From positions 124,001 through 188,000 of the forward strand of contig NZ_NPKQ01000005.1 of NCBI RefSeq assembly GCF_008329525.1: a DNA stretch of 64,000 bases, in the 5' to 3' direction. A program made the translations under genes and the position numbers. Shown here in pieces: positions 1 to 64,000 of the stretch. The DNA comes from Tardiphaga sp. P9-11. GTDB lineage: Bacteria > Pseudomonadota > Alphaproteobacteria > Rhizobiales > Xanthobacteraceae. Position 1 is the first letter of the stretch. Each line of letters starts with the position of its first letter. The notes beneath the pieces were generated by a model. The model had not been told where the DNA came from, did no database searches, and was given only the letters and a program-made list of their open reading frames with translations.

Positions 1-110
1 TATTCCGGCACGCCCCATTCGGTGTCGTGATAGGCGACATAGAATGGATCTTCACCCGGCCACGGGCAGCGCGTCTTGCCGTCAGCATGCGTGATCGCAG
101 GTTTGCTCAT
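1..110 (-). CDS. tag: DNA-3-methyladenine glycosylase I, N-terminal fragment (cut by window edge)
   Basis: The reverse strand from 110 reads as the start of Tag, including [20 protein letters not shown], which is the typical N-terminus of 3-methyladenine DNA glycosylase I. The family excises 3-methyladenine from alkylated DNA in the cytoplasm, and the first Cys (of RCPW) is one of its zinc ligands. Only about 36 codons are inside the window. The ATG overlaps the ygfZ stop codon by 4 nt (ATGA), so the two genes are probably translationally coupled. Identification rests on motif recognition only. Confidence 0.85.
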
Positions 111-991
111 GCGACATTTTTCTTCGTAGCCAGCGCGCGAACCGCAGCGGCGTCAGTGAGATGGATCGCGATATCTCCGGCCGTGAAAGCCGCACCGGCA
201 TCGAGCGCATCGGTGGCGCGGTCGGTGCGGATCATCGCGAGGCCACGGCCATCGGCAGACGAGCCCATGGTGCCGATCGGCTTGTCCGCAGCGCGGATTT
301 CGGTGCCGGCGGCCGGCGCCGTGCCATCCAGCATGACGCCGACAATGCGCGTGCGCGCGGTGCCGCGATGCTGCATGCGGGAGACGACCTCCTGGCCGAT
401 GTAACAACCCTTGTCGAAATCGACGCCGCCGAGCTTGTCCATATTGGCCTCATGTGGAAATGCGTCGCCATAGGCAAAGTCGGCGCCGCCACGCGGCACG
501 CCGAGCCTGATGCGATGCGCGTCATAGGCTGATGCATCGACCAGTTCGGCCCCAACCAGCGCAGCCGTCTTCGCGGCGAGATCCGCCGGCACGAGGATGC
601 GGTAGCCGAGCGCAGTGTTGCGCGGATCGGCAAAGGTCAGGTCCGGCTTCATGCCGGGCTCGCCGTCCCACACCGCAAGCACGCCGAGCGCGTCGGAGAG
701 ATTCTCTACCGTCACCTTGGCGCGCAGCTTGTAGAAGCCGAGCTTGGTGGCCAGCGGTTGTGCCAGTTCGCGCGGGCAGTCGATCAGGAGCCCGCCGCCA
801 TGGCCGGCCGGCGCTTCGGCGATGAGGAAGTCGGCGATGATCTTGCCCTGCGGCGTCAGCAGTGCGCCGAACCGGGCGAGGCCAGGCGCCACCCCCTCGA
901 TCTCGGAGGTCACGAGGTTGTTGAGAAAACCGCGGGCGTCGTCGCCGGCGATTTTCACCACACCCCGATCGGGGAGAAACGCTGCTTTCAT
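107..991 (-). CDS. ygfZ: YgfZ/GcvT-domain folate-binding protein
   Basis: A 294-aa protein of the YgfZ (COG0354) family, a tetrahydrofolate-dependent factor that helps assemble or repair certain Fe-S enzymes in the cytoplasm. The diagnostic KGCYIGQE motif is at residues 194-201, with the conserved Cys at 196. I start it at [10 protein letters not shown] (991); the frame stays open upstream to 1333, but that stretch runs opposite to the start of the dihydroorotase gene and does not resemble the family. The stop overlaps the tag start by 4 nt. It is divergent from the gene at 1142 across a 150-bp gap that must hold both promoters. Confidence 0.88.
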
Positions 992-1141
992 TGGGAAAAT
1001 CTCGAAAAATCCAATAAACGAGCCAGGAAACAAGGGTGAATCACGGCTGGCGGATATGACAGCTAAAGTTAAGCCGCTAAGATGCCGACAACAAGGCCCG
1101 CGCTCATCCAGCGCGCCATTCACAGGCTGTGACGAGACCAG

Positions 1142-2476
1142 ATGACCCAGACATTCGATACCATTTTGAAGAACGGCACCGTCGTCAATCAGGACGGCGA
1201 GGGCGTGCGCGACATCGGCATCCGCAATGGCCGAATCGCGGCCATCGGATCGCTCGGTGCGGCCTCGGCCGCTGAAGTAATCGACTGCAAGGGGCTGCAC
1301 ATCCTGCCCGGCGTGATCGACACCCAGGTGCATTTCCGCGAGCCGGGCCTCGAGCAGAAGGAAGACCTGGAGACCGGATCACGCAGCGCCGTGATGGGCG
1401 GCGTCACCGGCGTGTTCGAAATGCCGAATACCAATCCGCTGACCATCGACGAAGCCACCTTCACCGACAAGGTGAAGCGGGGTCATCATCGCATGCATTG
1501 CGATTATGCCTTCTTCATCGGTGGCACCCGCGAGAACGTGCAGGACCTGCCGGAGCTGGAACGCGCGCCCGGCTGCGCCGGCGTGAAAGTATTCATCGGC
1601 TCATCCACCGGCGCGCTGCTGGTCGAGGACGACGACAGCCTTCGCCGCATCTTCCAGGTCATCAAGCGCCGCGCCGCCTTCCATGCCGAGGACGAATATC
1701 GCCTCAATGAACGCAAGAACCTGCGCATCGAAGGCGACACCCGTTCGCACCCGGTGTGGCGCGACGAGACTGCGGCGTTGATGGCGACGCAGCGGCTGGT
1801 CAACCTTGCGCGCGAGACCGGCAAGCGCATTCATGTTCTGCATATCTCGACCAAAGAAGAAATCGACTACCTGCGCGACCACAAGGACGTCGCGTCCTGC
1901 GAAGCAACGCCGCATCACCTCACGCTTGTCGCGCCGGAATGCTATGAACGGCTGGGCACGCTGACGCAGATGAATCCGCCGGTACGCGATGCCAGCCACC
2001 GCGACGGCATCTGGAACGGTATCGCCCAGGGCATCATCGACGTGCTCGGCTCTGATCACGCGCCGCATACGCTCGAGGAAAAGCAGAAGGTCTATCCAGC
2101 CTCGCCCTCAGGCATGACCGGTGTGCAGACGCTGGTGCCGCTGATGCTGGATCATGTGAATGCGGGCCGCCTGTCGCTGGCGCGCTTCGTCGATCTGTCG
2201 AGCGCTGGTCCGGCGCGGCTTTACAACATCGCCATGAAGGGCCGCATTGCAGCCGGTTATGACGCCGATTTCACCATCGTGGACATGAAGCGCACAGAGA
2301 CCATCACCAATGATTGGGTGGCCTCTAAAGCCGGCTGGACGCCCTATGACGGTGTGAAAGTCACCGGCTGGCCCGTCGGCACCTTCGTGCGCGGACGCAA
2401 GGTGATGTGGCAGGGCGAACTGGTCACGCCGTCGCAGGGCGAGACGGTGAAGTTCCTCGAGACGCTGAAGGCTTGA
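1142..2476 (+). CDS. pyrC: Dihydroorotase-like cyclic amidohydrolase
   Basis: A 444-aa protein of the dihydroorotase/allantoinase/hydantoinase superfamily. It has an N-terminal beta cap, then a metal-binding region around residues 57-69 ([14 protein letters not shown]), a carbamylated-Lys region ([11 protein letters not shown]), a His strand (LHISTKEE) and the catalytic Asp region (LGSDHAPHT). The first His of the usual HxH metal pair is Gln here (residue 62), while the second His and the REP residues remain. It is therefore either a dihydroorotase variant with altered metal binding or a related amidohydrolase. No pyrB is adjacent. It stands alone, divergent from ygfZ. Confidence 0.75.
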
Positions 2477-2526
2477 TGAGAACACGCGGGGCGTAGCTCT
2501 GCCTGGCGCACCTAGCTCTCAATGTC

Positions 2527-2548
2527 ATCACCCGCGAAAGCGGGTGAT
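2527..2548. repeat. Short dispersed palindrome (9-bp stem, GAAA loop)
   Basis: ATCACCCGC, GAAA, GCGGGTGAT form a perfect 9-bp hairpin with a GNRA tetraloop, in the gap between the dihydroorotase-like gene and the small reverse gene. The form (TCATCACCCGCGAAAGCGGG) is that of intergenic palindromes familiar from Bradyrhizobiaceae genomes. There is no U-tract, so it is not a standard intrinsic terminator, though it could end transcripts from both sides. Confidence 0.6.
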
Positions 2549-2671
2549 CCAGTATCCGAGATAGTCGAGTTTAATGACAGGTGGCGGTGTCTACTGGGGC
2601 ACCCTGTCAAGTCGGGCGATAACATCGCACGACAAGCGCTTTAATGAAGCGCAGTCTTTAATAGCTGCTTC

Positions 2672-2938
2672 TTACTGCCGTGCCAGCGTCAGCGAAAATT
2701 CGCCATTGCGCACGCGGCCCGGAAGACCCTCGACGAACTTCGCCACGGCGTCTTCGCCATAGGTGCCGACGAGCTCGGCGAATGCGGCGAACAGGCTGGC
2801 CTGCGCGAGGCAATCGCCATCGACGCCGTCATGTCGCGCTTCCGCCCAGGCTTCGTTGAGATAGCTCAGCGCGGCCTGCTTCTGTTCCTGATCCGGTAGC
2901 GGATCGCGGGCGGGGCGGTACGACAATGATTCGCTCAT
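2672..2938 (-). CDS. Small hypothetical protein, 88 aa
   Basis: I do not recognise a family. The protein begins MSESLSYRPARDPLPDQEQ and is mostly predicted helical, with a central acidic and Ala-rich stretch (AWAEARHDGVDGDCLAQASL) and no signal peptide or membrane segment. I chose the ATG at 2938 because upstream codons look non-coding, although the frame stays open to 2983. It stands alone between convergent and divergent neighbours. Codon use matches the surrounding housekeeping genes, which supports it as a real gene. Confidence 0.6.
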   Translation of the reverse strand: MSESLSYRPARDPLPDQEQKQAALSYLNEAWAEARHDGVDGDCLAQASLFAAFAELVGTYGEDAVAKFVEGLPGRVRNGEFSLTLARQ

Positions 2939-3124
2939 GAAATTCCCAAAACGGTCTTCGGTGCGCATCAAAGCGAAGCGCACCTCGCAAGTTCGAATCG
3001 AGATTTACCACGCGGAGCAGGTTCCGCGAGCGACATCTTTAAGAAAGGTTAACGGCAGCGACTCACATTGTCCGACATTATGTTAACAGCGGGAACCTGT
3101 GATCGTGACCGTTTAGGGAAGCCC

Positions 3125-4411
3125 ATGGACGCAAACAGTTTTTCGTCTTTCGCAAGTCCCGGCGACGCTGCACGCGCAGCAGAGTTGCGCCGCGTCAAGG
3201 CGATAGCGGCGCTGGTGCTGGCGAGCTGTCTCGTGGTGTTTATCGGTGCAAAAATACTGCTGCCGATTCACCCCGCATTCGGATTCGTTGCGGCCTTCGC
3301 GGAAGCCGCGACCATCGGTGGATTGGCCGACTGGTATGCTGTCGTCGCGCTGTTTCGCCGCCCGCTGGGTCTACCGATTCCGCACACGGCGATCATCCAG
3401 GCGAATCAGAATCGTATTGCCGACAAGCTCGGCGAGTTCATCGAGGTGCATTTCCTCGAAGCCGGGCCGGTCGAGGCCAAATTGCGCGAGGTGGATTTCG
3501 CAAGTTTCATTGCCGACTGGCTGAGCGACAAGAAGCGATCAGCCGATCTCGCGCGTTTCGTGCTGCGTCTGTTGCCGGAGGCGATGTCGGCAACGGAAAC
3601 CTCCGGTCTCAAGACCTTCCTCGTCCGCCGCGTGATGACGCAGTTGCAGTCCGTTGATCTCGCGCCCATCGCTGCCGGCACCATGCGCGGCTTCATTCGC
3701 GATGGTCGCCATCAGGGCCTGCTCGACAATCTGCTCGGCGCCATGCATGGCGCGCTGACCGAGCCCGACACGCTGGCGATCATCAAGAACAAGATTCGCG
3801 ATGAACTGCCGACATTGTTGAAGCTCTACCGCGCCGATGCATTTCTGCTGAAACGCATCGTCGCTTCCGCCACGACGTTCTTCGACGATGTCCGCAAGGA
3901 TCCCGCGCATCCGTTCCGCGGCGAGTTCGATCGCATGTTGGTATCCTTCGTCGATCGACTCGAGACCGAGCCGGGTTTCACCGGCCGCATCGATGGTTTG
4001 AAGCGCGACCTCTTGGCGCGGCCGGAGCTCGCAGAGCTTGGTCGCAATCTCTGGAACAATGCGCGCGGCTTCATCGAGCGCAGTGCATCAGGTGAAAGCA
4101 ATGTACTGGCACATCATCTCGCCAACGTGTTCGTCGAGGCCGGCGCAGCGCTGCGCGCCGATGCCGAGATGCGCGGCGAGATCAACCAGGGCATCGTCGT
4201 GGTGCTGCGCACATTCATTGCCGATCAGAAGAGCGGCGTGTCGACATTCATTGCCGATCAGGTGAAGTCATGGGACATGGGCCAGCTGATCGGCGTCATC
4301 GAAGTCAATATCGGCAGGGATCTGCAATATATCCGCTTCAACGGCTCGCTGATCGGGGGGCTCGCCGGTCTGGCGCTCTACACGATCGAATATCTGCTGC
4401 GCTTGCTGTGA
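3125..4411 (+). CDS. DUF445 domain membrane protein
   Basis: A 428-aa protein of the DUF445 family (YjiN-like), inner-membrane proteins of unknown function. A first membrane helix lies near residues 22-45 (AIAALVLASCLVVFIGAKIL), followed by the family's GGLADWYAVVALFRRPLG signature. A long soluble helical middle comes next, and a last membrane helix sits near the C-terminus (NGSLIGGLAGLALYTIEYLLRLL). The start at 3125 is preceded by AGGGAAG at good spacing; the longer frame from 3068 lacks a ribosome site. It is monocistronic. Confidence 0.85.
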   Translation: MDANSFSSFASPGDAARAAELRRVKAIAALVLASCLVVFIGAKILLPIHPAFGFVAAFAEAATIGGLADWYAVVALFRRPLGLPIPHTAIIQANQNRIADKLGEFIEVHFLEAGPVEAKLREVDFASFIADWLSDKKRSADLARFVLRLLPEAMSATETSGLKTFLVRRVMTQLQSVDLAPIAAGTMRGFIRDGRHQGLLDNLLGAMHGALTEPDTLAIIKNKIRDELPTLLKLYRADAFLLKRIVASATTFFDDVRKDPAHPFRGEFDRMLVSFVDRLETEPGFTGRIDGLKRDLLARPELAELGRNLWNNARGFIERSASGESNVLAHHLANVFVEAGAALRADAEMRGEINQGIVVVLRTFIADQKSGVSTFIADQVKSWDMGQLIGVIEVNIGRDLQYIRFNGSLIGGLAGLALYTIEYLLRLL

Positions 4412-4596
4412 CGCGTCATTCCGCAATGCGGAAGCAGCTTGGGAGGTGGGTATCCGGATGCGCTTGAACTGCCGCAAACCCGGCCTTAACTTCAGTGAAC
4501 TGATACTTGTTCGATGCGTTGCGTGATGCCCTTCTTGTGAGGCTGCTTTCAAATCAATCGGTATGACCGGCCAACGCGCCGGCGAGAGGAAATCAG

Positions 4597-5367
4597 ATGT
4601 CGGCTACGGCCCAGGCGCAGCGTCCCCCGTCCAAAACCCTGATGTTTCTTGAAGGCCGTGCGGTCCACGAATTCGGAGCTTTTCTCGGAGCGTTGCCGCT
4701 GCTGAATCTCGCGCCGCGTGGCGATGGCCATCCGGTGATGGTGCTGCCGGGCCTCGTAGCATCGGATGTGTCGACCGGTCCGCTCCGCACCTTCCTCAAG
4801 GGGCGCGGCTATGCGGTGAGCGGCTGGAAGCAGGGCCGCAATCTCGGCCTGCGCGACGGCGTGCAGGACAGCATGGTCGAACTGCTGAAAGAGATGAACG
4901 AGACCCACGGCCGCAAAGTGAGCGTGGTCGGCTGGAGTCTCGGTGGCCTCTATGCGCGCCAACTCGCCAAGATGATGCCGGAGCGCGTGCGGTCGGTGAT
5001 TACGCTGGGCAGCCCGTTCGCCGGCCATCCGAAATCCACCAACGCCTGGCGCGTCTATGAATTCGCCAGCGGCAAGCGTGCTGACGATACCGACGATAGT
5101 TTCGGGGGCTCGCTCGCCGATACGCCGCCGGTGCCGACCACGGCGATCTTCAGCCGCAGCGACGGCGTCTGTGCATGGCAGGGCTGCATGGAGAAATCGT
5201 CCGCGATGTCCGAGAGCATCGAGGTCGAGAGCAGCCATTGCGGTATGGGCCATCACCCCGCGGTGGTCTATGCGGTGGCCGAGCGCCTTGCGCAGAAGGA
5301 AGGCGCATGGGCGCCGTTCGATCGCTCTGGCTGGCGCAGTCTGGTCTATCCGGACCCTAACAGGTAA
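4597..5367 (+). CDS. Alpha/beta hydrolase (lipase-like)
   Basis: A 256-aa alpha/beta hydrolase. The nucleophile elbow is VVGWSLGGLYARQLA, and a later GSPFAG strand recalls triacylglycerol-lipase/PGAP1-like proteins. The likely acid Asp lies in SRSDGVCAW and the His in ESSHCGMGHHP. No signal peptide is evident, so it is probably cytoplasmic. The ATG at 4597 follows GAGAGGAAATCAG, a strong ribosome site. Its substrate is unknown. The gene ends 19 bp from the convergent OsmC-fusion gene. Confidence 0.8.
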   Translation: MSATAQAQRPPSKTLMFLEGRAVHEFGAFLGALPLLNLAPRGDGHPVMVLPGLVASDVSTGPLRTFLKGRGYAVSGWKQGRNLGLRDGVQDSMVELLKEMNETHGRKVSVVGWSLGGLYARQLAKMMPERVRSVITLGSPFAGHPKSTNAWRVYEFASGKRADDTDDSFGGSLADTPPVPTTAIFSRSDGVCAWQGCMEKSSAMSESIEVESSHCGMGHHPAVVYAVAERLAQKEGAWAPFDRSGWRSLVYPDPNR

Positions 5368-5369
5368 AT

Positions 5370-5386
5370 GCGCGTCAGCGACGCGC
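5370..5386. terminator. Hairpin filling the gap between two convergent genes
   Basis: GCGCGTC, AGC, GACGCGC form a perfect 7-bp stem with a 3-nt loop. It starts 2 nt after one stop codon and ends directly at the stop codon of the convergent gene. There is no U-tract. A role as a bidirectional terminator or RNA 3'-end stabiliser is inferred from position. Confidence 0.5.
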
Positions 5387-6610
5387 TTACTCCGAAGCCT
5401 TCGTCACGATCCTGATCTCAGATGTTAGTGTCCGGTGTACCGGGCACTTGTCAGCGATCTCCATGAGCTTTGCGCGCTGCTCGGCGTCGAGCTTGCCGTC
5501 GATCGTGATGACGCGCTCAATCTGGTCGAGCATGCCGTCCTTGGTCTCGCACTCATCACAATCTTTCGCGTAAATCTTCTTGTGGTTCAGCGTTACCGTG
5601 ATGTGGTCCATCGGCAGTACCTTGCGATCGGCATAGAGCCGCATCGTCATTGCAGTGCAGGCGCCGAGCGCGCTGAGCAGCAGATCATACGGTCCAGGGC
5701 CGGTGTCCTCGCCGCCGGCGGCCACAGGTTCGTCCGCGAGCAGGCGATGCGGGCCGACATTGATGACTTGCTGGAATTTATTGGCGCGCGTCTCGCTCAC
5801 TACCACCCTGCGCGGTTCTTCTGGCAGGCTGGCCACCGGCGTCATGGCAACAGGATCGAGATAGCGCCCGGCCCAGGCGGCGATGACGTCGGCGACATAG
5901 ATCGCGTCATGTTTCTGCGTCAGCAGATGATCGGCGCCCGCCAGCGAGACGAAACTTTTCGGATGTTTGGCAGTGACGAAAATCTTCGTGGCGTTGTCGA
6001 TGCCTACAGTGTCGTCTGTGGGCGCATGCATGATCAGCAGCGCCTTGTGCAGCCTGGCGACCTTGGCCATCAGATTATGCTCGGCGATATCGTCGAGGAA
6101 TTCGCGCTTGATGCTGAATGGCCGACCGGCGAGCTTGACCTCGACCTCGCCCTTTTCGTGGATCGCGTCGACATGCTCGGCGAACATGTCGGTGACATGA
6201 GCGGGATCGGAGGGTGCTGCGATGGTGACGACGGCCTTGGCCTCCGGGACTTGTTCGGCCGCGGCGAGGATCGCGGCGCCGCCGAGGCTATGGCCGATCA
6301 GGATCGCAGGCGATTGGCGGATCTCGCGCAGATGGTCGGCGGCTCTTACGAGATCGGCGACATTCGACGAAAAGGTACTGTTGGCGAAATCGCCCTCGCT
6401 GGAGCCGAGGCCAGTGAAGTCGAAGCGCAGCACGGCGATGCCCTTGAACGTCAGCGCGGTAGAGATGCGCCGCGCGGCGAGCACATCTTTGCCGCAAGTG
6501 AAACAATGCGCGAACAGCGCATACGCATGGACATCGCCATCGGGCAGGTCGAGCGCCGCCGCCAGCATCTGGCCGGCTGCGCCGGGGAATTGAAAGCGTT
6601 CAGTTGGCAC
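5387..6610 (-). CDS. Alpha/beta hydrolase fused to OsmC domain
   Basis: A 407-aa two-domain protein. Residues about 1-255 are an alpha/beta hydrolase with elbow LIGHSLGGAAIL, an Asp in HAPTDDTVG and a His in GADHLLT. The C-terminal ~140 residues are an OsmC/Ohr-type domain with one peroxidatic-type Cys in SALGACTAMTMRLY and the second in CPVHRTL. OsmC-family proteins reduce organic hydroperoxides with paired cysteines; how the hydrolase half contributes is unknown. I start at GTG 6610 because AGGAG lies just upstream; the open frame continues to 6664. The fusion occurs in other proteobacteria. Confidence 0.85.
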   Translation of the reverse strand: MPTERFQFPGAAGQMLAAALDLPDGDVHAYALFAHCFTCGKDVLAARRISTALTFKGIAVLRFDFTGLGSSEGDFANSTFSSNVADLVRAADHLREIRQSPAILIGHSLGGAAILAAAEQVPEAKAVVTIAAPSDPAHVTDMFAEHVDAIHEKGEVEVKLAGRPFSIKREFLDDIAEHNLMAKVARLHKALLIMHAPTDDTVGIDNATKIFVTAKHPKSFVSLAGADHLLTQKHDAIYVADVIAAWAGRYLDPVAMTPVASLPEEPRRVVVSETRANKFQQVINVGPHRLLADEPVAAGGEDTGPGPYDLLLSALGACTAMTMRLYADRKVLPMDHITVTLNHKKIYAKDCDECETKDGMLDQIERVITIDGKLDAEQRAKLMEIADKCPVHRTLTSEIRIVTKASE

Positions 6611-6961
6611 GGTGAACTCCTGTCGTGACAGATGCCTCTTTCTACACCGATTCCGCTCGATCAATCAGTGGGGACCAAGCATCCGTCCGGGAACGATGGA
6701 TGAGCTGCCCTCTCTTTGCACTGCACCCCAGGTTGAACTTTAGTTCTGCGTGGCCGTTCTGGCGCGCGCTTGCCGGCCTCCGATGTCGGTGCTAGATGTC
6801 GGGTCATCGTACAACTTTTGGGATGCGTTGCCGATACAAGCCGATGGACGGCGGGCCGGTGCGCTTCTAGAGTTGCGACCACAAGATCGACCCCACAAAG
6901 GGGCGAAGCAGAATAACGGCCAATGCGCCGCGTCGGGAAATTCACAGGGAGGATTGGGTTT
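6611..6961. other. Intergenic region upstream of TRAP operon
   Basis: This 351-bp stretch between the divergent OsmC-fusion gene and dctP holds no convincing gene; frames reading through it lack family features. It contains the candidate GntR operator at 6802-6815 and the dctP ribosome site (AGGGAGGA near 6945-6955). Promoters for both flanking genes must lie here. Confidence 0.6.
6802..6815. promoter_or_regulatory. Candidate GntR/FadR-type operator upstream of TRAP operon
   Basis: GGTCATCGTACAAC occurs here, about 147 bp before dctP, and again letter for letter at 10755-10768 across the start codon of the GntR regulator that sits next to the operon. The core TCGTACAA is a near-palindrome of the kind FadR-subfamily regulators bind. 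Shared placement at the transporter and at the regulator's own start argues for operator function and autoregulation. No binding data. Confidence 0.55.
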
Positions 6962-7981
6962 ATGAATATTTTGCCCATGAAGAGAAGAGATGTCGTTAAA
7001 GGCGGCCTGGCCGCGCTTGCGGTTGGTGCCACTGGTCTCGGGCGGTTCACGCCTGCGCGGGCGCAGACCAAGATGGTTCTGAAGGCTTCCGACGTCCATC
7101 CGCTCGGCTATCCCACGGTCGAATCCGTGGTGCGGATGGGTAAGAAGCTGGATGCCGCCACGAGCGGCCGGCTCACCATTCAGATGTTTCCGTCCATGCA
7201 GCTCGGCGGCGAGAAGGAAGCCATCGAACAGGCCCAGGTCGGCGCACTGCAGATCGCCCGTATCTCTGTCGGTGCGGTCGGCCCGGTGGTCGATGACGTC
7301 AACGTCTTCAATATGCCGTTCGTGTTTCGTGATTCGAAGCACATGGAGGCGGTCCTCGACGGCGAGATCGGCACCGAGCTGCTGAACAAGATCACGGCCA
7401 ACGAAAAAACCGGTCTGGTCGCGCTTGGCTGGATGAATGCCGGCTCGCGCAACATCTATAACAGCAAACGCCCGATCAAGACGCTCGCCGATCTCAAGGG
7501 TCTCAAGATCCGGATGATCGGTAATCCCTTGTTCATCGACACCATGAACGCGCTCGGCGGCAATGGCGTCGCCATGGGCTTTGATCAGGTGTTTAGCGCC
7601 ATGCAAACCGGCGTCGTCGATGGGGCCGAAAACAACTTGCCATCTTTCGTGGCGCAGAACCACTTCCAGGTCGCCAAGTATTTCTCGATGACCGAGCATC
7701 TGATCATTCCGGAATTGCTGGTGTTCTCGAAGGCGTCATGGGCGAAGCTCACGCCGGACGATCAGGCATTGCTGAAGAAATTCGGCCGCGAAGCGCAGCT
7801 CGAGCAGCGCACGCTTTGGTACGAGGCGGAGAAGACTGCGCTCGACAAGATGAAGGAAGTCGGCACCGACATCGTGACGACGATCGACAAACAGCCTTTT
7901 CGCGATGCCGTGAAACCGGTGTGGGATAAATATGGCGCGAAATACGCCGAGATGACCAAGCGCATTGCTGCGGTGAGCTAG
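6962..7981 (+). CDS. dctP: TRAP transporter periplasmic substrate-binding protein (DctP family)
   Basis: A 339-aa periplasmic receptor of a TRAP transporter. The N-terminus KRRDVVKGGLAALAVGA is a Tat-type signal with cleavage likely after ARAQ. The mature part has family features such as GGEKEAIEQAQVGALQIAR, an NAGSRNIYN strand, LKGLKIRMIGNP with the conserved carboxylate-binding Arg, and MQTGVVDGAENN. It should bind an organic acid and pass it to DctQM. I chose ATG 6962 because AGGGAGGA lies 8-9 nt upstream. It is the first gene of dctP-dctQ-dctM and is probably controlled by the GntR regulator. Confidence 0.92.
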   Translation: MNILPMKRRDVVKGGLAALAVGATGLGRFTPARAQTKMVLKASDVHPLGYPTVESVVRMGKKLDAATSGRLTIQMFPSMQLGGEKEAIEQAQVGALQIARISVGAVGPVVDDVNVFNMPFVFRDSKHMEAVLDGEIGTELLNKITANEKTGLVALGWMNAGSRNIYNSKRPIKTLADLKGLKIRMIGNPLFIDTMNALGGNGVAMGFDQVFSAMQTGVVDGAENNLPSFVAQNHFQVAKYFSMTEHLIIPELLVFSKASWAKLTPDDQALLKKFGREAQLEQRTLWYEAEKTALDKMKEVGTDIVTTIDKQPFRDAVKPVWDKYGAKYAEMTKRIAAVS

Positions 7982-7997
7982 CGGCATGTTCTCAATG

Positions 7998-8025
7998 TGT
8001 CGTCCCCGCTTTCGTGGGGACGACA
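7998..8025. repeat. Palindrome inside TRAP operon
   Basis: TGTCGTCCCC, an 8-nt centre, and GGGGACGACA form a 10-bp perfect stem. One more C-G and a G-T wobble extend it to 12 bp around a TTTC loop. It resembles the dispersed Bradyrhizobiaceae palindromes and lies 17 bp after the dctP stop, before dctQ. It may attenuate read-through or protect the dctP mRNA 3' end, giving more receptor than membrane subunits; this is inference from position. Confidence 0.6.
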
Positions 8026-8064
8026 GGATAGACCTGCGCTTCCGCCGCGTTACCTGAGGTCTTC

Positions 8065-8640
8065 ATGTCTGACGTTATTTCCAAACTGCCGGTTGCATCC
8101 AATCATCACGCCGATACGGCCAGCCATGGTGCGGCTTACGCATTCCGCCGTGCCATGAACGCTCTGTACTGGACCGGTGCCGTGTTTTCTTGCCTGGCGC
8201 TTGTGTTGATCTCTGCGATTATCCCTTGGGCTGTTTACACCCGCTACATTTTGAACAGCGCGGCGTCCTGGCCGGAGCCGCTGGCGGTGTTGCTGACCAT
8301 CGCGGTGACGTTTATTGGCGCTGCCAACTGCTATCGCCAGCGCATCCACATGAACATGACCGTGGGTACCAACCTGCTGCCGCCTCGCGCGCGTGTCGCA
8401 GCCGCCTTTATCAGCGAGTTGCTGATGGCTGCGGTGGCACTGTTCATGGTGATCTGGGGTATGAAGCTGGTGATGGCCACTTGGGGCAATTCGGTGGATG
8501 AATTTCCCTGGTTGTCCGTCGGGATCACCTACATGCCGATCCCCGTTTCCGGCGCGATGATGTTTCTCTTTGTCGTCGAACGCCTGACCATCGGTCCGCC
8601 GCCGCAGGATGGCAGCGACGCACACATACCTCTCGACTAG
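8065..8640 (+). CDS. dctQ: TRAP transporter small membrane subunit (DctQ family)
   Basis: A 191-aa inner-membrane protein with four predicted helices, the usual DctQ plan. Helix 1 is near residues 32-54 (GAVFSCLALVLISAIIPWAVYTRYI), and the others follow around PLAVLLTIAVTFIGAANCY, VAAAFISELLMAAVALFMVIW and GAMMFLFVVERL. The family pairs with DctM to form a sodium-coupled importer served by DctP. GAGG lies 6 nt before the ATG. It is the middle gene of the operon, 83 bp after dctP and 40 bp before dctM. Confidence 0.88.
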   Translation: MSDVISKLPVASNHHADTASHGAAYAFRRAMNALYWTGAVFSCLALVLISAIIPWAVYTRYILNSAASWPEPLAVLLTIAVTFIGAANCYRQRIHMNMTVGTNLLPPRARVAAAFISELLMAAVALFMVIWGMKLVMATWGNSVDEFPWLSVGITYMPIPVSGAMMFLFVVERLTIGPPPQDGSDAHIPLD

Positions 8641-8680
8641 CTTCGCCGATCAGCTCCAGCCAGAACAAAGAAAATCCGAC

Positions 8681-9973
8681 ATGGACATCGCCGTTCTTCT
8701 GCTCAGCATGTGTCTGTTCTTCGCCGTCGGCATGCCGATCGCCTTCGCGCTGGCGCTTTCGGCGCTGGTCGGTGCACTGTGGATCGATCTGCCTGTTGCG
8801 GCCGTGATGCAGCAACTCTCCAGCGGCGTTGGCAAGGTGTCGATGCTGACCGTGCCGTTCTTCGTGCTGGCCGGTGCCATCATGGCGGAAGGCGGTATGG
8901 CGCGGCGGCTGGTGGATTTTGCTGCCGTCGTGGTCGGCTTCACGCGCATTCGCGGCGGCCTGTCGCAAGTTAATATTCTGGCCACCACCATCATGTCCGG
9001 CATCTCCGGCTCGTCGGTCGCAGATACGTCGGCGATTGGCTCGGTGATGATCCCGCAGATGGCGGCAAAGGGTTATCCACGGGTGTTCGCCACCAATGTG
9101 ACCATCTCCGCCTCGGTCCAGGCGATCCTGGTGCCGCCGAGCCACAATGCGGTGATCTATTCGCTGGCGACCGGCGGCGTGGTCTCGATCACCAGCCTGT
9201 TCCTGGCAGGCATCGTGCCCGGGCTGCTGCTTGGTTTCGCGATCATGCTGCTGTGTCTCTACTTTGCCTATCGCGATGGTCATCCGAAGGGCGAGCCGGT
9301 GCCAGTGAAGCAGGCGCTGAAGATGTTGGGGGATGCCACCTGGGGCATCGTCACGCTGGTGATCGTGCTCGGTGGCATTCTCACAGGCGTGTTCACGCCG
9401 ATCGAGGCTGGCGCTGTGGCGTGCGTCTGGGCCTTCTTCGTCACGATGTTCATCTATCGCGACTACAAATGGTCCGAGCTGCCGATGCTGACCTACCGGA
9501 CGCTACAGACGGTGGCGATGGTGCTGACGCTGGTCGCGACCGCGTCCTGCTTCGGCTATGTCGCCGCCATGATGCGGATGCCGGCGCATATGACCGAGTT
9601 CTTCGTCGCCATCTCGTCGAACAAATACGTGCTGTTGATGTGGCTCAATATCATGCTGCTGATCCTCGGCACGGCGCTCGATCTCGCGCCGCTGCTGCTG
9701 ATCTGCACGCCGATCCTGCTGCCGGTGGTGAAGAGTTTCGGAATCGATCCCGTGCATTTCGGCATTGTGATGCTACTCAATCTTGGCATCGGCCTGCTGA
9801 CGCCGCCGGTCGGTACCACGCTGTTCGTCGGCTGCGCCATCGGCAAGGTCTCGGTGGACGAAGTGATGCGCGGGATCTGGCCGTTTTACTGGGTGATGTT
9901 CGCCGTATTGATGCTGGTGACTTACGTGCCGTGGTTCTCGATGGCGCTGCCGCACGCGTTCGGCTTCAGGTGA
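8681..9973 (+). CDS. dctM: TRAP transporter large membrane subunit (DctM family)
   Basis: A 430-aa multi-spanning protein of the DctM/ion-transporter superfamily that forms the translocation path. Conserved stretches include VPFFVLAGAIMAEGGMARRLVDFA, TTIMSGISGSSVADTSAIGSVMIPQM, VPPSHNAVIYS and LLTPPVGTTLFVGCAIGK. Start MDIAVLLLSMCLFF at 8681 matches family N-termini; the upstream open frame from 8609 overlaps dctQ and is not homologous. The stop is one base from the stop of the convergent GntR gene. The substrate cannot be read from sequence. Confidence 0.92.
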   Translation: MDIAVLLLSMCLFFAVGMPIAFALALSALVGALWIDLPVAAVMQQLSSGVGKVSMLTVPFFVLAGAIMAEGGMARRLVDFAAVVVGFTRIRGGLSQVNILATTIMSGISGSSVADTSAIGSVMIPQMAAKGYPRVFATNVTISASVQAILVPPSHNAVIYSLATGGVVSITSLFLAGIVPGLLLGFAIMLLCLYFAYRDGHPKGEPVPVKQALKMLGDATWGIVTLVIVLGGILTGVFTPIEAGAVACVWAFFVTMFIYRDYKWSELPMLTYRTLQTVAMVLTLVATASCFGYVAAMMRMPAHMTEFFVAISSNKYVLLMWLNIMLLILGTALDLAPLLLICTPILLPVVKSFGIDPVHFGIVMLLNLGIGLLTPPVGTTLFVGCAIGKVSVDEVMRGIWPFYWVMFAVLMLVTYVPWFSMALPHAFGFR

Positions 9974-9974
9974 G

Positions 9975-10760
9975 CTACTGGACCGGATCGACTGACAACT
10001 GCTTGTAACGTTCCTTGCCGTTCAACAGATGCCGGCGCATGGCATCGCGAGCCTTGCGCGGCGAGCGTGCACTAATCGCATTGACGATGACTTGATGCTC
10101 CTTCTCGATGCTCTCGAGATAGCGCTTCTGCAATTCGACCTTGCCATCGAAGGTGCGGATGCTCTGTCGCGGTATGATAAGGCCGCCAAGGAATTCCAGA
10201 AAACCGACAAAGCGTGCATTCTGCGTGGCGACAGCAATGGCGAAGTGGAAGTCAAAATCTTCCTTCACTGCGCGGTCGCCATTGGCGATGGCGCGACTGA
10301 AGGTAGTCGCGGCTTTGGCAATGGCCCTGATCTGGGCAGAGGTTGCGCGCTCGCTGGCTATAGCCGCAGCCTCTATCTCGACGGCCGTGCGCAGTTCAAG
10401 AATTTCGATCACGCTGCCGATTGAGCCCAGACCGTCGGGGTCGATGGCATAAGGCTGCTGGTCGGGCTCGCTGTTGACGAAGGCACCGGCGCCTTGCCGG
10501 GTGGTTACAAGACCCCGGGCGCGGAGTGCCGCAATCGCCTCGCGAACGACCGTGCGGCTGACGCCCATGGCCGCCATCATGGCTTGCTCGGTCGGCAGGC
10601 GCGCGCCTGCTGGCAAGCGACCTTCAGTGATCTGGGCGGCGATACGCTCGACCACCTCCTCGGTGCGGCGGCGCACTGGATTGAGCGGTCGCAGCAAAGG
10701 CGTGCCTGCGGCTCCATTGGTTGTCTTGCGCCTGGTGCGTGGCTTAGCTTGTCCGGTCAT
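9975..10760 (-). CDS. GntR-family (FadR subfamily) transcriptional regulator
   Basis: A 261-aa regulator. The winged helix at residues ~33-100 has the GntR pattern (GRLPAGARLPTEQAMMAAMGVSRTVVREAIAALRARGLV), and an all-helical FCD effector domain follows with candidate metal-site His residues (HFAIAVATQN, KEHQVIVNAI, AMRRHLL). It probably senses the TRAP substrate or a metabolite. It is convergent with dctM, one base apart. The start ATG lies inside the operator-like sequence at 10755-10768 and has no recognisable ribosome site, so the mRNA may be leaderless and the gene autoregulated. Confidence 0.9.
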   Translation of the reverse strand: MTGQAKPRTRRKTTNGAAGTPLLRPLNPVRRRTEEVVERIAAQITEGRLPAGARLPTEQAMMAAMGVSRTVVREAIAALRARGLVTTRQGAGAFVNSEPDQQPYAIDPDGLGSIGSVIEILELRTAVEIEAAAIASERATSAQIRAIAKAATTFSRAIANGDRAVKEDFDFHFAIAVATQNARFVGFLEFLGGLIIPRQSIRTFDGKVELQKRYLESIEKEHQVIVNAISARSPRKARDAMRRHLLNGKERYKQLSVDPVQ

Positions 10761-10768
10761 CGTACAAC
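10755..10768. promoter_or_regulatory. Second copy of candidate GntR operator, over regulator start codon
   Basis: An exact 14-base match to 6802-6815. Read on the reverse strand it is GTTGTACGATGACC, which includes the ATG of the GntR gene (10760-10758). A repressor bound here would sit over a leaderless transcript's start. Confidence 0.5.
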
Positions 10769-10830
10769 CGGGCTATCATCGCCGATGTCGCTGCGCAAGC
10801 TTGCGGCACGCGGCATTGCGCTGCACGCTC

Positions 10831-11352
10831 TTACATTGTTTCGAGTTCGGGCAGCTTGAGGTCGCATTCGACCCAGGCACCGTGAATGGCGAAGCGCTGG
10901 AACGGCGAGTCTGGGACAGGGGCCTGCAACGGGGCGAGGAACTGCGCGTCGGCAGGGCTGCGCAGGTGAAACTGGATATGGCTGGCGGAGAGGGCGTTGC
11001 GCGACAGCCAGACCATGCCGGAAAACAGCTCGATCAGCAGTTGTCCATATTTATCGAGACCGGCACTCCCGAGGTCGTAGGTTGGCGACATGGTCATGAA
11101 GCGGCAACGCAGCACGGGGCCTTCGAATTTGGGCATCAGAAGTTTGCTGACCTGGCAGAAAGCCTGCGGAACGGTGCCGTCGTAGAGGCCGTACAACCCA
11201 CCCTTGCCGCCCTGCATGACCGGGTCCAAAGCGGCGAAAATGCCTTGGGTGTAAGTGGAGAAGTCTTCCTCGGCTGCCTCGGCGGCCTTCCGCCACTGTG
11301 ACTTCAGAGAAGCCCAGCTCCTGTCGGCGTCGGTGATCGGCAAGAGCCGCAT
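10831..11352 (-). CDS. Conserved-looking hypothetical protein, 173 aa
   Basis: I do not recognise the family. The protein starts MRLLPITDADRSWASLKSQW and has a mixed alpha/beta character, with no signal peptide or membrane span. Notable stretches are LRCRFMTMSPTYDLGSAGLD and HIQFHLRSPADAQFL. The strands and size vaguely recall acetyltransferase folds, but I see no acetyl-CoA motif and do not claim it. It follows a 70-bp gap upstream of the GntR gene on the same strand but is probably separate. Confidence 0.6.
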   Translation of the reverse strand: MRLLPITDADRSWASLKSQWRKAAEAAEEDFSTYTQGIFAALDPVMQGGKGGLYGLYDGTVPQAFCQVSKLLMPKFEGPVLRCRFMTMSPTYDLGSAGLDKYGQLLIELFSGMVWLSRNALSASHIQFHLRSPADAQFLAPLQAPVPDSPFQRFAIHGAWVECDLKLPELETM

Positions 11353-11782
11353 CTCGAGGTCCCCCCGCCGATTTACACACGGCCGGGCGCAACCTTAGCT
11401 ATATACCCTCAAGATTTTGATAACGCGGGAACCTCGGCGCCAGCGGTTAGTGCGCCAGCGGACGTCTGCGAGCGCGTTCAGGCGCCAGCGGACTGCAGTC
11501 CGGCTGCAGCTGCGGCCACAATCGATGCCACAACCTGCTTCCAGGTCTTCGACGACTGCGGGCGATGAGACGGGGCTTTGAAGCGCATGGTCCTTGTCCG
11601 GTTTGGCCGCACATATTGTTGTGCAGCCGAGCGTCCTCTGGGACGACACCCGGAAAATCGTGCCTCGCGCAGGGGAAGTCGATCCCCCGACAAAAATAGC
11701 AATACCCGCACTGTTCTGGTGCGGCATGACGGTTGGCTTGTTCTCTGCCGACAATCAACGGCAGTGAATTATTCTCGCTGCC
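11353..11782. other. Gene-poor intergenic stretch with three 10-bp direct repeats
   Basis: About 430 bp with no convincing gene; overlapping frames on both strands have unnatural Cys/Arg/Ser-rich composition. GCGCCAGCGG occurs three times, at 11437-11446, 11452-11461 and 11482-11491. The repeats could be a binding-site array or a simple duplication. Nothing else is seen. Confidence 0.5.
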
Positions 11783-12280
11783 TCAACCCATCGCGGGAGC
11801 TTGCTCCTGCACCACCGCCGGCTCCTGGCAAACATTGACCCAGCTGGCCCCGGTCAGTTCGGCCATCTGTGCCGGAGACATCCGCACCGAACTGTTGACC
11901 GAGCCCGCCGCCGGCCACACCTCGGCGAATTCCTTCAGCGACACGTCGCAGTAGACTTGTAATGGCGTTGCCAGGCCGAACGGGCAGACACCGCCCACCG
12001 GATGGCCGGTGAGGGCAACGACCTCGTCGGCTCCCAGCATGCGCGGCTTGCCGCCAAGCGCATCGCGTGCCTTCTTGTTGTCGAGCCGCGCTGTACCCTT
12101 GGTCACCACCAGCACCACCCGGTCGCCGACCCGCACCGACAGCGTCTTGGCGATCTGGCCGGGTTCGACGCCCAACGCCTCGGCGGCGAGAACGACCGTG
12201 GCCGAGCTTTTGTCGGTGACGGTGATGGACAATTCGGGGGCGTTGGCGGCGAGAAAGGCGCGGACGGACTCAAGGCTCAT
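11783..12280 (-). CDS. YbaK/EbsC-type aminoacyl-tRNA deacylase
   Basis: A 165-aa protein of the YbaK/ProRS-associated superfamily that clears mischarged tRNA. It has the family pattern: TVVLAAEALGVEPGQIAKTLSVRVGD, where the conserved Lys sits in QIAKTL, then VVLVVTKGTARLDNKKARDALGG and a late GHPVGGVCPFGL strand. The start MSLESVRAFLAA at 12280 is the family-like N-terminus; the open frame extends 9 codons further. It stands alone. Which tRNA it edits cannot be decided; free-standing EbsC/ProX-like proteins are the nearest match. Confidence 0.82.
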   Translation of the reverse strand: MSLESVRAFLAANAPELSITVTDKSSATVVLAAEALGVEPGQIAKTLSVRVGDRVVLVVTKGTARLDNKKARDALGGKPRMLGADEVVALTGHPVGGVCPFGLATPLQVYCDVSLKEFAEVWPAAGSVNSSVRMSPAQMAELTGASWVNVCQEPAVVQEQAPAMG

Positions 12281-12467
12281 GATGCGGTCTCGGTGACATA
12301 CCGCCACGCCCTCTCACATGTCGCGGTCAAAGGGAAGTCCCATCCGGGCATTGGGGAACTGGCGCCGCGCTGTGGCTCGGCGCGCCATTCCCTCATGCCG
12401 GTTTTGACCTTATACGGGCTCCTGTCCGGCTAATTGTGCCGGACGATGTTCCGGAGACCACTCGTCG

Positions 12468-13184
12468 ATGCTGCCGGCCTATGTGATCCATGCCAAGTCG
12501 TTGCCCGAGCGCACGGAGCATATCCAGCGCGAGCTCGACCGTGCGGGCATCAAGTTCGAGTGGGTGCTGGATTTCGATGCCGACGAGATCACCTCCGATG
12601 TCGATCGCGCCTATTTCGCGGAAGGCGCTGACCTGACGCTGAGGCAGAAATCCTGCGCGCTGAAACATGTGGTTGCCATGCAGCGCATTCGCGAGCGCGG
12701 CCAGGATCTGGCATTGATCTTCGAGGATGACGCATTGCTGGTGCCGGATTTCTGCGACCAGTTGAAGCGCGTGCTTGACGAAGCCGAAAAGTGGCCACGG
12801 CCGCGAATTCTGCATCTTGGCGCCGCGACGAATTTTTACACCCCGGCATCGGAGTTGCGCGCGGGCCAGATCGTCTATTCCGGCAATCGCGTGCGCAATA
12901 TGGAAGCCTATGTGCTGGGCGCGCCCGAGGCTTCGGCGCGGCTTGACTGGATCGCGCGGCATCCGATGCACGAGCCGATCGACATCGCCTTCAACACTGG
13001 CGATCCTGCCATGGGCATCCCGTTCCTGTGGCCAGAACCGCCGCTGGCCGAACAAGGCTCGCTCAACGGCGTGTTCAAGAGTTCACTTGATCGCAAAGGG
13101 CATGCGCAATTGCAGTTGCGTATACAGTTTGCCGTGCAGAAGTTCAGGCGGCGTTATTTGAAGCGGTGGCTGAAGCTGAAGTAA
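12468..13184 (+). CDS. Glycosyltransferase family 25 (LPS biosynthesis)
   Basis: A 238-aa protein with the GT25 layout. The N-terminal AYVIHAKSLPERTEHIQREL is followed by LTLRQKSCALKHVVAMQ, the acidic motif ALIFEDDALLVPDF (EDD, metal/nucleotide-sugar binding), and HLGAATNFYTP. Members add galactose or other sugars to lipopolysaccharide or glycans at the cytoplasmic face. It is convergent with the O-antigen ligase gene 18 bp away, which supports a surface-polysaccharide role. GGAG lies before the start. Confidence 0.85.
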   Translation: MLPAYVIHAKSLPERTEHIQRELDRAGIKFEWVLDFDADEITSDVDRAYFAEGADLTLRQKSCALKHVVAMQRIRERGQDLALIFEDDALLVPDFCDQLKRVLDEAEKWPRPRILHLGAATNFYTPASELRAGQIVYSGNRVRNMEAYVLGAPEASARLDWIARHPMHEPIDIAFNTGDPAMGIPFLWPEPPLAEQGSLNGVFKSSLDRKGHAQLQLRIQFAVQKFRRRYLKRWLKLK

Positions 13185-13202
13185 CTGGCGGCTTCCGGCC
13201 GG

Positions 13203-14420
13203 TCATTCCGAATGTGCATTGCGCACCAACGCGCCCAGCAACCCCACTGCCAGGCAGTACAGCATCCCTTGCGTCACCGCCGAAATGTGGCTGTTGAATA
13301 GAGAGCCAATCAGGTTCTGCAACACAACCGCCTGGCCGACGATGCTCGCATAATCGCGCGCGAGAAAAAGCCGTGCATGCGCGATCCACATGGCCCAGAG
13401 CAGCAGCCCGCCGATCAGGCCGACCTGCAGCACCGTATGAAGCGTTTGATTGTGCGGATCTGGTGTGGCCTGGCCATAGGGCGACGGCTTCGTCGCCTCC
13501 ATGCTCTGATACAACGGCTTGATGCTCCCGGTGCCGTGCCCGACGATGGGCGAGGCCTTCACAAAGCCGACTGCCTTGCTCCAGAAATCCAGCCGCGATG
13601 CAGTCGAGACTGTTTCGCCGCCGGCGGTCTCGCCGCTATTGGCGTTGATGTCCGAGTTGATCTCTGCGATCCGGCGCTGGGCTTGTGGCGAGGTCAGCAG
13701 TGCTATGCCGATCACGATCACGGCTGCGACCGCGACCATGGCAGAGCGCCGCCAGCCGCCGGCGTGGATGACGAATAAACCGAGCAATGCAGCGGCCATG
13801 ATTGCGCCGGTCTTCGACACATAGATCAGGAAAATGTCGGCAAAGAACAGAAGTGCGAGCACGATCATTGCAATGGCACGGCGGGGGTCTTGCACCCAGA
13901 TACGCATCGCGCCGATCGCCAGAGCGAAGGCACAAAGTGCGAAGCAGCCGGATTGAACCGCGTTGTCCTTGAAGGGCACGCCGGGTGCCTTGAACCAGCC
14001 CCACGGTCCCGTGGGCCACAGGAATGCAGCCCATGACAGGGCGAGAAGACATATACAGGCGGCAAGAAAGCCATAAGCGATCTGTAACGCTTGTTTCGGC
14101 GTAAATGCCGTTGCCATCACCAATGGGATCAGCAGCAGCTTGGCGTAGGGACCAACCCATCTGATCGCGCCGCTGAGCGGCTGCATCGACCAGAGCACGC
14201 CGACCAGGATCAGCGCGAACAGCGCGACCGGCAGATAGGCCGCAGGCCGCCGCAACGTGGCGATGAAACGATCGCGGTCGAGTGTCAGCAGCGCGAGCAC
14301 TGCAAAGATCGACACCGCGATAGCCTGACCGCTGGTTGAGAACGGCAGCGAGAAGCCGGTGGCAATGGCAGCGATCTGCCGGGCATCCGCAAGTTTGCGC
14401 GGCAGATCGTTGTTCGTCAT
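13203..14420 (-). CDS. O-antigen ligase family protein (Wzy_C)
   Basis: A 405-aa polytopic inner-membrane protein with about ten hydrophobic segments. A large periplasmic loop holds VGFVKASPIVGHGTGSIKPLYQ and PDPHNQTLHTVLQVGLIGGLL; the PxxGxG and H-N features are typical of WaaL/Wzy_C proteins. It probably joins polysaccharide to lipid A-core, or polymerises glycan, in the periplasm. Its ATG overlaps the stop of the upstream amidohydrolase by 4 nt, an odd pairing. The GT25 gene is convergent next door. Confidence 0.82.
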   Translation of the reverse strand: MTNNDLPRKLADARQIAAIATGFSLPFSTSGQAIAVSIFAVLALLTLDRDRFIATLRRPAAYLPVALFALILVGVLWSMQPLSGAIRWVGPYAKLLLIPLVMATAFTPKQALQIAYGFLAACICLLALSWAAFLWPTGPWGWFKAPGVPFKDNAVQSGCFALCAFALAIGAMRIWVQDPRRAIAMIVLALLFFADIFLIYVSKTGAIMAAALLGLFVIHAGGWRRSAMVAVAAVIVIGIALLTSPQAQRRIAEINSDINANSGETAGGETVSTASRLDFWSKAVGFVKASPIVGHGTGSIKPLYQSMEATKPSPYGQATPDPHNQTLHTVLQVGLIGGLLLWAMWIAHARLFLARDYASIVGQAVVLQNLIGSLFNSHISAVTQGMLYCLAVGLLGALVRNAHSE

Positions 14421-15292
14421 ATGCCCAGGAGTTTCCGTGCGTTGTTCTTCAGGACCTTCGGACGCACCTCGTCGCGAATGTCGAGCTTGGCGAAGTCGGC
14501 CATCCAGCGATCCGGCATGATCACCGGCCAGTCGGAGCCGAACAGCATCTTATCCTGCAGGATCGAATTGATATAGCGCACCAGGATCGGCGGGAAGTAT
14601 TTCGGCGACCAGCCGGACAGGTCGATATACACGTTGGGCTTGTGGGTCGCGACCGACAACGCTTCTTCCTGCCAGGGGAAGGAGGGATGCGCGAGAATGA
14701 TCTTCATGTCCGGAAAATCCACCGCGACGTCGTCCATGTACATCGGGTTGGAATATTTCAGTCTCATTCCCATGCCGCCCGGCATGCCAGAGCCGACGCC
14801 GGTCTGGCCGGTGTGGAAGAGCGCGATGGCGCCGCCTTCCTGGATCGCTTCATAGAGCGGATAGGCCATGCGGTCGTTGGCGTAGAAGCCCTGCATGGTC
14901 GGGTGGAACTTGAAGCCCTTCACACCGTATTCGGAGATCAGCTTGCGTGCCTCGCGCACACCGAGCTTGCCTTTGTGCGGATCGATCGATGCGAACGGGA
15001 TCAGCACGTCGGCGTTCTCTTTGGCGATCTCCAGCATCTCGTAGTTGTTGTAGCGGCGGAAACCGGTCTCGCGCTCGGCATCCACCGGGAAGATCACCGC
15101 GGCGATCTTCTTGTCGCGATAATAGGCAGCGGTTTCCTGCACCGTCGGCGGATGCTTGTGCGGCGACTTGAAATACTCGGCCATCCGGGCCTGGAAATCG
15201 TCATAGCCGTCGTCGGCGTGGCAGCCGCACGGTTCTTCCGCATGGGTGTGGATGTCGATGGCGACCAAGTCGTCCGGATTGAGCAATTTCAT
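14417..15292 (-). CDS. Amidohydrolase-2 family protein
   Basis: A 291-aa TIM-barrel hydrolase or decarboxylase of the amidohydrolase-2 group (with ACMSD and 5-carboxyvanillate decarboxylase). The metal motif AIDIHTHAE lies near residue 10-18, then FKFHPTMQGF, an Asn/Asp-rich YIDLSG and the catalytic Asp region KMLFGSDWPV. I start at MKLLNPDD (15292), 8 nt after GGGAG; the open frame reaches 15343. It could act on an aromatic or dicarboxylic intermediate of the neighbouring IclR/MaoC/monooxygenase operon. Its stop overlaps the O-antigen ligase start. Confidence 0.8.
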   Translation of the reverse strand: MKLLNPDDLVAIDIHTHAEEPCGCHADDGYDDFQARMAEYFKSPHKHPPTVQETAAYYRDKKIAAVIFPVDAERETGFRRYNNYEMLEIAKENADVLIPFASIDPHKGKLGVREARKLISEYGVKGFKFHPTMQGFYANDRMAYPLYEAIQEGGAIALFHTGQTGVGSGMPGGMGMRLKYSNPMYMDDVAVDFPDMKIILAHPSFPWQEEALSVATHKPNVYIDLSGWSPKYFPPILVRYINSILQDKMLFGSDWPVIMPDRWMADFAKLDIRDEVRPKVLKNNARKLLGI

Positions 15293-15381
15293 GTCCTGCG
15301 TCTCCCGCATTTTCATCATTATCGTTGGCGGTTGCCTTAGCAAACCGGCCAGCCCAATGAAAGGCGCGGAAGACTTCCGGG

Positions 15382-16152
15382 CTAACCAGTAGACGAGGTT
15401 TGTGTCCGGATGTCCTGCGCGGTGCGACGGAGAGGGATCAGGTATTTCTCCTTCGCCATGGTTTCGTCCATGGTGCCAGAGATGGCATTCATGCTGATCG
15501 CCGCGACGACCCGGCCGCCGTGATCGCGCACGGGAACGGCGATGCCGCAGATCGCGGGATCCAGTTCGCCATCAATCCAGCTATAGCCCTCGGCGTCGAC
15601 GCGCTCCAGCTCACGTTCCAGCAGTACGGGATCGGTGATGGTGCGTGGGGTGATCTGCTTGAAGTCGGAGGTGGCGAGATACTGCGCGCGCTGTTCCGGC
15701 GGCAGGGCTGCCAGCAGGACGCGGCCGAGCGACACCACATGTGCGGGCAGGCGACTGCCGATGGCGAGATTCGCCGAGAGAATGCGCCGTGCCGGCAATC
15801 GCAGCGCATAAACGATTTCGGTCTCATCCAGCACGGCCAATGAGCAGGATTCGCCGATTTCGTTACGCAGGTCTTCCAGCGCGCGTTGCGCGTAGCCCCA
15901 GTATGGCAGCGCGTTGAGATAGGACAGGCCAAGCCCCAGCGCCCGCGGGCGCAGGCTGAAATAGCGGCCATCGGCTTCGCAATATTTCATCACGATCAAT
16001 GTCGCCAGCATGCGGCGCGCCGTCGCGCGGCTGAGGCCCGCGATGGCGGCGACTTCAGAGAGCGTGTGCCGGCCGGGTGGGCGACCCAGCGCTTCGATCG
16101 CCGCAAAACCACGGGCGATCGCCCGAACAAAACCGTCACTGTCTTTGGCCAT
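15382..16152 (-). CDS. IclR-family transcriptional regulator (PcaR/PobR-like)
   Basis: A 256-aa IclR regulator. The N-terminal winged helix spans residues ~10-70 (RGFAAIEALGRPPGRHTLSEVAAIAGLSRATARRML), and the IclR effector domain follows, with SLGRVLLAALPPEQ and GICGIAVPVRD-like features (AICGIAVPVRDHGGRVVAAIS). Close relatives control protocatechuate or hydroxybenzoate catabolism. It is divergent from the MaoC-MaoC-monooxygenase operon with 106 bp between, where GTTCG repeats lie, so it most likely controls that operon. Confidence 0.9.
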   Translation of the reverse strand: MAKDSDGFVRAIARGFAAIEALGRPPGRHTLSEVAAIAGLSRATARRMLATLIVMKYCEADGRYFSLRPRALGLGLSYLNALPYWGYAQRALEDLRNEIGESCSLAVLDETEIVYALRLPARRILSANLAIGSRLPAHVVSLGRVLLAALPPEQRAQYLATSDFKQITPRTITDPVLLERELERVDAEGYSWIDGELDPAICGIAVPVRDHGGRVVAAISMNAISGTMDETMAKEKYLIPLRRTAQDIRTQTSSTG

Positions 16153-16205
16153 GCACCATCCTACCGGTCCGGGCTTGTCAGTCCCGAGAAACCGCGTCTA
16201 TAGTT

Positions 16206-16240
16206 GTTCGTAAGGCGGCTATAAAGTTCGCCTGGTGAAC
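16206..16240. promoter_or_regulatory. Candidate IclR operator upstream of MaoC operon
   Basis: GTTCG occurs at 16206-16210 and 16226-16230, spaced 20 bp (two helix turns). The second is part of GTTCGCC-T-GGTGAAC (16226-16240), an inverted repeat with one mismatched pair. Direct plus inverted 10-bp-class repeats are the known operator style of PcaU/PobR-type IclR proteins. TATAAA at 16220-16225 could be a -10 element. Position between the divergent genes supports it; otherwise inference. Confidence 0.4.
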
Positions 16241-16258
16241 GATAGTGGAGAAGGCGCT

Positions 16259-16735
16259 ATGGCGCAAGCGGAAGTTTTTGAAACCGATTTCTGGAAGGAC
16301 GCGAACTTGCGCAAGGTCTGGGACGAGATCGTCCCGGGCGAGCCACGCAAGACGCTGCCCTATGTTCTGACCAAGGAGGCGATCCAGCTCTACTGCCGCT
16401 CGGTCGGCGAGAACCACCCATTGTATTTCGACGAGGCTTACGCGAAGGCGTCGCCCTATGGCGGTCTGATCGCGCCGCCGTCGATCCACATCCTGCTGAT
16501 GTTCTCCTGCACCCCCACCGATGACTGGATGCGCACGCCCGGCACCGTCAATGCCGGGCAGTCCTGGAGCTACAACAAGCCGGCACGGCCGGGCGACACC
16601 ATCACGCTGCAGGCCCGCGCGCTCGACAAGTTCATCAAGCGCGAGCGGCTGTTCGTGGTCCACGACAACGTATTTTTCAATCAGCACGGCGACGTCATCT
16701 GTTCTGGCCGCGGCCAGACCATCCGCCCGATGTGA
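16259..16735 (+). CDS. MaoC-like dehydratase, FAS1-type N-terminal domain protein
   Basis: A 158-aa hot-dog-fold protein. It contains YCRSVGENHPLYFDEAYAKASPYGGLIAPPS, the N-terminal-domain variant of MaoC-type hydratases, and a C-terminal VHDNVFFNQHGDVICSGRGQT strand. It likely pairs with the next gene product as a heterodimeric enoyl-CoA hydratase/dehydratase. GGAG precedes ATG 16259 at 8 nt; the frame is open from 16235. It is the first gene of a five-gene run (two MaoC proteins, monooxygenase, two Bug receptors). Confidence 0.8.
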   Translation: MAQAEVFETDFWKDANLRKVWDEIVPGEPRKTLPYVLTKEAIQLYCRSVGENHPLYFDEAYAKASPYGGLIAPPSIHILLMFSCTPTDDWMRTPGTVNAGQSWSYNKPARPGDTITLQARALDKFIKRERLFVVHDNVFFNQHGDVICSGRGQTIRPM

Positions 16736-16754
16736 GCGAGACGAGAGATTCATC

Positions 16755-17201
16755 ATGACGACCAACTTTGAAAAACTCTCCACCGGCGACACCATCGACG
16801 GCCCGAAGTTTCCGGTTTCGCGCGAATCGATCCGGCTCTTCTGCGACGGCTCGCTCGACTACAATCCGCTGCATCTCGACGACGACTACATGAAGAACAG
16901 CTTCGGCAAGACCAATTTCGGCGGCATCATCATGCATGGCATGAATAATTTCGGGCTCATCACCCGGATGTTGACGAACTGGGCCTATCCCGCGGGTGCC
17001 ATTCATCGTCGTCTCGAAACGCGCTGGGTCAAACCGGTGAAACCCGGCGACACGATTCAGCCGGTCGGCATCATCAAGGCGAAACAGACCACCGAGAAGT
17101 CGCGTTGGGTGCTGATCGATGTGTTGGTGAAAAACCAGAACGACGAGAAGGTCGCCATTGGCGAGGCGATGGTCGAATTTCCCGTTCAAGCAACCACCTG
17201 A
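16755..17201 (+). CDS. MaoC-family dehydratase
   Basis: A 148-aa hot-dog protein with the hydratase-2 motif in FCDGSLDYNPLHLDDDY (Asp, Asn-Pro, His) and GGIIMHGMNNFGLITRM. The catalytic Asp/His are therefore present here, whereas the partner protein carries the variant GENHPLY. Together they resemble HadAB-like two-subunit hydratases that act on acyl-CoA. It begins 20 bp after the previous gene and ends 17 bp before the monooxygenase start, so they are co-transcribed. Confidence 0.83.
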   Translation: MTTNFEKLSTGDTIDGPKFPVSRESIRLFCDGSLDYNPLHLDDDYMKNSFGKTNFGGIIMHGMNNFGLITRMLTNWAYPAGAIHRRLETRWVKPVKPGDTIQPVGIIKAKQTTEKSRWVLIDVLVKNQNDEKVAIGEAMVEFPVQATT

Positions 17202-17218
17202 GCGTCGGAGGCAAGCGC

Positions 17219-18463
17219 ATGCCGATTTCAATTGCAGGAGCGGGGGTCGGCGGACTGACCGCCGCCCTTAGCCTGCATGCCGCCGGCCGCGACGATGTTG
17301 TCGTATTCGAAGCTGCACGCGAAATTCGGGACGTCGGCGTCGGCATCAACCTGCCGCCGCACGCCGTTCGCGAACTCAGTGAATTAGGGCTCGGAGACGC
17401 ACTGGCAGCCATCGGGGTGCCGACAAGGGAGCTCGCCTATTATGACCCTGCCGGGCAGCTGATCTGGGCTGAACCTCGCGGACTTGATGCCGGATACCGA
17501 TGGCCGCAATATTCGGTTCACCGTGGTCAGTTGCAGCGGCTGCTCGTCGATGCCGTTCGCCAACGGCTCGGCGCTTCGGCCATTCGGGTCGGACGGCGTG
17601 CAACCGGTATCGCCCATTCGGGTCACGACGGCGGTGTCGCGATGCTGGCGGTCGATGTGGAGACGGGGCAGTCCGAATCTCATCCGTCCGACCTGGTGGT
17701 GGCGGCAGATGGTATCCGCTCGGCACTGCGTGACAGTTTGTACGGCGCGCCCACCGCCATCGCATCGAATGGATGGGTGATGTATCGCGGGGCGGCCAAG
17801 GCCGGACCGTTTCTGACCGGTCAGTCGATGGTCATCATCGGTGACGAAAGGCAGCGCGTCGTCGTCTATCCGATCGCTCCGGGCCTCATCAATTGGCTGC
17901 TGGTACGCCCGGCTGACAAAAATCGATCGGATGCAGAACTCGGGAATTGGAATGTACCGATAGCGTCCGAGGCAGTCGCCGCCTTCGCGCGCGACTATCG
18001 TTTCAACTGGCTCGATGTGCATGAACTGATTGCGTCAACAGCTCATGCCTATGAATATCCAATGGCCGACATCGATCCGTTGCCGCGTTGGGTTTTTGGA
18101 CGTGGCGTTCTACTCGGTGACTCCGCCCATGCGATGTATCCGTTCGGATCGAACGGCGCGTCACAGGCGATTCTCGACGCGCGGGTACTCGCCTATCAGA
18201 TTGCGACGGCGCCTTCGATCGACGAGGCGTTGCTGGCCTATGAGAGCGAGCGCCGTCCCGTGGCAACTGAAGTCCAGCTGGCCAATCGACGGCAGGCTGG
18301 TGACGTCATGGCACGCGTGAGCGCGATGGCGCGACGCGGCGCCCATGGCGATGCCGCCACCGAGCTGCAGGATATAGAGCGTCGCTACAAGCAACTTGCC
18401 GGTTTTGACGTCAATGCGTTGAATGACCGCAAATCATGGAGCGTGCACACCACGTCATCATGA
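17219..18463 (+). CDS. FAD-dependent aromatic-ring monooxygenase
   Basis: A 414-aa flavoprotein of the p-hydroxybenzoate/salicylate hydroxylase class. The FAD Rossmann motif GAGVGGLTAALSLHAAG is at residues ~6-23, a DG-type motif lies in LVVAADGIRSALRD, and the FAD-ribityl motif in VLLGDSAHAMYPFGSNGAS. Members hydroxylate phenolic acids using NAD(P)H. GGAGG precedes ATG 17219; the upstream open frame overlaps the MaoC gene. With the hydratases, IclR regulator and solute receptors it suggests breakdown of an aromatic or cyclic acid; the exact substrate is unknown. Confidence 0.87.
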   Translation: MPISIAGAGVGGLTAALSLHAAGRDDVVVFEAAREIRDVGVGINLPPHAVRELSELGLGDALAAIGVPTRELAYYDPAGQLIWAEPRGLDAGYRWPQYSVHRGQLQRLLVDAVRQRLGASAIRVGRRATGIAHSGHDGGVAMLAVDVETGQSESHPSDLVVAADGIRSALRDSLYGAPTAIASNGWVMYRGAAKAGPFLTGQSMVIIGDERQRVVVYPIAPGLINWLLVRPADKNRSDAELGNWNVPIASEAVAAFARDYRFNWLDVHELIASTAHAYEYPMADIDPLPRWVFGRGVLLGDSAHAMYPFGSNGASQAILDARVLAYQIATAPSIDEALLAYESERRPVATEVQLANRRQAGDVMARVSAMARRGAHGDAATELQDIERRYKQLAGFDVNALNDRKSWSVHTTSS

Positions 18464-18506
18464 TCATCAACGGATGGAAAATCCGGATCAGAAGAAACTC
18501 GGAAAC

Positions 18507-19505
18507 ATGGGAAGATTCGATATGGGATGGCTTGGAACGACGTTGCGTTGCGGCTTGATGGCTGCTGGCTTGGCCTGCGCTGTTATCGGTGTTGCCAGCG
18601 CTCAGGAAGCATATCCGGCGCGGCCTATCCGGTTGCTGGTCGGCTTTGGTCCCGGCGGGGCGACCGACATCACGTTCCGCAAGCTTGGCGAGCTTGCGAG
18701 CAAGCAACTCGGCCAGCCCATCATCATCGAGAACAAGCCGGGGGCAGGCGCGACGCTTGCGCCCTCGACGATGGCGAAGACCGACAGCCCCGATGGCTAC
18801 ACGATTGCGGCAGCTACCGCAGGATTGTTGCGTTACCCTTACATGCAGAAAGTCGATTGGAATCCGATCAGGGACTTTACCTGGATTGCGGGTCTCGGTG
18901 GTTACACGTTCGTACTCGCGGTCAATGCCGACTCACCGTTCAAGACGGTTGGGGATCTCGTCGCCTATGCAAAGGCAAATCCCGGTGGGCTGACGATCGC
19001 GACGGCTGGGGCTGGCACCACGATGCATCTTCTTGCTGAGGCTCTTGCCGGCATGGCGGGTGTCGAGATCACACATGTTGGATATCGCAGTAGTAGCGAG
19101 GCCGGTACGGCCGTGCTGGGAGGCCATGCCATGGCAACCGTCGATGCGGTAGGTACGATTCTTCCTTACACGGAGCCCGGCAAGATGCGCATGCTGCTGT
19201 CGTTCGACCCGCAACCGGTCGACTGGCTGGCGGGCGTGCCGACTGCAAAGAGTCTCGGCTACGACCTTGTCTATCCCGCTCCCTATGGACTCGTGGGACC
19301 GAAGAACATGCCGCCCGAAATTGTCGGCAAGTTGTATCAGGCGTTCAAGGCGGCGGCCGACAGCGACGAGTACCGCAAATTGCTTGAGACACTACGACAA
19401 ACGGCGTGGACGCGCACGCCAGGCGAGTACGAGCAATGGGCACGAGAGTTCTATGTTTCAGAGCGATCGCTGGTCGAGCGCGCCAAGCTGCTGCGACAGC
19501 CCTGA
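18507..19505 (+). CDS. Bug-family (TTT) extracytoplasmic solute receptor 1
   Basis: A ~332-aa Bug/TctC periplasmic binding protein. A signal peptide (LRCGLMAAGLACAVIGVASA) precedes AYPARPIRLLVGFGPGGATDI, the standard mature N-terminus, with IIIENKPGAGATLAP and PDGYTIA following. The start is uncertain: ATGs at 18474, 18507 and 18522 are in frame, and I prefer 18507. It lies 43 bp after the monooxygenase gene. No TctA/TctB membrane genes are nearby, so it would work with distant ones or as a sensor. Confidence 0.85.
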   Translation: MGRFDMGWLGTTLRCGLMAAGLACAVIGVASAQEAYPARPIRLLVGFGPGGATDITFRKLGELASKQLGQPIIIENKPGAGATLAPSTMAKTDSPDGYTIAAATAGLLRYPYMQKVDWNPIRDFTWIAGLGGYTFVLAVNADSPFKTVGDLVAYAKANPGGLTIATAGAGTTMHLLAEALAGMAGVEITHVGYRSSSEAGTAVLGGHAMATVDAVGTILPYTEPGKMRMLLSFDPQPVDWLAGVPTAKSLGYDLVYPAPYGLVGPKNMPPEIVGKLYQAFKAAADSDEYRKLLETLRQTAWTRTPGEYEQWAREFYVSERSLVERAKLLRQP

Positions 19506-19559
19506 GACGATCTGATGTTGCAAACAATGCGAAAAGCAAAGCAAGGGCAGGGAACCGCG

Positions 19560-20531
19560 ATGAAGCTTTTATTGACTGCAGTTTGTTCGGTATTCATGCT
19601 GGTCACAGCGACGACCAGCCACGCCGCCGACCAGCATTTTCCGGTCAACCAGATCAAGATCATCGTGCCGTTTCCGGCCGGGGGCACGACGGACATTCTG
19701 GCGCGGTTCGTCGCGCAATATCTCGGTGAGAAGCTAGGCGTCACCACGATCGTCGAGAACCGCCCCGGCGCATCGGGCACAATCGGTTCGGAAGTTGTCG
19801 TGAAGTCGCCCGCCGATGGCAGCGTGTTGTTGGTCACGGCCACGCATCACGTGATCAATCCGAGTCTGCGTAAGAGTCTGCCTTACGAGACACAGAAGGA
19901 CTTCTCGCCGATCGCCCTGATCGCGACGGCGCCAAATGCGCTTGTTGTGACCAGGGACTTTCCAGCGAAGTCGGTCGCTGAGTTGATCGAGCTGGCGAAG
20001 AAGCAGCCCGGCAAGCTATCCTTCGGATCGGCCGGCGTCGGCGGCGCCAATCATCTGTCGGGCGAATTGTTCAAGCAGATGGCTGGAATCAATATCGAGC
20101 ACATCCCTTACAAGGGTGCCGCGCCGGCGATGAACGACCTGATCGGCGGCCATATTCCGATCATGTTCGATACGTTGCCGACTGTTTTGCCTGCTGCAGA
20201 GGCGGGCAACATCCGTGTGCTCGCGGTCACCAGCCTGACCCGGGCGGCCTCGCTCCCCAACGCCCCGACCCTCGATGAGGCTGGCGTAAAGGGGTTCGAG
20301 GCGACCGCCTGGTTCGGCATGTACATGCCGCAGGCCAATGGCAGCCCGGCCTATATGAAGCTGGTCGCGGCCATGAAGGAAATTCTGGCGGCACCCGCGA
20401 CCCGCGAGAAATTCGCCACCCAAGGCGTCGAGCCGGGCAAGCTGACGGGAGCTGAATTCACGGCTTTTGTCGATTCGGAGATCAAGAAGTGGGGCGCAGT
20501 GGTGAAAACCGCGAATGTCCCGCAAGAGTGA
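19560..20531 (+). CDS. Bug-family (TTT) extracytoplasmic solute receptor 2
   Basis: A 323-aa Bug protein with signal peptide (MKLLLTAVCSVFMLVTATTSHA) and family features IKIIVPFPAGGTTDILARFVA, TTIVENRPGASGTIGSEVV, FGSAGVGGANHLSGELF and HIPYKGAAPAMNDLIGG. ATG 19560 follows GCAGGGAACCGCG; the open frame starts at 19515. It is the last gene of the catabolic operon. It is clearly divergent from the receptor encoded just before it, suggesting two ligands rather than a recent duplication. Confidence 0.88.
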   Translation: MKLLLTAVCSVFMLVTATTSHAADQHFPVNQIKIIVPFPAGGTTDILARFVAQYLGEKLGVTTIVENRPGASGTIGSEVVVKSPADGSVLLVTATHHVINPSLRKSLPYETQKDFSPIALIATAPNALVVTRDFPAKSVAELIELAKKQPGKLSFGSAGVGGANHLSGELFKQMAGINIEHIPYKGAAPAMNDLIGGHIPIMFDTLPTVLPAAEAGNIRVLAVTSLTRAASLPNAPTLDEAGVKGFEATAWFGMYMPQANGSPAYMKLVAAMKEILAAPATREKFATQGVEPGKLTGAEFTAFVDSEIKKWGAVVKTANVPQE

Positions 20532-20553
20532 TCCGCACGTGTTTGAAGGGTCC

Positions 20554-20582
20554 GGTGGCTGTTCCCGGACTCTCAAGCCACC
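20554..20582 (+). terminator. Weak hairpin after the catabolic operon
   Basis: GGTGGCT and AGCCACC form a perfect 7-bp stem around a 15-nt loop, 22 bp after the last receptor gene. No U-tract follows (AAAA instead). It may end the operon with Rho or protect the 3' end. Confidence 0.35.
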
Positions 20583-20772
20583 AAAATACCTGCAAATATC
20601 GATCCGGTGGTCGCCAGATGCCTGGATCGGATTGACAGTCCGGCGCCCGATGGCTTAGAAACCGCGGGTCCCGGGCGACTTGGTCGCCAGCGGGTTCAAG
20701 CCCATTTTCGCTGATTTCGGCCTGCCGCGCACGGCCTTTGAAGTCAGTATCGCAAGCTATCAGGATCGACCG

Positions 20773-20898
20773 ATGAAAGTCCGTAACTCGTTGAAATCGC
20801 TGCGTGGTCGTCACCGCGACAACCGCCTGGTCCGCCGCAAGGGCCGTGTCTACGTGATCAACAAGACCCAGCGCCGCTTCAAGGCTCGCCAGGGTTGA
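20773..20898 (+). CDS. rpmJ: 50S ribosomal protein L36 (41-aa form)
   Basis: A 41-aa very basic protein, [20 protein letters not shown] then [20 protein letters not shown]. This is the L36 form that lacks the zinc-binding cysteines, common in Alphaproteobacteria. It is a component of the large ribosomal subunit. Start ATG 20773 matches the family; the open frame runs upstream to 20680 without homology. It is monocistronic with a strong intrinsic terminator right after. The 240-bp upstream gap (20532-20772) otherwise holds only the weak hairpin and presumably its promoter. Confidence 0.95.
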
Positions 20899-20953
20899 GT
20901 TGCTGCTCGGCCGGGATTTTGCCGGCTGGGCTCACGACATCACAGGTGTTTGA

Positions 20954-20981
20954 CGCGCTGCTGCTTTGCAGCGCGTTTTTT
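20954..20981 (+). terminator. Intrinsic terminator of rpmJ
   Basis: CGCGCTGC, a 6-nt loop, and GCAGCGCG form an 8-bp GC-rich stem followed by six T. This is a textbook Rho-independent terminator 55 bp after the rpmJ stop. The next gene's ATG is only 18 bp beyond the T-tract. Confidence 0.88.
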
Positions 20982-20999
20982 CGTGTCTAGACTTGCGGT

Positions 21000-21644
21000 A
21001 TGGCATTGAGAATCCCGGCCGCAGCTTTTGGAATTCTGCTGAGTGCATTTCTGGGCGCAGCGCCTGTTTGCGCCCAGCTGCGAGATACGCAGATCGTGTC
21101 CCCGGATGCGCCGAAGAAGATTCCCGAGCCCCCCGCCAAACTGCCGAAGATCAATGCCGACAAGACGCGCGGTCTCGATTTTCTGTTTGGTGCGCTGAAA
21201 GCGGCGCCGGACGAAGCCAGTGCCAAGCACGTCGAAGGCCGGATCTGGGCTCTGTGGTCGCAGACCACGAGCGACACGACCGCGCTGCTGATGACCCGCG
21301 CCAAGACGGCGCTGGACGCCAAGCAGGTCGATCTGTCGCTGGAATTGTTGAGCGCGGTTGTGAAGTTGCGCCCCGATTACGTCGAGGGCTGGAATCGGCG
21401 CGCCACGCTGTATTACCTGCAGAACGACTACACCCGCTCGCTGCAGGATATCGAGCAGGTGCTGGTGCGTGAGCCACGACACTTCGGGGCGCTGGCTGGT
21501 CTGGGCATGATCATGCAGGAGCTGGGCGACGACAAGCGTGCGCTTGATGCGTTCCGCAAGGCACTTGCGGTCAATCCGCATCTCGAAAAGGTGCCGGAGC
21601 TGGTCAAGACCCTGGCCGAGAAGGTCGAAGGCCGCGATATCTGA
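21000..21644 (+). CDS. Secreted tetratricopeptide-repeat protein
   Basis: A 214-aa protein with a signal peptide (IPAAAFGILLSAFLGAAPVCA) followed by a Pro-rich linker. TPR-like helices come next, clearest at VVKLRPDYVEGWNRRATLYYLQ, YTRSLQDIEQVLVREPRHFGALAGLGMI and KRALDAFRKALAVNPH. TPRs are protein-docking modules; the partner is unknown, probably periplasmic. The ATG lies 18 bp after the rpmJ terminator and no clear ribosome site precedes it, so its promoter overlaps the terminator or some read-through feeds it. Confidence 0.82.
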   Translation: MALRIPAAAFGILLSAFLGAAPVCAQLRDTQIVSPDAPKKIPEPPAKLPKINADKTRGLDFLFGALKAAPDEASAKHVEGRIWALWSQTTSDTTALLMTRAKTALDAKQVDLSLELLSAVVKLRPDYVEGWNRRATLYYLQNDYTRSLQDIEQVLVREPRHFGALAGLGMIMQELGDDKRALDAFRKALAVNPHLEKVPELVKTLAEKVEGRDI

Positions 21645-21814
21645 AATTCCTTGAAAGTCTGGGCGCTCGCGGGACATCGCGGGAACATTGCCCTGCTTTG
21701 ATGCATCCCTGCTGCCCGCGATGGAAAAACAAGACATCGTCGCCGGGGAATCAAACTTCTGACACAGGAAATGGGCGAAAAGGGCGTTTTCCGAGCCACA
21801 GGAAGGGACACCTT

Positions 21815-24163
21815 TTGGCGCCGAAGTCATTTCCGTTATTCGCTTTGCTATGTGTGTTGATGGCCGCACCGATGGCTGCTGTGACCAGCCCTGCGCTGGC
21901 GCAGAAAGCTGATGCGCCGCCGGCGCCTGCAGTTTCGACGCTGTCCCCCGATCAGGCCAAGGCCGCGCTCGACACATTGCAAGACGACGTCAAGCGCAAG
22001 GAGATGATCGATACGCTGCGCGCGATCGCCACGGCGACACCCGCATCGCCGGAGAAGAAGCCTGCCATTCCGCTCGACGCGGACAGTCTTGGCGCGCAAT
22101 TGCTCGTGACGATTTCCGATCAGCTCGGCGATATTACGCGCGAGGTTTCGACAGCCGTGCAATCGGTCACGCGCTTTCCGGCGCTATGGTATTGGCTGCA
22201 GCGCAGCGCCAACGATCCCGGCACCTATCATCTCCTGTTCGACATCGCCTGGAAGCTTGTTGTCGTATTCGGTGGTGCGCTGGCGGCGGAATGGCTCATG
22301 GTCTGGCTGCTGCGCAAGCCGCAGGGCGCGCTTGAGGCGCGCATTCCCTTCGTCGCGCGCGCGCCAGCGGCGGTGATTGAACGTGCCGATCCACCGTCGT
22401 CCACAGCCGACTTCACCGAAGCGCCCGATCTCAACAAACGGCGGCGCAGCCTGACCCGGGCCTGGCAATCGCTGCTGCGGCTTCCCTATGTCGTCGGGCG
22501 TCTTCTCCTCGAATTGTTTCCGATTTTCGTCTTTACCGGTACGGTATCGCTGCTGCTCGGCACCCAGATCGGCGATGCCGGGATCACGCGCCTCGCGATC
22601 CTTGCAATCGTAAACAGTTATGTGGTGGCGCGCGCCATCATCTGCGCGATGCGCGCGCTGTTCGGGCCGCTCGCCCTGTTCAGGGTGAAGGAGGAGACCG
22701 CAGCCTATCTCGAAATCTGGACGCGTCGCATCGTCGGCGTCGGCGCCACCGGCATCGCAATCGCCAATGTCGCCCTGATGATGGGCCTCTATCGCTCGGC
22801 GCATTTCGCGCTGATCAAGCTCGTGATGCTGGTCGTGCATCTGTTTGTCGTCGTCATCGTCCTGCAGTGCCGGAAGCCCGTTGCCGATGCACTCCGCGCG
22901 CCGATCGGCGCTGCGGGCTTCCTGAGCGCGATGCGCAATCGCCTCGCCAGTCTTTGGCATGTGCTGGCGATCGTCGTCGTGATGGCGGCTTGGACCATCT
23001 GGGCGCTCAATATCCAGAACGGCTATTCATTGCTGCTGCGATACATCGTTGGCACGGTCATTGTCGCGTTGGTGACCCGGCTCGTCTCAATGATTGGGCT
23101 GAGCCTCATCGATCGTGGTTTCCGCATCAAGCCGGAAATCCTGCAGCGCTTTCCGGGTCTTGAGACGCGTGCCAATCGTTATCTGCCACTGTTGCGCAAG
23201 GTCGTCGCAACGATCATCACGGTGATCGGCCTGGTTGCCTTGCTGGAGGTGTGGGGCGTCAATGCCATTGTCTGGTTCTATGGCGGCCAAATCGGCAGTC
23301 GGATCGTCTCGGCTGTCGTCACCGTCGGCATTGCTGCCATTGTCGCTGCGGTTGTGTGGGAAGGCAGCAATGCGTTGTTGGAGCGCCAGCTCACGGCGCT
23401 GACGCGGGACGGTCATTTCGCCCGTGCGGCGCGTCTGCGTACGTTCCAGCCGATGCTGCGCACGACATTGCTCGGCGTAATCATTGCGGTGGTCTCGCTC
23501 ACCGCGCTGAGCGAGATCGGTGTCAATGTCGCGCCGCTGCTTGCCGGTGCCGGCATCCTTGGCATTGCCATCGGCTTCGGCTCGCAGAAGCTGGTGCAGG
23601 ACGTGATTACGGGCTTGTTCCTGCTGCTGGAAAGCACAGTTCAGGTCGGAGACAACGTCACGGTGTCGGGCCTGTCGGGTGTCGTGGAGAACGTCTCGAT
23701 CCGTACCATCCGGCTGCGTGCCGGCGATGGTTCGGTTCACATCATTCCCTTCAGCGCGGTGACCACCATTACCAATGCCAGCCGCGGTGCCGGCAACGCG
23801 GCCGTCAGCGTCAGCGTCGCTTACAAGGAAGATACCGACCGCGCCGGCCGGTTGCTGAAGGACATCGTCGAGCAGATGCGCAATGAGGCAGCTTTCAAGC
23901 CGCTGATCCGCAGCGATCTGGAACTGTGGGGCGTCGACAAGGTCGATGGTTCGATGGCGACGATCGTGGGTCAGATCCGGTGTACCGATTCTGGCCGCTG
24001 GGCAGTGCAGCGCGAATTCAATCGCCGCATGAAGATCCGTTTTCAGGAAGAAGGTATCGAGATTGCATCGCCCGGACAGACCGTTCTGATGCAGTTGCCG
24101 CCACCCGGTGCGGAAGACGATGACGCTGAGCAAAATAAGCCGGCGCAACGTCGCACGGGGTAG
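21815..24163 (+). CDS. Large MscS-family mechanosensitive channel
   Basis: A 782-aa inner-membrane protein. A signal peptide (FPLFALLCVLMAAPMAAV...ALA) is followed by a periplasmic helical region, about ten membrane spans and the MscS core. The pore helix is GVNVAPLLAGAGILGIAIGFG with the Gly/Ala packing pattern, then SQKLVQDVITGLFLLLE, the beta domain VGDNVTVSGLSGVVENVSIRTIRLR and IIPFSAVTTITNAS. Members relieve osmotic stress. I start it at TTG 21815 because GGAAGGGA lies 6 nt upstream and a signal peptide follows at once; the longer frame from 21698 has neither. Confidence 0.85.
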   Translation: MAPKSFPLFALLCVLMAAPMAAVTSPALAQKADAPPAPAVSTLSPDQAKAALDTLQDDVKRKEMIDTLRAIATATPASPEKKPAIPLDADSLGAQLLVTISDQLGDITREVSTAVQSVTRFPALWYWLQRSANDPGTYHLLFDIAWKLVVVFGGALAAEWLMVWLLRKPQGALEARIPFVARAPAAVIERADPPSSTADFTEAPDLNKRRRSLTRAWQSLLRLPYVVGRLLLELFPIFVFTGTVSLLLGTQIGDAGITRLAILAIVNSYVVARAIICAMRALFGPLALFRVKEETAAYLEIWTRRIVGVGATGIAIANVALMMGLYRSAHFALIKLVMLVVHLFVVVIVLQCRKPVADALRAPIGAAGFLSAMRNRLASLWHVLAIVVVMAAWTIWALNIQNGYSLLLRYIVGTVIVALVTRLVSMIGLSLIDRGFRIKPEILQRFPGLETRANRYLPLLRKVVATIITVIGLVALLEVWGVNAIVWFYGGQIGSRIVSAVVTVGIAAIVAAVVWEGSNALLERQLTALTRDGHFARAARLRTFQPMLRTTLLGVIIAVVSLTALSEIGVNVAPLLAGAGILGIAIGFGSQKLVQDVITGLFLLLESTVQVGDNVTVSGLSGVVENVSIRTIRLRAGDGSVHIIPFSAVTTITNASRGAGNAAVSVSVAYKEDTDRAGRLLKDIVEQMRNEAAFKPLIRSDLELWGVDKVDGSMATIVGQIRCTDSGRWAVQREFNRRMKIRFQEEGIEIASPGQTVLMQLPPPGAEDDDAEQNKPAQRRTG

Positions 24164-24345
24164 TAATCGTCGATGGTTTTCGGCGATGCGGGAGCTTCGG
24201 ATTAACCAAAGTTGCGGCTACGCTGCGCGCCACGGCAACCATAGTCGCCGTTTCGCCCGCGTTCCACCATTCCGCAATGTCCGAAAGTGGAAGACAAAGA
24301 CGAGCCGGAAGACAGGGGCGATCCAGAATAGGCACGTCAGTCGAT

Positions 24346-24525
24346 CTAGTGCAGGACGTTATTGCCGGGCCGGATAGCACCGCGCGGGGGTGAGGCGGCA
24401 TAGAGTTGCTGCAATTCCGCTTCCAGTTGCTCGTTGACCATCAGCAAAGCCTTGAGCGCGCCACGCAGGTCGTTGTTACAGGCGGATATGATTTCGTCGA
24501 TCGCAACTTCGGTTGGGCTGGGCAT
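24346..24525 (-). CDS. Small conserved-looking protein, 59 aa
   Basis: A short reverse-strand gene starting MPSPTEVAIDEIISACNNDL and continuing through an amphipathic helix (RGALKALLMVNEQLEAELQQ) with heptad-like Leu spacing, ending GNNVLH. GGAGATAGTC precedes the ATG at normal spacing. I recognise it as the kind of tiny helical protein common in Bradyrhizobiaceae but know no function. It may form a coiled coil. It is convergent with the MscS gene; the 180 bp between them (24164-24345) show nothing clear. Confidence 0.65.
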   Translation of the reverse strand: MPSPTEVAIDEIISACNNDLRGALKALLMVNEQLEAELQQLYAASPPRGAIRPGNNVLH

Positions 24526-24711
24526 TGACTATCTCCAGTTCAGATCATGGGGCAGTCCGCCCCGTGATCATGGCGATAACCCGGCGGATGTGGCGGCGTT
24601 CCTGTGGATAGCGTGGACAGTTTTGGCGGGGCGGGCCAACGCCACCGTTGTGGCAAAGCTGCAAAGGGTCCCCATATCCACAATATTGCTCCCGTCCACA
24701 GGCCTATCTCG

Positions 24712-25446
24712 GTGAGAAAATTTGTGATTGTCCTGATTGCGTTGCTCGTCGTTCCCATCGGTGTGTCGGCGGTTAAGTACTGGATGGGTGATCGCTCGGT
24801 GGATTGGCAAAGTGCGGACCGCTCCAGCGCTGGCCTGCTTCCGCCGCCTGGGGCGCATCCCGAGGCGTTGGTCCGTGTCTTTGCGGCACGGACTGTGCGT
24901 TGGCGCGGCATCTTTGCGGTCCATAGCTGGATCGTATTCAAAGAAAAAGGCGCGTTGCGCTATACTCGCTACGATTATACGGCATGGGGCGAGCCCATTC
25001 GCTTGAATGGTTTTGCCGCTGATGGTCGATGGTTCGGCGACGTGCCGACTGCGATCGCATCGGCCGATGGTGACGCGGCCACAGCAATGATCCCGAAGAT
25101 CCAGACGGCGATTGCTGGCTATTCCTGGCGCTCCTATGGCGATTATCGTGCGTGGCCTGGGCCGAACTCCAACACCTTTGTCGCAGCGGTTTTGGCATCC
25201 GTGCCAGAATTGCAGGTCGCGCTACCGCCAACCGCGATCGGCAAGGACTTTCCCTATGCCGGCAAGGCCTTTGGCTGGACACCCTCCGGCACCGGCGTGC
25301 GCGCCACGCTGGGCGGCTATCTCGGTGTCACCGCAGGCTGGATCGAAGGGCTCGAGCTCAATCTGCTCGGTGCCGTATTCGGCCTCGACATCCGCCGGCC
25401 TGCGATCAAATTGCCGGGCATTGGTCGTCTCGGCGTCAGCGCGTAA
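24712..25446 (+). CDS. DUF3750 family protein
   Basis: A 244-aa protein. An N-terminal membrane anchor or signal (RKFVIVLIALLVVPIGVSAV) is followed by the DUF3750 domain, with VRVFAARTVRWRGIFAVHSWIVFK, YSWRSYGDYRAWPGPNSNTFVA and a Gly-rich C-terminus GYLGVTAGWIEGLELNLLGAVFGLD. The function of the family is unknown; it is probably periplasmic and membrane-bound. I start at GTG 24712 right before the hydrophobic segment; the open frame extends to 24604 but is unlike the family. A second membrane-anchored protein gene follows 47 bp later. Confidence 0.78.
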   Translation: MRKFVIVLIALLVVPIGVSAVKYWMGDRSVDWQSADRSSAGLLPPPGAHPEALVRVFAARTVRWRGIFAVHSWIVFKEKGALRYTRYDYTAWGEPIRLNGFAADGRWFGDVPTAIASADGDAATAMIPKIQTAIAGYSWRSYGDYRAWPGPNSNTFVAAVLASVPELQVALPPTAIGKDFPYAGKAFGWTPSGTGVRATLGGYLGVTAGWIEGLELNLLGAVFGLDIRRPAIKLPGIGRLGVSA

Positions 25447-25493
25447 GTGGCGCGCGACGCGAAACTCTTAGGGTACCGCCGCGTATCTGAACG

Positions 25494-26483
25494 GTGCACA
25501 AAATTTCCCGGATATCGGCAATGATATCAGTCACTGTGGTGGCCGCTTTATGCGTGCTGGCTGTGGCCACACAGGTCGGCGTGCTGGTATTCGAGCGCAA
25601 ATATCCGCCAACGGGTGAGCTTGTCGACGTCACGGGTGGCCGTCTGCATGTGGTGCAGATCGGACCACGCGATGCATCTGGGCCGCCGATTGTCCTCATC
25701 CACGGCGCCACGTCGAGCATGGAGACCATGCGGCTGCCGCTCGGCAATATGCTGGCAGAAGAACACCGCGTCATCCTGATCGACCGTCCCGGCTTTGGCT
25801 GGGGCTTGCGTGACGATTTGCCGAACTCTTCTCCGGCGAAGCAGGCGAGGATGATCGACGAAGCGCTCGAAAAACTCGGTGTTGATCCGGCGATCGTCGT
25901 GGTGCATTCCCTTGCCGGCGCATTGGGTGCACTGATGGCGCTGGACTATCCGCATCGCGTGGCGGGTCTGGTGATGCTGGCGGGTGTCACTCATCCCTGG
26001 CCCGGTGGCGTTGGCATCTATAACGAGATCGTTACCACGCCGGTGATAGGCAAGCTGCTGGCCTATACGATCACGCTGCCGCTCGGTTATTTCCTGACCG
26101 ACATCGGAGGCCGCGCAGTGTTTACGCCGCAGGCCATGCCGGACGGCTATATCGAACAGACAGCGACGCCACTCGTATTGCGGCCACGCAACTTCCTCGC
26201 CAATGCGTGGGATCTGGTGACACTGAAGTCTGCGGTCGTGGCGCAGGCGTTGCGCTATGCTGACATCAAAGTGCCGACTGTTGTCATTGCGGGCTCTGCC
26301 GATACCATCGTGTCGCCAGAGATTCATTCGAGGTATTTCGCGAAAACGGTGCCGGGCGCCAAACTAATCGTGCTCCCGGGCGTTGGTCACATGGTGCAAA
26401 ACGCCGCCCCGGACCTTATCATCGGTGAGGTCGAGAAGATGATCTTGGCCGCTGACACAAAACCGAAGGCGGCGTCGCGCTAG
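25494..26483 (+). CDS. Membrane-anchored alpha/beta hydrolase
   Basis: A 329-aa alpha/beta hydrolase with an N-terminal membrane anchor (MISVTVVAALCVLAVATQVGVLVFE). Catalytic features are the oxyanion-hole HGATSS, the elbow VVHSLAGALGALMAL (G-x-S-x-A variant, VHSLAG), an Asp in AGSADTIVSP and a His in PGVGHMVQN. It probably works in the periplasm or at the inner membrane as an esterase-like enzyme. The start is uncertain: GTG 25494 or ATG 25521. It may share a transcript with the DUF3750 gene. Confidence 0.8.
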   Translation: MHKISRISAMISVTVVAALCVLAVATQVGVLVFERKYPPTGELVDVTGGRLHVVQIGPRDASGPPIVLIHGATSSMETMRLPLGNMLAEEHRVILIDRPGFGWGLRDDLPNSSPAKQARMIDEALEKLGVDPAIVVVHSLAGALGALMALDYPHRVAGLVMLAGVTHPWPGGVGIYNEIVTTPVIGKLLAYTITLPLGYFLTDIGGRAVFTPQAMPDGYIEQTATPLVLRPRNFLANAWDLVTLKSAVVAQALRYADIKVPTVVIAGSADTIVSPEIHSRYFAKTVPGAKLIVLPGVGHMVQNAAPDLIIGEVEKMILAADTKPKAASR

Positions 26484-26523
26484 TCCCACTCGATCGACTT
26501 CAAACCAAATTGAGGAGAATTGT

Positions 26524-26949
26524 ATGACCGCGACTTTCGGTTCGGCCAAATGGCAGGGTGGCATCAAGGACGGCAAGGGATCGATTTCCACCAAGAGTGG
26601 CGCGCTCGCCGACTATCCCTATGGCTTCGCCAGCCGCTTCGAAGGCAAGCCGGGCTCCAATCCCGAAGAACTGATCGGAGCGGCCCATGCCGCCTGCTTC
26701 ACCATGGCGCTGTCGCTGATCCTCGGCGAAGCAGGGTTGAGGGCAGACAACATGGAAACCAAGGCCGACGTGACGCTGGAAAAGCAGGGCGACGGTTTCG
26801 CCATCACCAAGGTGCATCTCACTCTGTCGGCTTCCATTCCCGGCGCCGACAAGGCGAAGTTTGACGAACTCACGGCGATGGCCAAGGCCGGCTGTCCGGT
26901 CTCGAAGGTGTTGAAAGCCGAGATCACGCTCGACGCAACGCTGCTCTAG
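26524..26949 (+). CDS. osmC: OsmC-family peroxiredoxin
   Basis: A 141-aa OsmC protein that detoxifies organic hydroperoxides. The two active cysteines lie in GAAHAACFTMALS and KAGCPVSKVL, and the opening TATFGSAKWQGGIKDGKGSIST is the standard N-terminus. GAGGAGAA lies 5 nt before ATG 26524. It begins 40 bp after the alpha/beta hydrolase gene. This is the second OsmC domain in the window; the other is fused to a hydrolase at 5387-6610. Confidence 0.92.
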   Translation: MTATFGSAKWQGGIKDGKGSISTKSGALADYPYGFASRFEGKPGSNPEELIGAAHAACFTMALSLILGEAGLRADNMETKADVTLEKQGDGFAITKVHLTLSASIPGADKAKFDELTAMAKAGCPVSKVLKAEITLDATLL

Positions 26950-26973
26950 GCAGCATACGCTTCTGGCGTTACT

Positions 26974-27003
26974 GCCCTCTCCCTACGCAAGCAGGGAGAG
27001 GGC
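26974..27003. terminator. Bidirectional hairpin between osmC and pyk
   Basis: GCCCTCTCCCT, an 8-nt loop, and AGGGAGAGGGC form a perfect 11-bp stem in the 65-bp gap between the convergent osmC and pyk genes. Without a U-tract it could terminate on both strands with Rho help, or be a dispersed repeat of the CCCTCTCCC class. Confidence 0.6.
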
Positions 27004-27014
27004 GAAGCAGCGAA

Positions 27015-28448
27015 CTACATATCCGCGTCGTTTGGCCCGACATAAGCGATGCGCACCATGTTGGTCGCGCCCGGCGTACCAAGCGGTACACCTGCCACGA
27101 TGATGATGCGCTGGCCGGCTTTGGCGAAGCCGTCGCGGAATGCGATTCGTCCGGCGCGATCGACCATATCGTCGAGATTCTTCGCATCCTCCGCCACGAC
27201 GCAATGTACGCCCCACACCACCGACAGCTTGCGACCGGCAGCCAGGTTTGGTGTGATTGCTACGACCGGTGGCTTCGGCCGCTCGCGCGCCACACGCATC
27301 GCAGTCGAGCCTGAACTGGTCCAGCAGATGATCGCTGACAGATCGAGCGTCTCGGCGATCTGCCGCGCGGCGTCTGCGATAGCATCGCCGGCGGTGGGCT
27401 CCGGCTCGGGCCGCTGCGCCATGAGTACCGTGCGATAGGTCGGATCGCGTTCAACTTCCTCACCGATACGGTTCATCGTCGAGACGGCTTCGACCGGGAA
27501 TTTGCCGGCAGCTGATTCGGCCGACAGCATGACGGCGTCGGCGCCTTCATATATGGCCGTCGCCACATCCGAGACTTCGGCGCGGGTGGGCACCGGGCTC
27601 TGGATCATCGACTCCAGCATCTGTGTGGCGACGACGACGGGTTTGCCGGCGCGGCGGGCCATGCGCGTCATGCGCTTTTGTAGACTTGGTACCCGTTCCA
27701 GCGGCAGTTCGACGCCGAGGTCGCCGCGCGCAACCATCAGTGCGTCGGAGGCTTCGAGAATGCTATCGAGACGGTCGATCGCCTGCGGCTTCTCGATCTT
27801 CGACATGATGGATGCGCGGCCGCGCACCAGCCGCTTGGCTTCATGCACGTCCTCGGCGCGCTGCACGAAGGACAGGGCTATCCAGTCGATGCCGGTCTCG
27901 AGTGCGGCTTCCAGATCCAGGCGGTCCTTCGGCGTCATTGCCGACACCGGCAGGTCCGTATCGGGCAGGCTGACGCCCTTGCGATCGGAGATGCGGCCGC
28001 CGACCACCACGCGCGTCACCGCGCGGTCGTTCGATGTCTCCTCAGCAATCAGCCGCAGTTTGCCGTCGTCGATCAGCAGGGCGTGGCCCGGGCGAAGTGC
28101 GGCGAGAATTTCCGGATGTGGCAGGTGCACGCGGGTGGCGTCGCCGGGTGCGGGATCGGAATCCAGTATGAAGCTCTCGCCGTTCTTGAGCTGTACGCCG
28201 CCTTCAGCAAAGGCGCCGACGCGCAGCTTCGGGCCCTGCAGATCGACCAGAATGCCGATCGGGCGGCCGTAGCTGCTCTCGACATTCCGGATGGTCTTCA
28301 CCAGCTCGCGCATCTTGTCATGCGGCGTGTGGCTCATATTGATGCGAAACACGTCGGCACCAGCCTCGAACAGCTTGCGGATCATCGCACTGTCCGAGGA
28401 GGCTGGGCCCAGCGTGGCCAGAATCTTGATGCGGCGTTGACGTCTCAT
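27015..28448 (-). CDS. pyk: Pyruvate kinase
   Basis: A 477-aa pyruvate kinase (phosphoenolpyruvate + ADP to pyruvate + ATP), the last step of glycolysis. It opens with RRQRRIKILATLGPASSDSAMIRKLFEAGADVFRINMSH and continues with LVDLQGPKLRVG, the catalytic-site IMSKIEKPQAID (K and E), MVARGDLGVELP and VVATQMLESMI. The C-terminal domain holds AIICWTSSGSTAMRVARERP. Its ATG overlaps the DUF1036 stop by 4 nt, so the two are translationally coupled. Length matches the family. Confidence 0.96.
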   Translation of the reverse strand: MRRQRRIKILATLGPASSDSAMIRKLFEAGADVFRINMSHTPHDKMRELVKTIRNVESSYGRPIGILVDLQGPKLRVGAFAEGGVQLKNGESFILDSDPAPGDATRVHLPHPEILAALRPGHALLIDDGKLRLIAEETSNDRAVTRVVVGGRISDRKGVSLPDTDLPVSAMTPKDRLDLEAALETGIDWIALSFVQRAEDVHEAKRLVRGRASIMSKIEKPQAIDRLDSILEASDALMVARGDLGVELPLERVPSLQKRMTRMARRAGKPVVVATQMLESMIQSPVPTRAEVSDVATAIYEGADAVMLSAESAAGKFPVEAVSTMNRIGEEVERDPTYRTVLMAQRPEPEPTAGDAIADAARQIAETLDLSAIICWTSSGSTAMRVARERPKPPVVAITPNLAAGRKLSVVWGVHCVVAEDAKNLDDMVDRAGRIAFRDGFAKAGQRIIIVAGVPLGTPGATNMVRIAYVGPNDADM

Positions 28449-29053
28449 TGTTTGCCTCCCGGCGGAATTGATGGCGGCAGGGTTGTTGACCCGCCCGGGG
28501 GCGTGCCACCTGGCGTATTGGGTAGGCCGGGGAAACCCGCACCAGGCGCGCCTGGAGGCGGTCCGGTCGGCCCCGGAATGCCCGGTAGCTTCGGCGGCTG
28601 CTCGTTAGTTTCGGTCAGTTGCACCGTCCAGGCGCGCTGTTCGCCGGTGTCGACCTCAAAAAAGCCGGTCCGGTCAAAGCCGCGTGCGAGGCAATTTTCG
28701 GTGCCCTTAATGGTAAATTCCTTGTCACGGGAACACATGAAGGCTTGACCCGACCATTCGCCGCCCCGGTCATAGTCGAGCGCGTAGATATAATAATACC
28801 GGGCAACCAGCGTTCCTCGCAGCAAGGTCTCGCAGGCTCGCGATGAGACGTTCCACCAGCCCTCGGTGGTCCAGCCTTCGGCATCCTTGTAACCCAGCGC
28901 AATCCCGACCCGGCTTGAGGTGTTGTTGCACAGCCGGAAATCAGCCGCCGCGGGGCTCGCCGACAGGCACGCCAGCGCCAGCGCCAGCACGGGCAACAGG
29001 CTGGTGAGGGGGAGGCGTCGGAACGGGCGGGGACGGGAATCTGTTGCGATCAT
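28445..29053 (-). CDS. DUF1036 secreted protein with Pro/Gly-rich tail
   Basis: A 202-aa protein with a signal peptide (FRRLPLTSLLPVLALALACLSASPAAA) then the DUF1036 domain. The domain holds DFRLCNNTSSRVGIALGYKD, TEGWWNVSSRACETLL and YYIYALDYDRGGEW. A ~55-residue low-complexity tail rich in Pro, Gly and Thr follows. It is periplasmic or surface-exposed with unknown function. It is conserved just upstream of pyk in relatives, to my memory, and its stop overlaps the pyk start. The tail may contact peptidoglycan; that is speculation. Confidence 0.85.
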   Translation of the reverse strand: MIATDSRPRPFRRLPLTSLLPVLALALACLSASPAAADFRLCNNTSSRVGIALGYKDAEGWTTEGWWNVSSRACETLLRGTLVARYYYIYALDYDRGGEWSGQAFMCSRDKEFTIKGTENCLARGFDRTGFFEVDTGEQRAWTVQLTETNEQPPKLPGIPGPTGPPPGAPGAGFPGLPNTPGGTPPGGSTTLPPSIPPGGKQ

Positions 29054-29232
29054 GCGGCGAAGCTATCTCAATTCATTGACGATTTCGCGTGACCCGGCGA
29101 GCCTGTCAACGGCCGCGGAACCAATTCTGCCCAGTCGGGCGGGTTTGCGCTGTGATATGGCAAAATCTGTGACAGCGCCCATGTTACACGAAGACGACAG
29201 ACCGGTATCGGGCGCAACAGCGAGACCTCCTT

Positions 29233-29535
29233 ATGGCCATTGACGACAAGACCCAAACCGAACTCGAAGCCGCCGCCTTTCGCCGGCTGGTTGACCATTT
29301 GCGCGGTCGCACCGATGTGCAGAATATCGATCTGATGAATCTGGCCGGTTTCTGTCGCAACTGCCTGTCAAACTGGCTGAAGGACGCTGCCGACGCCAAG
29401 GGCGTGGAGATGACCAAGGATGAGAGCCGCGAAGCGATTTACGGCATGCCTTACGAGACCTGGAAATCGCTGCATCAGGCCGAGGCCAAGCCCGAACAAA
29501 TTGAGGCCATGAAGAAAGTGCACAGCGGGCACTGA
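29233..29535 (+). CDS. DUF1244 family protein
   Basis: A 100-aa cytoplasmic protein of the DUF1244 family. The conserved core is AAAFRRLVDHLRGRTDVQNIDLMNLAGFCRNCLSNWL, with a CRNC pair, followed by YGMPYETWKS. The function is unknown; the Cys pair might bind a metal. It is small, well conserved in Alpha- and Gammaproteobacteria, and of normal length. It is divergent from DUF1036-pyk with a 179-bp gap. Confidence 0.9.
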   Translation: MAIDDKTQTELEAAAFRRLVDHLRGRTDVQNIDLMNLAGFCRNCLSNWLKDAADAKGVEMTKDESREAIYGMPYETWKSLHQAEAKPEQIEAMKKVHSGH

Positions 29536-29723
29536 CGATTTCTCGTTTTTTTGAGGCATGAGATCAAAGCTGTGGGGGCGCTGTGGATGACCGCGAAGGC
29601 GCCTTGACGCAGGGCGCCGTGGTCTTGAGTGTCATTTCCTTAAGATTAATGCGCGCATAACGCTGCGCACTCAAACCCACCCCATATCCGCTTAAAGCAA
29701 CATCAGTTCACCAGGAGTTTTCG

Positions 29724-29891
29724 ATGGCCACCTCTGCTGCGTCCGTGCTGGACGATCAGGCGACACATTCTTTCGCCAAGGATCAGCTCAAGGCCATCGT
29801 CGAGCGTATCGAGCGCCTTGAAGAAGAAAAGAAGACGATCTCGGACGACATCAAGGATGTCTATGGCGAAGCCAAGGGTAACGGTTTCTAA
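29724..29891 (+). CDS. Truncated DUF2312 protein, 55 aa
   Basis: The first of two tandem DUF2312 genes. It begins [20 protein letters not shown], continues [20 protein letters not shown] and [15 protein letters not shown], and then meets TAA. Normal members run 80-95 aa, continuing from this point with a basic R-K-x-x-R-K-Q-D helix. The bases after the stop do not encode that helix, so the C-terminal half is lost, not frameshifted. AGGAG lies upstream, so it is likely still translated. DUF2312 proteins (GapR group) are nucleoid-associated; the retained part is the coiled-coil. Confidence 0.7.
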
Positions 29892-29997
29892 TCGACCCTT
29901 CTTCACGATTGTAACAGAAACATCAAGGGCTTAGTCGGCGCTGTGTCGCCTGTGACTTTTCGCCCCATTTCAGCGGTCAAATCGAGAGAAAATCGCC

Positions 29998-30276
29998 ATG
30001 TCAGCGACAGCTACAGCTACCAAAGACGCCACTGGTTCGCACAACGTTGCGGCAGCCGAACTGAGGCAGTTCGTAGAACGCATCGAACGCTTGGAGGAGG
30101 AGAAGAAGACCATCTCCGACGACATTAAGGACGTGTTTGCCGAACTGAAGGGGCGGGGTTACGACGTAAAGGCGGTCCGGCAGATTATTAAAATCCGGAA
30201 GCAGGACGAGAACGAGCGCCAGGAGATGGAGGCCATCCTTGAAACCTATCTGCAGGCCCTTGGAATGATCGTCTAA
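29998..30276 (+). CDS. DUF2312 (GapR-like) nucleoid protein
   Basis: A 92-aa full-length DUF2312 protein. The coiled-coil is [20 protein letters not shown], shared nearly word for word with the truncated gene 100 bp upstream. The basic part [21 protein letters not shown] and the terminal [12 protein letters not shown] follow. GapR, the Caulobacter member, binds overtwisted AT-rich DNA and is essential there; the same role is inferred. It ends just before a strong hairpin. Confidence 0.9.
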
Positions 30277-30295
30277 TTCTATGAGCGTTGCGTTG

Positions 30296-30330
30296 GATGG
30301 GTGGGTATTCCTATGGGGAACCCGCCCATC
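30296..30330 (+). terminator. Hairpin after DUF2312
   Basis: GATGGGTGGGT and ACCCGCCCATC pair over 11 bp (one G-T wobble) around a 13-nt loop, 19 bp after the DUF2312 stop. No T-tract follows. Position suggests the end of the DUF2312 transcript. Confidence 0.55.
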
Positions 30331-30844
30331 CCTCAGCCTATTGGTGGACCAAGTTAAGGTTGTGGTGCTCCGTCCGTCATGGAGAACGGGCCTGCGCAGC
30401 GGCTCGCCAAATTGCGAGCAAGCAGGGCCGTTCCTTGCTCGATTGATCAGTGTCCGCATCGACCAGTTCTTAGCGGTCGGATAGGGCGACCATTGATACG
30501 AAATGGTTCGTCCATAATACTGTCATGTCGGCCCAGCCCTCACCAGGAAGAGCTCATTCCGACCTTCCATTATCGGAAGACCCTGCACCGTAAGGGTTCG
30601 AACCCGGGTAGCCATGAGGTCCACTTCTCGGCCCGCTTCGGCTTGCGAAAGCGATAAAGAATGCAGGGCACGATCGAAATACGTGCGGTCGCATGGCAGG
30701 TTCGCTCGGCTTTTCTTGTCCAGCGGATGTGCATAAAGCCTATCAAGATTTCCGCCGATCCAAGGAGCCAATAACGCAACGGTACCACGACTCGCCGTTA
30801 CGCGGATGAGCGGGCGTTGCGCGTGAAAGGGAGTATACTTCGCG

Positions 30845-30856
30845 ATACCACGGTAT
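30845..30856. promoter_or_regulatory. ATAC-N4-GTAT element before Bug receptor 3
   Basis: ATAC-CACG-GTAT matches the eight fixed bases of the element found repeatedly in 34-57 kb. Here it lies only 30 bp before the start codon and is followed by CTAT, not GAT, so it may be chance or a differently used site. Confidence 0.3.
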
Positions 30857-30886
30857 CTATTATGGAACAGCAAGTAACAGGTCGAG

Positions 30887-31846
30887 ATGCTCGTTCGCTG
30901 CCTTTTCATCGTCGCCGCGTTTCTGTCGTTTAGTTTCGTACGAGAAGCGAGAGCGGAATATCCGGATCGACCGATCCATCTGATAGTCGCGTTGCCACCC
31001 GGCGGATCGGTGGACGTTGTAGCTCGTATTCTTGCCGAGAAGGTCAGCGCTAGCCTCGGCGAACCAATCGTTGTTGAGAACAGACCGGGAGCCTCGGGCA
31101 TCGTTGCCGCGGAAGCGGTCTCTACGGCCGAACCTGACGGCTATACGGTTCTTTTCACCACATCGGCGCTAACCACGAGTCCGTGGATGTTGTCGTCGTC
31201 GTTTGATCCCGTCAAGAGTTTGCTGCCCGTAGTCCTGGTCGCTCGTGCGGCTTATGTTCTGGTCGTGAGGCCCAGCCTAGGTGTGAATTCACTCGATGAA
31301 TTCGTTGCCTTGGCAAAAGCGCAGCCAGGCAAGCTTAATTGCTCGACTTACGGTGTAGGGTCTCCTCCTCATCTGGCCCTGGAAATGCTAAAAGACGCCG
31401 CCGGGCTCGACATTGTTCACATTCCTTATCGAGGATTTGGACAAGCCCTCCCGGATATGATGTCCGGCCTACTCTCCTGTGCCATGGAAATTCCGGCGAA
31501 CGTGGAGCAGCAAATCCGTGTAAACAATCTGAAAGCCATTGCTGTCACTACCGCCAAACCGATCGATATCTTCCCGGGTGTGCCTCCGATTGCAACACGT
31601 TTTCCAAAGGTGATAGTTGATGGCTGGCAAGGAGTTCTGGTTCCGGAGCGAACACCCCAGTCGGTCGTAAGCCGGCTCAACATGGAATTTGTGAAAGCTT
31701 TACGAAATCCGGATACGGTCAAGCGGTTGCGAGAACTTGGCTTTGAGCCGATCGGCAACGACAGCGCAACGGCGGCGACCGTGTTCAGAAATGACTATGA
31801 GCGATTCGGGGTTATTCTGAACGAGATGAAGGGCACGCAACGGTGA
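30887..31846 (+). CDS. Bug-family (TTT) solute receptor 3, orphan
   Basis: A 319-aa Bug/TctC periplasmic receptor. The signal peptide (MLVRCLFIVAAFLSFSFVREARA) is followed by EYPDRPIHLIVALPPGGSVDVVA, PIVVENRPGASGIVAAEAV, PDGYTVLFTT and HIPYRGFGQALPDMMSG. It is not next to TctA/TctB or to any catabolic gene. Base composition is less GC-rich than in receptors 1 and 2, in line with the accessory character of the DNA to the right. Confidence 0.87.
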   Translation: MLVRCLFIVAAFLSFSFVREARAEYPDRPIHLIVALPPGGSVDVVARILAEKVSASLGEPIVVENRPGASGIVAAEAVSTAEPDGYTVLFTTSALTTSPWMLSSSFDPVKSLLPVVLVARAAYVLVVRPSLGVNSLDEFVALAKAQPGKLNCSTYGVGSPPHLALEMLKDAAGLDIVHIPYRGFGQALPDMMSGLLSCAMEIPANVEQQIRVNNLKAIAVTTAKPIDIFPGVPPIATRFPKVIVDGWQGVLVPERTPQSVVSRLNMEFVKALRNPDTVKRLRELGFEPIGNDSATAATVFRNDYERFGVILNEMKGTQR

Positions 31847-31896
31847 ATTCCGGCATCGGCTGAGCCCACGTCATCTGTCATTCCAGCTCGTAAAAT

Positions 31897-33201
31897 CTAG
31901 GCCGCTCGGGAGCGGAACATTAGGAAGAGCGCGAGTGCGACCAACTCGGACATTGCCGCCACCATGCCGAGCTGTGCGATCGCGTCATTCGCCAGAATGA
32001 CCGAGCCGATCGAACTGCCGACCGCAAAGCCTGCGTACATCACCGACGTGTTCAACGACAGAGTGACGGAAGCGGACGGCAAACCGCCAGCGGCGATCAG
32101 GTGTGCCATTTGTGCGGGAAAGAAGCCCCAGACCGTCAGCCCCCACAACGCGATTGCGAGCAGAACAGGGATCAAGGCACTTGTTGGCGACAGCAGTCCG
32201 TTGCTTGCCGACAGGACGAGGAAGGAAAGCGCCAAGAGCAGGAGCATGGGCGCGATGACCCGAGCCGATCCGAGCTTGTCATTGAGATAGCCGCCGATCA
32301 CGACGCCTGCCGCTGCGGACACTCCCCAGAGGGAGACCGATGCGCTGATGCCGCCAACTCCGAAGCCGAGTGTCGACGCTAGATAGGGCGCGATGAACGG
32401 ATAGGCAATGAAGGCACCGATAGACCAGAACGCGCTCACCGAGAGCGCTTTCAGCACCGCCGGTTCGCCGGCAACTTGCGCCCGTTGACGGAAACCGGGC
32501 ACGGCGACGCCGCCCCCAGCGCCGTTCTCGAGGCCAAGCATGATGCCGATCGCCGCGACCGCCGCCATTACGCCGACAGCGAAGAAGGTGGCCCTCCATC
32601 CGAATGCGTGACCGATCATCGCGCCCAACGGCAGACCAAGAGCAATCGCGATCGTCATGCCGCCGCTGACGATGGCTAGCGCTCTGCCACGCAGTTCTCC
32701 CTTAACGATCGCACCAGCAAGCGCGTTGGCGTTCGGAATGTAGAGCCCGGCGGCCACGGCGAGCATGACGCGTGCGATGAGTAGTCCCGTGAAGCTCTGC
32801 GAAGACCAAGCTACGAGGTTCGCTATCGCGAAGGCTACCATCGTGCTGATGAGCAGCCTGCGCCGGTCGAAGCGCGCGGTGAGAACGGTAAGGATTGGGG
32901 AAGAGATCGCAAGCGTAAGAGTGAAGACGGTCACAAGAAGCGCCACGCTGGAGATGGGGCGGAGGAAATCCCCCGCCATCTCGGGAAGCAGCGGCGCGAT
33001 CATGAAGCCTTCTGTGCCGATGGCGAATGTGCCCAATGCCATGCAGAAGACCGGAAGCATGCCGGAGTTGGGCGCCTGAGGTGCGACGGACGCGGGCCGT
33101 CCGCCGTCCGGCGGAGGAATGGGATCCCCCGTCCTTGCGAAACTAAGGATGCGCGCAGCCCCGAGCGAAACTCCGGTCTCTATCATGGCATTGTCCCTCA
33201 T
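31897..33201 (-). CDS. MFS efflux transporter (DHA1 type)
   Basis: A 434-aa polytopic protein with twelve predicted helices and the loop 2-3 motif region LTARFDRRRLLIST. Motif C-like Gly/Pro-rich helix 5 reads VSGGMTIAIALGLPLGAMIGHAFGWRATF. It resembles AraJ/arabinose- or drug-efflux MFS proteins. I start at 33201 (MRDNAMIETG), with AAGGA upstream; the open frame extends 20 codons. It is the last gene of the reverse run AhpD-like, SDR, MFS, possibly under the ATAC-N4-GTAT site at 34569. Confidence 0.83.
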   Translation of the reverse strand: MRDNAMIETGVSLGAARILSFARTGDPIPPPDGGRPASVAPQAPNSGMLPVFCMALGTFAIGTEGFMIAPLLPEMAGDFLRPISSVALLVTVFTLTLAISSPILTVLTARFDRRRLLISTMVAFAIANLVAWSSQSFTGLLIARVMLAVAAGLYIPNANALAGAIVKGELRGRALAIVSGGMTIAIALGLPLGAMIGHAFGWRATFFAVGVMAAVAAIGIMLGLENGAGGGVAVPGFRQRAQVAGEPAVLKALSVSAFWSIGAFIAYPFIAPYLASTLGFGVGGISASVSLWGVSAAAGVVIGGYLNDKLGSARVIAPMLLLLALSFLVLSASNGLLSPTSALIPVLLAIALWGLTVWGFFPAQMAHLIAAGGLPSASVTLSLNTSVMYAGFAVGSSIGSVILANDAIAQLGMVAAMSELVALALFLMFRSRAA

Positions 33202-33273
33202 CGTGTTTATCCTTGGGGGCAAAACGGTTGGACGGAACCGGCTCGACGAGGTTCGTCGCACCGGTTCTGGAAG

Positions 33274-34032
33274 TCAGACCGGAATCGGTTCTGCCGCGAG
33301 GTATTCGTTGAACTGATTCACCCAGGCATGCTCGTTCGGGCCAGCGTTGTCCCGCATCTTCCGGGCCGATTCGACTACCACTTCAAAAGCATCGGTGGCC
33401 AACCCCGCCATCGTCTGCCCGATGAAGGCTTCGAGCGGCATGGCGCGCGGATCGCCGGACTTCTTGACGAGGTCGGTGTTCACCCAAGGCGGTGCGATTT
33501 CCTGCAGCGAGACGTTCGAGTTGCGCAGCTGGAAACGCTGAGAAAGCGAATATGAGTGCAACGCCGCTTTCGATGCTGAATAGACCGCGTTGGACGCCAG
33601 CGGCGTAAACCCGAGAATCGACGTATTGTTGATGATGACCGAATAATTCTGCGCCTTGAGATGCTCGATCAGAGCCGATGTCATCCGGATCGGACCAAGG
33701 AAGTTCGTCGTCAATATCTGTTGAGCGACTTCGTCGTCCATCGGGCCAGACGCGTCGTCGAACGGCATGATGCCTGCGTTGTTGATGAGGACGTTGAGCG
33801 CTGGATAAGTGGTCAGCAGCGAAGCCGCGGCGCGCTTGATATCCGACGGGTCGGTGATGTCGAGACGGATACCCTCGATGCCAGGGTTGGCGTCCGAGAT
33901 CTCGTCGAGCAAGTCCCGCCTGCGTCCGGCGATGATTACCTTGTTGCCGAGTTTGTGGAATGCTTCGGCCAGGCCTCGACCGATGCCGGAAGTGCTGCCG
34001 GTGATGAGAATGGTGTTATCCGTCATCTTCAT
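33274..34032 (-). CDS. Short-chain dehydrogenase/reductase (DltE-like)
   Basis: A 252-aa classical SDR. The NAD(P) motif TGSTSGIGRGLAEAFHKLG is near residue 10, LINNAGIMPF gives the NNAG structural motif, and the catalytic Tyr-Lys lies in YSASKAALHSYS with a Ser strand IINNTSILG before it. It probably reduces or oxidises a carbonyl/alcohol. AAGGA lies 8 nt before ATG 34032. It is 72 bp upstream of the MFS gene and 102 bp after the AhpD-like gene on the same strand. Confidence 0.88.
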   Translation of the reverse strand: MKMTDNTILITGSTSGIGRGLAEAFHKLGNKVIIAGRRRDLLDEISDANPGIEGIRLDITDPSDIKRAAASLLTTYPALNVLINNAGIMPFDDASGPMDDEVAQQILTTNFLGPIRMTSALIEHLKAQNYSVIINNTSILGFTPLASNAVYSASKAALHSYSLSQRFQLRNSNVSLQEIAPPWVNTDLVKKSGDPRAMPLEAFIGQTMAGLATDAFEVVVESARKMRDNAGPNEHAWVNQFNEYLAAEPIPV

Positions 34033-34134
34033 GATGAATGTCCTTTCAATGAAACCGTGGAAATGATGCCGATCTCGCTTTGGCTTCTTCCGCTTTGCGA
34101 GACATGGAATTGGATTCTCCGTCGAAGATCGGAA

Positions 34135-34482
34135 TCAGGTCTCTTCGAGGGCACCGAACGCGTCGAGCGTACGAAGCGAATAGACCGTCGCTGCGCCAGC
34201 ATTCACGCTGATCGCGATGCCCAGAGCTTCGGCGATCTCCTCCTTCGTCGCGCCCGCCTTGCGTGCTTGCGCGGTATGAACGGTGATGCAGCCGTCGCAC
34301 CGCAATGTCACGGACACGGCTAATGAGATGAGCTCGCGAAGCTTCGCATCGAGCGAGCCCGTCTTCGAATTCGCCTGACTCAATTGTACGTAGCCCTTCA
34401 CGGTGTCGGGGCTGAGCACGCCTAGCTCTTTGACGCCGGCATTCACCTGACGTCGGTAGTTATTCCAGTCCATCATCGTCAT
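34135..34482 (-). CDS. Carboxymuconolactone decarboxylase / AhpD-like protein
   Basis: A 115-aa CMD-family protein. The AhpD-type motif is complete: LRELISLAVSVTLRCDGCITVHTAQARKAGATKEEI, with Glu, CxxC and the following His. Such proteins act in peroxide or alkylhydroperoxide reduction or in lactone decarboxylation; the CxxCxxxH motif favours a redox role. It is the first gene of the SDR/MFS run and divergent from the DUF417 gene, with a 233-bp gap holding a regulatory element. Confidence 0.87.
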   Translation of the reverse strand: MTMMDWNNYRRQVNAGVKELGVLSPDTVKGYVQLSQANSKTGSLDAKLRELISLAVSVTLRCDGCITVHTAQARKAGATKEEIAEALGIAISVNAGAATVYSLRTLDAFGALEET

Positions 34483-34568
34483 ATCGAACTCTCTTTGCTC
34501 GTTGGCTCGCGCGAGGTAGGCGCCACCGTCTGACTACAGATCGGACATCTGGATGCAGTCGGATAGGC

Positions 34569-34583
34569 ATACTCACGTATGAT
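34569..34583. promoter_or_regulatory. ATAC-N4-GTAT element A
   Basis: ATAC-TCAC-GTAT-GAT. It lies 86 bp before the AhpD-like start (reverse) and 132 bp before the DUF417 start (forward). A further GTATGAT half-site is at 34649-34655. One of several matching elements in this half of the window; the architecture resembles binding boxes of TodT/StyR-type FixJ regulators. Confidence 0.6.
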
Positions 34584-34715
34584 ATCGAGGTGGAGAGTGC
34601 GTGGACCGCGTAGAGATCATCCATATGCAGGGGCCGGCCTAAGCTTTCGTATGATTACTATCGAGACCGTAGCCCCTCGATATTGGAGGCTCAGCTAACT
34701 CATCGGGAGACCACC

Positions 34716-35372
34716 ATGCATCATATTGTAGTACGCGCTCTTGAAATCATCGCTAGTCATCGATCGAACGGGATCGGCATCGTCGCGATGAAACTCGCTA
34801 TCGCCATCATCTTTATTTGGATCGGAATGTTAAAATTTGTGCCGTACGAAGCGGACAGCATCACCCCATTCGTCGCTAATAGCCCCTTCATGTCGTTCTT
34901 CTACGCGCACCCGGGCGACTACGCCGCGCATCTCACCAAAGAAGGCTCGCTCGTGCCGGTGCAGCGCGTGTGGCAGGTTGCGAACCATACCTATGCGTTC
35001 TCGCGTGGCTTGGGTGTGGTTGAGTTTGCAATCGGTGTCCTCACTCTTGCGGGCTTGTTTTCGCGTTGGCTGGGATTGATCGGTGTGATCTTGGCCTTCG
35101 CCACTCCCTTCGTGACTTTGTCGTTCTTAGTGACGACGCCGGAGGCCTGGGTGCCAGCGCTCGGGGACGCGGAATTCGGTTTTCCATACTTGTCGGGAGC
35201 CGGGCGCCTAGTCCTAAAAGACGTGGCGATTCTCGCGGGCGCGTGGCTGGTCATCGTCGATACGGCACGAACAATTGTCATCGAACGAAGCGCGCGGCGA
35301 TCCGCTGGGGCGCATACAGCGGGGCAGGTCGTCCATCAGGCACCGCCTGAGCATCCGCAGGCGGCCGAATAG
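34716..35372 (+). CDS. DUF417 (YkgB/RclC-like) membrane protein
   Basis: A 218-aa inner-membrane protein with about four helices. Family features are MKLAIAIIFIWIGMLKFVPYEADSITPFVANSPFMSFFY and LGVVEFAIGVLTLAGLFSRWLG. E. coli RclC of this family protects against reactive chlorine; whether this one does is inferred. GGGAG precedes ATG 34716; the open frame begins at 34683. It is divergent from the AhpD-like gene and has element A upstream. Confidence 0.86.
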   Translation: MHHIVVRALEIIASHRSNGIGIVAMKLAIAIIFIWIGMLKFVPYEADSITPFVANSPFMSFFYAHPGDYAAHLTKEGSLVPVQRVWQVANHTYAFSRGLGVVEFAIGVLTLAGLFSRWLGLIGVILAFATPFVTLSFLVTTPEAWVPALGDAEFGFPYLSGAGRLVLKDVAILAGAWLVIVDTARTIVIERSARRSAGAHTAGQVVHQAPPEHPQAAE

Positions 35373-35800
35373 GTTACGAGTTATCCGAAGTAGAACACTG
35401 TGTCGTGATAGCCGGAGCAACACGGCTGTCGCGGCAATATGCCGATAGTTGATCTTGCAGCGCGCAGGGCATTGTCTGGAAATTTCCGTGCTTTCATGAG
35501 CCGCTCCATGCCGCGAAACAGAGAGGGGCCGATGCCGTTCTCGGCGGATACGTCGGTTCCTCCGAACTAATCGCAGAGCTTCGGCCGATCGGCTCGGAAT
35601 CGAGGGAATTTCACGGATTCACTGTGGTGCGAGTGGAAGATGGCTTCTCCTTGCCTGAGGGACGTAGAGGCGGAGAAGCCATCTTCAATCGTCCGGACGC
35701 GGGGGATCAGCGTTCGGACATCAGTGAAAGCGCCGCGTTTAGGAGGGATGACCGTTGAACAGGAGCGTCGCGGGGCGGAACCCGGCAGAACGAGTCTCGA
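35373..35800. other. Intergenic region with strong hairpin
   Basis: A 428-bp gap between convergent genes. Apart from the hairpin at 35636-35686 I see no gene; the forward frame from 35640 runs antisense into the regulator gene and has shadow-like composition. Confidence 0.55.
35636..35686. terminator. Large hairpin between convergent DUF417 and FixJ-like genes
   Basis: GAAGATGGCTTCTCC and GGAGAAGCCATCTTC are perfect 15-bp inverted arms around a 21-nt loop that can add GCCT/AGGC pairs. Convergent placement suggests a bidirectional terminator. The lack of a U-tract leaves room for another role, such as a protein site. Confidence 0.55.
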
Positions 35801-36445
35801 TCAATCCTTGTCGGCGAGTTCGACTGCTCGAACGAGGTCCGGCACGGTCCGTACGCCCATCTTCCTCATCATCGATCCGCGATGTAGTTTCACAGTGATC
35901 TCACTGAGGCCGAGAGCGCCCGCGATCTGTTTATTCATAAGACCGCGGACGACGAGCTCCATGACCTGCCGTTCCCGCGGGGTGAGTTTCGCCACGAGCT
36001 CGGTCGCGGAAGTCCGACGTGCGTGATCGGCCGATCTTTCACGATCTTTGCGTAGAGCCAGTTGAATGGAAGACATCAATTGTTCGTCCGCCAGTGGTTT
36101 GAGCAGAAAGTCCACGGCACCGGCCTTCATTCCTCTGACCGACCAACTGACGTCAGCATGTTCGGTCATCAGGACGACCGGCATATGGATTCCCACTGCA
36201 GGCAGCAACTCCTGAAAATCCAGTCCGTTTGCGGTCGGAAATTCGATGCTCAGCAGCAGGCACCCAGCGTCCCTTTTGTCGCGTCGATTGACGAAAGCGG
36301 CCGGGGATTTAAAATTCTGAGCCTCGAAACCGAACGACCTAAGGCGGTCGGTGATGTTCTCCGCCAAACTCACGTCGTCCTCGATAACGTGTACCAGACC
36401 GTGTGGCAGTGCCGGGTCGCCGGCTTGCGCGATCGTGTTCAACAT
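35801..36445 (-). CDS. FixJ/NarL-family response regulator lacking phospho-acceptor Asp
   Basis: A 214-aa protein with an N-terminal receiver (acidic pocket VIEDDVS at 20-26, Thr94 in LMTEHAD, Lys116 in LLKPL) and a C-terminal LuxR helix-turn-helix (LTPRERQVMELVVRGLMNKQIAGALGLSEITVKLHRG). The expected Asp is Ser66 (GCLLLSIEFPTANGL where relatives have GCLVLDVRLPG). It therefore probably works without phosphorylation or by dimerising with a partner. The recognition helix is almost the same as in the regulator at 54959, so both may bind the same DNA element. Confidence 0.85.
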   Translation of the reverse strand: MLNTIAQAGDPALPHGLVHVIEDDVSLAENITDRLRSFGFEAQNFKSPAAFVNRRDKRDAGCLLLSIEFPTANGLDFQELLPAVGIHMPVVLMTEHADVSWSVRGMKAGAVDFLLKPLADEQLMSSIQLALRKDRERSADHARRTSATELVAKLTPRERQVMELVVRGLMNKQIAGALGLSEITVKLHRGSMMRKMGVRTVPDLVRAVELADKD

Positions 36446-36965
36446 CTGCTCTTTCCTCTTGCAGGACTACGGTCGGCTCCAGATGCTGAGTCCGAAGGGG
36501 CCTTGAGCCAAGGATCCAAAGCGAACGCAGCGCCAGCACGACCGGCTCGCGAAGGAACATCTGCCCGAATCCCGGAAATCGCGAGTTTAGAGATGTAAAA
36601 TCGTCTGAACACGTTGTTGCGGCGGCAGTCGAGGGTTGAAGCTTGGATTAATAATATACCGGAAATTGCTGATGGCGCCCGAGGACGGAGCGCCTTTGGA
36701 TTGCCACGGACGGGTTCAATCGAAATGGGCTCGTCACGCGCCACCCATCTGCCGTTGCCGGGCGGGCTTGGATTGGGATCGCCTCGCGCTCCGCCGATTC
36801 TTGATCAGCCGCTCCGATCCGAGAGCGATCGTCACGCCCATACACTCGTATAGTTAGCAAGCGCTCCGCGTAGGTTCATGCTGACAATAACGCTCGTCGG
36901 TCTAGGCCTGCGAATGAAAACACGAATTTGCGCCAAAAGGTGAGCGGCCCACGCTGCGAAGAAAA
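36446..36965. other. Intergenic region upstream of MATE and FixJ-like genes
   Basis: A 520-bp divergent gap with no convincing gene; a reverse frame over 36439-36744 overlaps the regulator start and has no recognisable features. It contains TTGCGGCGGCAGTCG (36617-36631), matched with one change at 55667-55681, and element C at 36840. Confidence 0.5.
36840..36854. promoter_or_regulatory. ATAC-N4-GTAT element C
   Basis: ATAC-ACTC-GTAT-AGT, 111 bp before the MATE start codon. It matches the element seen at 34569, 48604, 48667 and 54846 in all eight fixed bases. Confidence 0.6.
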
Positions 36966-38357
36966 ATGACAGAGGAAATGTCTGGACCTGCTCCAGCCGA
37001 GCTGGACCCCCGCACTAAGCGTCTCCTGGAAGGCTCGATACTGTCGAACATCGTCAGGCTCGCGGTACCGAACACGACCGTCATGGCGGTTCAGGTCATC
37101 ATCGGACTGCTCGAAGTCTACTTCGTGTCCGGCCTCGGCGTCGACGCGCTGGCGGGAGTTTCACAGGTCTTCCCGCTCGTATCGCTCATGATAGCGGTGT
37201 CCCAAGGGGCCGTGGGCGGGGGAATAGTTACTGCGATCGCGCGTTGCTTGGGGCGGGGCGAACTCAGATCGGCGAGCGAATATGCGTGGTACTCCCTCGC
37301 CTTCAGTGCGGTGTTCGGTCTGCTTACGACCACAGTTATGGAGTGCTTCGGATCGGATCTATATCGCTTGATGGGAGCGCATGATGCGACGCTCGAGATC
37401 GCAAACTCGTATTCGAGGATAATCTTCGGCGGCGTCGTCTTGATGTGGAGCTTTAATCTACTGATGGCGAGCATCCGCGGCACCGGAAACCTCGTGGTAC
37501 CCGTCGTTGTAGTCTGTTCCTGCGCGGTGATCGTCATTCCGCTCTCTCCGTTCCTAATTTACGGGGGATGGGGAATGCACGGGTTGGGGGCAGCCGGCGG
37601 AGCTGTTGCAATGCTCGTCTACTATGGCATGGGAACGGTCGCTTATGGATTGTTCATCTGGCTTCACAAGGGTGTGTTGATGCCGACGAAATCCGTTCCT
37701 CGCCTGACCCTTGCTCCGGCATTGGGTGTTCTGCGGATCGGAGGAATGTCGGCGTTGGTCGGAAGCAGCACCAACCTCACGCTTGCGATCGTCACGGCAT
37801 ACGTCGGGCTTCACGGAACAGAAGCGCTGGCCGGTTACGGCTCGGCTTCAAGACTGGAATTTCTCCTCGTGCCTCTTTCGTACGGAGTGGGCGGCCCCGT
37901 TGGGATTCTCGTGAGCACGAATCTTGGAGCGGGGCAGGTCGACCGTGCGGTCAAGGCGTCCTGGTTGGGAGTGGCCATCGCGGCCGGCGTGACTGAAGCT
38001 ATCGGGGTTTGTGCGGCGCTGTTACCCGATGTATGGACGGGAATTTTCACCTCGGACCCTGTCGTTCAGTCGGTCGGAGCACAATATCTGCGTGTCGTCG
38101 GACCGTTCTTTGGCTTCTTCGGAATAGGTTACGTCCTTTATTGCACGGGGCAGGCAACAGGCCGGTTGGCTCTACCCGTGTTCGGCGCGCTGACAAGAGC
38201 GGCGATCGCGATCGTGGGCGGCTACTTACTGCTGGGCATACACGGCAATCTGCGGTCAAATTTCGTGGCTGTCTCGGTCGGCATGGTCTGTTTCGGGCTC
38301 GCGGCGTTGCCGGCGCTGGTGGCCCGTGTCGGCTACAAGCCGCGAAGTGCGCGGTAA
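36966..38357 (+). CDS. MATE-family multidrug efflux transporter
   Basis: A 463-aa protein with twelve predicted helices in two MatE repeats. The first repeat opens at SILSNIVRLAVPNTTVMAVQVIIGLLEVYFVSGLGVDALAGVS, and the second near APALGVLRIGGMSALVGSSTNLTLAIVTAYVGLHGTEALAGYG. MATE pumps export cationic or organic compounds using Na+ or H+. Only a weak ribosome site (GAAGAAAA) precedes ATG 36966. It is followed 31 bp later by the SLAC1-family gene, so they likely form an operon under element C. Confidence 0.9.
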   Translation: MTEEMSGPAPAELDPRTKRLLEGSILSNIVRLAVPNTTVMAVQVIIGLLEVYFVSGLGVDALAGVSQVFPLVSLMIAVSQGAVGGGIVTAIARCLGRGELRSASEYAWYSLAFSAVFGLLTTTVMECFGSDLYRLMGAHDATLEIANSYSRIIFGGVVLMWSFNLLMASIRGTGNLVVPVVVVCSCAVIVIPLSPFLIYGGWGMHGLGAAGGAVAMLVYYGMGTVAYGLFIWLHKGVLMPTKSVPRLTLAPALGVLRIGGMSALVGSSTNLTLAIVTAYVGLHGTEALAGYGSASRLEFLLVPLSYGVGGPVGILVSTNLGAGQVDRAVKASWLGVAIAAGVTEAIGVCAALLPDVWTGIFTSDPVVQSVGAQYLRVVGPFFGFFGIGYVLYCTGQATGRLALPVFGALTRAAIAIVGGYLLLGIHGNLRSNFVAVSVGMVCFGLAALPALVARVGYKPRSAR

Positions 38358-38388
38358 CCTCATTGAACTGTCGGAGTTAGGGGACATG

Positions 38389-39393
38389 ATGTCTGATAAA
38401 CCGCAAATGCCGGCGATCTTGAACATTCCGGCAAGCTTTTTTGGAATCGTACTGGGGCTTGCCGGCCTTGGTGGGTGTTGGAGGGTCGCGTCACGCCTAT
38501 GGTCGCTTCCTGCAGCCGTAGGCGAAGGCATCGTGGCAATTGCGGTGATCGTCTGGGCGCTATTGAGCGCGCTCTACGTCGGAAAATGGGTGTGGGGAAG
38601 GAAAGCGGCTCTGACGGAGTTCGACCACCCGATCCAATGCTGCTTCATCGGACTTATGCCCGTATCGACGATGTTGGTCGGCATCGCGATCCTCCCGTAC
38701 AGCTACGTTGGGGCAGCGATCATTGGCGCCGTCGGAGCGGTAGGGCAGATTGCCTTCGCAGTCTACCGAACTGGGCTCCTTTGGACGGGTGGGCGAGCAC
38801 AGACGACAACGACGCCGATCTTGTACCTGCCGACGGTCGCTGGCAATCTGGTGACGGCGAACCTCGCATCCGCCCTCGGTATAGGCGATCTCGCCGCGAT
38901 GTTCTTCGGTGCCGGAGTGCTCGCGTGGCTCGCGCTTGAGTCGGTCTTAATGCATCGCCTTTATACACAAGAGCCGATGGCGATGCCGCTCCGCCCCACG
39001 CTGGGAATACAGCTCGCGCCTCCCGTCGTTGCGTGCTCAGCGTATCTATCGTTGACGACCGGAGCCCCCGACTTAGTCGCCAAGGGCCTGCTCGGATACG
39101 GCATACTCCTGGCCCTGATACTGATCAGGTTGCTGCCATGGATCATGGAAGGAGCTTTTTCCCCGGGCTATTGGGCGTTCACATTCGGCATGACCGCACT
39201 GTCGTACGATGCCATGCGGATGGCCGAACGAGGTGCGGGCGGCGGCTTCGAGATATTGGCAATAGTGCTTTTCGTCTTGGTCAACCTAGGGATCGCCGCA
39301 ATCGCGATCGCGACGTTGCGCTTGCTGTTCGAGCGGCGTCTTCTGCCGCCTCCGGCAGCTGCCGTCCCGACCACTCCGGTCAGAGTCGTCTGA
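38389..39393 (+). CDS. SLAC1/TehA-family anion or C4-dicarboxylate transporter
   Basis: A 334-aa protein with ten predicted helices of the TDT/SLAC1 family (tellurite resistance TehA, Mae1). Family-like stretches are PASFFGIVLGLAGLGGCWRVAS, FDHPIQCCFIGLMPVSTMLVGIAILPY and LPTVAGNLVTANLASALGIGDLAAMFFGAG. These are uniport or channel-type anion exporters. AGGGG lies 5 nt before ATG 38389 (ATG 38386 is also possible). It is the second gene of the MATE operon and convergent with the wHTH-ATPase gene 18 bp away. Confidence 0.85.
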   Translation: MSDKPQMPAILNIPASFFGIVLGLAGLGGCWRVASRLWSLPAAVGEGIVAIAVIVWALLSALYVGKWVWGRKAALTEFDHPIQCCFIGLMPVSTMLVGIAILPYSYVGAAIIGAVGAVGQIAFAVYRTGLLWTGGRAQTTTTPILYLPTVAGNLVTANLASALGIGDLAAMFFGAGVLAWLALESVLMHRLYTQEPMAMPLRPTLGIQLAPPVVACSAYLSLTTGAPDLVAKGLLGYGILLALILIRLLPWIMEGAFSPGYWAFTFGMTALSYDAMRMAERGAGGGFEILAIVLFVLVNLGIAAIAIATLRLLFERRLLPPPAAAVPTTPVRVV

Positions 39394-39411
39394 ACCCGGC
39401 GATTTCGACGG

Positions 39412-42291
39412 TCAGGCTTGGAGGGATTGGAGGATCGAATTCGCGGCCGAGAGATCGCGCGTTTCGAAGCCTTCAGTGAACTGGGCATATGTCTTCAAGA
39501 GGAGGTCCCGCCCTCGCTTCCTTTGACCTCGTTCTGCCAGATGAGTCGCGAGAGTCGTGGCGGTTCGAAGCTCCCAGCTGAGAGCGCCTTGTGCTTGGGC
39601 GAGTGCCAGGGATTGCTCGAGAAGCTTCTCCTTGACCTCGGCGTCGGGGGTCACGGTCGCCTGAATTCTGAGGAGCTCAGGCGAGCACCAGCGGTCTGGA
39701 CCGGATTGCAATCTCTCTACGACATCGAGTGTGATGAAGTCTGAACTGACGGTGACCATGAGTTCGTCGATGAAGGGGTTGTGGTGCGCGTCACTCTCCA
39801 TGAAGTGGCTCTCCCTGCTTCCCTCTCCCGTGAGGTGGGCAAGCATCCTGAGGTAATGAGTCGCGAAATTGGCCCAATGAGGATAGCCGTAACTGGACGT
39901 TATGTTGAGGAGCTTGTCAGTGTATAGCCGCGCCTTTTCATAGTCGCCGGTCCAGAAGTAGATCGGACAGAGTCCCACCACGAGGCTGTAGCACATTGAA
40001 AGTACGTGCTGCTTGCGCGTCGCCAGTTCGAAACAGGATTCCGCCATCCTGAGAGCCTGCTCCGGCTCTCCTTTAAGCCAATACAGGCGGGAGATGAGAG
40101 CTTCGCACGCCACGCGCGGATCTAGAAGCAGCGCGGACGATTCGCTATCAAGGTTGGATTGCCTCTTGGCGATCTCGCGCGCGAATGTGATCGCCTCGTT
40201 CTGTCTGCCGATCCAATGAAGCGACAGGGCCCTCATACGCAAGTTCGTCAGGTGTTCGCCTTCTTCTGCCGCGGGGTCGATCAGCTTCGCGTGTTGCTCT
40301 GCAATCCGCAGCGCGTTGGACTCGTCGCCCGCAATGCTCATGGCGCGCCATAGGCCCCAAAGGGCCAAGCGGCGATTTGGCTTGTCCTGTAGTTTTTCAG
40401 CGAGCGAGGCCGCTTCGGTGAAGTAGCTGCTCATGACTTTCGGGTCGCCGCTCGTATGCCAGGTCGCGAAACCGAGAGCTATGTTCAGATGCATCCTTTC
40501 ATTCGGCATGTCCTCCTGCTGCTCGTCGAGAGCGGATAGCGCCGTCAGCAAATGTTTTCGGTATTCGCTGGTCAGAGAGAGGCGAAACCACAGGGCGGAC
40601 GACGCGGCGACGAGGCGAATGCCGCTGCGGATCTCATCATCCGAAGAGAATGCCCATCTGATTGTGGCGCGCAGATCGTTGATCAGGATGCCGAACGATT
40701 CTAGCCAGGATTGCGCGGACTGTGCGCCCCATCCCGCCTCCGCCCGGTTGGCCGCATCAAGAAGGCAGGTAAGATGTCGCCGCTTCATGGCGACTTTGAA
40801 GTCGGACTGGTCCAACTTCACCGTGGCGTACGCGCGCGTCGCATCCAAAAGTCGGTACCTCGGCTCGTCGCCGCTCAGTTCGGCGGAAATGAGCGAGTTG
40901 GAAACCAGCTTCTGGAAGCTTTCCCGAAATTCGCTCAGGCCTGTCGAAAGCGCGCCGGCGACTGTCTCGGCGGCGCGGAGACGGAACGGCCCTTGAAAAA
41001 CGGAGATCGCGGTGAGGATCGATCTCTCTGTCTCGTCGAGAAGCGTAAAGCTCCAGTCGATGAGCGCATCAAGCGTCTGATGGCGGTCCGGCGCCGTTCG
41101 CCGCCCGCTCCATAGCATGCGGACGCGATCATCCAGGGCATCGTTCAACGCCGCCAACGTATAGACGTCGCAGCGGGCGGCCGCCAGTTCGATGGCGAGG
41201 GGCAAGCCATCCAGTTTCCGGCAGATTTCCGCGACGACTGGCGCATTCTCCTCGTTGAGCTCACCAATTCCTTCCGCTGCGGACGCGCGCTCGAGAAAGA
41301 GTTGGACGGCGGGGTAAGCGGCGACCTGCTCCACCGTGAGGCTGGGAGTATCAGAGGGGACTCTCAATGGTCCGACCCGCAGGACGTGCTCGCCACGTGC
41401 GCGCAAAGGCTCGCGGCTGGTCGCGAGAATGTGGACCGAGGGGGCGTTGGAGAAGATCGCCTCTACGATCGGTGCTATCCCCTCGAGCAGGTGCTCGCAG
41501 TTGTCGAGCACGATCAGGAGCTTCTTTTCACGAAGAAATTTCAGGAGTCCGATTTGCGGGTCGCTCGTGGAAACCGCGAGGCCGAGGGAGGAGGCGATCG
41601 TACTGGTCACAAGTGCTGGGTCGGCCAACGGTGAAAAATCGACAAAGCAGACCGCCTCGTCGAACGTGGTGTTTAGTCGCTGACCGGCAACGAGTGCGAT
41701 GGTGGTTTTGCCGACTCCTCCTGGGCCCACGATCGATATGAAGCGTTTCGACGAGAGCTTGTCGTAGACCTGCTCGATCGTCGTCTCGCGGCCGATGAGG
41801 CGGAGCGGAAACTGAGGCGGCCTTCTTAGCTTCTCTCGGTAAAATATTTCTGGATTGGCGGTCTTGCCGGCCACCGCGGTGACCTCGGCGGACAGGCAAT
41901 ATCCACGCCCGGCAACGTTCTTGATAAAGCCATCGCCGAGGATCTTCCGAAGGTTGGAAATGTGGACCCTGATGACCACGTCTTCCACGTGGAGGTCCTT
42001 CCAAACCGCCTCTTTCAATTCGGCGACGGTAACTAGCTCGTTGGATGTCCGGATGAAAGCCAAAAGGATATCGAACGCACGTGCTCCGATCGGGACCGCC
42101 TTGTTCGCCTTCTCAAGCGACCGGATGGCGGGACGGAGCACGAAGTCGCCGAACTGAAAAGCCTCTGCGTCCGGAAGAGTCGCTCTAACAGTCATATCGT
42201 GTGCGTTTGGCCATGCTTGTCCGTCCATGTCGCCGCGTAGCACAGGCCCACAGAGTGCAAAAGAATGTTCCACGCATGGCGGCGTTGCCAT
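39412..42291 (-). CDS. wHTH - NB-ARC-type ATPase - TPR regulator
   Basis: A large protein (959 aa from 42291). An OmpR-type winged helix lies at ~45-130 (LVTVAELKEAVWKDLHVEDVVIRVHISNLRKILG, then the wing GRGYCLSA). An AAA/NB-ARC ATPase follows with Walker A GPGGVGKT, Walker B LLIVLDNCEH and LATSREPLR, and then ~450 residues of TPR-like helices. The layout is that of MalT/AfsR/SARP-like STAND regulators, activated by ligand and ATP. The start is uncertain: ATGs at 42291, near 42229, and 42195, none with a good ribosome site. It probably senses a ligand and regulates nearby genes. Confidence 0.83.
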   Translation of the reverse strand: MATPPCVEHSFALCGPVLRGDMDGQAWPNAHDMTVRATLPDAEAFQFGDFVLRPAIRSLEKANKAVPIGARAFDILLAFIRTSNELVTVAELKEAVWKDLHVEDVVIRVHISNLRKILGDGFIKNVAGRGYCLSAEVTAVAGKTANPEIFYREKLRRPPQFPLRLIGRETTIEQVYDKLSSKRFISIVGPGGVGKTTIALVAGQRLNTTFDEAVCFVDFSPLADPALVTSTIASSLGLAVSTSDPQIGLLKFLREKKLLIVLDNCEHLLEGIAPIVEAIFSNAPSVHILATSREPLRARGEHVLRVGPLRVPSDTPSLTVEQVAAYPAVQLFLERASAAEGIGELNEENAPVVAEICRKLDGLPLAIELAAARCDVYTLAALNDALDDRVRMLWSGRRTAPDRHQTLDALIDWSFTLLDETERSILTAISVFQGPFRLRAAETVAGALSTGLSEFRESFQKLVSNSLISAELSGDEPRYRLLDATRAYATVKLDQSDFKVAMKRRHLTCLLDAANRAEAGWGAQSAQSWLESFGILINDLRATIRWAFSSDDEIRSGIRLVAASSALWFRLSLTSEYRKHLLTALSALDEQQEDMPNERMHLNIALGFATWHTSGDPKVMSSYFTEAASLAEKLQDKPNRRLALWGLWRAMSIAGDESNALRIAEQHAKLIDPAAEEGEHLTNLRMRALSLHWIGRQNEAITFAREIAKRQSNLDSESSALLLDPRVACEALISRLYWLKGEPEQALRMAESCFELATRKQHVLSMCYSLVVGLCPIYFWTGDYEKARLYTDKLLNITSSYGYPHWANFATHYLRMLAHLTGEGSRESHFMESDAHHNPFIDELMVTVSSDFITLDVVERLQSGPDRWCSPELLRIQATVTPDAEVKEKLLEQSLALAQAQGALSWELRTATTLATHLAERGQRKRGRDLLLKTYAQFTEGFETRDLSAANSILQSLQA

Positions 42292-42376
42292 TTGGGATAT
42301 TATATCTTCTAAGTCGCTGAAAAGCGACGACTAATGGTCGCAGCCGGACCGGTAGGCCATCCGGATTACAAATGTT

Positions 42377-42412
42377 CGCGATTGGTCTGCGAGGCCTCGC
42401 AGACCAATCGCG
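42377..42412. repeat. Perfect 36-bp palindrome
   Basis: CGCGATTGGTCTGCGAGG at 42377-42394 is followed at once by its exact reverse complement at 42395-42412. It lies 50 bp past the cytochrome c stop codon and ~85 bp before the regulator start, both on the reverse strand. As RNA it would be a very stable hairpin; as DNA it could bind a dimeric protein. No U-tract follows on either strand. Confidence 0.8.
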
Positions 42413-42461
42413 GCGCTACTTTCCTTTACACGGGCGTCGCTGGATCAGCAGGACGTCGTGA

Positions 42462-43808
42462 TCATTGGCCAGCCTGCTTTCTCAGCGTCGCAACATCCTT
42501 CTCCGTGACTTTCGAACCCTTCGAACCGAAACGAGCGGTCACGTAATTCGCCACCGCGGCAATTTCCGCGTCGGAATGACTGTTCCCAAACGATGGCATC
42601 GAGAGCGCTCCAGACGGGGTATATCGCTTCGTCCCCGATATTACGATCTGCGCGACGTTTGTCGCACCCGGGTCGTTTACGGCCCATGCGCCGGTGAGCG
42701 TAGCCATAGGAGAGATGGAGCTTTCCCCGGTCCAACCGTGACAACTGACGCATGCTCCCTCGAACACCGACTTTCCAAGTGCATTAGCAGTCATGCCTTC
42801 CTTGTGTGAAGGCGGAGCCCTAGGCGCCAAGGTGTCGGGCAAGTCGGGGGAGGTCACCGCCGGTACACTCCGCAGGAAGGACACCATGGCTTTGATGTCT
42901 GGTGCGGTCAATTTGCTGAAGCTGTGGTCAACTGCCTCGCCCATCGGGCCCGACGCCGTGCCATGACCTTTGGCATGGCCGACCGACAAATAAGATACGA
43001 TATCGTCGTCGCTCCAGCCGCCGAGCCCGGCCTTCGTATCGGAGCTTATGTTGAATGCGCGCCAACCAGCCGTCAGAGCCCCCCCGAACTTCTTGCGATT
43101 GTCCAAGGCGAACCCGATGTTTCTCGGAGTGTGGCATTCGCCGCAATGCGCGAGCGCTTCGACAAGATAGGCGCCTCTGTTCCATTCTGGACTCATCGAG
43201 GTGTCCGGTTGGAAGCGGGTATCCGGGTTGAAGAATGCAGACCAGAAGGTCATCGCCCAGCGCTGATTGAAAGGAAACGCAAGGGTGTTGACGGGCGGTT
43301 TGGAGATGACCGGGGGTAGGCTGAAGAGATACGCCTTGACGGCCAGGACGTCGGAATCGGTCATGTAGGTGTACGATGTGTAGGGCATAGCTGGATAGAG
43401 ACGGGCACCGTCGTGGCGCTTACCCCGTCGAACAGCATTCAGGAAGTCCTGGTCGGTGTAATTGCCGATGCCGGTTTCCTTGTCCGGCGTGATGTTGGTC
43501 GAGTACAAGGTTCCGAAGGGTAGCTTGAACGCAAAACCGCCGGTGTATTCCTTTGCGCCGGGCGCGGTGTGGCAGACCATGCAGTCAGCTGCCCGCGCCA
43601 GATACTCGCCGCGCTCGACCAGTCCCGCTTGAGCCATGGTCGCCGGCACGCCAGTCGGATCGGCAGCCTTGTACTCGCTTAGGGCGACTTTAGGGCCTTG
43701 GCTGAAATCGATCGGGCCCGGGCCGTGGACATACCAAGCGACCCCGGCGGCGATCACTGCGGCGATCGCGATTCCGCCACCCGTAATTCGATACGACGGA
43801 CGCTTCAT
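42462..43808 (-). CDS. Triheme cytochrome c subunit
   Basis: A 448-aa membrane-anchored cytochrome c with three heme motifs: CMVCH, CGECH and CVSCH. An N-terminal anchor (GGGIAIAAVIAAGVAWYVHG) places it on the periplasmic side. It resembles the cytochrome subunit of alcohol/aldehyde dehydrogenase complexes and would take electrons from the molybdenum hydroxylase encoded just upstream and pass them to the respiratory chain. Its ATG overlaps the stop of the large subunit gene by 4 nt, so the stoichiometry is probably fixed by coupling. Confidence 0.9.
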   Translation of the reverse strand: MKRPSYRITGGGIAIAAVIAAGVAWYVHGPGPIDFSQGPKVALSEYKAADPTGVPATMAQAGLVERGEYLARAADCMVCHTAPGAKEYTGGFAFKLPFGTLYSTNITPDKETGIGNYTDQDFLNAVRRGKRHDGARLYPAMPYTSYTYMTDSDVLAVKAYLFSLPPVISKPPVNTLAFPFNQRWAMTFWSAFFNPDTRFQPDTSMSPEWNRGAYLVEALAHCGECHTPRNIGFALDNRKKFGGALTAGWRAFNISSDTKAGLGGWSDDDIVSYLSVGHAKGHGTASGPMGEAVDHSFSKLTAPDIKAMVSFLRSVPAVTSPDLPDTLAPRAPPSHKEGMTANALGKSVFEGACVSCHGWTGESSISPMATLTGAWAVNDPGATNVAQIVISGTKRYTPSGALSMPSFGNSHSDAEIAAVANYVTARFGSKGSKVTEKDVATLRKQAGQ

Positions 43809-45976
43809 GATTTCTTCCCCGCGGCGATCAGACTTCGGTCGATGGGCAGCTTGCGTAGGGCGACGCCCGTCGCGGCATAGATGGCGTTGCGCAGAGCCGG
43901 CGCGCTGCCTATAACGCCTGCCTCACCGATGCCGCCCGGAGCTTCGCCGCTCTTGACGATATGAATCTCGATCTTCGGCATCTGATCGATACGCAGCATT
44001 CTGTAATCGTGGAAATTGGACTGCTGCACGCGCCCCTTGTCGATCGTGATCTCACCGTATAACGCGGCGGTCAGACCGAACACGATGCCGCCTTCCAGCT
44101 GCGCCGCAATGGTATCCGGATTGACCGCGATACCTGTATCGACGGCGAGCGTGACCCGGTGCAGACGAACTTCGCCGAGATCGTCGACCTCCGCTTCAAC
44201 GACCGTCGCGATCGCGGTGTCGAAGGTCGGTTGAAGGCTGACGCCGCGGCCAAATCGTCGAGGAAGCAACTTGCCCCATCCCGACTTCTGCGCCACGAGA
44301 TCCAGAACATTCTGCACCCGGGGCGCTTTCCCGAGCATGGCCCTCCGGAAGGCGATGGGATCCTTACCTGCCTTGCGCGCCAATTCGTCCATGAAGCTTT
44401 CGATGGCGAACACGTTGTTATTGGGGCCTACGCCGCGGAAAAATCCAGTCGGAATCGCCGGAGGCTCTGCACGCACGTATTCGACCTGGAAATTCGGTAT
44501 TTCGTAGGGAGCGTCCGTCGCGCTGTCGACAGCGTCGCCGTCGATGCCGTTCCGAAATCCTGGAGGGAGCCACCGCGCGACGATGGCGGATCCGGCAACT
44601 CGATATTTGAAGGCAACGATCTTGCCGTCCTCCAACGTCGCCGCGACGTCGTCCCGATAGATAGGTCGATAAATGTCGTGTTGGATGTCTTCTTCGCGCG
44701 TCCAAACGACCTTTACCGGACCGTCGACGTGCCTTCCGATGCGCACGGCTGCAATCACCATGTCGGGTTCAAGCCTTCTGCCGAAACCGCCTCCGAGCAG
44801 ATGCTGGTTGACGATGACCTTGTCCACCGGAACACCAGCGGCTTTCGCCGCTTCGGACTGCACGCGCGTCATGATCTGCGTGCCCACCCAGACCTCGCAG
44901 GCTTCCTTCTTGACATGGACGGTGCAATTCAATGGCTCCATCGTGGCGTGTGCGAGGAACGGCAATTCGAACGACGCCTCGTATTTCTCGCCGACAGCGA
45001 GGCCTTTCGTGACATCTCCGTTCGTCTTGGCGACCGCGCCCCCCTTGGCGCTGGCGACCCGCAGTTGCTTCCATATCTCCTCGGAATCGAGGTTGGCGTT
45101 CGGACCCTCGTCCCAGATAATGTTCAACGCCTCCAACCCGCATTTTGCGGCCCACATATTGTCGCCGACCACCGCGACAAGATCTTCGAGGACGACGATC
45201 TTCCGAACGCCCGGGACCTTTTTCGCGGCGGTGTCGTCGATCTTTGCGACCTTGCCACCGAAAACCGGACATTGTGCCAAGGTCGCGAAGCTTAGGCCCG
45301 GCATCATGGCGTCTATGCCGTATTTCGCCTTGCCGTTGACTTTGTCGGGAGTATCGAGACGTTTGAGAGGTTTTCCAATGAGCTTGAACTCATCCGGATT
45401 CTTGAAAGGAGTGTCCTTTGGAATCGGAAGTGCGCTGGCCGCTTCCACCAAATCGCCATATGCAAAACTGCGGCCGCTCAGCGCATGGATCACCTCGCTG
45501 TTTGCCGCCGTACAAGTTGCCGGATCGACCTGCCAACGTGCTGCGGCGGCCTGTATCAACATGGCCCGCGCATTTGCGCCCGCCGCGCGCATTGGTTTCC
45601 AGAAGGCCCGAATGGAATTGGAGTTGCCAGTCGACTGCAGACCAAACATCGGATTGCCATACAGCTTGTCGTCCGGCGGCGCGTGCTCGAGCGTGAGGCG
45701 CGAGAAGTCCGCATCGAGTTCCTCCGCCAAGATCATCGCGATAGACGTGTAGATTCCCTGTCCCATTTCGACTTGCGGCATCACAAGCGTGGTGATGCCG
45801 TCGCCGCCAATGCGGATGAACGCGTTCGGTGCGAACCTTGCCGCGGCGATAGGCTGTGTCACCGCGTCCGCCTTGCGTAGCGGAAGATGGAACGCGACCA
45901 GTATTCCGCTCGCTAGTCCTCCGCGCAGGAGGTTCCGGCGCGAGAGCCCGACTTTCTTCGTATCAGCGATCGTCAC
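43805..45976 (-). CDS. Molybdopterin-binding large subunit of aldehyde/isoquinoline oxidoreductase type
   Basis: A 723-aa protein of the xanthine oxidase family, one-chain IorB/CoxL-like form. The N-terminus has a Tat signal (GLSRRNLLRGGLASGILVAFHLP). Molybdopterin-domain features include VMPQVEMGQGIYTSIAMILAEELD, LLGGGFGRRLEPD, GFFRGVGPNNNVFAIESFMDELA and the final GEAPGGIGEAGVIGSAPALRNAIY with the catalytic Glu (GIGEAG). It should hydroxylate an aldehyde or N-heterocycle in the periplasm with the 2Fe-2S and cytochrome subunits. It starts 9 bp after the small-subunit gene. Confidence 0.92.
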   Translation of the reverse strand: MTIADTKKVGLSRRNLLRGGLASGILVAFHLPLRKADAVTQPIAAARFAPNAFIRIGGDGITTLVMPQVEMGQGIYTSIAMILAEELDADFSRLTLEHAPPDDKLYGNPMFGLQSTGNSNSIRAFWKPMRAAGANARAMLIQAAAARWQVDPATCTAANSEVIHALSGRSFAYGDLVEAASALPIPKDTPFKNPDEFKLIGKPLKRLDTPDKVNGKAKYGIDAMMPGLSFATLAQCPVFGGKVAKIDDTAAKKVPGVRKIVVLEDLVAVVGDNMWAAKCGLEALNIIWDEGPNANLDSEEIWKQLRVASAKGGAVAKTNGDVTKGLAVGEKYEASFELPFLAHATMEPLNCTVHVKKEACEVWVGTQIMTRVQSEAAKAAGVPVDKVIVNQHLLGGGFGRRLEPDMVIAAVRIGRHVDGPVKVVWTREEDIQHDIYRPIYRDDVAATLEDGKIVAFKYRVAGSAIVARWLPPGFRNGIDGDAVDSATDAPYEIPNFQVEYVRAEPPAIPTGFFRGVGPNNNVFAIESFMDELARKAGKDPIAFRRAMLGKAPRVQNVLDLVAQKSGWGKLLPRRFGRGVSLQPTFDTAIATVVEAEVDDLGEVRLHRVTLAVDTGIAVNPDTIAAQLEGGIVFGLTAALYGEITIDKGRVQQSNFHDYRMLRIDQMPKIEIHIVKSGEAPGGIGEAGVIGSAPALRNAIYAATGVALRKLPIDRSLIAAGKKS

Positions 45977-45985
45977 GACCGGCTC

Positions 45986-46450
45986 CTATGGTTGGCGTTC
46001 GGACGAAGCGAGTTTGATCGCGTCGCGAATTCTCTTGTAGGTTCCGCAGCGGCAAATGTTGCCTGCCATCGCAGCATCGATGTCGGCGTCGTCGGGGCGA
46101 GGCGTCGCGGCAAGCAGCGCGGCGGCCGACATGACCTGTCCGGATTGGCAATAGCCGCATTGGACGACCTCAAGATCGAGCCAAGCCTTCTGCACCTTCG
46201 CGCCGACGGGAGTCACGCCTATGCCTTCGATGGTGGTCACGGCGCGCTCGCCGAGTTCGCCGATCGATAGCAGGCATGAGCGAACAGCCTTCCCGTCGAC
46301 ATGCACCGTGCAGGCGCCGCACAACGCTGCGCCACATCCGAACTTAGTACCCGTCATGCCCAGAACGTCCCTGAGGACCCAGAGAAGCGGCATCTCGTCC
46401 GGCACATCTACGGACTTCCGTTCGCCGTTTAAGTTCAATACCGTCGTCAT
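45986..46450 (-). CDS. 2Fe-2S small subunit of molybdenum hydroxylase (IorA-like)
   Basis: A 154-aa protein with two 2Fe-2S clusters: the plant-ferredoxin-type [22 protein letters not shown] and the all-helical [18 protein letters not shown] plus [16 protein letters not shown]. It moves electrons from the molybdenum centre. It lacks its own signal and is probably carried out with the Tat-tagged large subunit. ATG 46450 follows GAGGTGAGA; GTG 46456 is also in frame. It is the first gene of the reverse operon small subunit, large subunit, cytochrome c. Confidence 0.92.
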
Positions 46451-46765
46451 TCTCACCTCGGTCGTGTATTAGGTCGGGAAAACGTGGATCCCGCCGTTTC
46501 CGGCTGCGTGTATCTCGCCAGTCGCAGATTTCGTATGCATAGAAGCCAGGCGATCCGCTGCCCGCAACCATCCACATGTATGATGCACGATGGGGGTGGC
46601 TCACTTCGCGCGACGATCCGACGTGCAGTTCGATGTCGTCCTCGACCGAAAGGCCTTGTCGCAGAGCGTTAGCTGCTGGTGAAAGACGACAAGGTATCGG
46701 CGGTCGCGGCCGGGTCCTCGACGGCGAGCCAATGCCTGGATTCCGGGATGACGTTCAACGTGACG
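46451..46765. other. Intergenic region with hydrolase remnant
   Basis: A 315-bp gap upstream of the molybdenum hydroxylase operon. It holds a weak match to the regulatory element (46570-46584) and, on the reverse strand at 46669-46780, the tail of a lost alpha/beta hydrolase. No intact gene is seen. Confidence 0.55.
46570..46584. promoter_or_regulatory. ATAC-N4-GTAT-like element I (one mismatch)
   Basis: ATCC-ACAT-GTAT-GAT, one change from the consensus, 119 bp before the start of the 2Fe-2S subunit gene on the reverse strand. A further GTATG lies at 46533-46537. Position fits the other elements. Confidence 0.4.
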
Positions 46766-46780
46766 TTAAGGTACTGGGGT
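46669..46780 (-). pseudogene. C-terminal remnant of an alpha/beta hydrolase
   Basis: Read in reverse, an open frame of about 36 codons encodes NVTLNVIPESRHWLAVEDPA and then ATADTLSSFTSS and a stop. This matches the end of alpha/beta hydrolases, where VIPDxGHWLMEEQP... carries the catalytic His; here the Gly before His is Arg. Nothing upstream continues the protein: the frame is closed by a stop just beyond, and the intact GST gene overlaps the 5' end in another frame. It is a deletion remnant. Confidence 0.6.
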
Positions 46781-47401
46781 CAAGTCGCTTACGGAGACTA
46801 GGCCCGGTCCCTCGATGTCGAGGGCAGCGCGGACCGTGGGCCTGCTACCGACGATATTGAGGAAGCGTGCAAGTCTCGGAAACTCATCGATCGAAATCTT
46901 GAAGAAGCGGGTCCAACTTGCGATGACGAAGAGATATGCGTCCGCAGCGGTGAACACTTGTCCTGTTAGAAATGGTCCTGTGAGCTCCCTTTCCACGAAG
47001 CCGAGCCTGCTTCGGATACGTTCGATCACCAAATCGCGCATCCCTGCGTCGATGTTCGGCCAGTACAGCGGCACGAAGCTCTTGTGCAGTTCGGCGGCCA
47101 CGAAGCTCTGCCATTCGATCACCCGATAGCGGTCCATGGTGCCAGCGGCCGGCATGAGATCGTATCGCCCGGCAAGATCGCAGACGTATTGTGCGATGAC
47201 CATGTTTTCTGTCAGCCGCCCGCCATCGTTCAATTCAAGGAGAGGCACCATACCCCGCGATGCGACAGATCGGTAGTCGGAGCCGTCGGCTCGTGTCTTT
47301 ATGGTGACGTTCACGACCTCCAGATCGAACGGCTTTCCTATCTCGCGTAGGAGAATGTGGACCGAGAGGGAACTCGCCCCCGGATGAGTGTAAAGCTTCA
47401 T
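46766..47401 (-). CDS. Glutathione S-transferase family protein
   Basis: A 211-aa GST. The thioredoxin-like N-terminal domain begins MKLYTHPGASSLSVHILLREIGKPFDLE with the active-site Ser pair (GASSLS) of beta/bacterial-type enzymes, and has cis-Pro MVPLLELNDG and GGRLTENMVIAQYV. The helical C-terminal domain follows. It would conjugate glutathione to electrophiles. Its stop codon lies inside the hydrolase remnant. It is 26 bp downstream of the alcohol dehydrogenase gene on the same strand, so the two are probably co-transcribed. Confidence 0.88.
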   Translation of the reverse strand: MKLYTHPGASSLSVHILLREIGKPFDLEVVNVTIKTRADGSDYRSVASRGMVPLLELNDGGRLTENMVIAQYVCDLAGRYDLMPAAGTMDRYRVIEWQSFVAAELHKSFVPLYWPNIDAGMRDLVIERIRSRLGFVERELTGPFLTGQVFTAADAYLFVIASWTRFFKISIDEFPRLARFLNIVGSRPTVRAALDIEGPGLVSVSDLTPVP

Positions 47402-47427
47402 TTGGAAAGCCCTTTCGGCCTACTGCG

Positions 47428-48516
47428 TTAGAACGAAGTGATGACGCTTCGTGCGACGGCGCCGCGCTTCAGATCCTCGTACGCCTGGTTGATCTCGCTG
47501 ATGTTGATCGTGCGCGAGATCAGATCGTCGAGGTTGAAGCGGCCCTGCAGGTAGAGATCGGCGTACATCGGAACGTCGTGTTTGATGTTGCTGGAGCCCA
47601 TGAAGACCCCCTGCAGCTTCACCTGACGGACGATGACGTCGAGGCCCTGAAGCGCCATTTCCATTCCCGGCCGGTGCAGTCCGATGAGATAGGCGCCGCC
47701 TCCTACCCGGGCCATCTGAACCGCCTGTTGCGATGTCGGTACAAGCCCGATGACTTCGAAGGCATGGTCCACGCCGCCGCCGGACAGCTTGCGCACCGTT
47801 GCGACTGCGTCGCCTGCTGAGGGGTTGACGAAGTGTGTCGCACCGAACTTGAGGGCCAGAGCTTCTTTTTCAGGCTGGAGATCGATAGCGATGATCTGCT
47901 CCGCGCCGGCCAGCTTGGCTCCCGAAATGGCGTTCAACCCGACCCCGCCGACGCCGATCACGACCACTCTGTCACCTGGCCGCATGCCAGCCGTGTTGAT
48001 CGCGGCTCCGGCTCCGGTGATGACGCTGCAGCCCAGAAGCGACGCCTGGGGAAACGGCAGCTCCTTGGGAACGCGGACCAACTGGTTTTCGTGAATCAGA
48101 GCGTATTCGGCAAAGCCGGCTGTCCCAAATCCCGTTGTGACGGGCTGGCCGTTTCTCGTGATGCGTTGACCCTCAGCCGCGGGCCGAAGCGTTTCGTTCG
48201 GGCTATCACACTGGAAGCTTCGCCCTCCGATGCAGGGGCGGCAATGGCCGCAAGTCTGGATCAGCGACCCCACTACGTGGTCGCCCACGGCGAAATCATG
48301 CACTTCCGGTCCCACTTCCCGGACGATGCCGGCGACCTCGTGGCCCAACACTGCCGGAAGCGGCGTTCCATAATTTGCCTCGGCCAGATGGAGATCCGAA
48401 TGGCAGAGCCCGCAAGCCTTGACCTCTACCAACACCTCTCGATGCAACGGCTTGCCGATCTCGAGCTCTTCGATATCGAACTTGCCGCTGAAGCTGTTCA
48501 GTACTGCCGCCTTCAT
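47428..48516 (-). CDS. Zinc-dependent alcohol dehydrogenase (class III / Adh-like)
   Basis: A 362-aa MDR-family alcohol dehydrogenase. It has the catalytic zinc ligands (KACGLCHSDLH Cys, GHEVAGIVREVG His-Glu), the structural zinc-type CGHCRPCIGGRSFQC with four Cys, and the NAD motif VIGVGGVGLNAISGAKLAGA. Length, the PxxGHE region and a long loop after the structural zinc resemble mycothiol/formaldehyde-type dehydrogenases. AAGGATCATCAA precedes ATG 48516. It is divergent from the isochorismatase-like gene, and each gene has its own ATAC-N4-GTAT element. Confidence 0.92.
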   Translation of the reverse strand: MKAAVLNSFSGKFDIEELEIGKPLHREVLVEVKACGLCHSDLHLAEANYGTPLPAVLGHEVAGIVREVGPEVHDFAVGDHVVGSLIQTCGHCRPCIGGRSFQCDSPNETLRPAAEGQRITRNGQPVTTGFGTAGFAEYALIHENQLVRVPKELPFPQASLLGCSVITGAGAAINTAGMRPGDRVVVIGVGGVGLNAISGAKLAGAEQIIAIDLQPEKEALALKFGATHFVNPSAGDAVATVRKLSGGGVDHAFEVIGLVPTSQQAVQMARVGGGAYLIGLHRPGMEMALQGLDVIVRQVKLQGVFMGSSNIKHDVPMYADLYLQGRFNLDDLISRTINISEINQAYEDLKRGAVARSVITSF

Positions 48517-48603
48517 TTGATGATCCTTCGAGCTGCGCAACGCTACGAGAGCGTTCTGTGGGCTTGAAGGTGGCGTAGGCTCAAGTGTCGCCCACCGATA
48601 TCT

Positions 48604-48618
48604 ATACAGGCGTATGAT
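48604..48618. promoter_or_regulatory. ATAC-N4-GTAT element D
   Basis: ATAC-AGGC-GTAT-GAT, 87 bp before the alcohol dehydrogenase start codon (reverse strand). With element E it forms a pair in the divergent promoter region, one near each gene. Confidence 0.65.
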
Positions 48619-48666
48619 GTGACCCAAGCGGTCGGCGGCATTGATGCGCCGCGCCCCGCCCCGCCT

Positions 48667-48681
48667 ATACACGAGTATGGT
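48667..48681. promoter_or_regulatory. ATAC-N4-GTAT element E
   Basis: ATAC-ACGA-GTAT-GGT, 110 bp before the isochorismatase-like gene start. It is centred 63 bp (six helix turns) from element D. Confidence 0.65.
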
Positions 48682-48791
48682 TCCACTGCGGACGTAGATC
48701 GAACAGAGTGAATGTGTCGATCACCGCAGACAGAACATCACGGATGGCAGTGCGGCGGTCGCAACAGTGCCGCTCTAACGGAAGAACAGCC

Positions 48792-49523
48792 ATGTCCTCG
48801 GAAATATCGAACGCTCGTTACGCCGATCCCGAGAATCCAGCCCTTCCGAAAATCGACTTCAACCTCGACATCGCGAGGGTCGCGCTGGTGGTGACGGACC
48901 CGCAGATCGACTTCCTTAGTCCTGACGGCGCAACGTGGGCCGTATTCCAGGAAAGCATCACCGAACAGCGGACCGTGCCGAATCTGCGCAGGTTGTTCGT
49001 CGCGGCGAAGGAGGCTGATATTCCAGTCGTCATCTCGCCGCACTACTACTATCCTCACGACCATAAATGGGACTTCACGGCGCCCGGCGAGGCGCTGATG
49101 CACAAGCTTCGGATGTTCAACCGGCGCGATCCGCTCTCGCTCGAAGGGTTCGCTTGTTCGGGAGCGGACTGGTTACCGGAGTTCAAGGATCTCATAGATG
49201 ACGGCAAGACCATAGTGTGCTCGCCGCATAAGATCGCCGGCCCCCAAACGAACGATACGATCTTCCAGCTGCGCAAGAAGAAGGTGGACCAGGTGATACT
49301 TGCCGGAATGGCCGCGAATTTCTGCGTCGAATCTCACCTGCGTGATTTCGTCGAGCATGGATTAGAAGTCGCGGTCGTTAGAGATGCGACAGCTGGAAGC
49401 AAGATTCCCGAAGGCGACGCGTACGCGGCCGCCCTTCTAAATTTTCGATGGCTTGCCAATGCTTTGCTGACGACCGATGAGGTGGTCGCGACGCTCGGCA
49501 CGATGAAGGCTGCCGCCGTATAG
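48792..49523 (+). CDS. Isochorismatase-like cysteine hydrolase
   Basis: A 243-aa cysteine hydrolase. The catalytic triad is readable: Asp in VVTDPQIDFLS, Lys in the CSPHKIAGPQT region, and Cys in GMAANFCVESHLRDFVEHG. Family members hydrolyse amides or vinyl ethers (nicotinamide, N-carbamoyl compounds, biuret, isochorismate). A cis-peptide motif before Cys (AGMAANFC) is present. GGAAGAAC lies before ATG 48792; the open frame extends to 48708. It is divergent from the alcohol dehydrogenase, with element E upstream. Substrate unknown. Confidence 0.88.
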   Translation: MSSEISNARYADPENPALPKIDFNLDIARVALVVTDPQIDFLSPDGATWAVFQESITEQRTVPNLRRLFVAAKEADIPVVISPHYYYPHDHKWDFTAPGEALMHKLRMFNRRDPLSLEGFACSGADWLPEFKDLIDDGKTIVCSPHKIAGPQTNDTIFQLRKKKVDQVILAGMAANFCVESHLRDFVEHGLEVAVVRDATAGSKIPEGDAYAAALLNFRWLANALLTTDEVVATLGTMKAAAV

Positions 49524-49716
49524 GAAAGCGATCGGAGGCGGCGAACGGAGCGGGGTGGCCGATCGGATCCCGCGCAGATCGATGGAGCTGTAGAGGACAT
49601 CGTGCACGGATATCCTGTTGGCTACACGCGAATTACCGCCGCCATGGCGGAAATCATGAACATTCCAACGGGAATTGCGCCGGGGATGCGAAACAGCAAA
49701 GCTTGAAAGGAAAACG

Positions 49717-50703
49717 ATGACTGATGAGGCAGAGGATCGCGGCTCTGGACCGCATTTCAATCGGCGCGAACTCGTGGTCGGTGCCGCGATTGCAGGCGCA
49801 ACTTTGGCGATTCTGCCCGGCAAATCGTGGGCAGCGGATAAAACTTCGAGACACTCACAAGGAGTAAGACGTATGGGCACGATCAAGGTCAAAGATGGCA
49901 CAGAGATTTTCTTCAAGGACTGGGGTCCGAAGGACGCTCAACCGATAGTCTTCCACCACGGTTGGCCGCTGAGCTCGGACGATTGGGATACCCAGATGCT
50001 GTTTTTTCTGAGCAAAGGGTATCGGGTTATCGCGCATGATCGTCGTGGTCACGGCCGGTCTACGCAGACCGACCTTGGCACGGACATGAACACGTACGCA
50101 GCCGACGTCGCGGAACTCGCGGCCCAACTCGACCTCAAGAAAGCGGTCCATATCGGGCATTCGACTGGTGGCGGCGAAGTCGCGCGCTACGTCGCGAGAC
50201 ATGGCAAAGGTCGCGTGGCAAAGGCCGTTCTCGTCTCCGCCGTGCCGCCGGTGATGGTAAAAAGTGCTCAGAATCCGGGTGGCACTCCAATGGAGGTGTT
50301 CGATGGTCTCCGCGATTCTCTGGCGAAGAACAGGGCGCAATTCTACCTCGATGTTGCGAGCGGCCCTTTCTACGGCTTCAACCGAGAAGGCGCCAAGGTC
50401 TTTCCTGGCACGATCCAGAACTGGTGGCGTCAAGGCATGATCGGCGCGGCAAAGGCCCACTACGACTGCATCAAGGTATTCTCGGAGACCGACTTCACTG
50501 ACGACCTGAAGGCGATCGCCGTACCGACGCTGATCATGCACGGCGACGATGATCAGATCGTGCCGGTGGACGATGCTGCGCCGCTCTCGGCTAAGCTGGT
50601 GAAGGGCGCCGAGCTCAAAATCTACAAGGGATACCCCCACGGCATGCTCACCACCCACGCCGACGTCTTAAATCCCGATCTCCTCGCCTTCATTCGCAAG
50701 TAG
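49717..50703 (+). CDS. Tat-exported alpha/beta hydrolase of non-heme chloroperoxidase type
   Basis: A 328-aa protein. Residues ~15-48 are a Tat signal ([21 protein letters not shown]...AWA), then an insert and the normal start of the family, [18 protein letters not shown]. The elbow is [18 protein letters not shown], the acid in [11 protein letters not shown] and the His in GYPHGML. Cofactor-free haloperoxidases/esterases of this kind are usually cytoplasmic, so export is notable. AAAGG precedes ATG 49717. An internal start near 49873, with a GGAG just upstream, could give a cytoplasmic form. Confidence 0.88.
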
Positions 50704-50759
50704 GCGCTGAGGATCGTTAGGGGGCCCGACTGTCGCGTCGGCGCAAACTGCCGCTACTG

Positions 50760-50794
50760 GATGGAGAATCCACCACATCGGTCGATTCTCCATC
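50760..50794 (+). terminator. Hairpin after the haloperoxidase-like gene
   Basis: GATGGAGAATC and GATTCTCCATC are perfect 11-bp arms around a 13-nt loop, 57 bp past the stop codon, followed by TTA only. It resembles in size the hairpin at 30296-30330 (11-bp stem, 13-nt loop). Confidence 0.5.
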
Positions 50795-50931
50795 TTAGGC
50801 TCGGAAGACAGAAGCATCGAAGACGGGTCTATCCCGACACGGGCGGCGTCGTATTGCGGTCGGCGCCGGGGTTACGGCGGCTGCCGGAAGGCCAATGCCG
50901 ATGCCGCGATCTGACGTACAGGATCGAAAGT

Positions 50932-51171
50932 ATGCACAAGGGGTCGATAGCGCTGATAGTTGCTCTGACTGTACTGCTCATCGCCGCCGTATGGTACGCG
51001 CTGGAGGGGCTTCTCCTCGCCGGCGCCCCGATGCCACGCGAGGGATATGTCGCGATGGCCGTCGGTGTTGTATTTTCCTTCGTCGTCGGCGCCGGACTGA
51101 TGGCGTTGCTGTTCATCAGTAGTCGACGTGGGTACGACGAACCGCCGCGAATCGAATCGGATCCAGAATAG
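50932..51171 (+). CDS. Small two-span membrane protein, 79 aa
   Basis: A 79-aa protein with two hydrophobic helices (SIALIVALTVLLIAAVWYAL and VAMAVGVVFSFVVGAGLMALLF) and a short charged tail ending ESDPE. I do not recognise a named family. AGGATCGAAAGT precedes ATG 50932; the frame is open from 50761 but the extra part is unlike protein. It might stabilise a partner membrane protein such as the MFS-kinase nearby; that is speculation. Confidence 0.65.
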   Translation: MHKGSIALIVALTVLLIAAVWYALEGLLLAGAPMPREGYVAMAVGVVFSFVVGAGLMALLFISSRRGYDEPPRIESDPE

Positions 51172-51287
51172 ATACGGCTGCCCGGCCAGCTCACAACTTT
51201 TCTATGAAGGCAGCGGCGGTCGAAGCGGACCGATCATGGGCGACGCCCGCGCATCGCCGAACAGCATTCGAACGATCTAGCGAATAT

Positions 51288-51302
51288 AGACCTCCGTATG
51301 AT
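51288..51302. promoter_or_regulatory. ATAC-N4-GTAT-like element F (one mismatch)
   Basis: AGAC-CTCC-GTAT-GAT, one base from consensus, 67 bp before the favoured start of the soluble histidine kinase gene. Confidence 0.5.
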
Positions 51303-51369
51303 TCCGCGACGCAACGGCTTCCGCGATGTTGCGATAGATAATTCGATGATGCCGAACGTAGAGGAAGTG

Positions 51370-52098
51370 ATGACATATTCGACGGATAGGATGACCGCGA
51401 CCGAAGCGCTCGCGCAGGCTGAAGCGGCTCGGTTAAGCCTCGCGCGTATCATGGCCGTCGCGGGCCACGATCTGAAGCAGCCTCTGCAGATAGCGGTCAT
51501 GTCGATTGAACGCGCAATGAGCGACACGTTGGGGCAGGTCGCCCAAAGGCGTTTGTCGATGGCGCTTGACGCGCTCTGTCGCTTGGACACTGAATTGAGC
51601 GAGTTGGCAAGGTCATCACAGATCGACCGGTCGTCTGATCAATCGATCGAAAAAGTGGCGCTCGGGACGCTGCTTTCCGATCTCGAAGACGATTGGTTTG
51701 AATACGCGTCGAGCCGGGATATCGCTTTCTACGTCGAGCCAAGCGCGCTCGATGTTCGCAGCAATCAGGCCATGCTTCGGACCATCCTGCGCAATCTCGT
51801 CGGAAACGCGATCAAATTCTCGCCATCTGGATCCTGTGTCGGAGTCAATTGCCGCATCGGCGTCAACGAGGTGACGATTGAGATCAGCGACGAAGGATGC
51901 GGAATCCCAGAGCTCGAGTTATCGCGGATATTCGAGGTGTTCGCCCGCGGCGAACGCTCTCACCACACGTGCGGTCTTGGCCTCGGATTGTACATCGTTC
52001 GGGAGACCGCGGATATTCTCAAGCATCCGGTGACGGTCAGATCGATACAGGGAGAAGGTTCGACGTTCTCGGTAACCATACCCCTGATGGAGAACTGA
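51370..52098 (+). CDS. Soluble histidine kinase without sensor domain
   Basis: About 242 aa. A short N-terminal helix leads into a HisKA domain (H-box MAVAGHDLKQPLQIAVMS, His near residue 33) and the HATPase (N-box LRNLVGNAIKFSPSG, G1 DEGCGIPE, G2 GLGLGLYIVRET). There is no signal, membrane span or PAS, so input must come from a partner. I favour ATG 51370, 5 nt after GAGG; ATG 51346 is the alternative. It is convergent with the MFS-kinase gene and may phosphorylate the FixJ-type or single-domain regulators of the cluster. Confidence 0.85.
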   Translation: MTYSTDRMTATEALAQAEAARLSLARIMAVAGHDLKQPLQIAVMSIERAMSDTLGQVAQRRLSMALDALCRLDTELSELARSSQIDRSSDQSIEKVALGTLLSDLEDDWFEYASSRDIAFYVEPSALDVRSNQAMLRTILRNLVGNAIKFSPSGSCVGVNCRIGVNEVTIEISDEGCGIPELELSRIFEVFARGERSHHTCGLGLGLYIVRETADILKHPVTVRSIQGEGSTFSVTIPLMEN

Positions 52099-52161
52099 TC
52101 GATCCTACGGGCCGGCCGCGGGGGTGCGGTGGCACGTCTGCGAGCGGGTTCTGGATAGTCG

Positions 52162-54693
52162 TCAGTTCGTCATCACGGCAGACTTCGATTCCCGGAACGT
52201 CTGATCATCCATCGGCTCTTCGCGAAGCAGCGGCAGCACGATGTCGAATACGGCACCTCCCTGCGGATGGTTCGCTCCGGTCAATGTCCCACCGTGGGCT
52301 TCGACGATAGTTTTGCAGATCGCCAAGCCTATTCCCATCCCCTCGCGCTTGGTAGTGAAGAACGGATTAAAGAGTTTCGCCAGATGTTCCACATCGATGC
52401 CAGAGCCGGTGTCCCTCACGCTGAGATTCACTTCATCCAATTTCGCTGAATAGATCGATATCCTGAGTTCGCGAGTGGCGAGCGGCGACCGCGTCATCGC
52501 GTGCACGCCGTTAGTGAGAAGATTCACGATGACCTGCTGCAGCTCCACTCTGTCGCAGAGCACGGTCGAATCTGTACGTCCGAGATCCGTCCGCACGACG
52601 ACGCCGGCCTCGGTCAGTTCCCGCTCGAGGAGGTTCACCGAGCCGGCCAATACCTCCCGAAGATCGATAGGCTCTGGATGTCGCTTGTGGTGCTTAAGCT
52701 GCTCGCGGGTGCGTTGGACGATATCGGCGGCTCTCATGCCGTCTTTTATGGCCCGCTCGGCGGCCCGGGTGGCCGCGTCTATGTTGGGAGGCGAGTGGGC
52801 GAGCCAGCGAACGCAGGCCTGCGCGCTCATCACCATGGCGCCGATCGGTTGGTTCACTTCATGCGCGATGGAGGCCGAAACGGCCCCGACGGTAGAGATA
52901 CGGCCCGCGCGCGCGAGTTCGGCCTGCGCGTTCAGCATGGCCTCCTTGGCAGCTTCGCGTTCGGTGACGTCGATCATCGCACAGGCGACGCGATCGAACG
53001 ATGCGGCTCCTTCGGGTACCGCGATGAAAAGGATCGCGGTGACCTTCCTTCCGTCGGCCCTCGTCAACGTGACCTGCCTCTCGAATGCCCCGCCACCCTC
53101 GGGCATCTTCAGCAGTATGTCCGCTACGACCGACGGGTCCTCCGCCAGATAGCGGTCGATGGGACCTAGGGGCTCATGTTTCGAGGAACAGCCGAGAAGT
53201 CTCACCGCCGCGTCGTTGACGTCCCGTATCTCGATCAATCTAGCGATGTCCGTGAGGATCGCCAGGTGCTTCCGGCCCCGTCTCATCATGTCCTTGGCGC
53301 CGTTCGCATTGATGTCCATCAAGCGCTCGTAGGCGCGAGACAGATCGAGCTCGCATAGCGAGACGTGGGTCTGCTCGAAGATCGATCGATAGCGCCGCTC
53401 GCTCAAGGCCAGATCGCTCGACGTCTGCCGCCGCAGGCTGATGTCGAAGGCTATGAGGCTCACACCGCCGGTAATGGCGAGATAGAAGCCGACCGCCGTC
53501 AATCCGCTACTGTCGGCAAGTGCCTGGGAGATGACCGGAGAAAAGGCGCCGCCGAGGATTCCGCCGATGTTGAAGGCGAAAGAAGTTCCCGAGTAGCGAA
53601 CGCGAGGCGGAAATAGATTGGGAAGCCACGCGCCGAGAGGACCATTGACGAAGCCCATGACGAGCAGGGAAAACGCCAGGAACGCGAAGATGACCAGTAA
53701 GGAGCCGCTGCCGAGCATCGGAGCCAGAAGAATCCCCGACAGGATCGTCCCAAGGCAGCCAACGATCAGAATCTTTGCGGGGTTCAACCTGTCCGAAAGC
53801 CAGCTCGCCACGACGATGGCTCCGGCCATGAAGAAGATCGCTCCCAATTCGATCAGCAGAAAGGTAGAGCGGGAGTAGCCGAGAACGGATGTTCCGTATC
53901 CTAGCGCGAACGCCGTCGCCGTATAGTAGAGCGAAAAGCAGGCGACCACGCCGAACGTCCCCGTCAGAACTTGGCTCGAGTGGTTGCGCATCAACTCCAG
54001 AAGTGGAACGCGCGCGGGTTGTGCTTCGGTGAGCGAAGCGGTGAACTCCTGAGTCTCCATCAGATTCGTCCGGACCCAGAGGCCGATCAGCACGAGAAGG
54101 ACGCTTGCCAGAAACGGTATGCGCCAACCCCAATTTTGGAATTGGTCCGGCGTCAGAACAATGGTCAGCGTAAGGAACATTCCGTTCGCCAGAACGAAGC
54201 CCACAGGCGCTCCGAGAGGAGCGAACATGGCATAACGTGCGCGCCATCCGGCCGGTGCGTTTTCGAGCGCGAGTAGGGCAGCGCCGGTCCATTCGCCGCC
54301 TAGTGCGAGGCCTTGTCCGAAGCGTAGAACGCAGAGCAGAAACGGCGCAGGCCAGCCAACGACTTGAAACGTGGGGAGGAAGGCTATCGATGCCGTTGAG
54401 GCTCCCATCAGAAGGAGCGATGCGACGAGTGTCGTTTTACGCCCGACGCGATCGCCGAAGTGACCGAACACCGCTCCACCGAGTGGCCTGGCGAAGAAGG
54501 CCACCCCGAAGCTGGCGTAAGCGCCAATCAGTTCGGCCGACGGAACCGATGCCGGAAAAAACAAGGGACCGAAGATAAGGCTGGCCGCGGTCGCATAGAT
54601 GTAGAAGTCATAGAATTCTACCGTCGTTCCGACCAGACTCGCGAGGAGCACCCGGGTCGTGGTTTGGCCCGGTGGGTTTGACGGCGCTGTCAT
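52162..54693 (-). CDS. MFS transporter fused to PAS-histidine kinase
   Basis: An 843-aa fusion. Residues ~12-420 are a complete twelve-helix MFS carrier of the metabolite:H+ symporter type, with VEFYDFYIYATAASLIFGPLFFP, loop motif HFGDRVGRKT (78-87) and LRFGQGLALGGEWTGAALL. A PAS-like region follows (~430-580), then HisKA (SIAHEVNQPIGAM, His611) and HATPase (N-box Asn724/728, G1 DTGSG 761-765, G2 GMGIGL 785-790). All kinase residues are present. I start at MTAPSNPPGQ (54693), after GGGGC; the open frame runs to 55008 without homology. It probably senses the transported compound and signals to the divergent FixJ-type regulator. Confidence 0.88.
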   Translation of the reverse strand: MTAPSNPPGQTTTRVLLASLVGTTVEFYDFYIYATAASLIFGPLFFPASVPSAELIGAYASFGVAFFARPLGGAVFGHFGDRVGRKTTLVASLLLMGASTASIAFLPTFQVVGWPAPFLLCVLRFGQGLALGGEWTGAALLALENAPAGWRARYAMFAPLGAPVGFVLANGMFLTLTIVLTPDQFQNWGWRIPFLASVLLVLIGLWVRTNLMETQEFTASLTEAQPARVPLLELMRNHSSQVLTGTFGVVACFSLYYTATAFALGYGTSVLGYSRSTFLLIELGAIFFMAGAIVVASWLSDRLNPAKILIVGCLGTILSGILLAPMLGSGSLLVIFAFLAFSLLVMGFVNGPLGAWLPNLFPPRVRYSGTSFAFNIGGILGGAFSPVISQALADSSGLTAVGFYLAITGGVSLIAFDISLRRQTSSDLALSERRYRSIFEQTHVSLCELDLSRAYERLMDINANGAKDMMRRGRKHLAILTDIARLIEIRDVNDAAVRLLGCSSKHEPLGPIDRYLAEDPSVVADILLKMPEGGGAFERQVTLTRADGRKVTAILFIAVPEGAASFDRVACAMIDVTEREAAKEAMLNAQAELARAGRISTVGAVSASIAHEVNQPIGAMVMSAQACVRWLAHSPPNIDAATRAAERAIKDGMRAADIVQRTREQLKHHKRHPEPIDLREVLAGSVNLLERELTEAGVVVRTDLGRTDSTVLCDRVELQQVIVNLLTNGVHAMTRSPLATRELRISIYSAKLDEVNLSVRDTGSGIDVEHLAKLFNPFFTTKREGMGIGLAICKTIVEAHGGTLTGANHPQGGAVFDIVLPLLREEPMDDQTFRESKSAVMTN

Positions 54694-54845
54694 TGTTCTG
54701 CCCCAGTCGGCCTCGGCCGCGTAGCGGTGGATCGGATCCCGCCCGCGGCAGCGGTTGCGCGAAAGGCCTGTCTGGCTGACGGACCATCCCGTTGTTGGCC
54801 GGTGCTGCCCGTCGATCATAGTGACCGCTGTGATGGGGGGACCCC

Positions 54846-54860
54846 ATACCCACGTATAGT
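54846..54860. promoter_or_regulatory. ATAC-N4-GTAT element G
   Basis: ATAC-CCAC-GTAT-AGT in the divergent region between the MFS-kinase and FixJ-type genes, 98 bp before the regulator start and 152 bp from the kinase start. It suggests autoregulation of the signalling pair. Confidence 0.65.
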
Positions 54861-54958
54861 GTCGCCTTCTCGGGGTGCTCTTGTAAGTCGTTGGCAAGCT
54901 CGCTCTGCAATCCTGGAAAGCCCCTGGCGGCCGGGCAATCACGGGAAACGCCGCACTT

Positions 54959-55591
54959 ATGACGAAAGAGTCCAAGACCGATCCGAACTCCGATCCTCTG
55001 GTGATCATCGTCGACGACGACGAAGGCGTCCGCGAAGGGCTTCGGGATCTTCTAGGGTCCGCTCACATAGAAACACTGGTGTTCGAGTCGACGGCGTCTC
55101 TTCTGTCCGCCGCTCTGCCCGATCGACCGGGCTGCCTGGTCCTCGATGTTCGTCTGCCCGGGCTCAGCGGCCTCGAGTTGCAGGTCAAGATGACGGAAAT
55201 GGGCAGCGAAGTGCCGATCATCTTCATGACCGGACATGGCGACGTGCCAATGAGCGTGAAAGCGATGAAGGCGGGGGCGCTCGACTTCCTGACAAAGCCC
55301 TTCCGGGACCAGGACATGATCGATGCGGTTGAGAATGCGATCAGCCGGGACCGGGCGCGCAGGCTGCTCGGCGAAGGCTTGTCCGAAATCAAGGCACTGG
55401 CGGGCACGCTTACCCCTCGGGAGACCGAAGTCATGGCTGAGGTCGTCAAGGGACTCCTCAACAAGCAGATAGCCTTCAACCTCGGGATCAGCGAAATCAC
55501 GGTGAAGATCCACCGTGGAAACGTGATGAGGAAGATGAGGGCGACGTCGGTCGCCGATCTCGTCCGGAAGACTGAGGCCATCAAGATCTAG
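54959..55591 (+). CDS. FixJ-family response regulator
   Basis: A 210-aa two-domain regulator. The receiver has acidic residues DDDE at 19-22, phospho-acceptor Asp63 (GCLVLDVRLPGLSGLELQ), Thr91 and Lys113. A LuxR-type helix-turn-helix follows (LTPRETEVMAEVVKGLLNKQIAFNLGISEITVKIHRG). It is the likely partner of the divergent MFS-kinase and the best candidate to bind ATAC-N4-GTAT; related TodT/StyR regulators bind pseudo-palindromes with 4-bp centres. Its helix-turn-helix is close to that of the Ser66 protein at 35801-36445. Confidence 0.92.
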   Translation: MTKESKTDPNSDPLVIIVDDDEGVREGLRDLLGSAHIETLVFESTASLLSAALPDRPGCLVLDVRLPGLSGLELQVKMTEMGSEVPIIFMTGHGDVPMSVKAMKAGALDFLTKPFRDQDMIDAVENAISRDRARRLLGEGLSEIKALAGTLTPRETEVMAEVVKGLLNKQIAFNLGISEITVKIHRGNVMRKMRATSVADLVRKTEAIKI

Positions 55592-55875
55592 GAACGGGTC
55601 AATTACGGCTATCGCATTGCGGGGCCGGATCAATCCGCGGAATATGAACCGCCGTAAAAATTCACTTTGCGGTGGCAGTCGCGGATAAAATTCGCTTCTC
55701 GAAGCGACGGTCAAAAAAGGCCTTCCTCGACCAACTGGCTGGCCCGGCGATCCCTTCTTCGTTCCAGTTCAGGCCGGCTTTTGCCGATAACACGATTGTA
55801 TGATTACCTTCGGCGCAGCCTTCCCCCACATCTTCTTTGTAAGAAGTGCCAATCTACGGCGCGGAAGGAGGAAGA

Positions 55876-56238
55876 GTGTCAGATCCCAAGAAACCCGTGG
55901 CGATCGTGGACGACGACGAGGATATCCTCGATGCGACGTCCAGTTTCCTCGGAGCTGTGGGGTACGAAACGATTCTTTTCAGTTCTGCCGAAGCTTTCCT
56001 CGCCTATGATCGTAAATCACAGTTCCTCTGCCTGCTTACCGACGTAAATATGCCGGGAATGAGCGGACTAGAATTGCAGGCCATCGTTCGGGCGACATTG
56101 CCGATGCTACCGATCTTCATCATGACGGCACTTTCGGACGACAATGTCAGAAAACGGGCAATCGACGGCGGCGCGAAGGGGATTCTCCGAAAGCCTGTCA
56201 ACGGAGATGACCTTATCCGCTGCCTTGAAGGGGCGTAA
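55876..56238 (+). CDS. Single-domain response regulator (CheY-like)
   Basis: A 120-aa stand-alone receiver. DDDED (12-16), Asp56 (LLTDVNMPGMSGLELQ), Thr84 and Lys106 (LRKPVNG) make it a competent phosphoprotein with no output domain. The sequence is closest to FixJ-type receivers. It could be a phosphate sink or relay for the kinases nearby. GTG 55876 follows GGAAGGAGGAAGA, a very strong ribosome site; the upstream open frame from 55846 is not needed. A 284-bp gap (55592-55875) separates it from the FixJ gene and carries TTGCGGTGGCAGTCG. Confidence 0.88.
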   Translation: MSDPKKPVAIVDDDEDILDATSSFLGAVGYETILFSSAEAFLAYDRKSQFLCLLTDVNMPGMSGLELQAIVRATLPMLPIFIMTALSDDNVRKRAIDGGAKGILRKPVNGDDLIRCLEGA

Positions 56239-56620
56239 AAGACACCGCCGATGTGCTTTTGCGTTGTTGCGTGCGCCCATTTGCGGAAGACCACTTTCAT
56301 GAGCCGGAACGACTTAGCCAGCACTCCGTGACGAGATGCGAGACGGCGCAAAGACCGTAGCGGTAGATCTCAGACCGGCGATTCAGCACACCTATACCTT
56401 GTGAGGTCGGCACGGAGACCGTTGGCAACCTAGTGACTGCGCTCGGCGGTTTTCTCAGAGCCCGACGCGATGTCCTGGCTTCTACGGGGCTGTCTGCCGT
56501 CCGGGGCGACAGCGAGCTTCACGAGCGGCGATCACCAGACGGCTCGGATTGGCAGTGCATCTGGCTCGGAATGGCAGGTAGGACCGGACGACTCTTGAGG
56601 CGCCCGATCCTACCTTTAGT

Positions 56621-56860
56621 TCAGCAATCTTCGACGCCAGTCTTGGGCCCACCTTCGTATCGGCACGCGAGTGGCTTTCTCGCCGATGGTCTCTTTACCG
56701 ACGCCTGTGCATCGAACAACCACGACGAATCCAGTCTGGCCGACGATGATGGCGTGTACCTCGTGTCCGACATCGTGAGGCCGGCGTTGGCAGCAGATGA
56801 CGTAGCAAGAGGCATTGCGATCATTGCGACACGGACGATAAGTGCTGCTCGATTTTTCAT
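56621..56860 (-). CDS. Small secreted protein, 79 aa
   Basis: A 79-aa protein with a clear signal peptide (MKNRAALIVRVAMIAMPLAT, cleavage likely after ANA), then a short mature part of ~53 residues ending CRYEGGPKTGVEDC. The C-x-Y-x-GGPK motif resembles small secreted proteins common in Bradyrhizobium relatives, as I recall. GGAAG lies 5 nt before the ATG. The two Cys near the end could pair in the periplasm. Function unknown. Confidence 0.5.
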   Translation of the reverse strand: MKNRAALIVRVAMIAMPLATSSAANAGLTMSDTRYTPSSSARLDSSWLFDAQASVKRPSARKPLACRYEGGPKTGVEDC

Positions 56861-57138
56861 TGTACTTCCATTCTCTCCAGCGCGATGCGATATGCGATCG
56901 CTGTCCTGATGGATCTGATAATAATGGAAGCTCCGACCTTCGCCATCGGCCCATGGTTTGGGAAGTCACATACCAAGACATGATCCGACGGTAACGTTTC
57001 TTGCCAAGCTTTAACGTGGATATGAACTAGCCTTCGCCATCCACTACCGATCGTCCGATCTATGAAGCCTTCGCCACTAGATGGCGAACCCACACGAATT
57101 ATGATGGACGTCTCGAATCGGAATCTCCGTCCATGCAT
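56857..57138 (-). CDS. Possible small protein, 93 aa
   Basis: An open frame whose stop overlaps the start of the secreted-protein gene by 4 nt (ATGA), as in coupled pairs. The C-terminal half, TLPSDHVLVCDFPNHGPMAK and on, looks protein-like; the N-terminal half does not match anything I know and the true start may be internal. No signal or membrane span. Weakly supported. Confidence 0.3.
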   Translation of the reverse strand: MHGRRFRFETSIIIRVGSPSSGEGFIDRTIGSGWRRLVHIHVKAWQETLPSDHVLVCDFPNHGPMAKVGASIIIRSIRTAIAYRIALERMEVQ

Positions 57139-57250
57139 AGTTGCGGATGATAACGTGCTGGTGATCGAGGATGTGCCGTCTCTTGAAGTTCTTACGAGAT
57201 GGCATTGTCCTATAGTTGTTTACGGTCGTTTCCGACGATGCTCTTTCGAT

Positions 57251-57278
57251 AGCCCTGCCGTTATAGGCAGGGCTTTTT
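57251..57278 (+). terminator. Intrinsic terminator with no assigned gene
   Basis: AGCCCTGCC, a 6-nt loop, and GGCAGGGCT form a perfect 9-bp stem followed by five T. This is the best terminator in the accessory half, yet no forward gene precedes it for 1 kb. A small RNA ending here is possible. Confidence 0.8.
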
Positions 57279-57371
57279 CATTGTGCATTCGATCATGCCG
57301 TTCCGGTGCATGAGATATCCCGGAGACCCGCGACTAGTTCCTCGTGTGGTGCCGTTCCGCATACATACCCC

Positions 57372-57386
57372 ACACCTCTGTATGAT
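57372..57386. promoter_or_regulatory. ATAC-N4-GTAT-like element H (one mismatch)
   Basis: ACAC-CTCT-GTAT-GAT, one base from consensus, 102 bp before the first gene of the alpha/beta hydrolase operon. Confidence 0.5.
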
Positions 57387-57488
57387 CCACAGACCTTCGG
57401 AAAGCTGCCAAACCGATCACCTAGACGGTCGCGACATCGCGCGCAGTCGCGTTAACGATCATTCGGTGGGCAAGTAAAGGATCGCAAA

Positions 57489-58325
57489 ATGTCTCAAGAC
57501 CTTCCGACAATCGGAACAGTCACTACGGTCGATGTCGATGGCCTCGAAGTAAGAACGGCGCGAGGCGGGTCGAATGTCGGTGCACCGATATTGCTGACGA
57601 GCCCGTGGCCCGAAAGCATCTACGCGTTCCGAGATGTACTTCCCGGACTCGCCGAGGCGGGCCCTTTTGTTGCGCTTGACCTACCTGGCTTCGGAGTCTC
57701 GCAAGGACGGGAAGACCTCATGTCGCCGAAGGCGATGGCCAGCTTCATCATCAAATTCACAGAGCAGTTCGGAATGACGAACATGCACGCGGTCGGACCC
57801 GACATCGGCGCCCTGGCATTGCTCTTCGCTGCCGCGGACCGTCCCGACCTGTTCAAGAGTCTCGTCGTCGGCAGCGGCGCGACGAGCGTGGAACTTGCAG
57901 CTGGCGGGTTGGTAGATTTGATCGCCTCGCCGCGCGGGGCATTTCGCGATGCCGAGGGCGGCGATCTAGGTGTCGGGTTCGTGAAGGGGGCCGCCGCTCG
58001 ACCGACTCCGTCCCCGGTCATGGAGGACTATCGCCGCTCGTCGGCAGGCACGCGCTTCGAGGAGGCGACGAATTTCGTCAGGGCATACAACAGTGAACTA
58101 CCCGAGCTCAAAACGCTCCTTCCGACGATCAGCACGCCCGTTCTGGTGCTTGCCGGACGCCGTGATGCGGTCGTGCCACCGGCCAACGGACAGCTGCTGA
58201 AAGATCTATTGCCCCACAGCAAGTATGTGCTGCTCGAAGGAGGGCATCTGATCTGGGAGGATGCGGCGGACGAGTACGCTTCCGAAATCTTCGACTGGGT
58301 AGCTCATGGCCACCGTGACGTATGA
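57489..58325 (+). CDS. Alpha/beta hydrolase with Asp nucleophile (dehalogenase/epoxide-hydrolase-like)
   Basis: A 278-aa alpha/beta hydrolase. The nucleophile elbow is HAVGPDIGALALLFA: Asp stands where esterases have Ser, as in haloalkane or fluoroacetate dehalogenases and epoxide hydrolases. The acid is in AGRRDAVVPP and the His in EGGHLIWED. The oxyanion strand is LTSPWPES rather than HGxP. AAGGA precedes ATG 57489. It is the first gene of a run with 58381, 59243 and 60193. Cleavage of a C-halogen or epoxide bond is inferred; substrate unknown. Confidence 0.82.
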   Translation: MSQDLPTIGTVTTVDVDGLEVRTARGGSNVGAPILLTSPWPESIYAFRDVLPGLAEAGPFVALDLPGFGVSQGREDLMSPKAMASFIIKFTEQFGMTNMHAVGPDIGALALLFAAADRPDLFKSLVVGSGATSVELAAGGLVDLIASPRGAFRDAEGGDLGVGFVKGAAARPTPSPVMEDYRRSSAGTRFEEATNFVRAYNSELPELKTLLPTISTPVLVLAGRRDAVVPPANGQLLKDLLPHSKYVLLEGGHLIWEDAADEYASEIFDWVAHGHRDV

Positions 58326-58380
58326 GTGAGCCCCGTCTGCACAATTCCTTGAAAAACGTCGTCAGCAAAGGATCTCCCAG

Positions 58381-59214
58381 ATGACACAGCAATTCGTAAC
58401 CGTCCCGAACCTCTACGTCGTCGCCTGCGATGGCGTGAAATATGCCTACAGGAAGCTCGAAAAGCCGGGATCGACCCCACTGGTGTTCCTTCAGCACTTC
58501 ACCGGAACCATGGACGCTTGGGACCCGAGTGTCGTCGACGCGCTCGCGAAAAATCGCACCGTCATCGTGTTTGACAATGCGGGCGTCGGAGCGTCAGGCG
58601 GCAGTACGCCCGACACCGTCGAGCAGATGACTGTCGATGCGGAGAACTTCATCCAAGCTCTCGGCCTCGGCGAGGTCGATCTGATGGGTTTTTCCTTAGG
58701 TGGCTTCATCGCCCAACTCATGGCCACGCGGGACAAGGTGCCCGTCCGAAAGGTCGTTTCGGCGGGGAGCGCCCCCCAGGGCGGTGAGGAGCATTTGATG
58801 AAGGTCGTGGCCGATGCATTCTCCAAGAATGCCCCCGATGTCCGTCTCCCCCTCTTCTTCACCCCAACCGCGAAGAGCCAGGCGGCGGGGCAAGCGTTCA
58901 TAACCCGTGCAGCTTTCCGAAAGGAAGAACGGGATCCGGAAAGCGGAGAAGAGATCAGCAACGCCCAGGCCAAGGCGATCATCGGTTGGTGCGCCAATAA
59001 GGCGGAAGGCAATGCCATGCTCAAGCAGATACGCCAGCCGACGCTGATCGTTCATGGAAGCGACGACACGATGTTTCCAGGGATCAACGCCTACGAGATG
59101 TTCAAGAACATGACCGACGCGACCCTGATCATGTATCCGGACTCGGGCCACGGCGCTCTGTTTCAATACTCGAGCGCCTTCTCGTCTCACGTCGACCTCT
59201 TTCTCGCAGCCTAA
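58381..59214 (+). CDS. Alpha/beta hydrolase, Ser type
   Basis: A 277-aa alpha/beta hydrolase with elbow LMGFSLGGFIAQLMA, acid in HGSDDTMFPG and His in PDSGHGALFQYSSAF. The N-terminus carries FLQHFTGTMDAWDPSVVDALA instead of the common HGxP hole. It is a clear paralogue of the product of 60193-61002 (shared DAWDP/DDWDP, FDNAGVG/FDSAGIG and GHxxLFQY stretches). AAAGGA precedes the ATG. It is 55 bp after the Asp-type hydrolase gene and 28 bp before the 239-aa gene. Confidence 0.87.
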   Translation: MTQQFVTVPNLYVVACDGVKYAYRKLEKPGSTPLVFLQHFTGTMDAWDPSVVDALAKNRTVIVFDNAGVGASGGSTPDTVEQMTVDAENFIQALGLGEVDLMGFSLGGFIAQLMATRDKVPVRKVVSAGSAPQGGEEHLMKVVADAFSKNAPDVRLPLFFTPTAKSQAAGQAFITRAAFRKEERDPESGEEISNAQAKAIIGWCANKAEGNAMLKQIRQPTLIVHGSDDTMFPGINAYEMFKNMTDATLIMYPDSGHGALFQYSSAFSSHVDLFLAA

Positions 59215-59242
59215 CGCCAACGCAAAGCACAGGAATTCAAAA

Positions 59243-59962
59243 ATGGACACCTTAGCAAAGAAGATCGTCGACGCGCACGGAAGCCTCGACGAATGGCATA
59301 AGTTCACCAGCCTGACGGCGAAGCTGGAACAGGGCGGCGCGCTCTGGGGATTGAAGGGCCATGGCGGCAAGTTGGATGAGACGTCGGTAACCGTCGGGTT
59401 GAAGGAGGAATGGGCGTCTCATTCTCCGTTCGGACCGTTCGACAAAGTCTCGATCTTCCGCCCCGATAGCGTGATCCTGGAAGATGGCGAGGGCCAGGTG
59501 CTCGAGGAACTAAAGCATCCCAGGGCTTCCTTCGCCGGTCACTCCTTGGAAACTCCGTGGACCGAACCTCAGCTGGCGTATTTCGCGGGTTTGGCGATGT
59601 GGACCTATCTCAACATGCCCTTCATTCTGGCTCGTCCGGGCGTCGTCACGAAGTCGCTCCCGGACTGGAACGAGAATGGCGAGACCTGGCGGCGCCTACA
59701 GGTGACGTTCCCACCTGACATCGCGACCCACAGTAACGTGCAGACCCTTTACGTCGACGCCGATGGACTTCTCAAACGTCACGACTACGACGTGGAAATC
59801 GCCGGGAATACGCCGGGCGCTCACTACGTATCCGAGTACGTCGAGGTGCAGGGCTTCAAGTTTCCCACCTCACGAAAGATATTTCCTCGCGGTCCAGACG
59901 GAAAGTCGTTGCCTGCACCGCTGGTGGTCTCAATCGATCTCTCTGACATCAAGCTCGTCTAA
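59243..59962 (+). CDS. Hypothetical protein, 239 aa, in hydrolase operon
   Basis: I do not recognise a named family. The protein has no signal or membrane span and looks beta-rich, with repeated strands such as VTVGLKEEWASHSPFGPFDKVSIFRPDSVILE and LYVDADGLLKRHDYDVEIAG, recalling LolA-like or lipocalin-like half-barrels that hold hydrophobic ligands. AGGAATTCAAAA precedes the ATG. Its place between two paralogous hydrolases suggests it binds or modifies the same compound. Confidence 0.75.
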   Translation: MDTLAKKIVDAHGSLDEWHKFTSLTAKLEQGGALWGLKGHGGKLDETSVTVGLKEEWASHSPFGPFDKVSIFRPDSVILEDGEGQVLEELKHPRASFAGHSLETPWTEPQLAYFAGLAMWTYLNMPFILARPGVVTKSLPDWNENGETWRRLQVTFPPDIATHSNVQTLYVDADGLLKRHDYDVEIAGNTPGAHYVSEYVEVQGFKFPTSRKIFPRGPDGKSLPAPLVVSIDLSDIKLV

Positions 59963-60192
59963 CATCTGACCGTATTCTCGTTGGCGTCGCTCCAGCCGGC
60001 AACGAGTCGACGGCTGCGTCCTACGATCTTCTGCAGCAGAACCGCTCGCCGATTAGCGGTTCTTCGAGACGCATGGGGCGACCCGACGCAACGAAGGACG
60101 GGCACAGAGTTCCGCTTCGAATTCAAAACACATCGACCGAGCGCACGGGCGGCCGGTCTTCAATCAATCATCGTACTATCTGAGGAAGTGAT

Positions 60193-61002
60193 ATGTCGCA
60201 GTCCACCCGCTTCGTGGAAACGTCCCATGGTAAACTCGCCTACCGCGTCGCAGGTCCCGCTGGCGGCGTTCCGATCTTGCTTGCCAACCGTTTCCGGGGA
60301 ACGTTGGATGATTGGGATCCCGCCTTCATTGATGCGTTGGCGCAGAACCGGACGGTCGTGGCGTTCGATAGCGCAGGTATTGGCCGCTCCAAAGGTGAGG
60401 TGCCCGGTTCGATATCCGGGATGGCCGATGTCGCCGCAGACCTGGTGAAAGTTCTAGGACTCGGCAAGGTCGATCTGCTCGGCTGGTCGTTGGGAGGCAT
60501 CGTCGCTCAGACCGTCGCGCTGGATCACCCTCAGATCGTACGGCGTCTCATCGTGGCGGGATCGAGCCCGGGCGGCGTTAAGGATGGACCCCAGCAGCAT
60601 TCAAGAGTACCCGAGGTGATGTCGCACCCTGTCAACGGGGAAGAGGACTTCCTTTTCCTATTTTTTCCGGAGACCGAAACAGCCCGCGCCGCCGGCAGAG
60701 CATACTTCAAGCGCGTCGCCGAAGTGTCCGACCGTGGTCCCGCCGTCACCGCGTCGTCTTTCATGAATCAGATCAAGGCGTTCAGCGCGTGGGAGGGAGT
60801 GCGCGAGCGCCTTCCCGAGTTGAAGATTCCGGTGCTCGTTGCCAACGGTCAGCACGACGTGATGATCCCCGCATACAGGTCGTACGTCCTTGCGCAGGAA
60901 GTCCTGGATGGAAAGCTCATTCTTTATCCAGATGCTGGTCACGCCTTCCTCTTTCAATACGCCGAAGATTTCGCCTTGGAGATTGAGCGCTTTCTTTCCT
61001 GA
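60193..61002 (+). CDS. Alpha/beta hydrolase, Ser type (paralogue)
   Basis: A 269-aa alpha/beta hydrolase with elbow LLGWSLGGIVAQTVA, acid in NGQHDVMIPA and His in PDAGHAFLFQYAEDF. The stretch LLANRFRGTLDDWDPAFIDALA marks it as a paralogue of the 58381 product. GAGGAAG precedes ATG 60193. A 230-bp gap (59963-60192) with no clear gene separates it from the upstream gene, so it may have its own promoter. It is convergent with the LysR gene; the next 230 bp (61003-61232) show nothing definite. Confidence 0.87.
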   Translation: MSQSTRFVETSHGKLAYRVAGPAGGVPILLANRFRGTLDDWDPAFIDALAQNRTVVAFDSAGIGRSKGEVPGSISGMADVAADLVKVLGLGKVDLLGWSLGGIVAQTVALDHPQIVRRLIVAGSSPGGVKDGPQQHSRVPEVMSHPVNGEEDFLFLFFPETETARAAGRAYFKRVAEVSDRGPAVTASSFMNQIKAFSAWEGVRERLPELKIPVLVANGQHDVMIPAYRSYVLAQEVLDGKLILYPDAGHAFLFQYAEDFALEIERFLS

Positions 61003-61232
61003 TGAGAAGGTCGCCGGTGGTACGCAAAAGCGAGCCGCCGCCCGTAGGCGTTCTCAAATCTCCAGTCTCCATGCACCGTGAGCCGCGGAAGTTACCTCCG
61101 ACGCCAATCCTCGCACGTGTAGCTCGCGAAGAGTTATAATTGTGTGGTGATCGGCGGCGGGCTTCGGCTTCCCCCGAAAAGTGCCCAAAGGCCGTCTCGG
61201 CGCGCACGAAGGACCCGGGAATAGAGTATGCT

Positions 61233-62132
61233 TCAAGCAATAGAACTTTCGATGTTTCGCGCGGGCGCGCCTCTTATCTGCTCTATGAAGTTTTTGACCG
61301 CAGGAGATGCTTCGTCCGACCGGAATAAGGCCGCCACTTCTGAATGGATCGGTTCACCGGGGATTTCGCGGAAGGTAACGCCCGGCAGACGAAGAACGTC
61401 GCATGCCACCGTTGGAATGACCGAGATCCCGGCCCTTAATGAAACCTGCGTGAGCACCGAAAAGAGGCTTCCCGGCGCTGCGACGACACGCGGTGCGAAG
61501 CCGCCCCGCCGCGCTAATTCATAGGTCCCGGCGGTTTGTTCGGGTGTGATGAACGTCTCGCTTTCGAGTTGCTGCAGTCGAAGCGTATCCGCCACGCTCG
61601 CATGTCGGTGACCAGTCGGCAGCGCCAAGCAGAAACGATCGCGCATCAGGACATGAAGGCGCAGCGACTTAGGTATCCTCATTGGCAAGCGAACGAATCC
61701 GATGTCGACCTGACTGTCGGTTATCAGCCTTGGCAGCGTCTCCATAGGGACTTCACGGGCATTAAGATCCACGCCCTGCCAAGCCGCCAGGAATTGCCAT
61801 GTTTGTTCCTGAAGTACTCCCGCATAGGCCGCAGATCCCACGTAGCCAATTTCGACCCGACCAACCTCGCCGCGCCCAGCTCTCTGACCGATACTTACCG
61901 CTTTCGCATGCTGTTCGAGCACCTTGCGCGCCTCACACAAGAATAACTCGCCCGCTGACGTCAGCGCCACCGAGCGCTTCGTGCGGGCGAAGAGGCGTGC
62001 CGACAGTGTCCGTTCGATCTCCTGAATCTGCACTGTCAGCGTGGGTGCAGCGATGTTCAGCCGCTCGGCCGCCCGCGCGAAATGAAGCTCCTCCGCAAGG
62101 ACGACGAAGTATCGAAGGTGTCTCAATTCCAT
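61233..62132 (-). CDS. LysR-family transcriptional regulator
   Basis: A 299-aa LysR regulator. The N-terminal helix-turn-helix is ELRHLRYFVVLAEELHFARAAERLNIAAPTLTVQIQEIERTL, and the periplasmic-binding-like effector domain follows (GRVEIGYVGSAAYAG, VDIGFVRLPM, FITPEQTAGTYEL). It is divergent from the heme-binding-protein gene across 117 bp that hold a TATTAG-N7-CTAATA box, so it most likely controls that operon. Relatives of the BenM/CatM type respond to aromatic acids; the effector here is unknown. Confidence 0.92.
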   Translation of the reverse strand: MELRHLRYFVVLAEELHFARAAERLNIAAPTLTVQIQEIERTLSARLFARTKRSVALTSAGELFLCEARKVLEQHAKAVSIGQRAGRGEVGRVEIGYVGSAAYAGVLQEQTWQFLAAWQGVDLNAREVPMETLPRLITDSQVDIGFVRLPMRIPKSLRLHVLMRDRFCLALPTGHRHASVADTLRLQQLESETFITPEQTAGTYELARRGGFAPRVVAAPGSLFSVLTQVSLRAGISVIPTVACDVLRLPGVTFREIPGEPIHSEVAALFRSDEASPAVKNFIEQIRGAPARNIESSIA

Positions 62133-62151
62133 CTTGATGGCCTCGCGATTA

Positions 62152-62170
62152 TATTAGTTAAAACCTAATA
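62152..62170. promoter_or_regulatory. Candidate LysR box
   Basis: TATTAG-TTAAAAC-CTAATA is a perfect 6-bp inverted repeat with 7-bp centre and contains the T-N11-A pattern of LysR sites. It lies 19 bp before the LysR start codon and 79 bp before the heme-binding-protein start, the usual autoregulatory position. Confidence 0.65.
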
Positions 62171-62249
62171 ATGGTACAAAACGCCAGCAATGACGTAAAT
62201 TCAAATCAGACCTAGAAGGATGGCGATGTACGTCTAAAGGAGCCCGCCC

Positions 62250-62738
62250 ATGCAGCGATCACAGCTATCCGTCATTTCTGCTGTCGTTTTTGCGATGTCC
62301 CTCGCAAGTGTACCCGCACGCGCTATCGAGCTTCCGACACGCCCCGTCCTCACTCTCGAGGCGGCAAGAACCGTGGCCGCCGCTGCGGAATCGAAAGCCA
62401 AAATGGAAGGTTGGCCCTGCGTGATTTCAATTACTGACGATGCAGGACTGCCAATTTTGCTCACGCGAATGGACAATGCAGCCGTGCCGGCGGGTGTCGA
62501 ACTCGCTCCGGGAAAGGCTCGGACCGCAGCGCTCTTTCGCCGCGAGAGCGGCGCCCTTGAAGACGCCGTCAACGGCAAACGGCCAGCTGCAATCACCGCG
62601 CGCGGCTTTGTTCTAATGCGGGGGGGCGTCCCTATCGTCGTCGGAGGCCGGATCGTCGGCGCCATCGGTGTATCCGCGGATACGCCAGACCACGACGAGC
62701 AGATCGCAAAAGCGGGCTCCGTCGCGCTGAGTCAATGA
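62250..62738 (+). CDS. GlcG/HbpS-family heme-binding-like secreted protein
   Basis: A 162-aa protein with a signal peptide (SVISAVVFAMSLASVPARA) followed by a GlcG/HbpS domain: LTLEAARTVAAAAESKAKMEGWPCVISITDDAGLPILLTRMDNA, KARTAALFRRESG and GGVPIVVGGRIVGAIGVSADTPDHDEQIAKAG. Members bind heme or small cofactors or act as accessory parts of catabolic operons. AAAGGAG precedes ATG 62250. Its stop overlaps the start of the broken MFS gene by 4 nt. Confidence 0.88.
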   Translation: MQRSQLSVISAVVFAMSLASVPARAIELPTRPVLTLEAARTVAAAAESKAKMEGWPCVISITDDAGLPILLTRMDNAAVPAGVELAPGKARTAALFRRESGALEDAVNGKRPAAITARGFVLMRGGVPIVVGGRIVGAIGVSADTPDHDEQIAKAGSVALSQ

Positions 62739-63870
62739 CCGATCTGGCTCCAGGCCGCCGGGTCGCCAATCCGTCTTTCATTCTGCTCACGGCGTCCACG
62801 GGATGCGCCCTGACAGTGCTCGACACCAATGTTGTCGCGATCATTCTTCCAACGATCGCGCGCGACTTCCGGGCGAGCTTCGCCGATGTCGAGTGGGTGA
62901 TCAGCACCTATGTGCTGTGCTTTGCATCGCTCCTCTTGCCCGCAGGCGCGATCGCCGATCGGTTCGGGCGGCGACGGATATTCCTCATTGGAATTGCGGC
63001 TTTCGCTGCCTCGTCCGTCTTGTGCGGGGTGGCGCTGTCCGCGAAGGCGCTTTACCTCGCACGGGCGCTTCAGGGAGCGAGCGCCGCTTTCCTACTGGCG
63101 CCCGCCTTGGCGATCATCGGACATGCCTTTCACGCCGAGGATGAACGTAACCGCGCTTGGGGCATCTGGGGCGCCTTCATGGGCTTCACCATGGTGCTTG
63201 CGCCCGTTATCGGAGGGTTAATCGCCTTAAACCTGGGCTGGCGATGGGCATTCCACATCAACGTCCCGATCTGCATCCTATTGGTGACCGCAGCAGCCCT
63301 GCTTATCGAGGAGTCGAGCGACGCCCAGGCACGCCGCCTGGACCCGGCGGGAATCGTGTTCTTCACCGCGTCGATGTTCGGCCTGACCTAGGCCTCGTTT
63401 TGGTAGGTGTCGGCAACGCGGTGACAGCCGCTGGAGCGCATTTCGGTGCTTGGTCGAACGTCATGATCGGCATGTTGGTGCTGGGAAGCGGCGGCGGTCT
63501 TCTTAACGGCGAAACGCAAAAGGCGATCATGAGCGTCGGGCCGCGCGAGCGCGCTGGCATGGCGTCCAGGATCAGCACGACCTCGCGATTTTCCGGAATC
63601 CTGCTGGGCTTTGCAGCGCTCAGCGGCATTCTTTCGACAGTGATCCGCCGCCAGTTCGCCGGTCAAAGTCCAGCGATTGGCGACGCGGTCGTAGCTGGAT
63701 ATCTCCCAAATGCTGTTGCGGCACTTACTGGTTCGGCGCGCGACACTGCGATCGAGCACGCAAGGATCGCGTTTTCCCATGGCTTCTCAACCGCGCTACT
63801 AGCCGCAGCCATTTTCGCCTTACTCTCATCGCTTGTGATTTACCGGCTGATGCGCGACGCGAGTTCTTAG
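62735..63870 (+). pseudogene. DHA2-type MFS transporter with internal deletion
   Basis: From 62735 an intact N-terminal half (218 aa, about six helices: TVLDTNVVAIILPTIARDF, WVISTYVLCFASLLLPAGAIADRFGRR, GWRWAFHINVPICILL) ends at a stop at 63389-63391. The C-terminal end of the same protein type resumes at once in another frame (LVLVGVGNAVTAAGAHFGAW to 63870, including NGETQKAIMSVGPRERAGMAS). Compared with usual ~470-residue, 14-helix relatives, roughly a hundred or more central residues are missing. The product cannot be a working carrier. Confidence 0.8.
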
Positions 63871-64000
63871 CTTTGCATCTGGGCCAATCGAAAGTGATCG
63901 ACCGGTAATGGCGGATAGTGTTGAAAAACTCCAAAAATTGTGAGGCTCGGAAAATCTCGCAAATGCCTCCAGACCAAGATTTTTGCTTCACAGTGCTCGC
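63871..64000. other. Right-end sequence without a gene
   Basis: The last 130 bp show no coding features on either strand that I can support. The window edge may cut a neighbouring gene's upstream region. Confidence 0.5.

Follow-up and report, generated by a model that had tools for sequence, protein, structure and literature searches.

The MFS ranks with the largest superfamilies of carriers. Transporter–kinase fusions are already known, and the MFS(MHS)–kinase fusion described here is a variant on that theme. Its nearest analogues, as the initial annotation of the locus had rightly proposed, are fusions of the CbrA type, in which a secondary carrier is joined N-terminally to a histidine kinase. 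The layout of CbrA is given in the accessible part of a structure preprint as SLC5-STAC-PAS-DHp-CA (PMC13022988); partial texts on RpuS (PMC9100948) and on transport by CbrA (PMC7096432), a review of sensor kinases (PMC8534201) and two further sources (PMC11109136 and PMC2442086) belong to the same background. Another transporter–kinase fusion, Ks-Amt5, is reported in the available portion of its description to act as a receptor without efficient translocation (PMC5764959), and UhpC is described, in an excerpt, as a direct sensor of glucose-6-phosphate (PMC11077982). For the NarL/FixJ-family regulators TodT and StyR, the accessible text states that they ‘may recognize’ ATAAAC-N4-GTTTAT (PMC5874301). 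As to the MFS itself, one table line names an uncharacterised TCDB family, 2.A.1.34 ‘Sensor Kinase-MFS Fusion (SK-MFS)’, with its substrate listed as unknown (PMC3924187). In the open-access literature, searched by title and abstract opening, no paper on an MFS–kinase fusion was present among the matches listed, nor, beyond the TCDB family name, any account of a histidine kinase driven by a covalently attached MFS carrier. The earlier suggestion that such a protein is little or not described thus stands for those matches, but needs qualifying in that the SK-MFS family exists.

The window, by which we mean the whole 64,000-nucleotide stretch of Tardiphaga sp. P9-11 DNA that was analysed, carries the fusion as one gene, with the following features.

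52162..54693, minus strand: MFS(MHS)-PAS-HisKA-HATPase fusion gene, 843 aa (open frame, domain search and at least 16 other intact loci)
53449..54660, minus strand: 12-helix MHS-type MFS carrier domain, residues 12-415 (Pfam/NCBIfam, AlphaFold model, tree, conservation)
53371..53502, minus strand: single predicted helix, residues 398-441, leading from carrier helix 12 to the PAS domain (AlphaFold model; join aligned)
52924..53388, minus strand: PAS-like domain, residues 436-590 (Pfam, alignment, AlphaFold model)
52228..52923, minus strand: HisKA and HATPase_c, with His611 at 52861-52863 (Pfam, alignment)

The gene starts with an ATG at 54693 on the minus strand and its stop codon ends at 52162, with no internal stops. 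On the product, MFS_1 (residues 22-386; 79.3 bits, cut-off 33.4), Sugar_tr (67.8 bits, cut-off 22.3) and HATPase_c (residues 714-822; 85.4 bits, cut-off 26.4) passed their Pfam thresholds, whereas PAS_8 (20.9 bits) and HisKA (19.2 bits) fell below their curated cut-offs of 21.8 and 26.9 respectively. The proposal that a full MFS carrier, a PAS domain and a complete kinase are encoded in one gene is borne out by the single 843-codon frame and by the MFS_1 and HATPase_c scores. The best carrier model was TIGR00883 (metabolite/H+ symporter), with 382.9 bits against a curated cut-off of 443.45 (E 1.8e-114; model positions 1-398 of 400), and the MFS fold, 12 helices and motif A, which are features of the MHS family (TC 2.A.1.6), were all present in the fused carrier. 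The twelve helices and the HFGDRVGRKT loop noticed earlier were both recovered: the motif begins at residue 78, and 12 carrier helices are seen in the AlphaFold model, against 9 by a crude hydropathy scan. Likewise, His611 had been placed correctly, and the H box together with the N, F and G boxes was intact in the alignment of all 17 fusion loci (see below).

In the AlphaFold model (38 sequences, mean pLDDT 79.3, pTM 0.61) helix 12 of the carrier continues unbroken from residue 398 to 441 into the PAS domain, with a pLDDT of about 70 near the join. A fold search with this model returned FixL-type kinase chimeras on top (4gcz); the first carrier, the proton:xylose symporter XylE, came at rank 13 with a TM-score of 0.71 on the target. 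Searching the PDB by sequence gave no match labelled as an MHS carrier (0/12 and 0/37), and the NCBIfam FixL equivalog was not reached (172.6 bits, cut-off 850).

The same architecture occurred elsewhere, in at least 16 further intact loci (62-70% identity). By record name these came from Agrobacterium tumefaciens, Rhizobium etli, other Rhizobium, Shinella, Mycoplana, Ancylobacter sonchi and unplaced Rhizobiales. The working set comprised 17 distinct intact fusion loci, the window included, seven of which are close relatives in the carrier tree. Left out of the counts were L043 (contig shared with L121), L032-L034, L144 and L145 (genes already counted) and H3; a late find (G1456/L143) lies outside the 17, as does G749, an additional relative whose frames are broken within the carrier part. 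From the genome-contig matches listed, 80 loci were kept; 10 were fusions and the other 70 were free carriers, one of which (L052) ends at a contig edge at about residue 405, its C-terminus unseen. Five plasmid records covered at least 80% of the fusion query; four plasmid copies are annotated merely as ‘MFS transporter’. A Pantoea plasmid match resembling an MFS-EAL fusion proved to be two separate genes, and two longer matches (L080 and L086) extended past a stop codon and were classed as free carriers.

Of 390 other genomes sampled from the family of the window, 3 had a full-length relative; the 17 other genomes of its genus, not all of which are complete, had none. Among 346 genomes of the family to which the Rhizobium wenxiniae genome belongs, 3 had the fusion, two of these already among the counted loci, and a class sample of 385 (E <= 1e-125) contained no fusion except that of the window, the 8 other matches being carriers alone. 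An assembly artefact joining two genes would have to have arisen in at least 16 other intact loci in several genera, plasmids included, and we give it practically no credence; since the frame is continuous across the join in all 17 intact loci, a sequencing error at 53400-53460, the stretch singled out earlier for checking, is excluded. The MFS–kinase fusion is thus genuine and conserved and, as judged from the trees, apparently evolved once.

The carrier tree (n=108) contained the 17 fusions, the 70 free carriers and 21 other MHS-type carriers, one of which served as root. The fusions formed one clade (support 1.0) adjoining three Sphingomonas or Sphingomonas-like free carriers (support 0.974). 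The kinase tree, with L009 as root, likewise grouped the fusions, together with the broken copy in G749, in one clade (support 0.988), nested among kinases with a short input block of 3-4 predicted helices, and the join was located at a ‘SExRYRSIFEQ’-like stretch in fusions and short-helix-input kinases alike. Since the tree of each half shows one fusion clade within unfused families, the simplest history would be a single input swap, in which an MHS carrier replaced the usual 3-4-helix input of a PAS-HisKA-HATPase kinase acting with a FixJ-type regulator. A search for the kinase half beside the 70 free-carrier loci (3.3-13.4 kb) gave only four weak general kinase matches (23-28% identity), and read-through of neighbouring genes is therefore not suggested by present-day neighbours.

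Two regulator genes lie beside the fusion.

54959..55591, plus strand: divergent FixJ/NarL-type response regulator with receiver Asp63 and LuxR HTH (Pfam/NCBIfam, locus comparison)
55846..56238, plus strand: single-receiver response regulator, likely start 55876 (Pfam, locus comparison)

The divergent FixJ-type regulator, which had been noted beside the fusion from the outset, was found in 17/17 fusion loci (61-71% identity in the 16 others); it did not reach the NCBIfam FixJ equivalog (205 bits, cut-off 255). The single-receiver gene was equally constant (17/17 loci, 53-59% identity), its start falling within 1.7 kb of the FixJ-type start in every locus.

Comparison of intergenic regions led, after several trial patterns, to the dyad ATAC-N4-GTAT, which occurs in the window at the following places (no strand assigned).

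54846..54857: exact dyad between the fusion gene and the FixJ-type gene (window scan)
55790..55801: one-mismatch dyad, 86 bp upstream of the single-receiver gene (locus comparison)
48604..48615: exact dyad upstream of a Zn-alcohol dehydrogenase / isochorismatase-type hydrolase (window scan)
48667..48678: second exact dyad in the same gap as that at 48604 (window scan)
36840..36851: exact dyad upstream of a MATE gene (window scan)
34569..34580: exact dyad between an AhpD-like gene and an rclC-like gene (window scan)
30845..30856: exact dyad 30 bp before an ORF at 30887 on the plus strand (window scan)

Exact dyads numbered 6 in the window against 0.07 expected, a count reached in 0/100 shuffles; the excess of one-mismatch dyads was weak (11 against 5.85, with 4/100 shuffles reaching 11). 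When the other loci were used as a test, all but one of the 17 fusion loci had an exact dyad. Together the fusion loci (278 kb, to which the window contributed its last 22 kb) contained 19 copies, compared with 0.4 in Markov simulations and with 6 in 807 kb of free-carrier loci, which were taken as a natural control. In 17/17 loci a dyad with 0-1 mismatch lay 80-86 bp (once 101 bp) upstream of the homologous start of the single-receiver gene, ten of these being exact at 80-86 bp, one exact at -101 and six carrying one mismatch; 184 of 4000 random 260-bp windows contained such a dyad. Genome-wide, in 7 fusion genomes, the dyad was not commoner than a reversed control (7-14 and 6-19 sites per genome, respectively), and its enrichment is local. 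In the genome from which the window comes, the longer form TATAC-N4-GTAT was matched 10 times, at 9 places of which 4 lie in the window; the reversed control had 0 matches. In genome G121, 4 of 14 dyad copies were on the 173-kb contig bearing the fusion, and one such dyad sits between single-receiver and FixJ-type genes beside a kinase with four predicted helices. Because the same dyad accompanies this four-helix kinase, the output wiring seems, on the sequences compared, to be older than the fusion. Two other operator candidates were rejected: a long footprint (CTCGACCTAG...) was Rhizobium-only, exact in 7 loci and absent elsewhere, and of the 12 sites of an ATCT-N4-AGAT dyad, spread over 11 loci, 6 were one position in close relatives. 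A scan for sigma-70-like promoters gave 0 matches against 1.1 expected.

Four genes next to dyads were considered as candidate targets.

47428..48549, minus strand: Zn-alcohol dehydrogenase (start 48549 set by similarity to its L120 counterpart)
34135..34482, minus strand: CMD/AhpD-like protein (domain search)
34683..35372, plus strand: RclC, reactive chlorine resistance membrane protein (NF040476, 298.3 bits, cut-off 275)
36966..38357, plus strand: MATE transporter (domain search)

The CMD/AhpD-like gene had a dyad upstream both in the window and in the Ancylobacter locus (L121). In L121 rclC follows this gene in the same direction, whereas in the window the two are divergent with the dyad between them; RclC of L121 (289.1 bits) also passed the NCBIfam cut-off. 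Dyads preceded the Zn-alcohol dehydrogenase gene in the window and in L120 (the G121 locus), and the two proteins were 71% identical. Of the 19 stretches searched (at least 38% identity), only the window and L121 contained the CMD and RclC genes, and only the window and L120 the dehydrogenase. For the MATE gene a dyad was confined to the window; the relative in L120 (41% identity) lacked one. No dyad accompanied the SDR relatives in L115, L116 and L118, the hydrolase relatives in L115, L116, L040 and L187 or the isochorismatase relative in L182; of the efflux (DHA1-type) relatives, those in L115 and L116 had a one-mismatch dyad and those in L118 and L182 no dyad. Thus, besides the single-receiver gene, only two target types recur with the dyad, in two loci each. 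As the recurring targets are few and the relatives of five other window genes mostly have no dyad, the predicted defence-type regulon is a lead rather than a result.

From the architecture of the fusion, its conservation and probable single origin, the gene linkage and the dyads, all read from sequence, we infer a path that leads from the sensing of a ligand in the carrier, through coupling and phosphotransfer, to DNA binding and regulon function. The reading we favour, and hold to be reasonably probable, is that the carrier acts as a receptor, perhaps also as a transporter, and drives the FixJ-type output onto a defence-like regulon. An external organic compound would bind in the carrier, and may pass through it; the unbroken helix 398-441 would relay the conformational change of the carrier to PAS and HisKA, His611 would autophosphorylate, and the phosphate would be transferred to Asp63 of the divergent FixJ-type regulator, with the single-receiver regulator perhaps taking phosphate as a sink. 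The phosphorylated FixJ-type regulator would then bind ATAC-N4-GTAT dyads. The dyad upstream of the single-receiver gene in every locus would provide feedback, and those upstream of defence-type genes (RclC, AhpD-like, Zn-alcohol dehydrogenase, MATE) would vary by locus. A more specific version, which we find rather doubtful, is that a single event made a nutrient symporter into a receptor for defence against reactive compounds: the MHS carrier would detect a toxic or reactive organic compound and, via one helix, direct the FixJ-type regulator to ATAC-N4-GTAT operators in front of the genes for RclC, the AhpD-like protein, alcohol dehydrogenase and efflux.

The PAS domain could be the real sensor, and if it were the only one, carrier and kinase might have been joined simply for co-expression or localisation. 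Such a tether would fit the occurrence of the PAS-kinase half with unrelated short-helix inputs, but we think it unlikely, given the predicted unbroken helix from carrier to PAS (AlphaFold confidence about 70 near the join), the near absence of the kinase half beside the 70 free-carrier loci (the four weak matches above) and the better conservation of the carrier. Mean pairwise identity among the 17 fusions was 81% for the carrier, 79% for HisKA, 62% for the ATPase and 54% for PAS. In each of seven fusion pairs (dS 0.08-1.7) dN/dS was lowest in the carrier (0-0.035, compared with 0.06-0.14 in PAS and 0.03-0.18 in the kinase core).

Strong constraint also bears on whether the carrier still transports. 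Distant-pair dN/dS was unreliable at high GC3, so a recount was limited to pairs of at least 88% identity, in which the median was 0.02 for fusions (21 pairs), 0.098 for free carriers (29) and 0.078 for other MHS-type carriers (40). The fused carrier is thus constrained at least as tightly as free ones, as might be expected of a transceptor that imports its substrate by proton symport, flux or occupancy setting kinase activity in the manner proposed for CbrA. The charged and motif A residues have been kept, as have, in at least 90% of fusions, 146 of the 167 positions at which at least 95% of the 70 free carriers share one residue; moreover, the five fusion genomes examined lacked another close carrier, the next best reaching at most 47% identity. 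Against continued transport, the fusions share an invariant residue at 18 positions where it is rare among free carriers (at most 10%), and residues 54, 130, 136, 155, 158, 177, 254, 319 and 350 are found in 17/17 fusions and 0/70 free carriers, several fusion-only substitutions falling in helices 4, 5, 7 and 10. The Gln159 column, whose counterpart in solved hexose transporters is a helix-5 Gln with a role in sugar binding, is Pro in 17/17 fusions, though also in 4/70 free carriers. We regard a transport-competent carrier of this kind as a tenable but tentative reading. In view of the nine fusion-only invariant positions, the carrier may now bind another ligand at its site, or transport may have been lost, and a carrier that binds its ligand without transporting it has precedents, within the available parts of the sources, in Ks-Amt5 (PMC5764959) and in UhpC acting for UhpB as a direct glucose-6-phosphate sensor (PMC11077982). 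The retention of conserved charged residues, motif A included, speaks against that loss, and we rate the chance of a receptor without transport as not quite even. The neighbourhoods of the 70 free carriers name no substrate (apart from the carrier, 10 gene families are shared by at least 5 loci, the most widespread by 12). By eye, these recurring families look mostly housekeeping.

With the carrier as a receptor, perhaps also a transporter, the fusion looks like a transporter-derived sensor. The recurrence of the fused gene with its two partner regulators in other soil- and plant-associated bacteria suggests that a carrier has become a sensor for switching on stress-defence genes nearby. The three-gene module and its predicted operator offer one polypeptide in which to ask whether a carrier signals by occupancy, conformational state or flux, and the sister kinases, in which a short-helix input is combined with a similar output, are a natural control for an input swap.

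Of the known systems, the SLC5/STAC kinases (CbrA, CrbS and RpuS) share, as far as the accessible texts go, a secondary carrier N-terminal to a histidine kinase. Membership in that group is excluded: the carrier here is MFS/MHS instead of SLC5, with a FixJ-type regulator alongside, no SSF (SLC5) domain was detected in the fusion protein (Pfam, E<=0.01), and the roughly 20 residues between helix 12 and the PAS-like region, which hold no further Pfam domain, leave no room for a four-helix STAC domain. Ks-Amt5, on the part of its description available, likewise has a transporter domain fused to a kinase and used as a receptor, but with an ammonium transporter fold instead of an MFS one. The TodS/TodT and StyS/StyR systems resemble the present one, in the text accessible, in having a NarL/FixJ-family regulator and a dyad with a 4-base spacer. 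Their operator type ATAAAC-N4-GTTTAT was not matched by the ATAC-N4-GTAT sites here, the half-site being AAAC there and ATAC here, with one AAAC half in 5/17 single-receiver-gene sites. The TCDB SK-MFS family (2.A.1.34), compared by family name only, also has MFS carrier and sensor kinase in one chain, and is listed apart from MHS (2.A.1.6) in the one table seen (PMC3924187). TodS and StyS, unlike the fusion, are soluble PAS sensors. In the Uhp system, UhpC, UhpB and UhpA place membrane sensor, kinase and regulator in series. UhpC is an MFS protein, of another family than the MHS-type fused carrier, and UhpA is LuxR-type; UhpC and UhpB are two separate membrane proteins, whereas in the fusion described here carrier and kinase form one chain.

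Several further genes lie in the region of the gene for the MFS-PAS-HisKA-HATPase fusion. Within the window, a second FixJ-type response regulator is encoded near the exact ATAC-N4-GTAT dyad (the predicted operator) at 36840, and there are genes for three subunits of a molybdenum oxidase; several other loci have relatives of at least one of these close to the fusion. Genes for HbpS-like small proteins are also recurrent near the fusion, being found just downstream of it in loci L036, L037, L038 and L042, and at 62250-62738 in the window.

35801-36445 (-), second FixJ-type response regulator
42462-46456 (-), molybdenum oxidase subunits (cytochrome c, molybdopterin-binding and 2Fe-2S)
62250-62738, HbpS-like small protein

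The free carriers (L045-L114) are 56-68% identical to the fused carrier among the matches listed, in hosts that include Sphingomonas, Phenylobacterium, Caulobacter, Nitrospirillum and even Nitrosomonas; no pathway context was obvious in the neighbourhoods of these loci. A relative of the fusion with frames disrupted within the carrier part was seen in G749 (L124, L129), a genome in one contig with a completeness of 88%.

Related kinases with four predicted helices were encountered in two other loci. In L120 (13074-15836, minus strand), a 920-aa kinase with 37% identity to the kinase half of the fusion has four such helices and, as judged by eye, several repeated PAS-like stretches; its gene lies 0.4 kb past the single-receiver gene. 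Locus L187 (genome G295) carries three exact copies of the dyad (3090, 7729 and 16328) in a span of less than 14 kb; two of these copies immediately precede ORFs that are relatives of the fusion's kinase half, and each of these ORFs has four predicted helices.

Immediately downstream of the fusion gene, and convergent with it, lies a gene for a 266-aa kinase (51298-52098, plus strand), in which HATPase_c was the sole Pfam domain found and whose best matches are kinases of the NahK/ErcS type.
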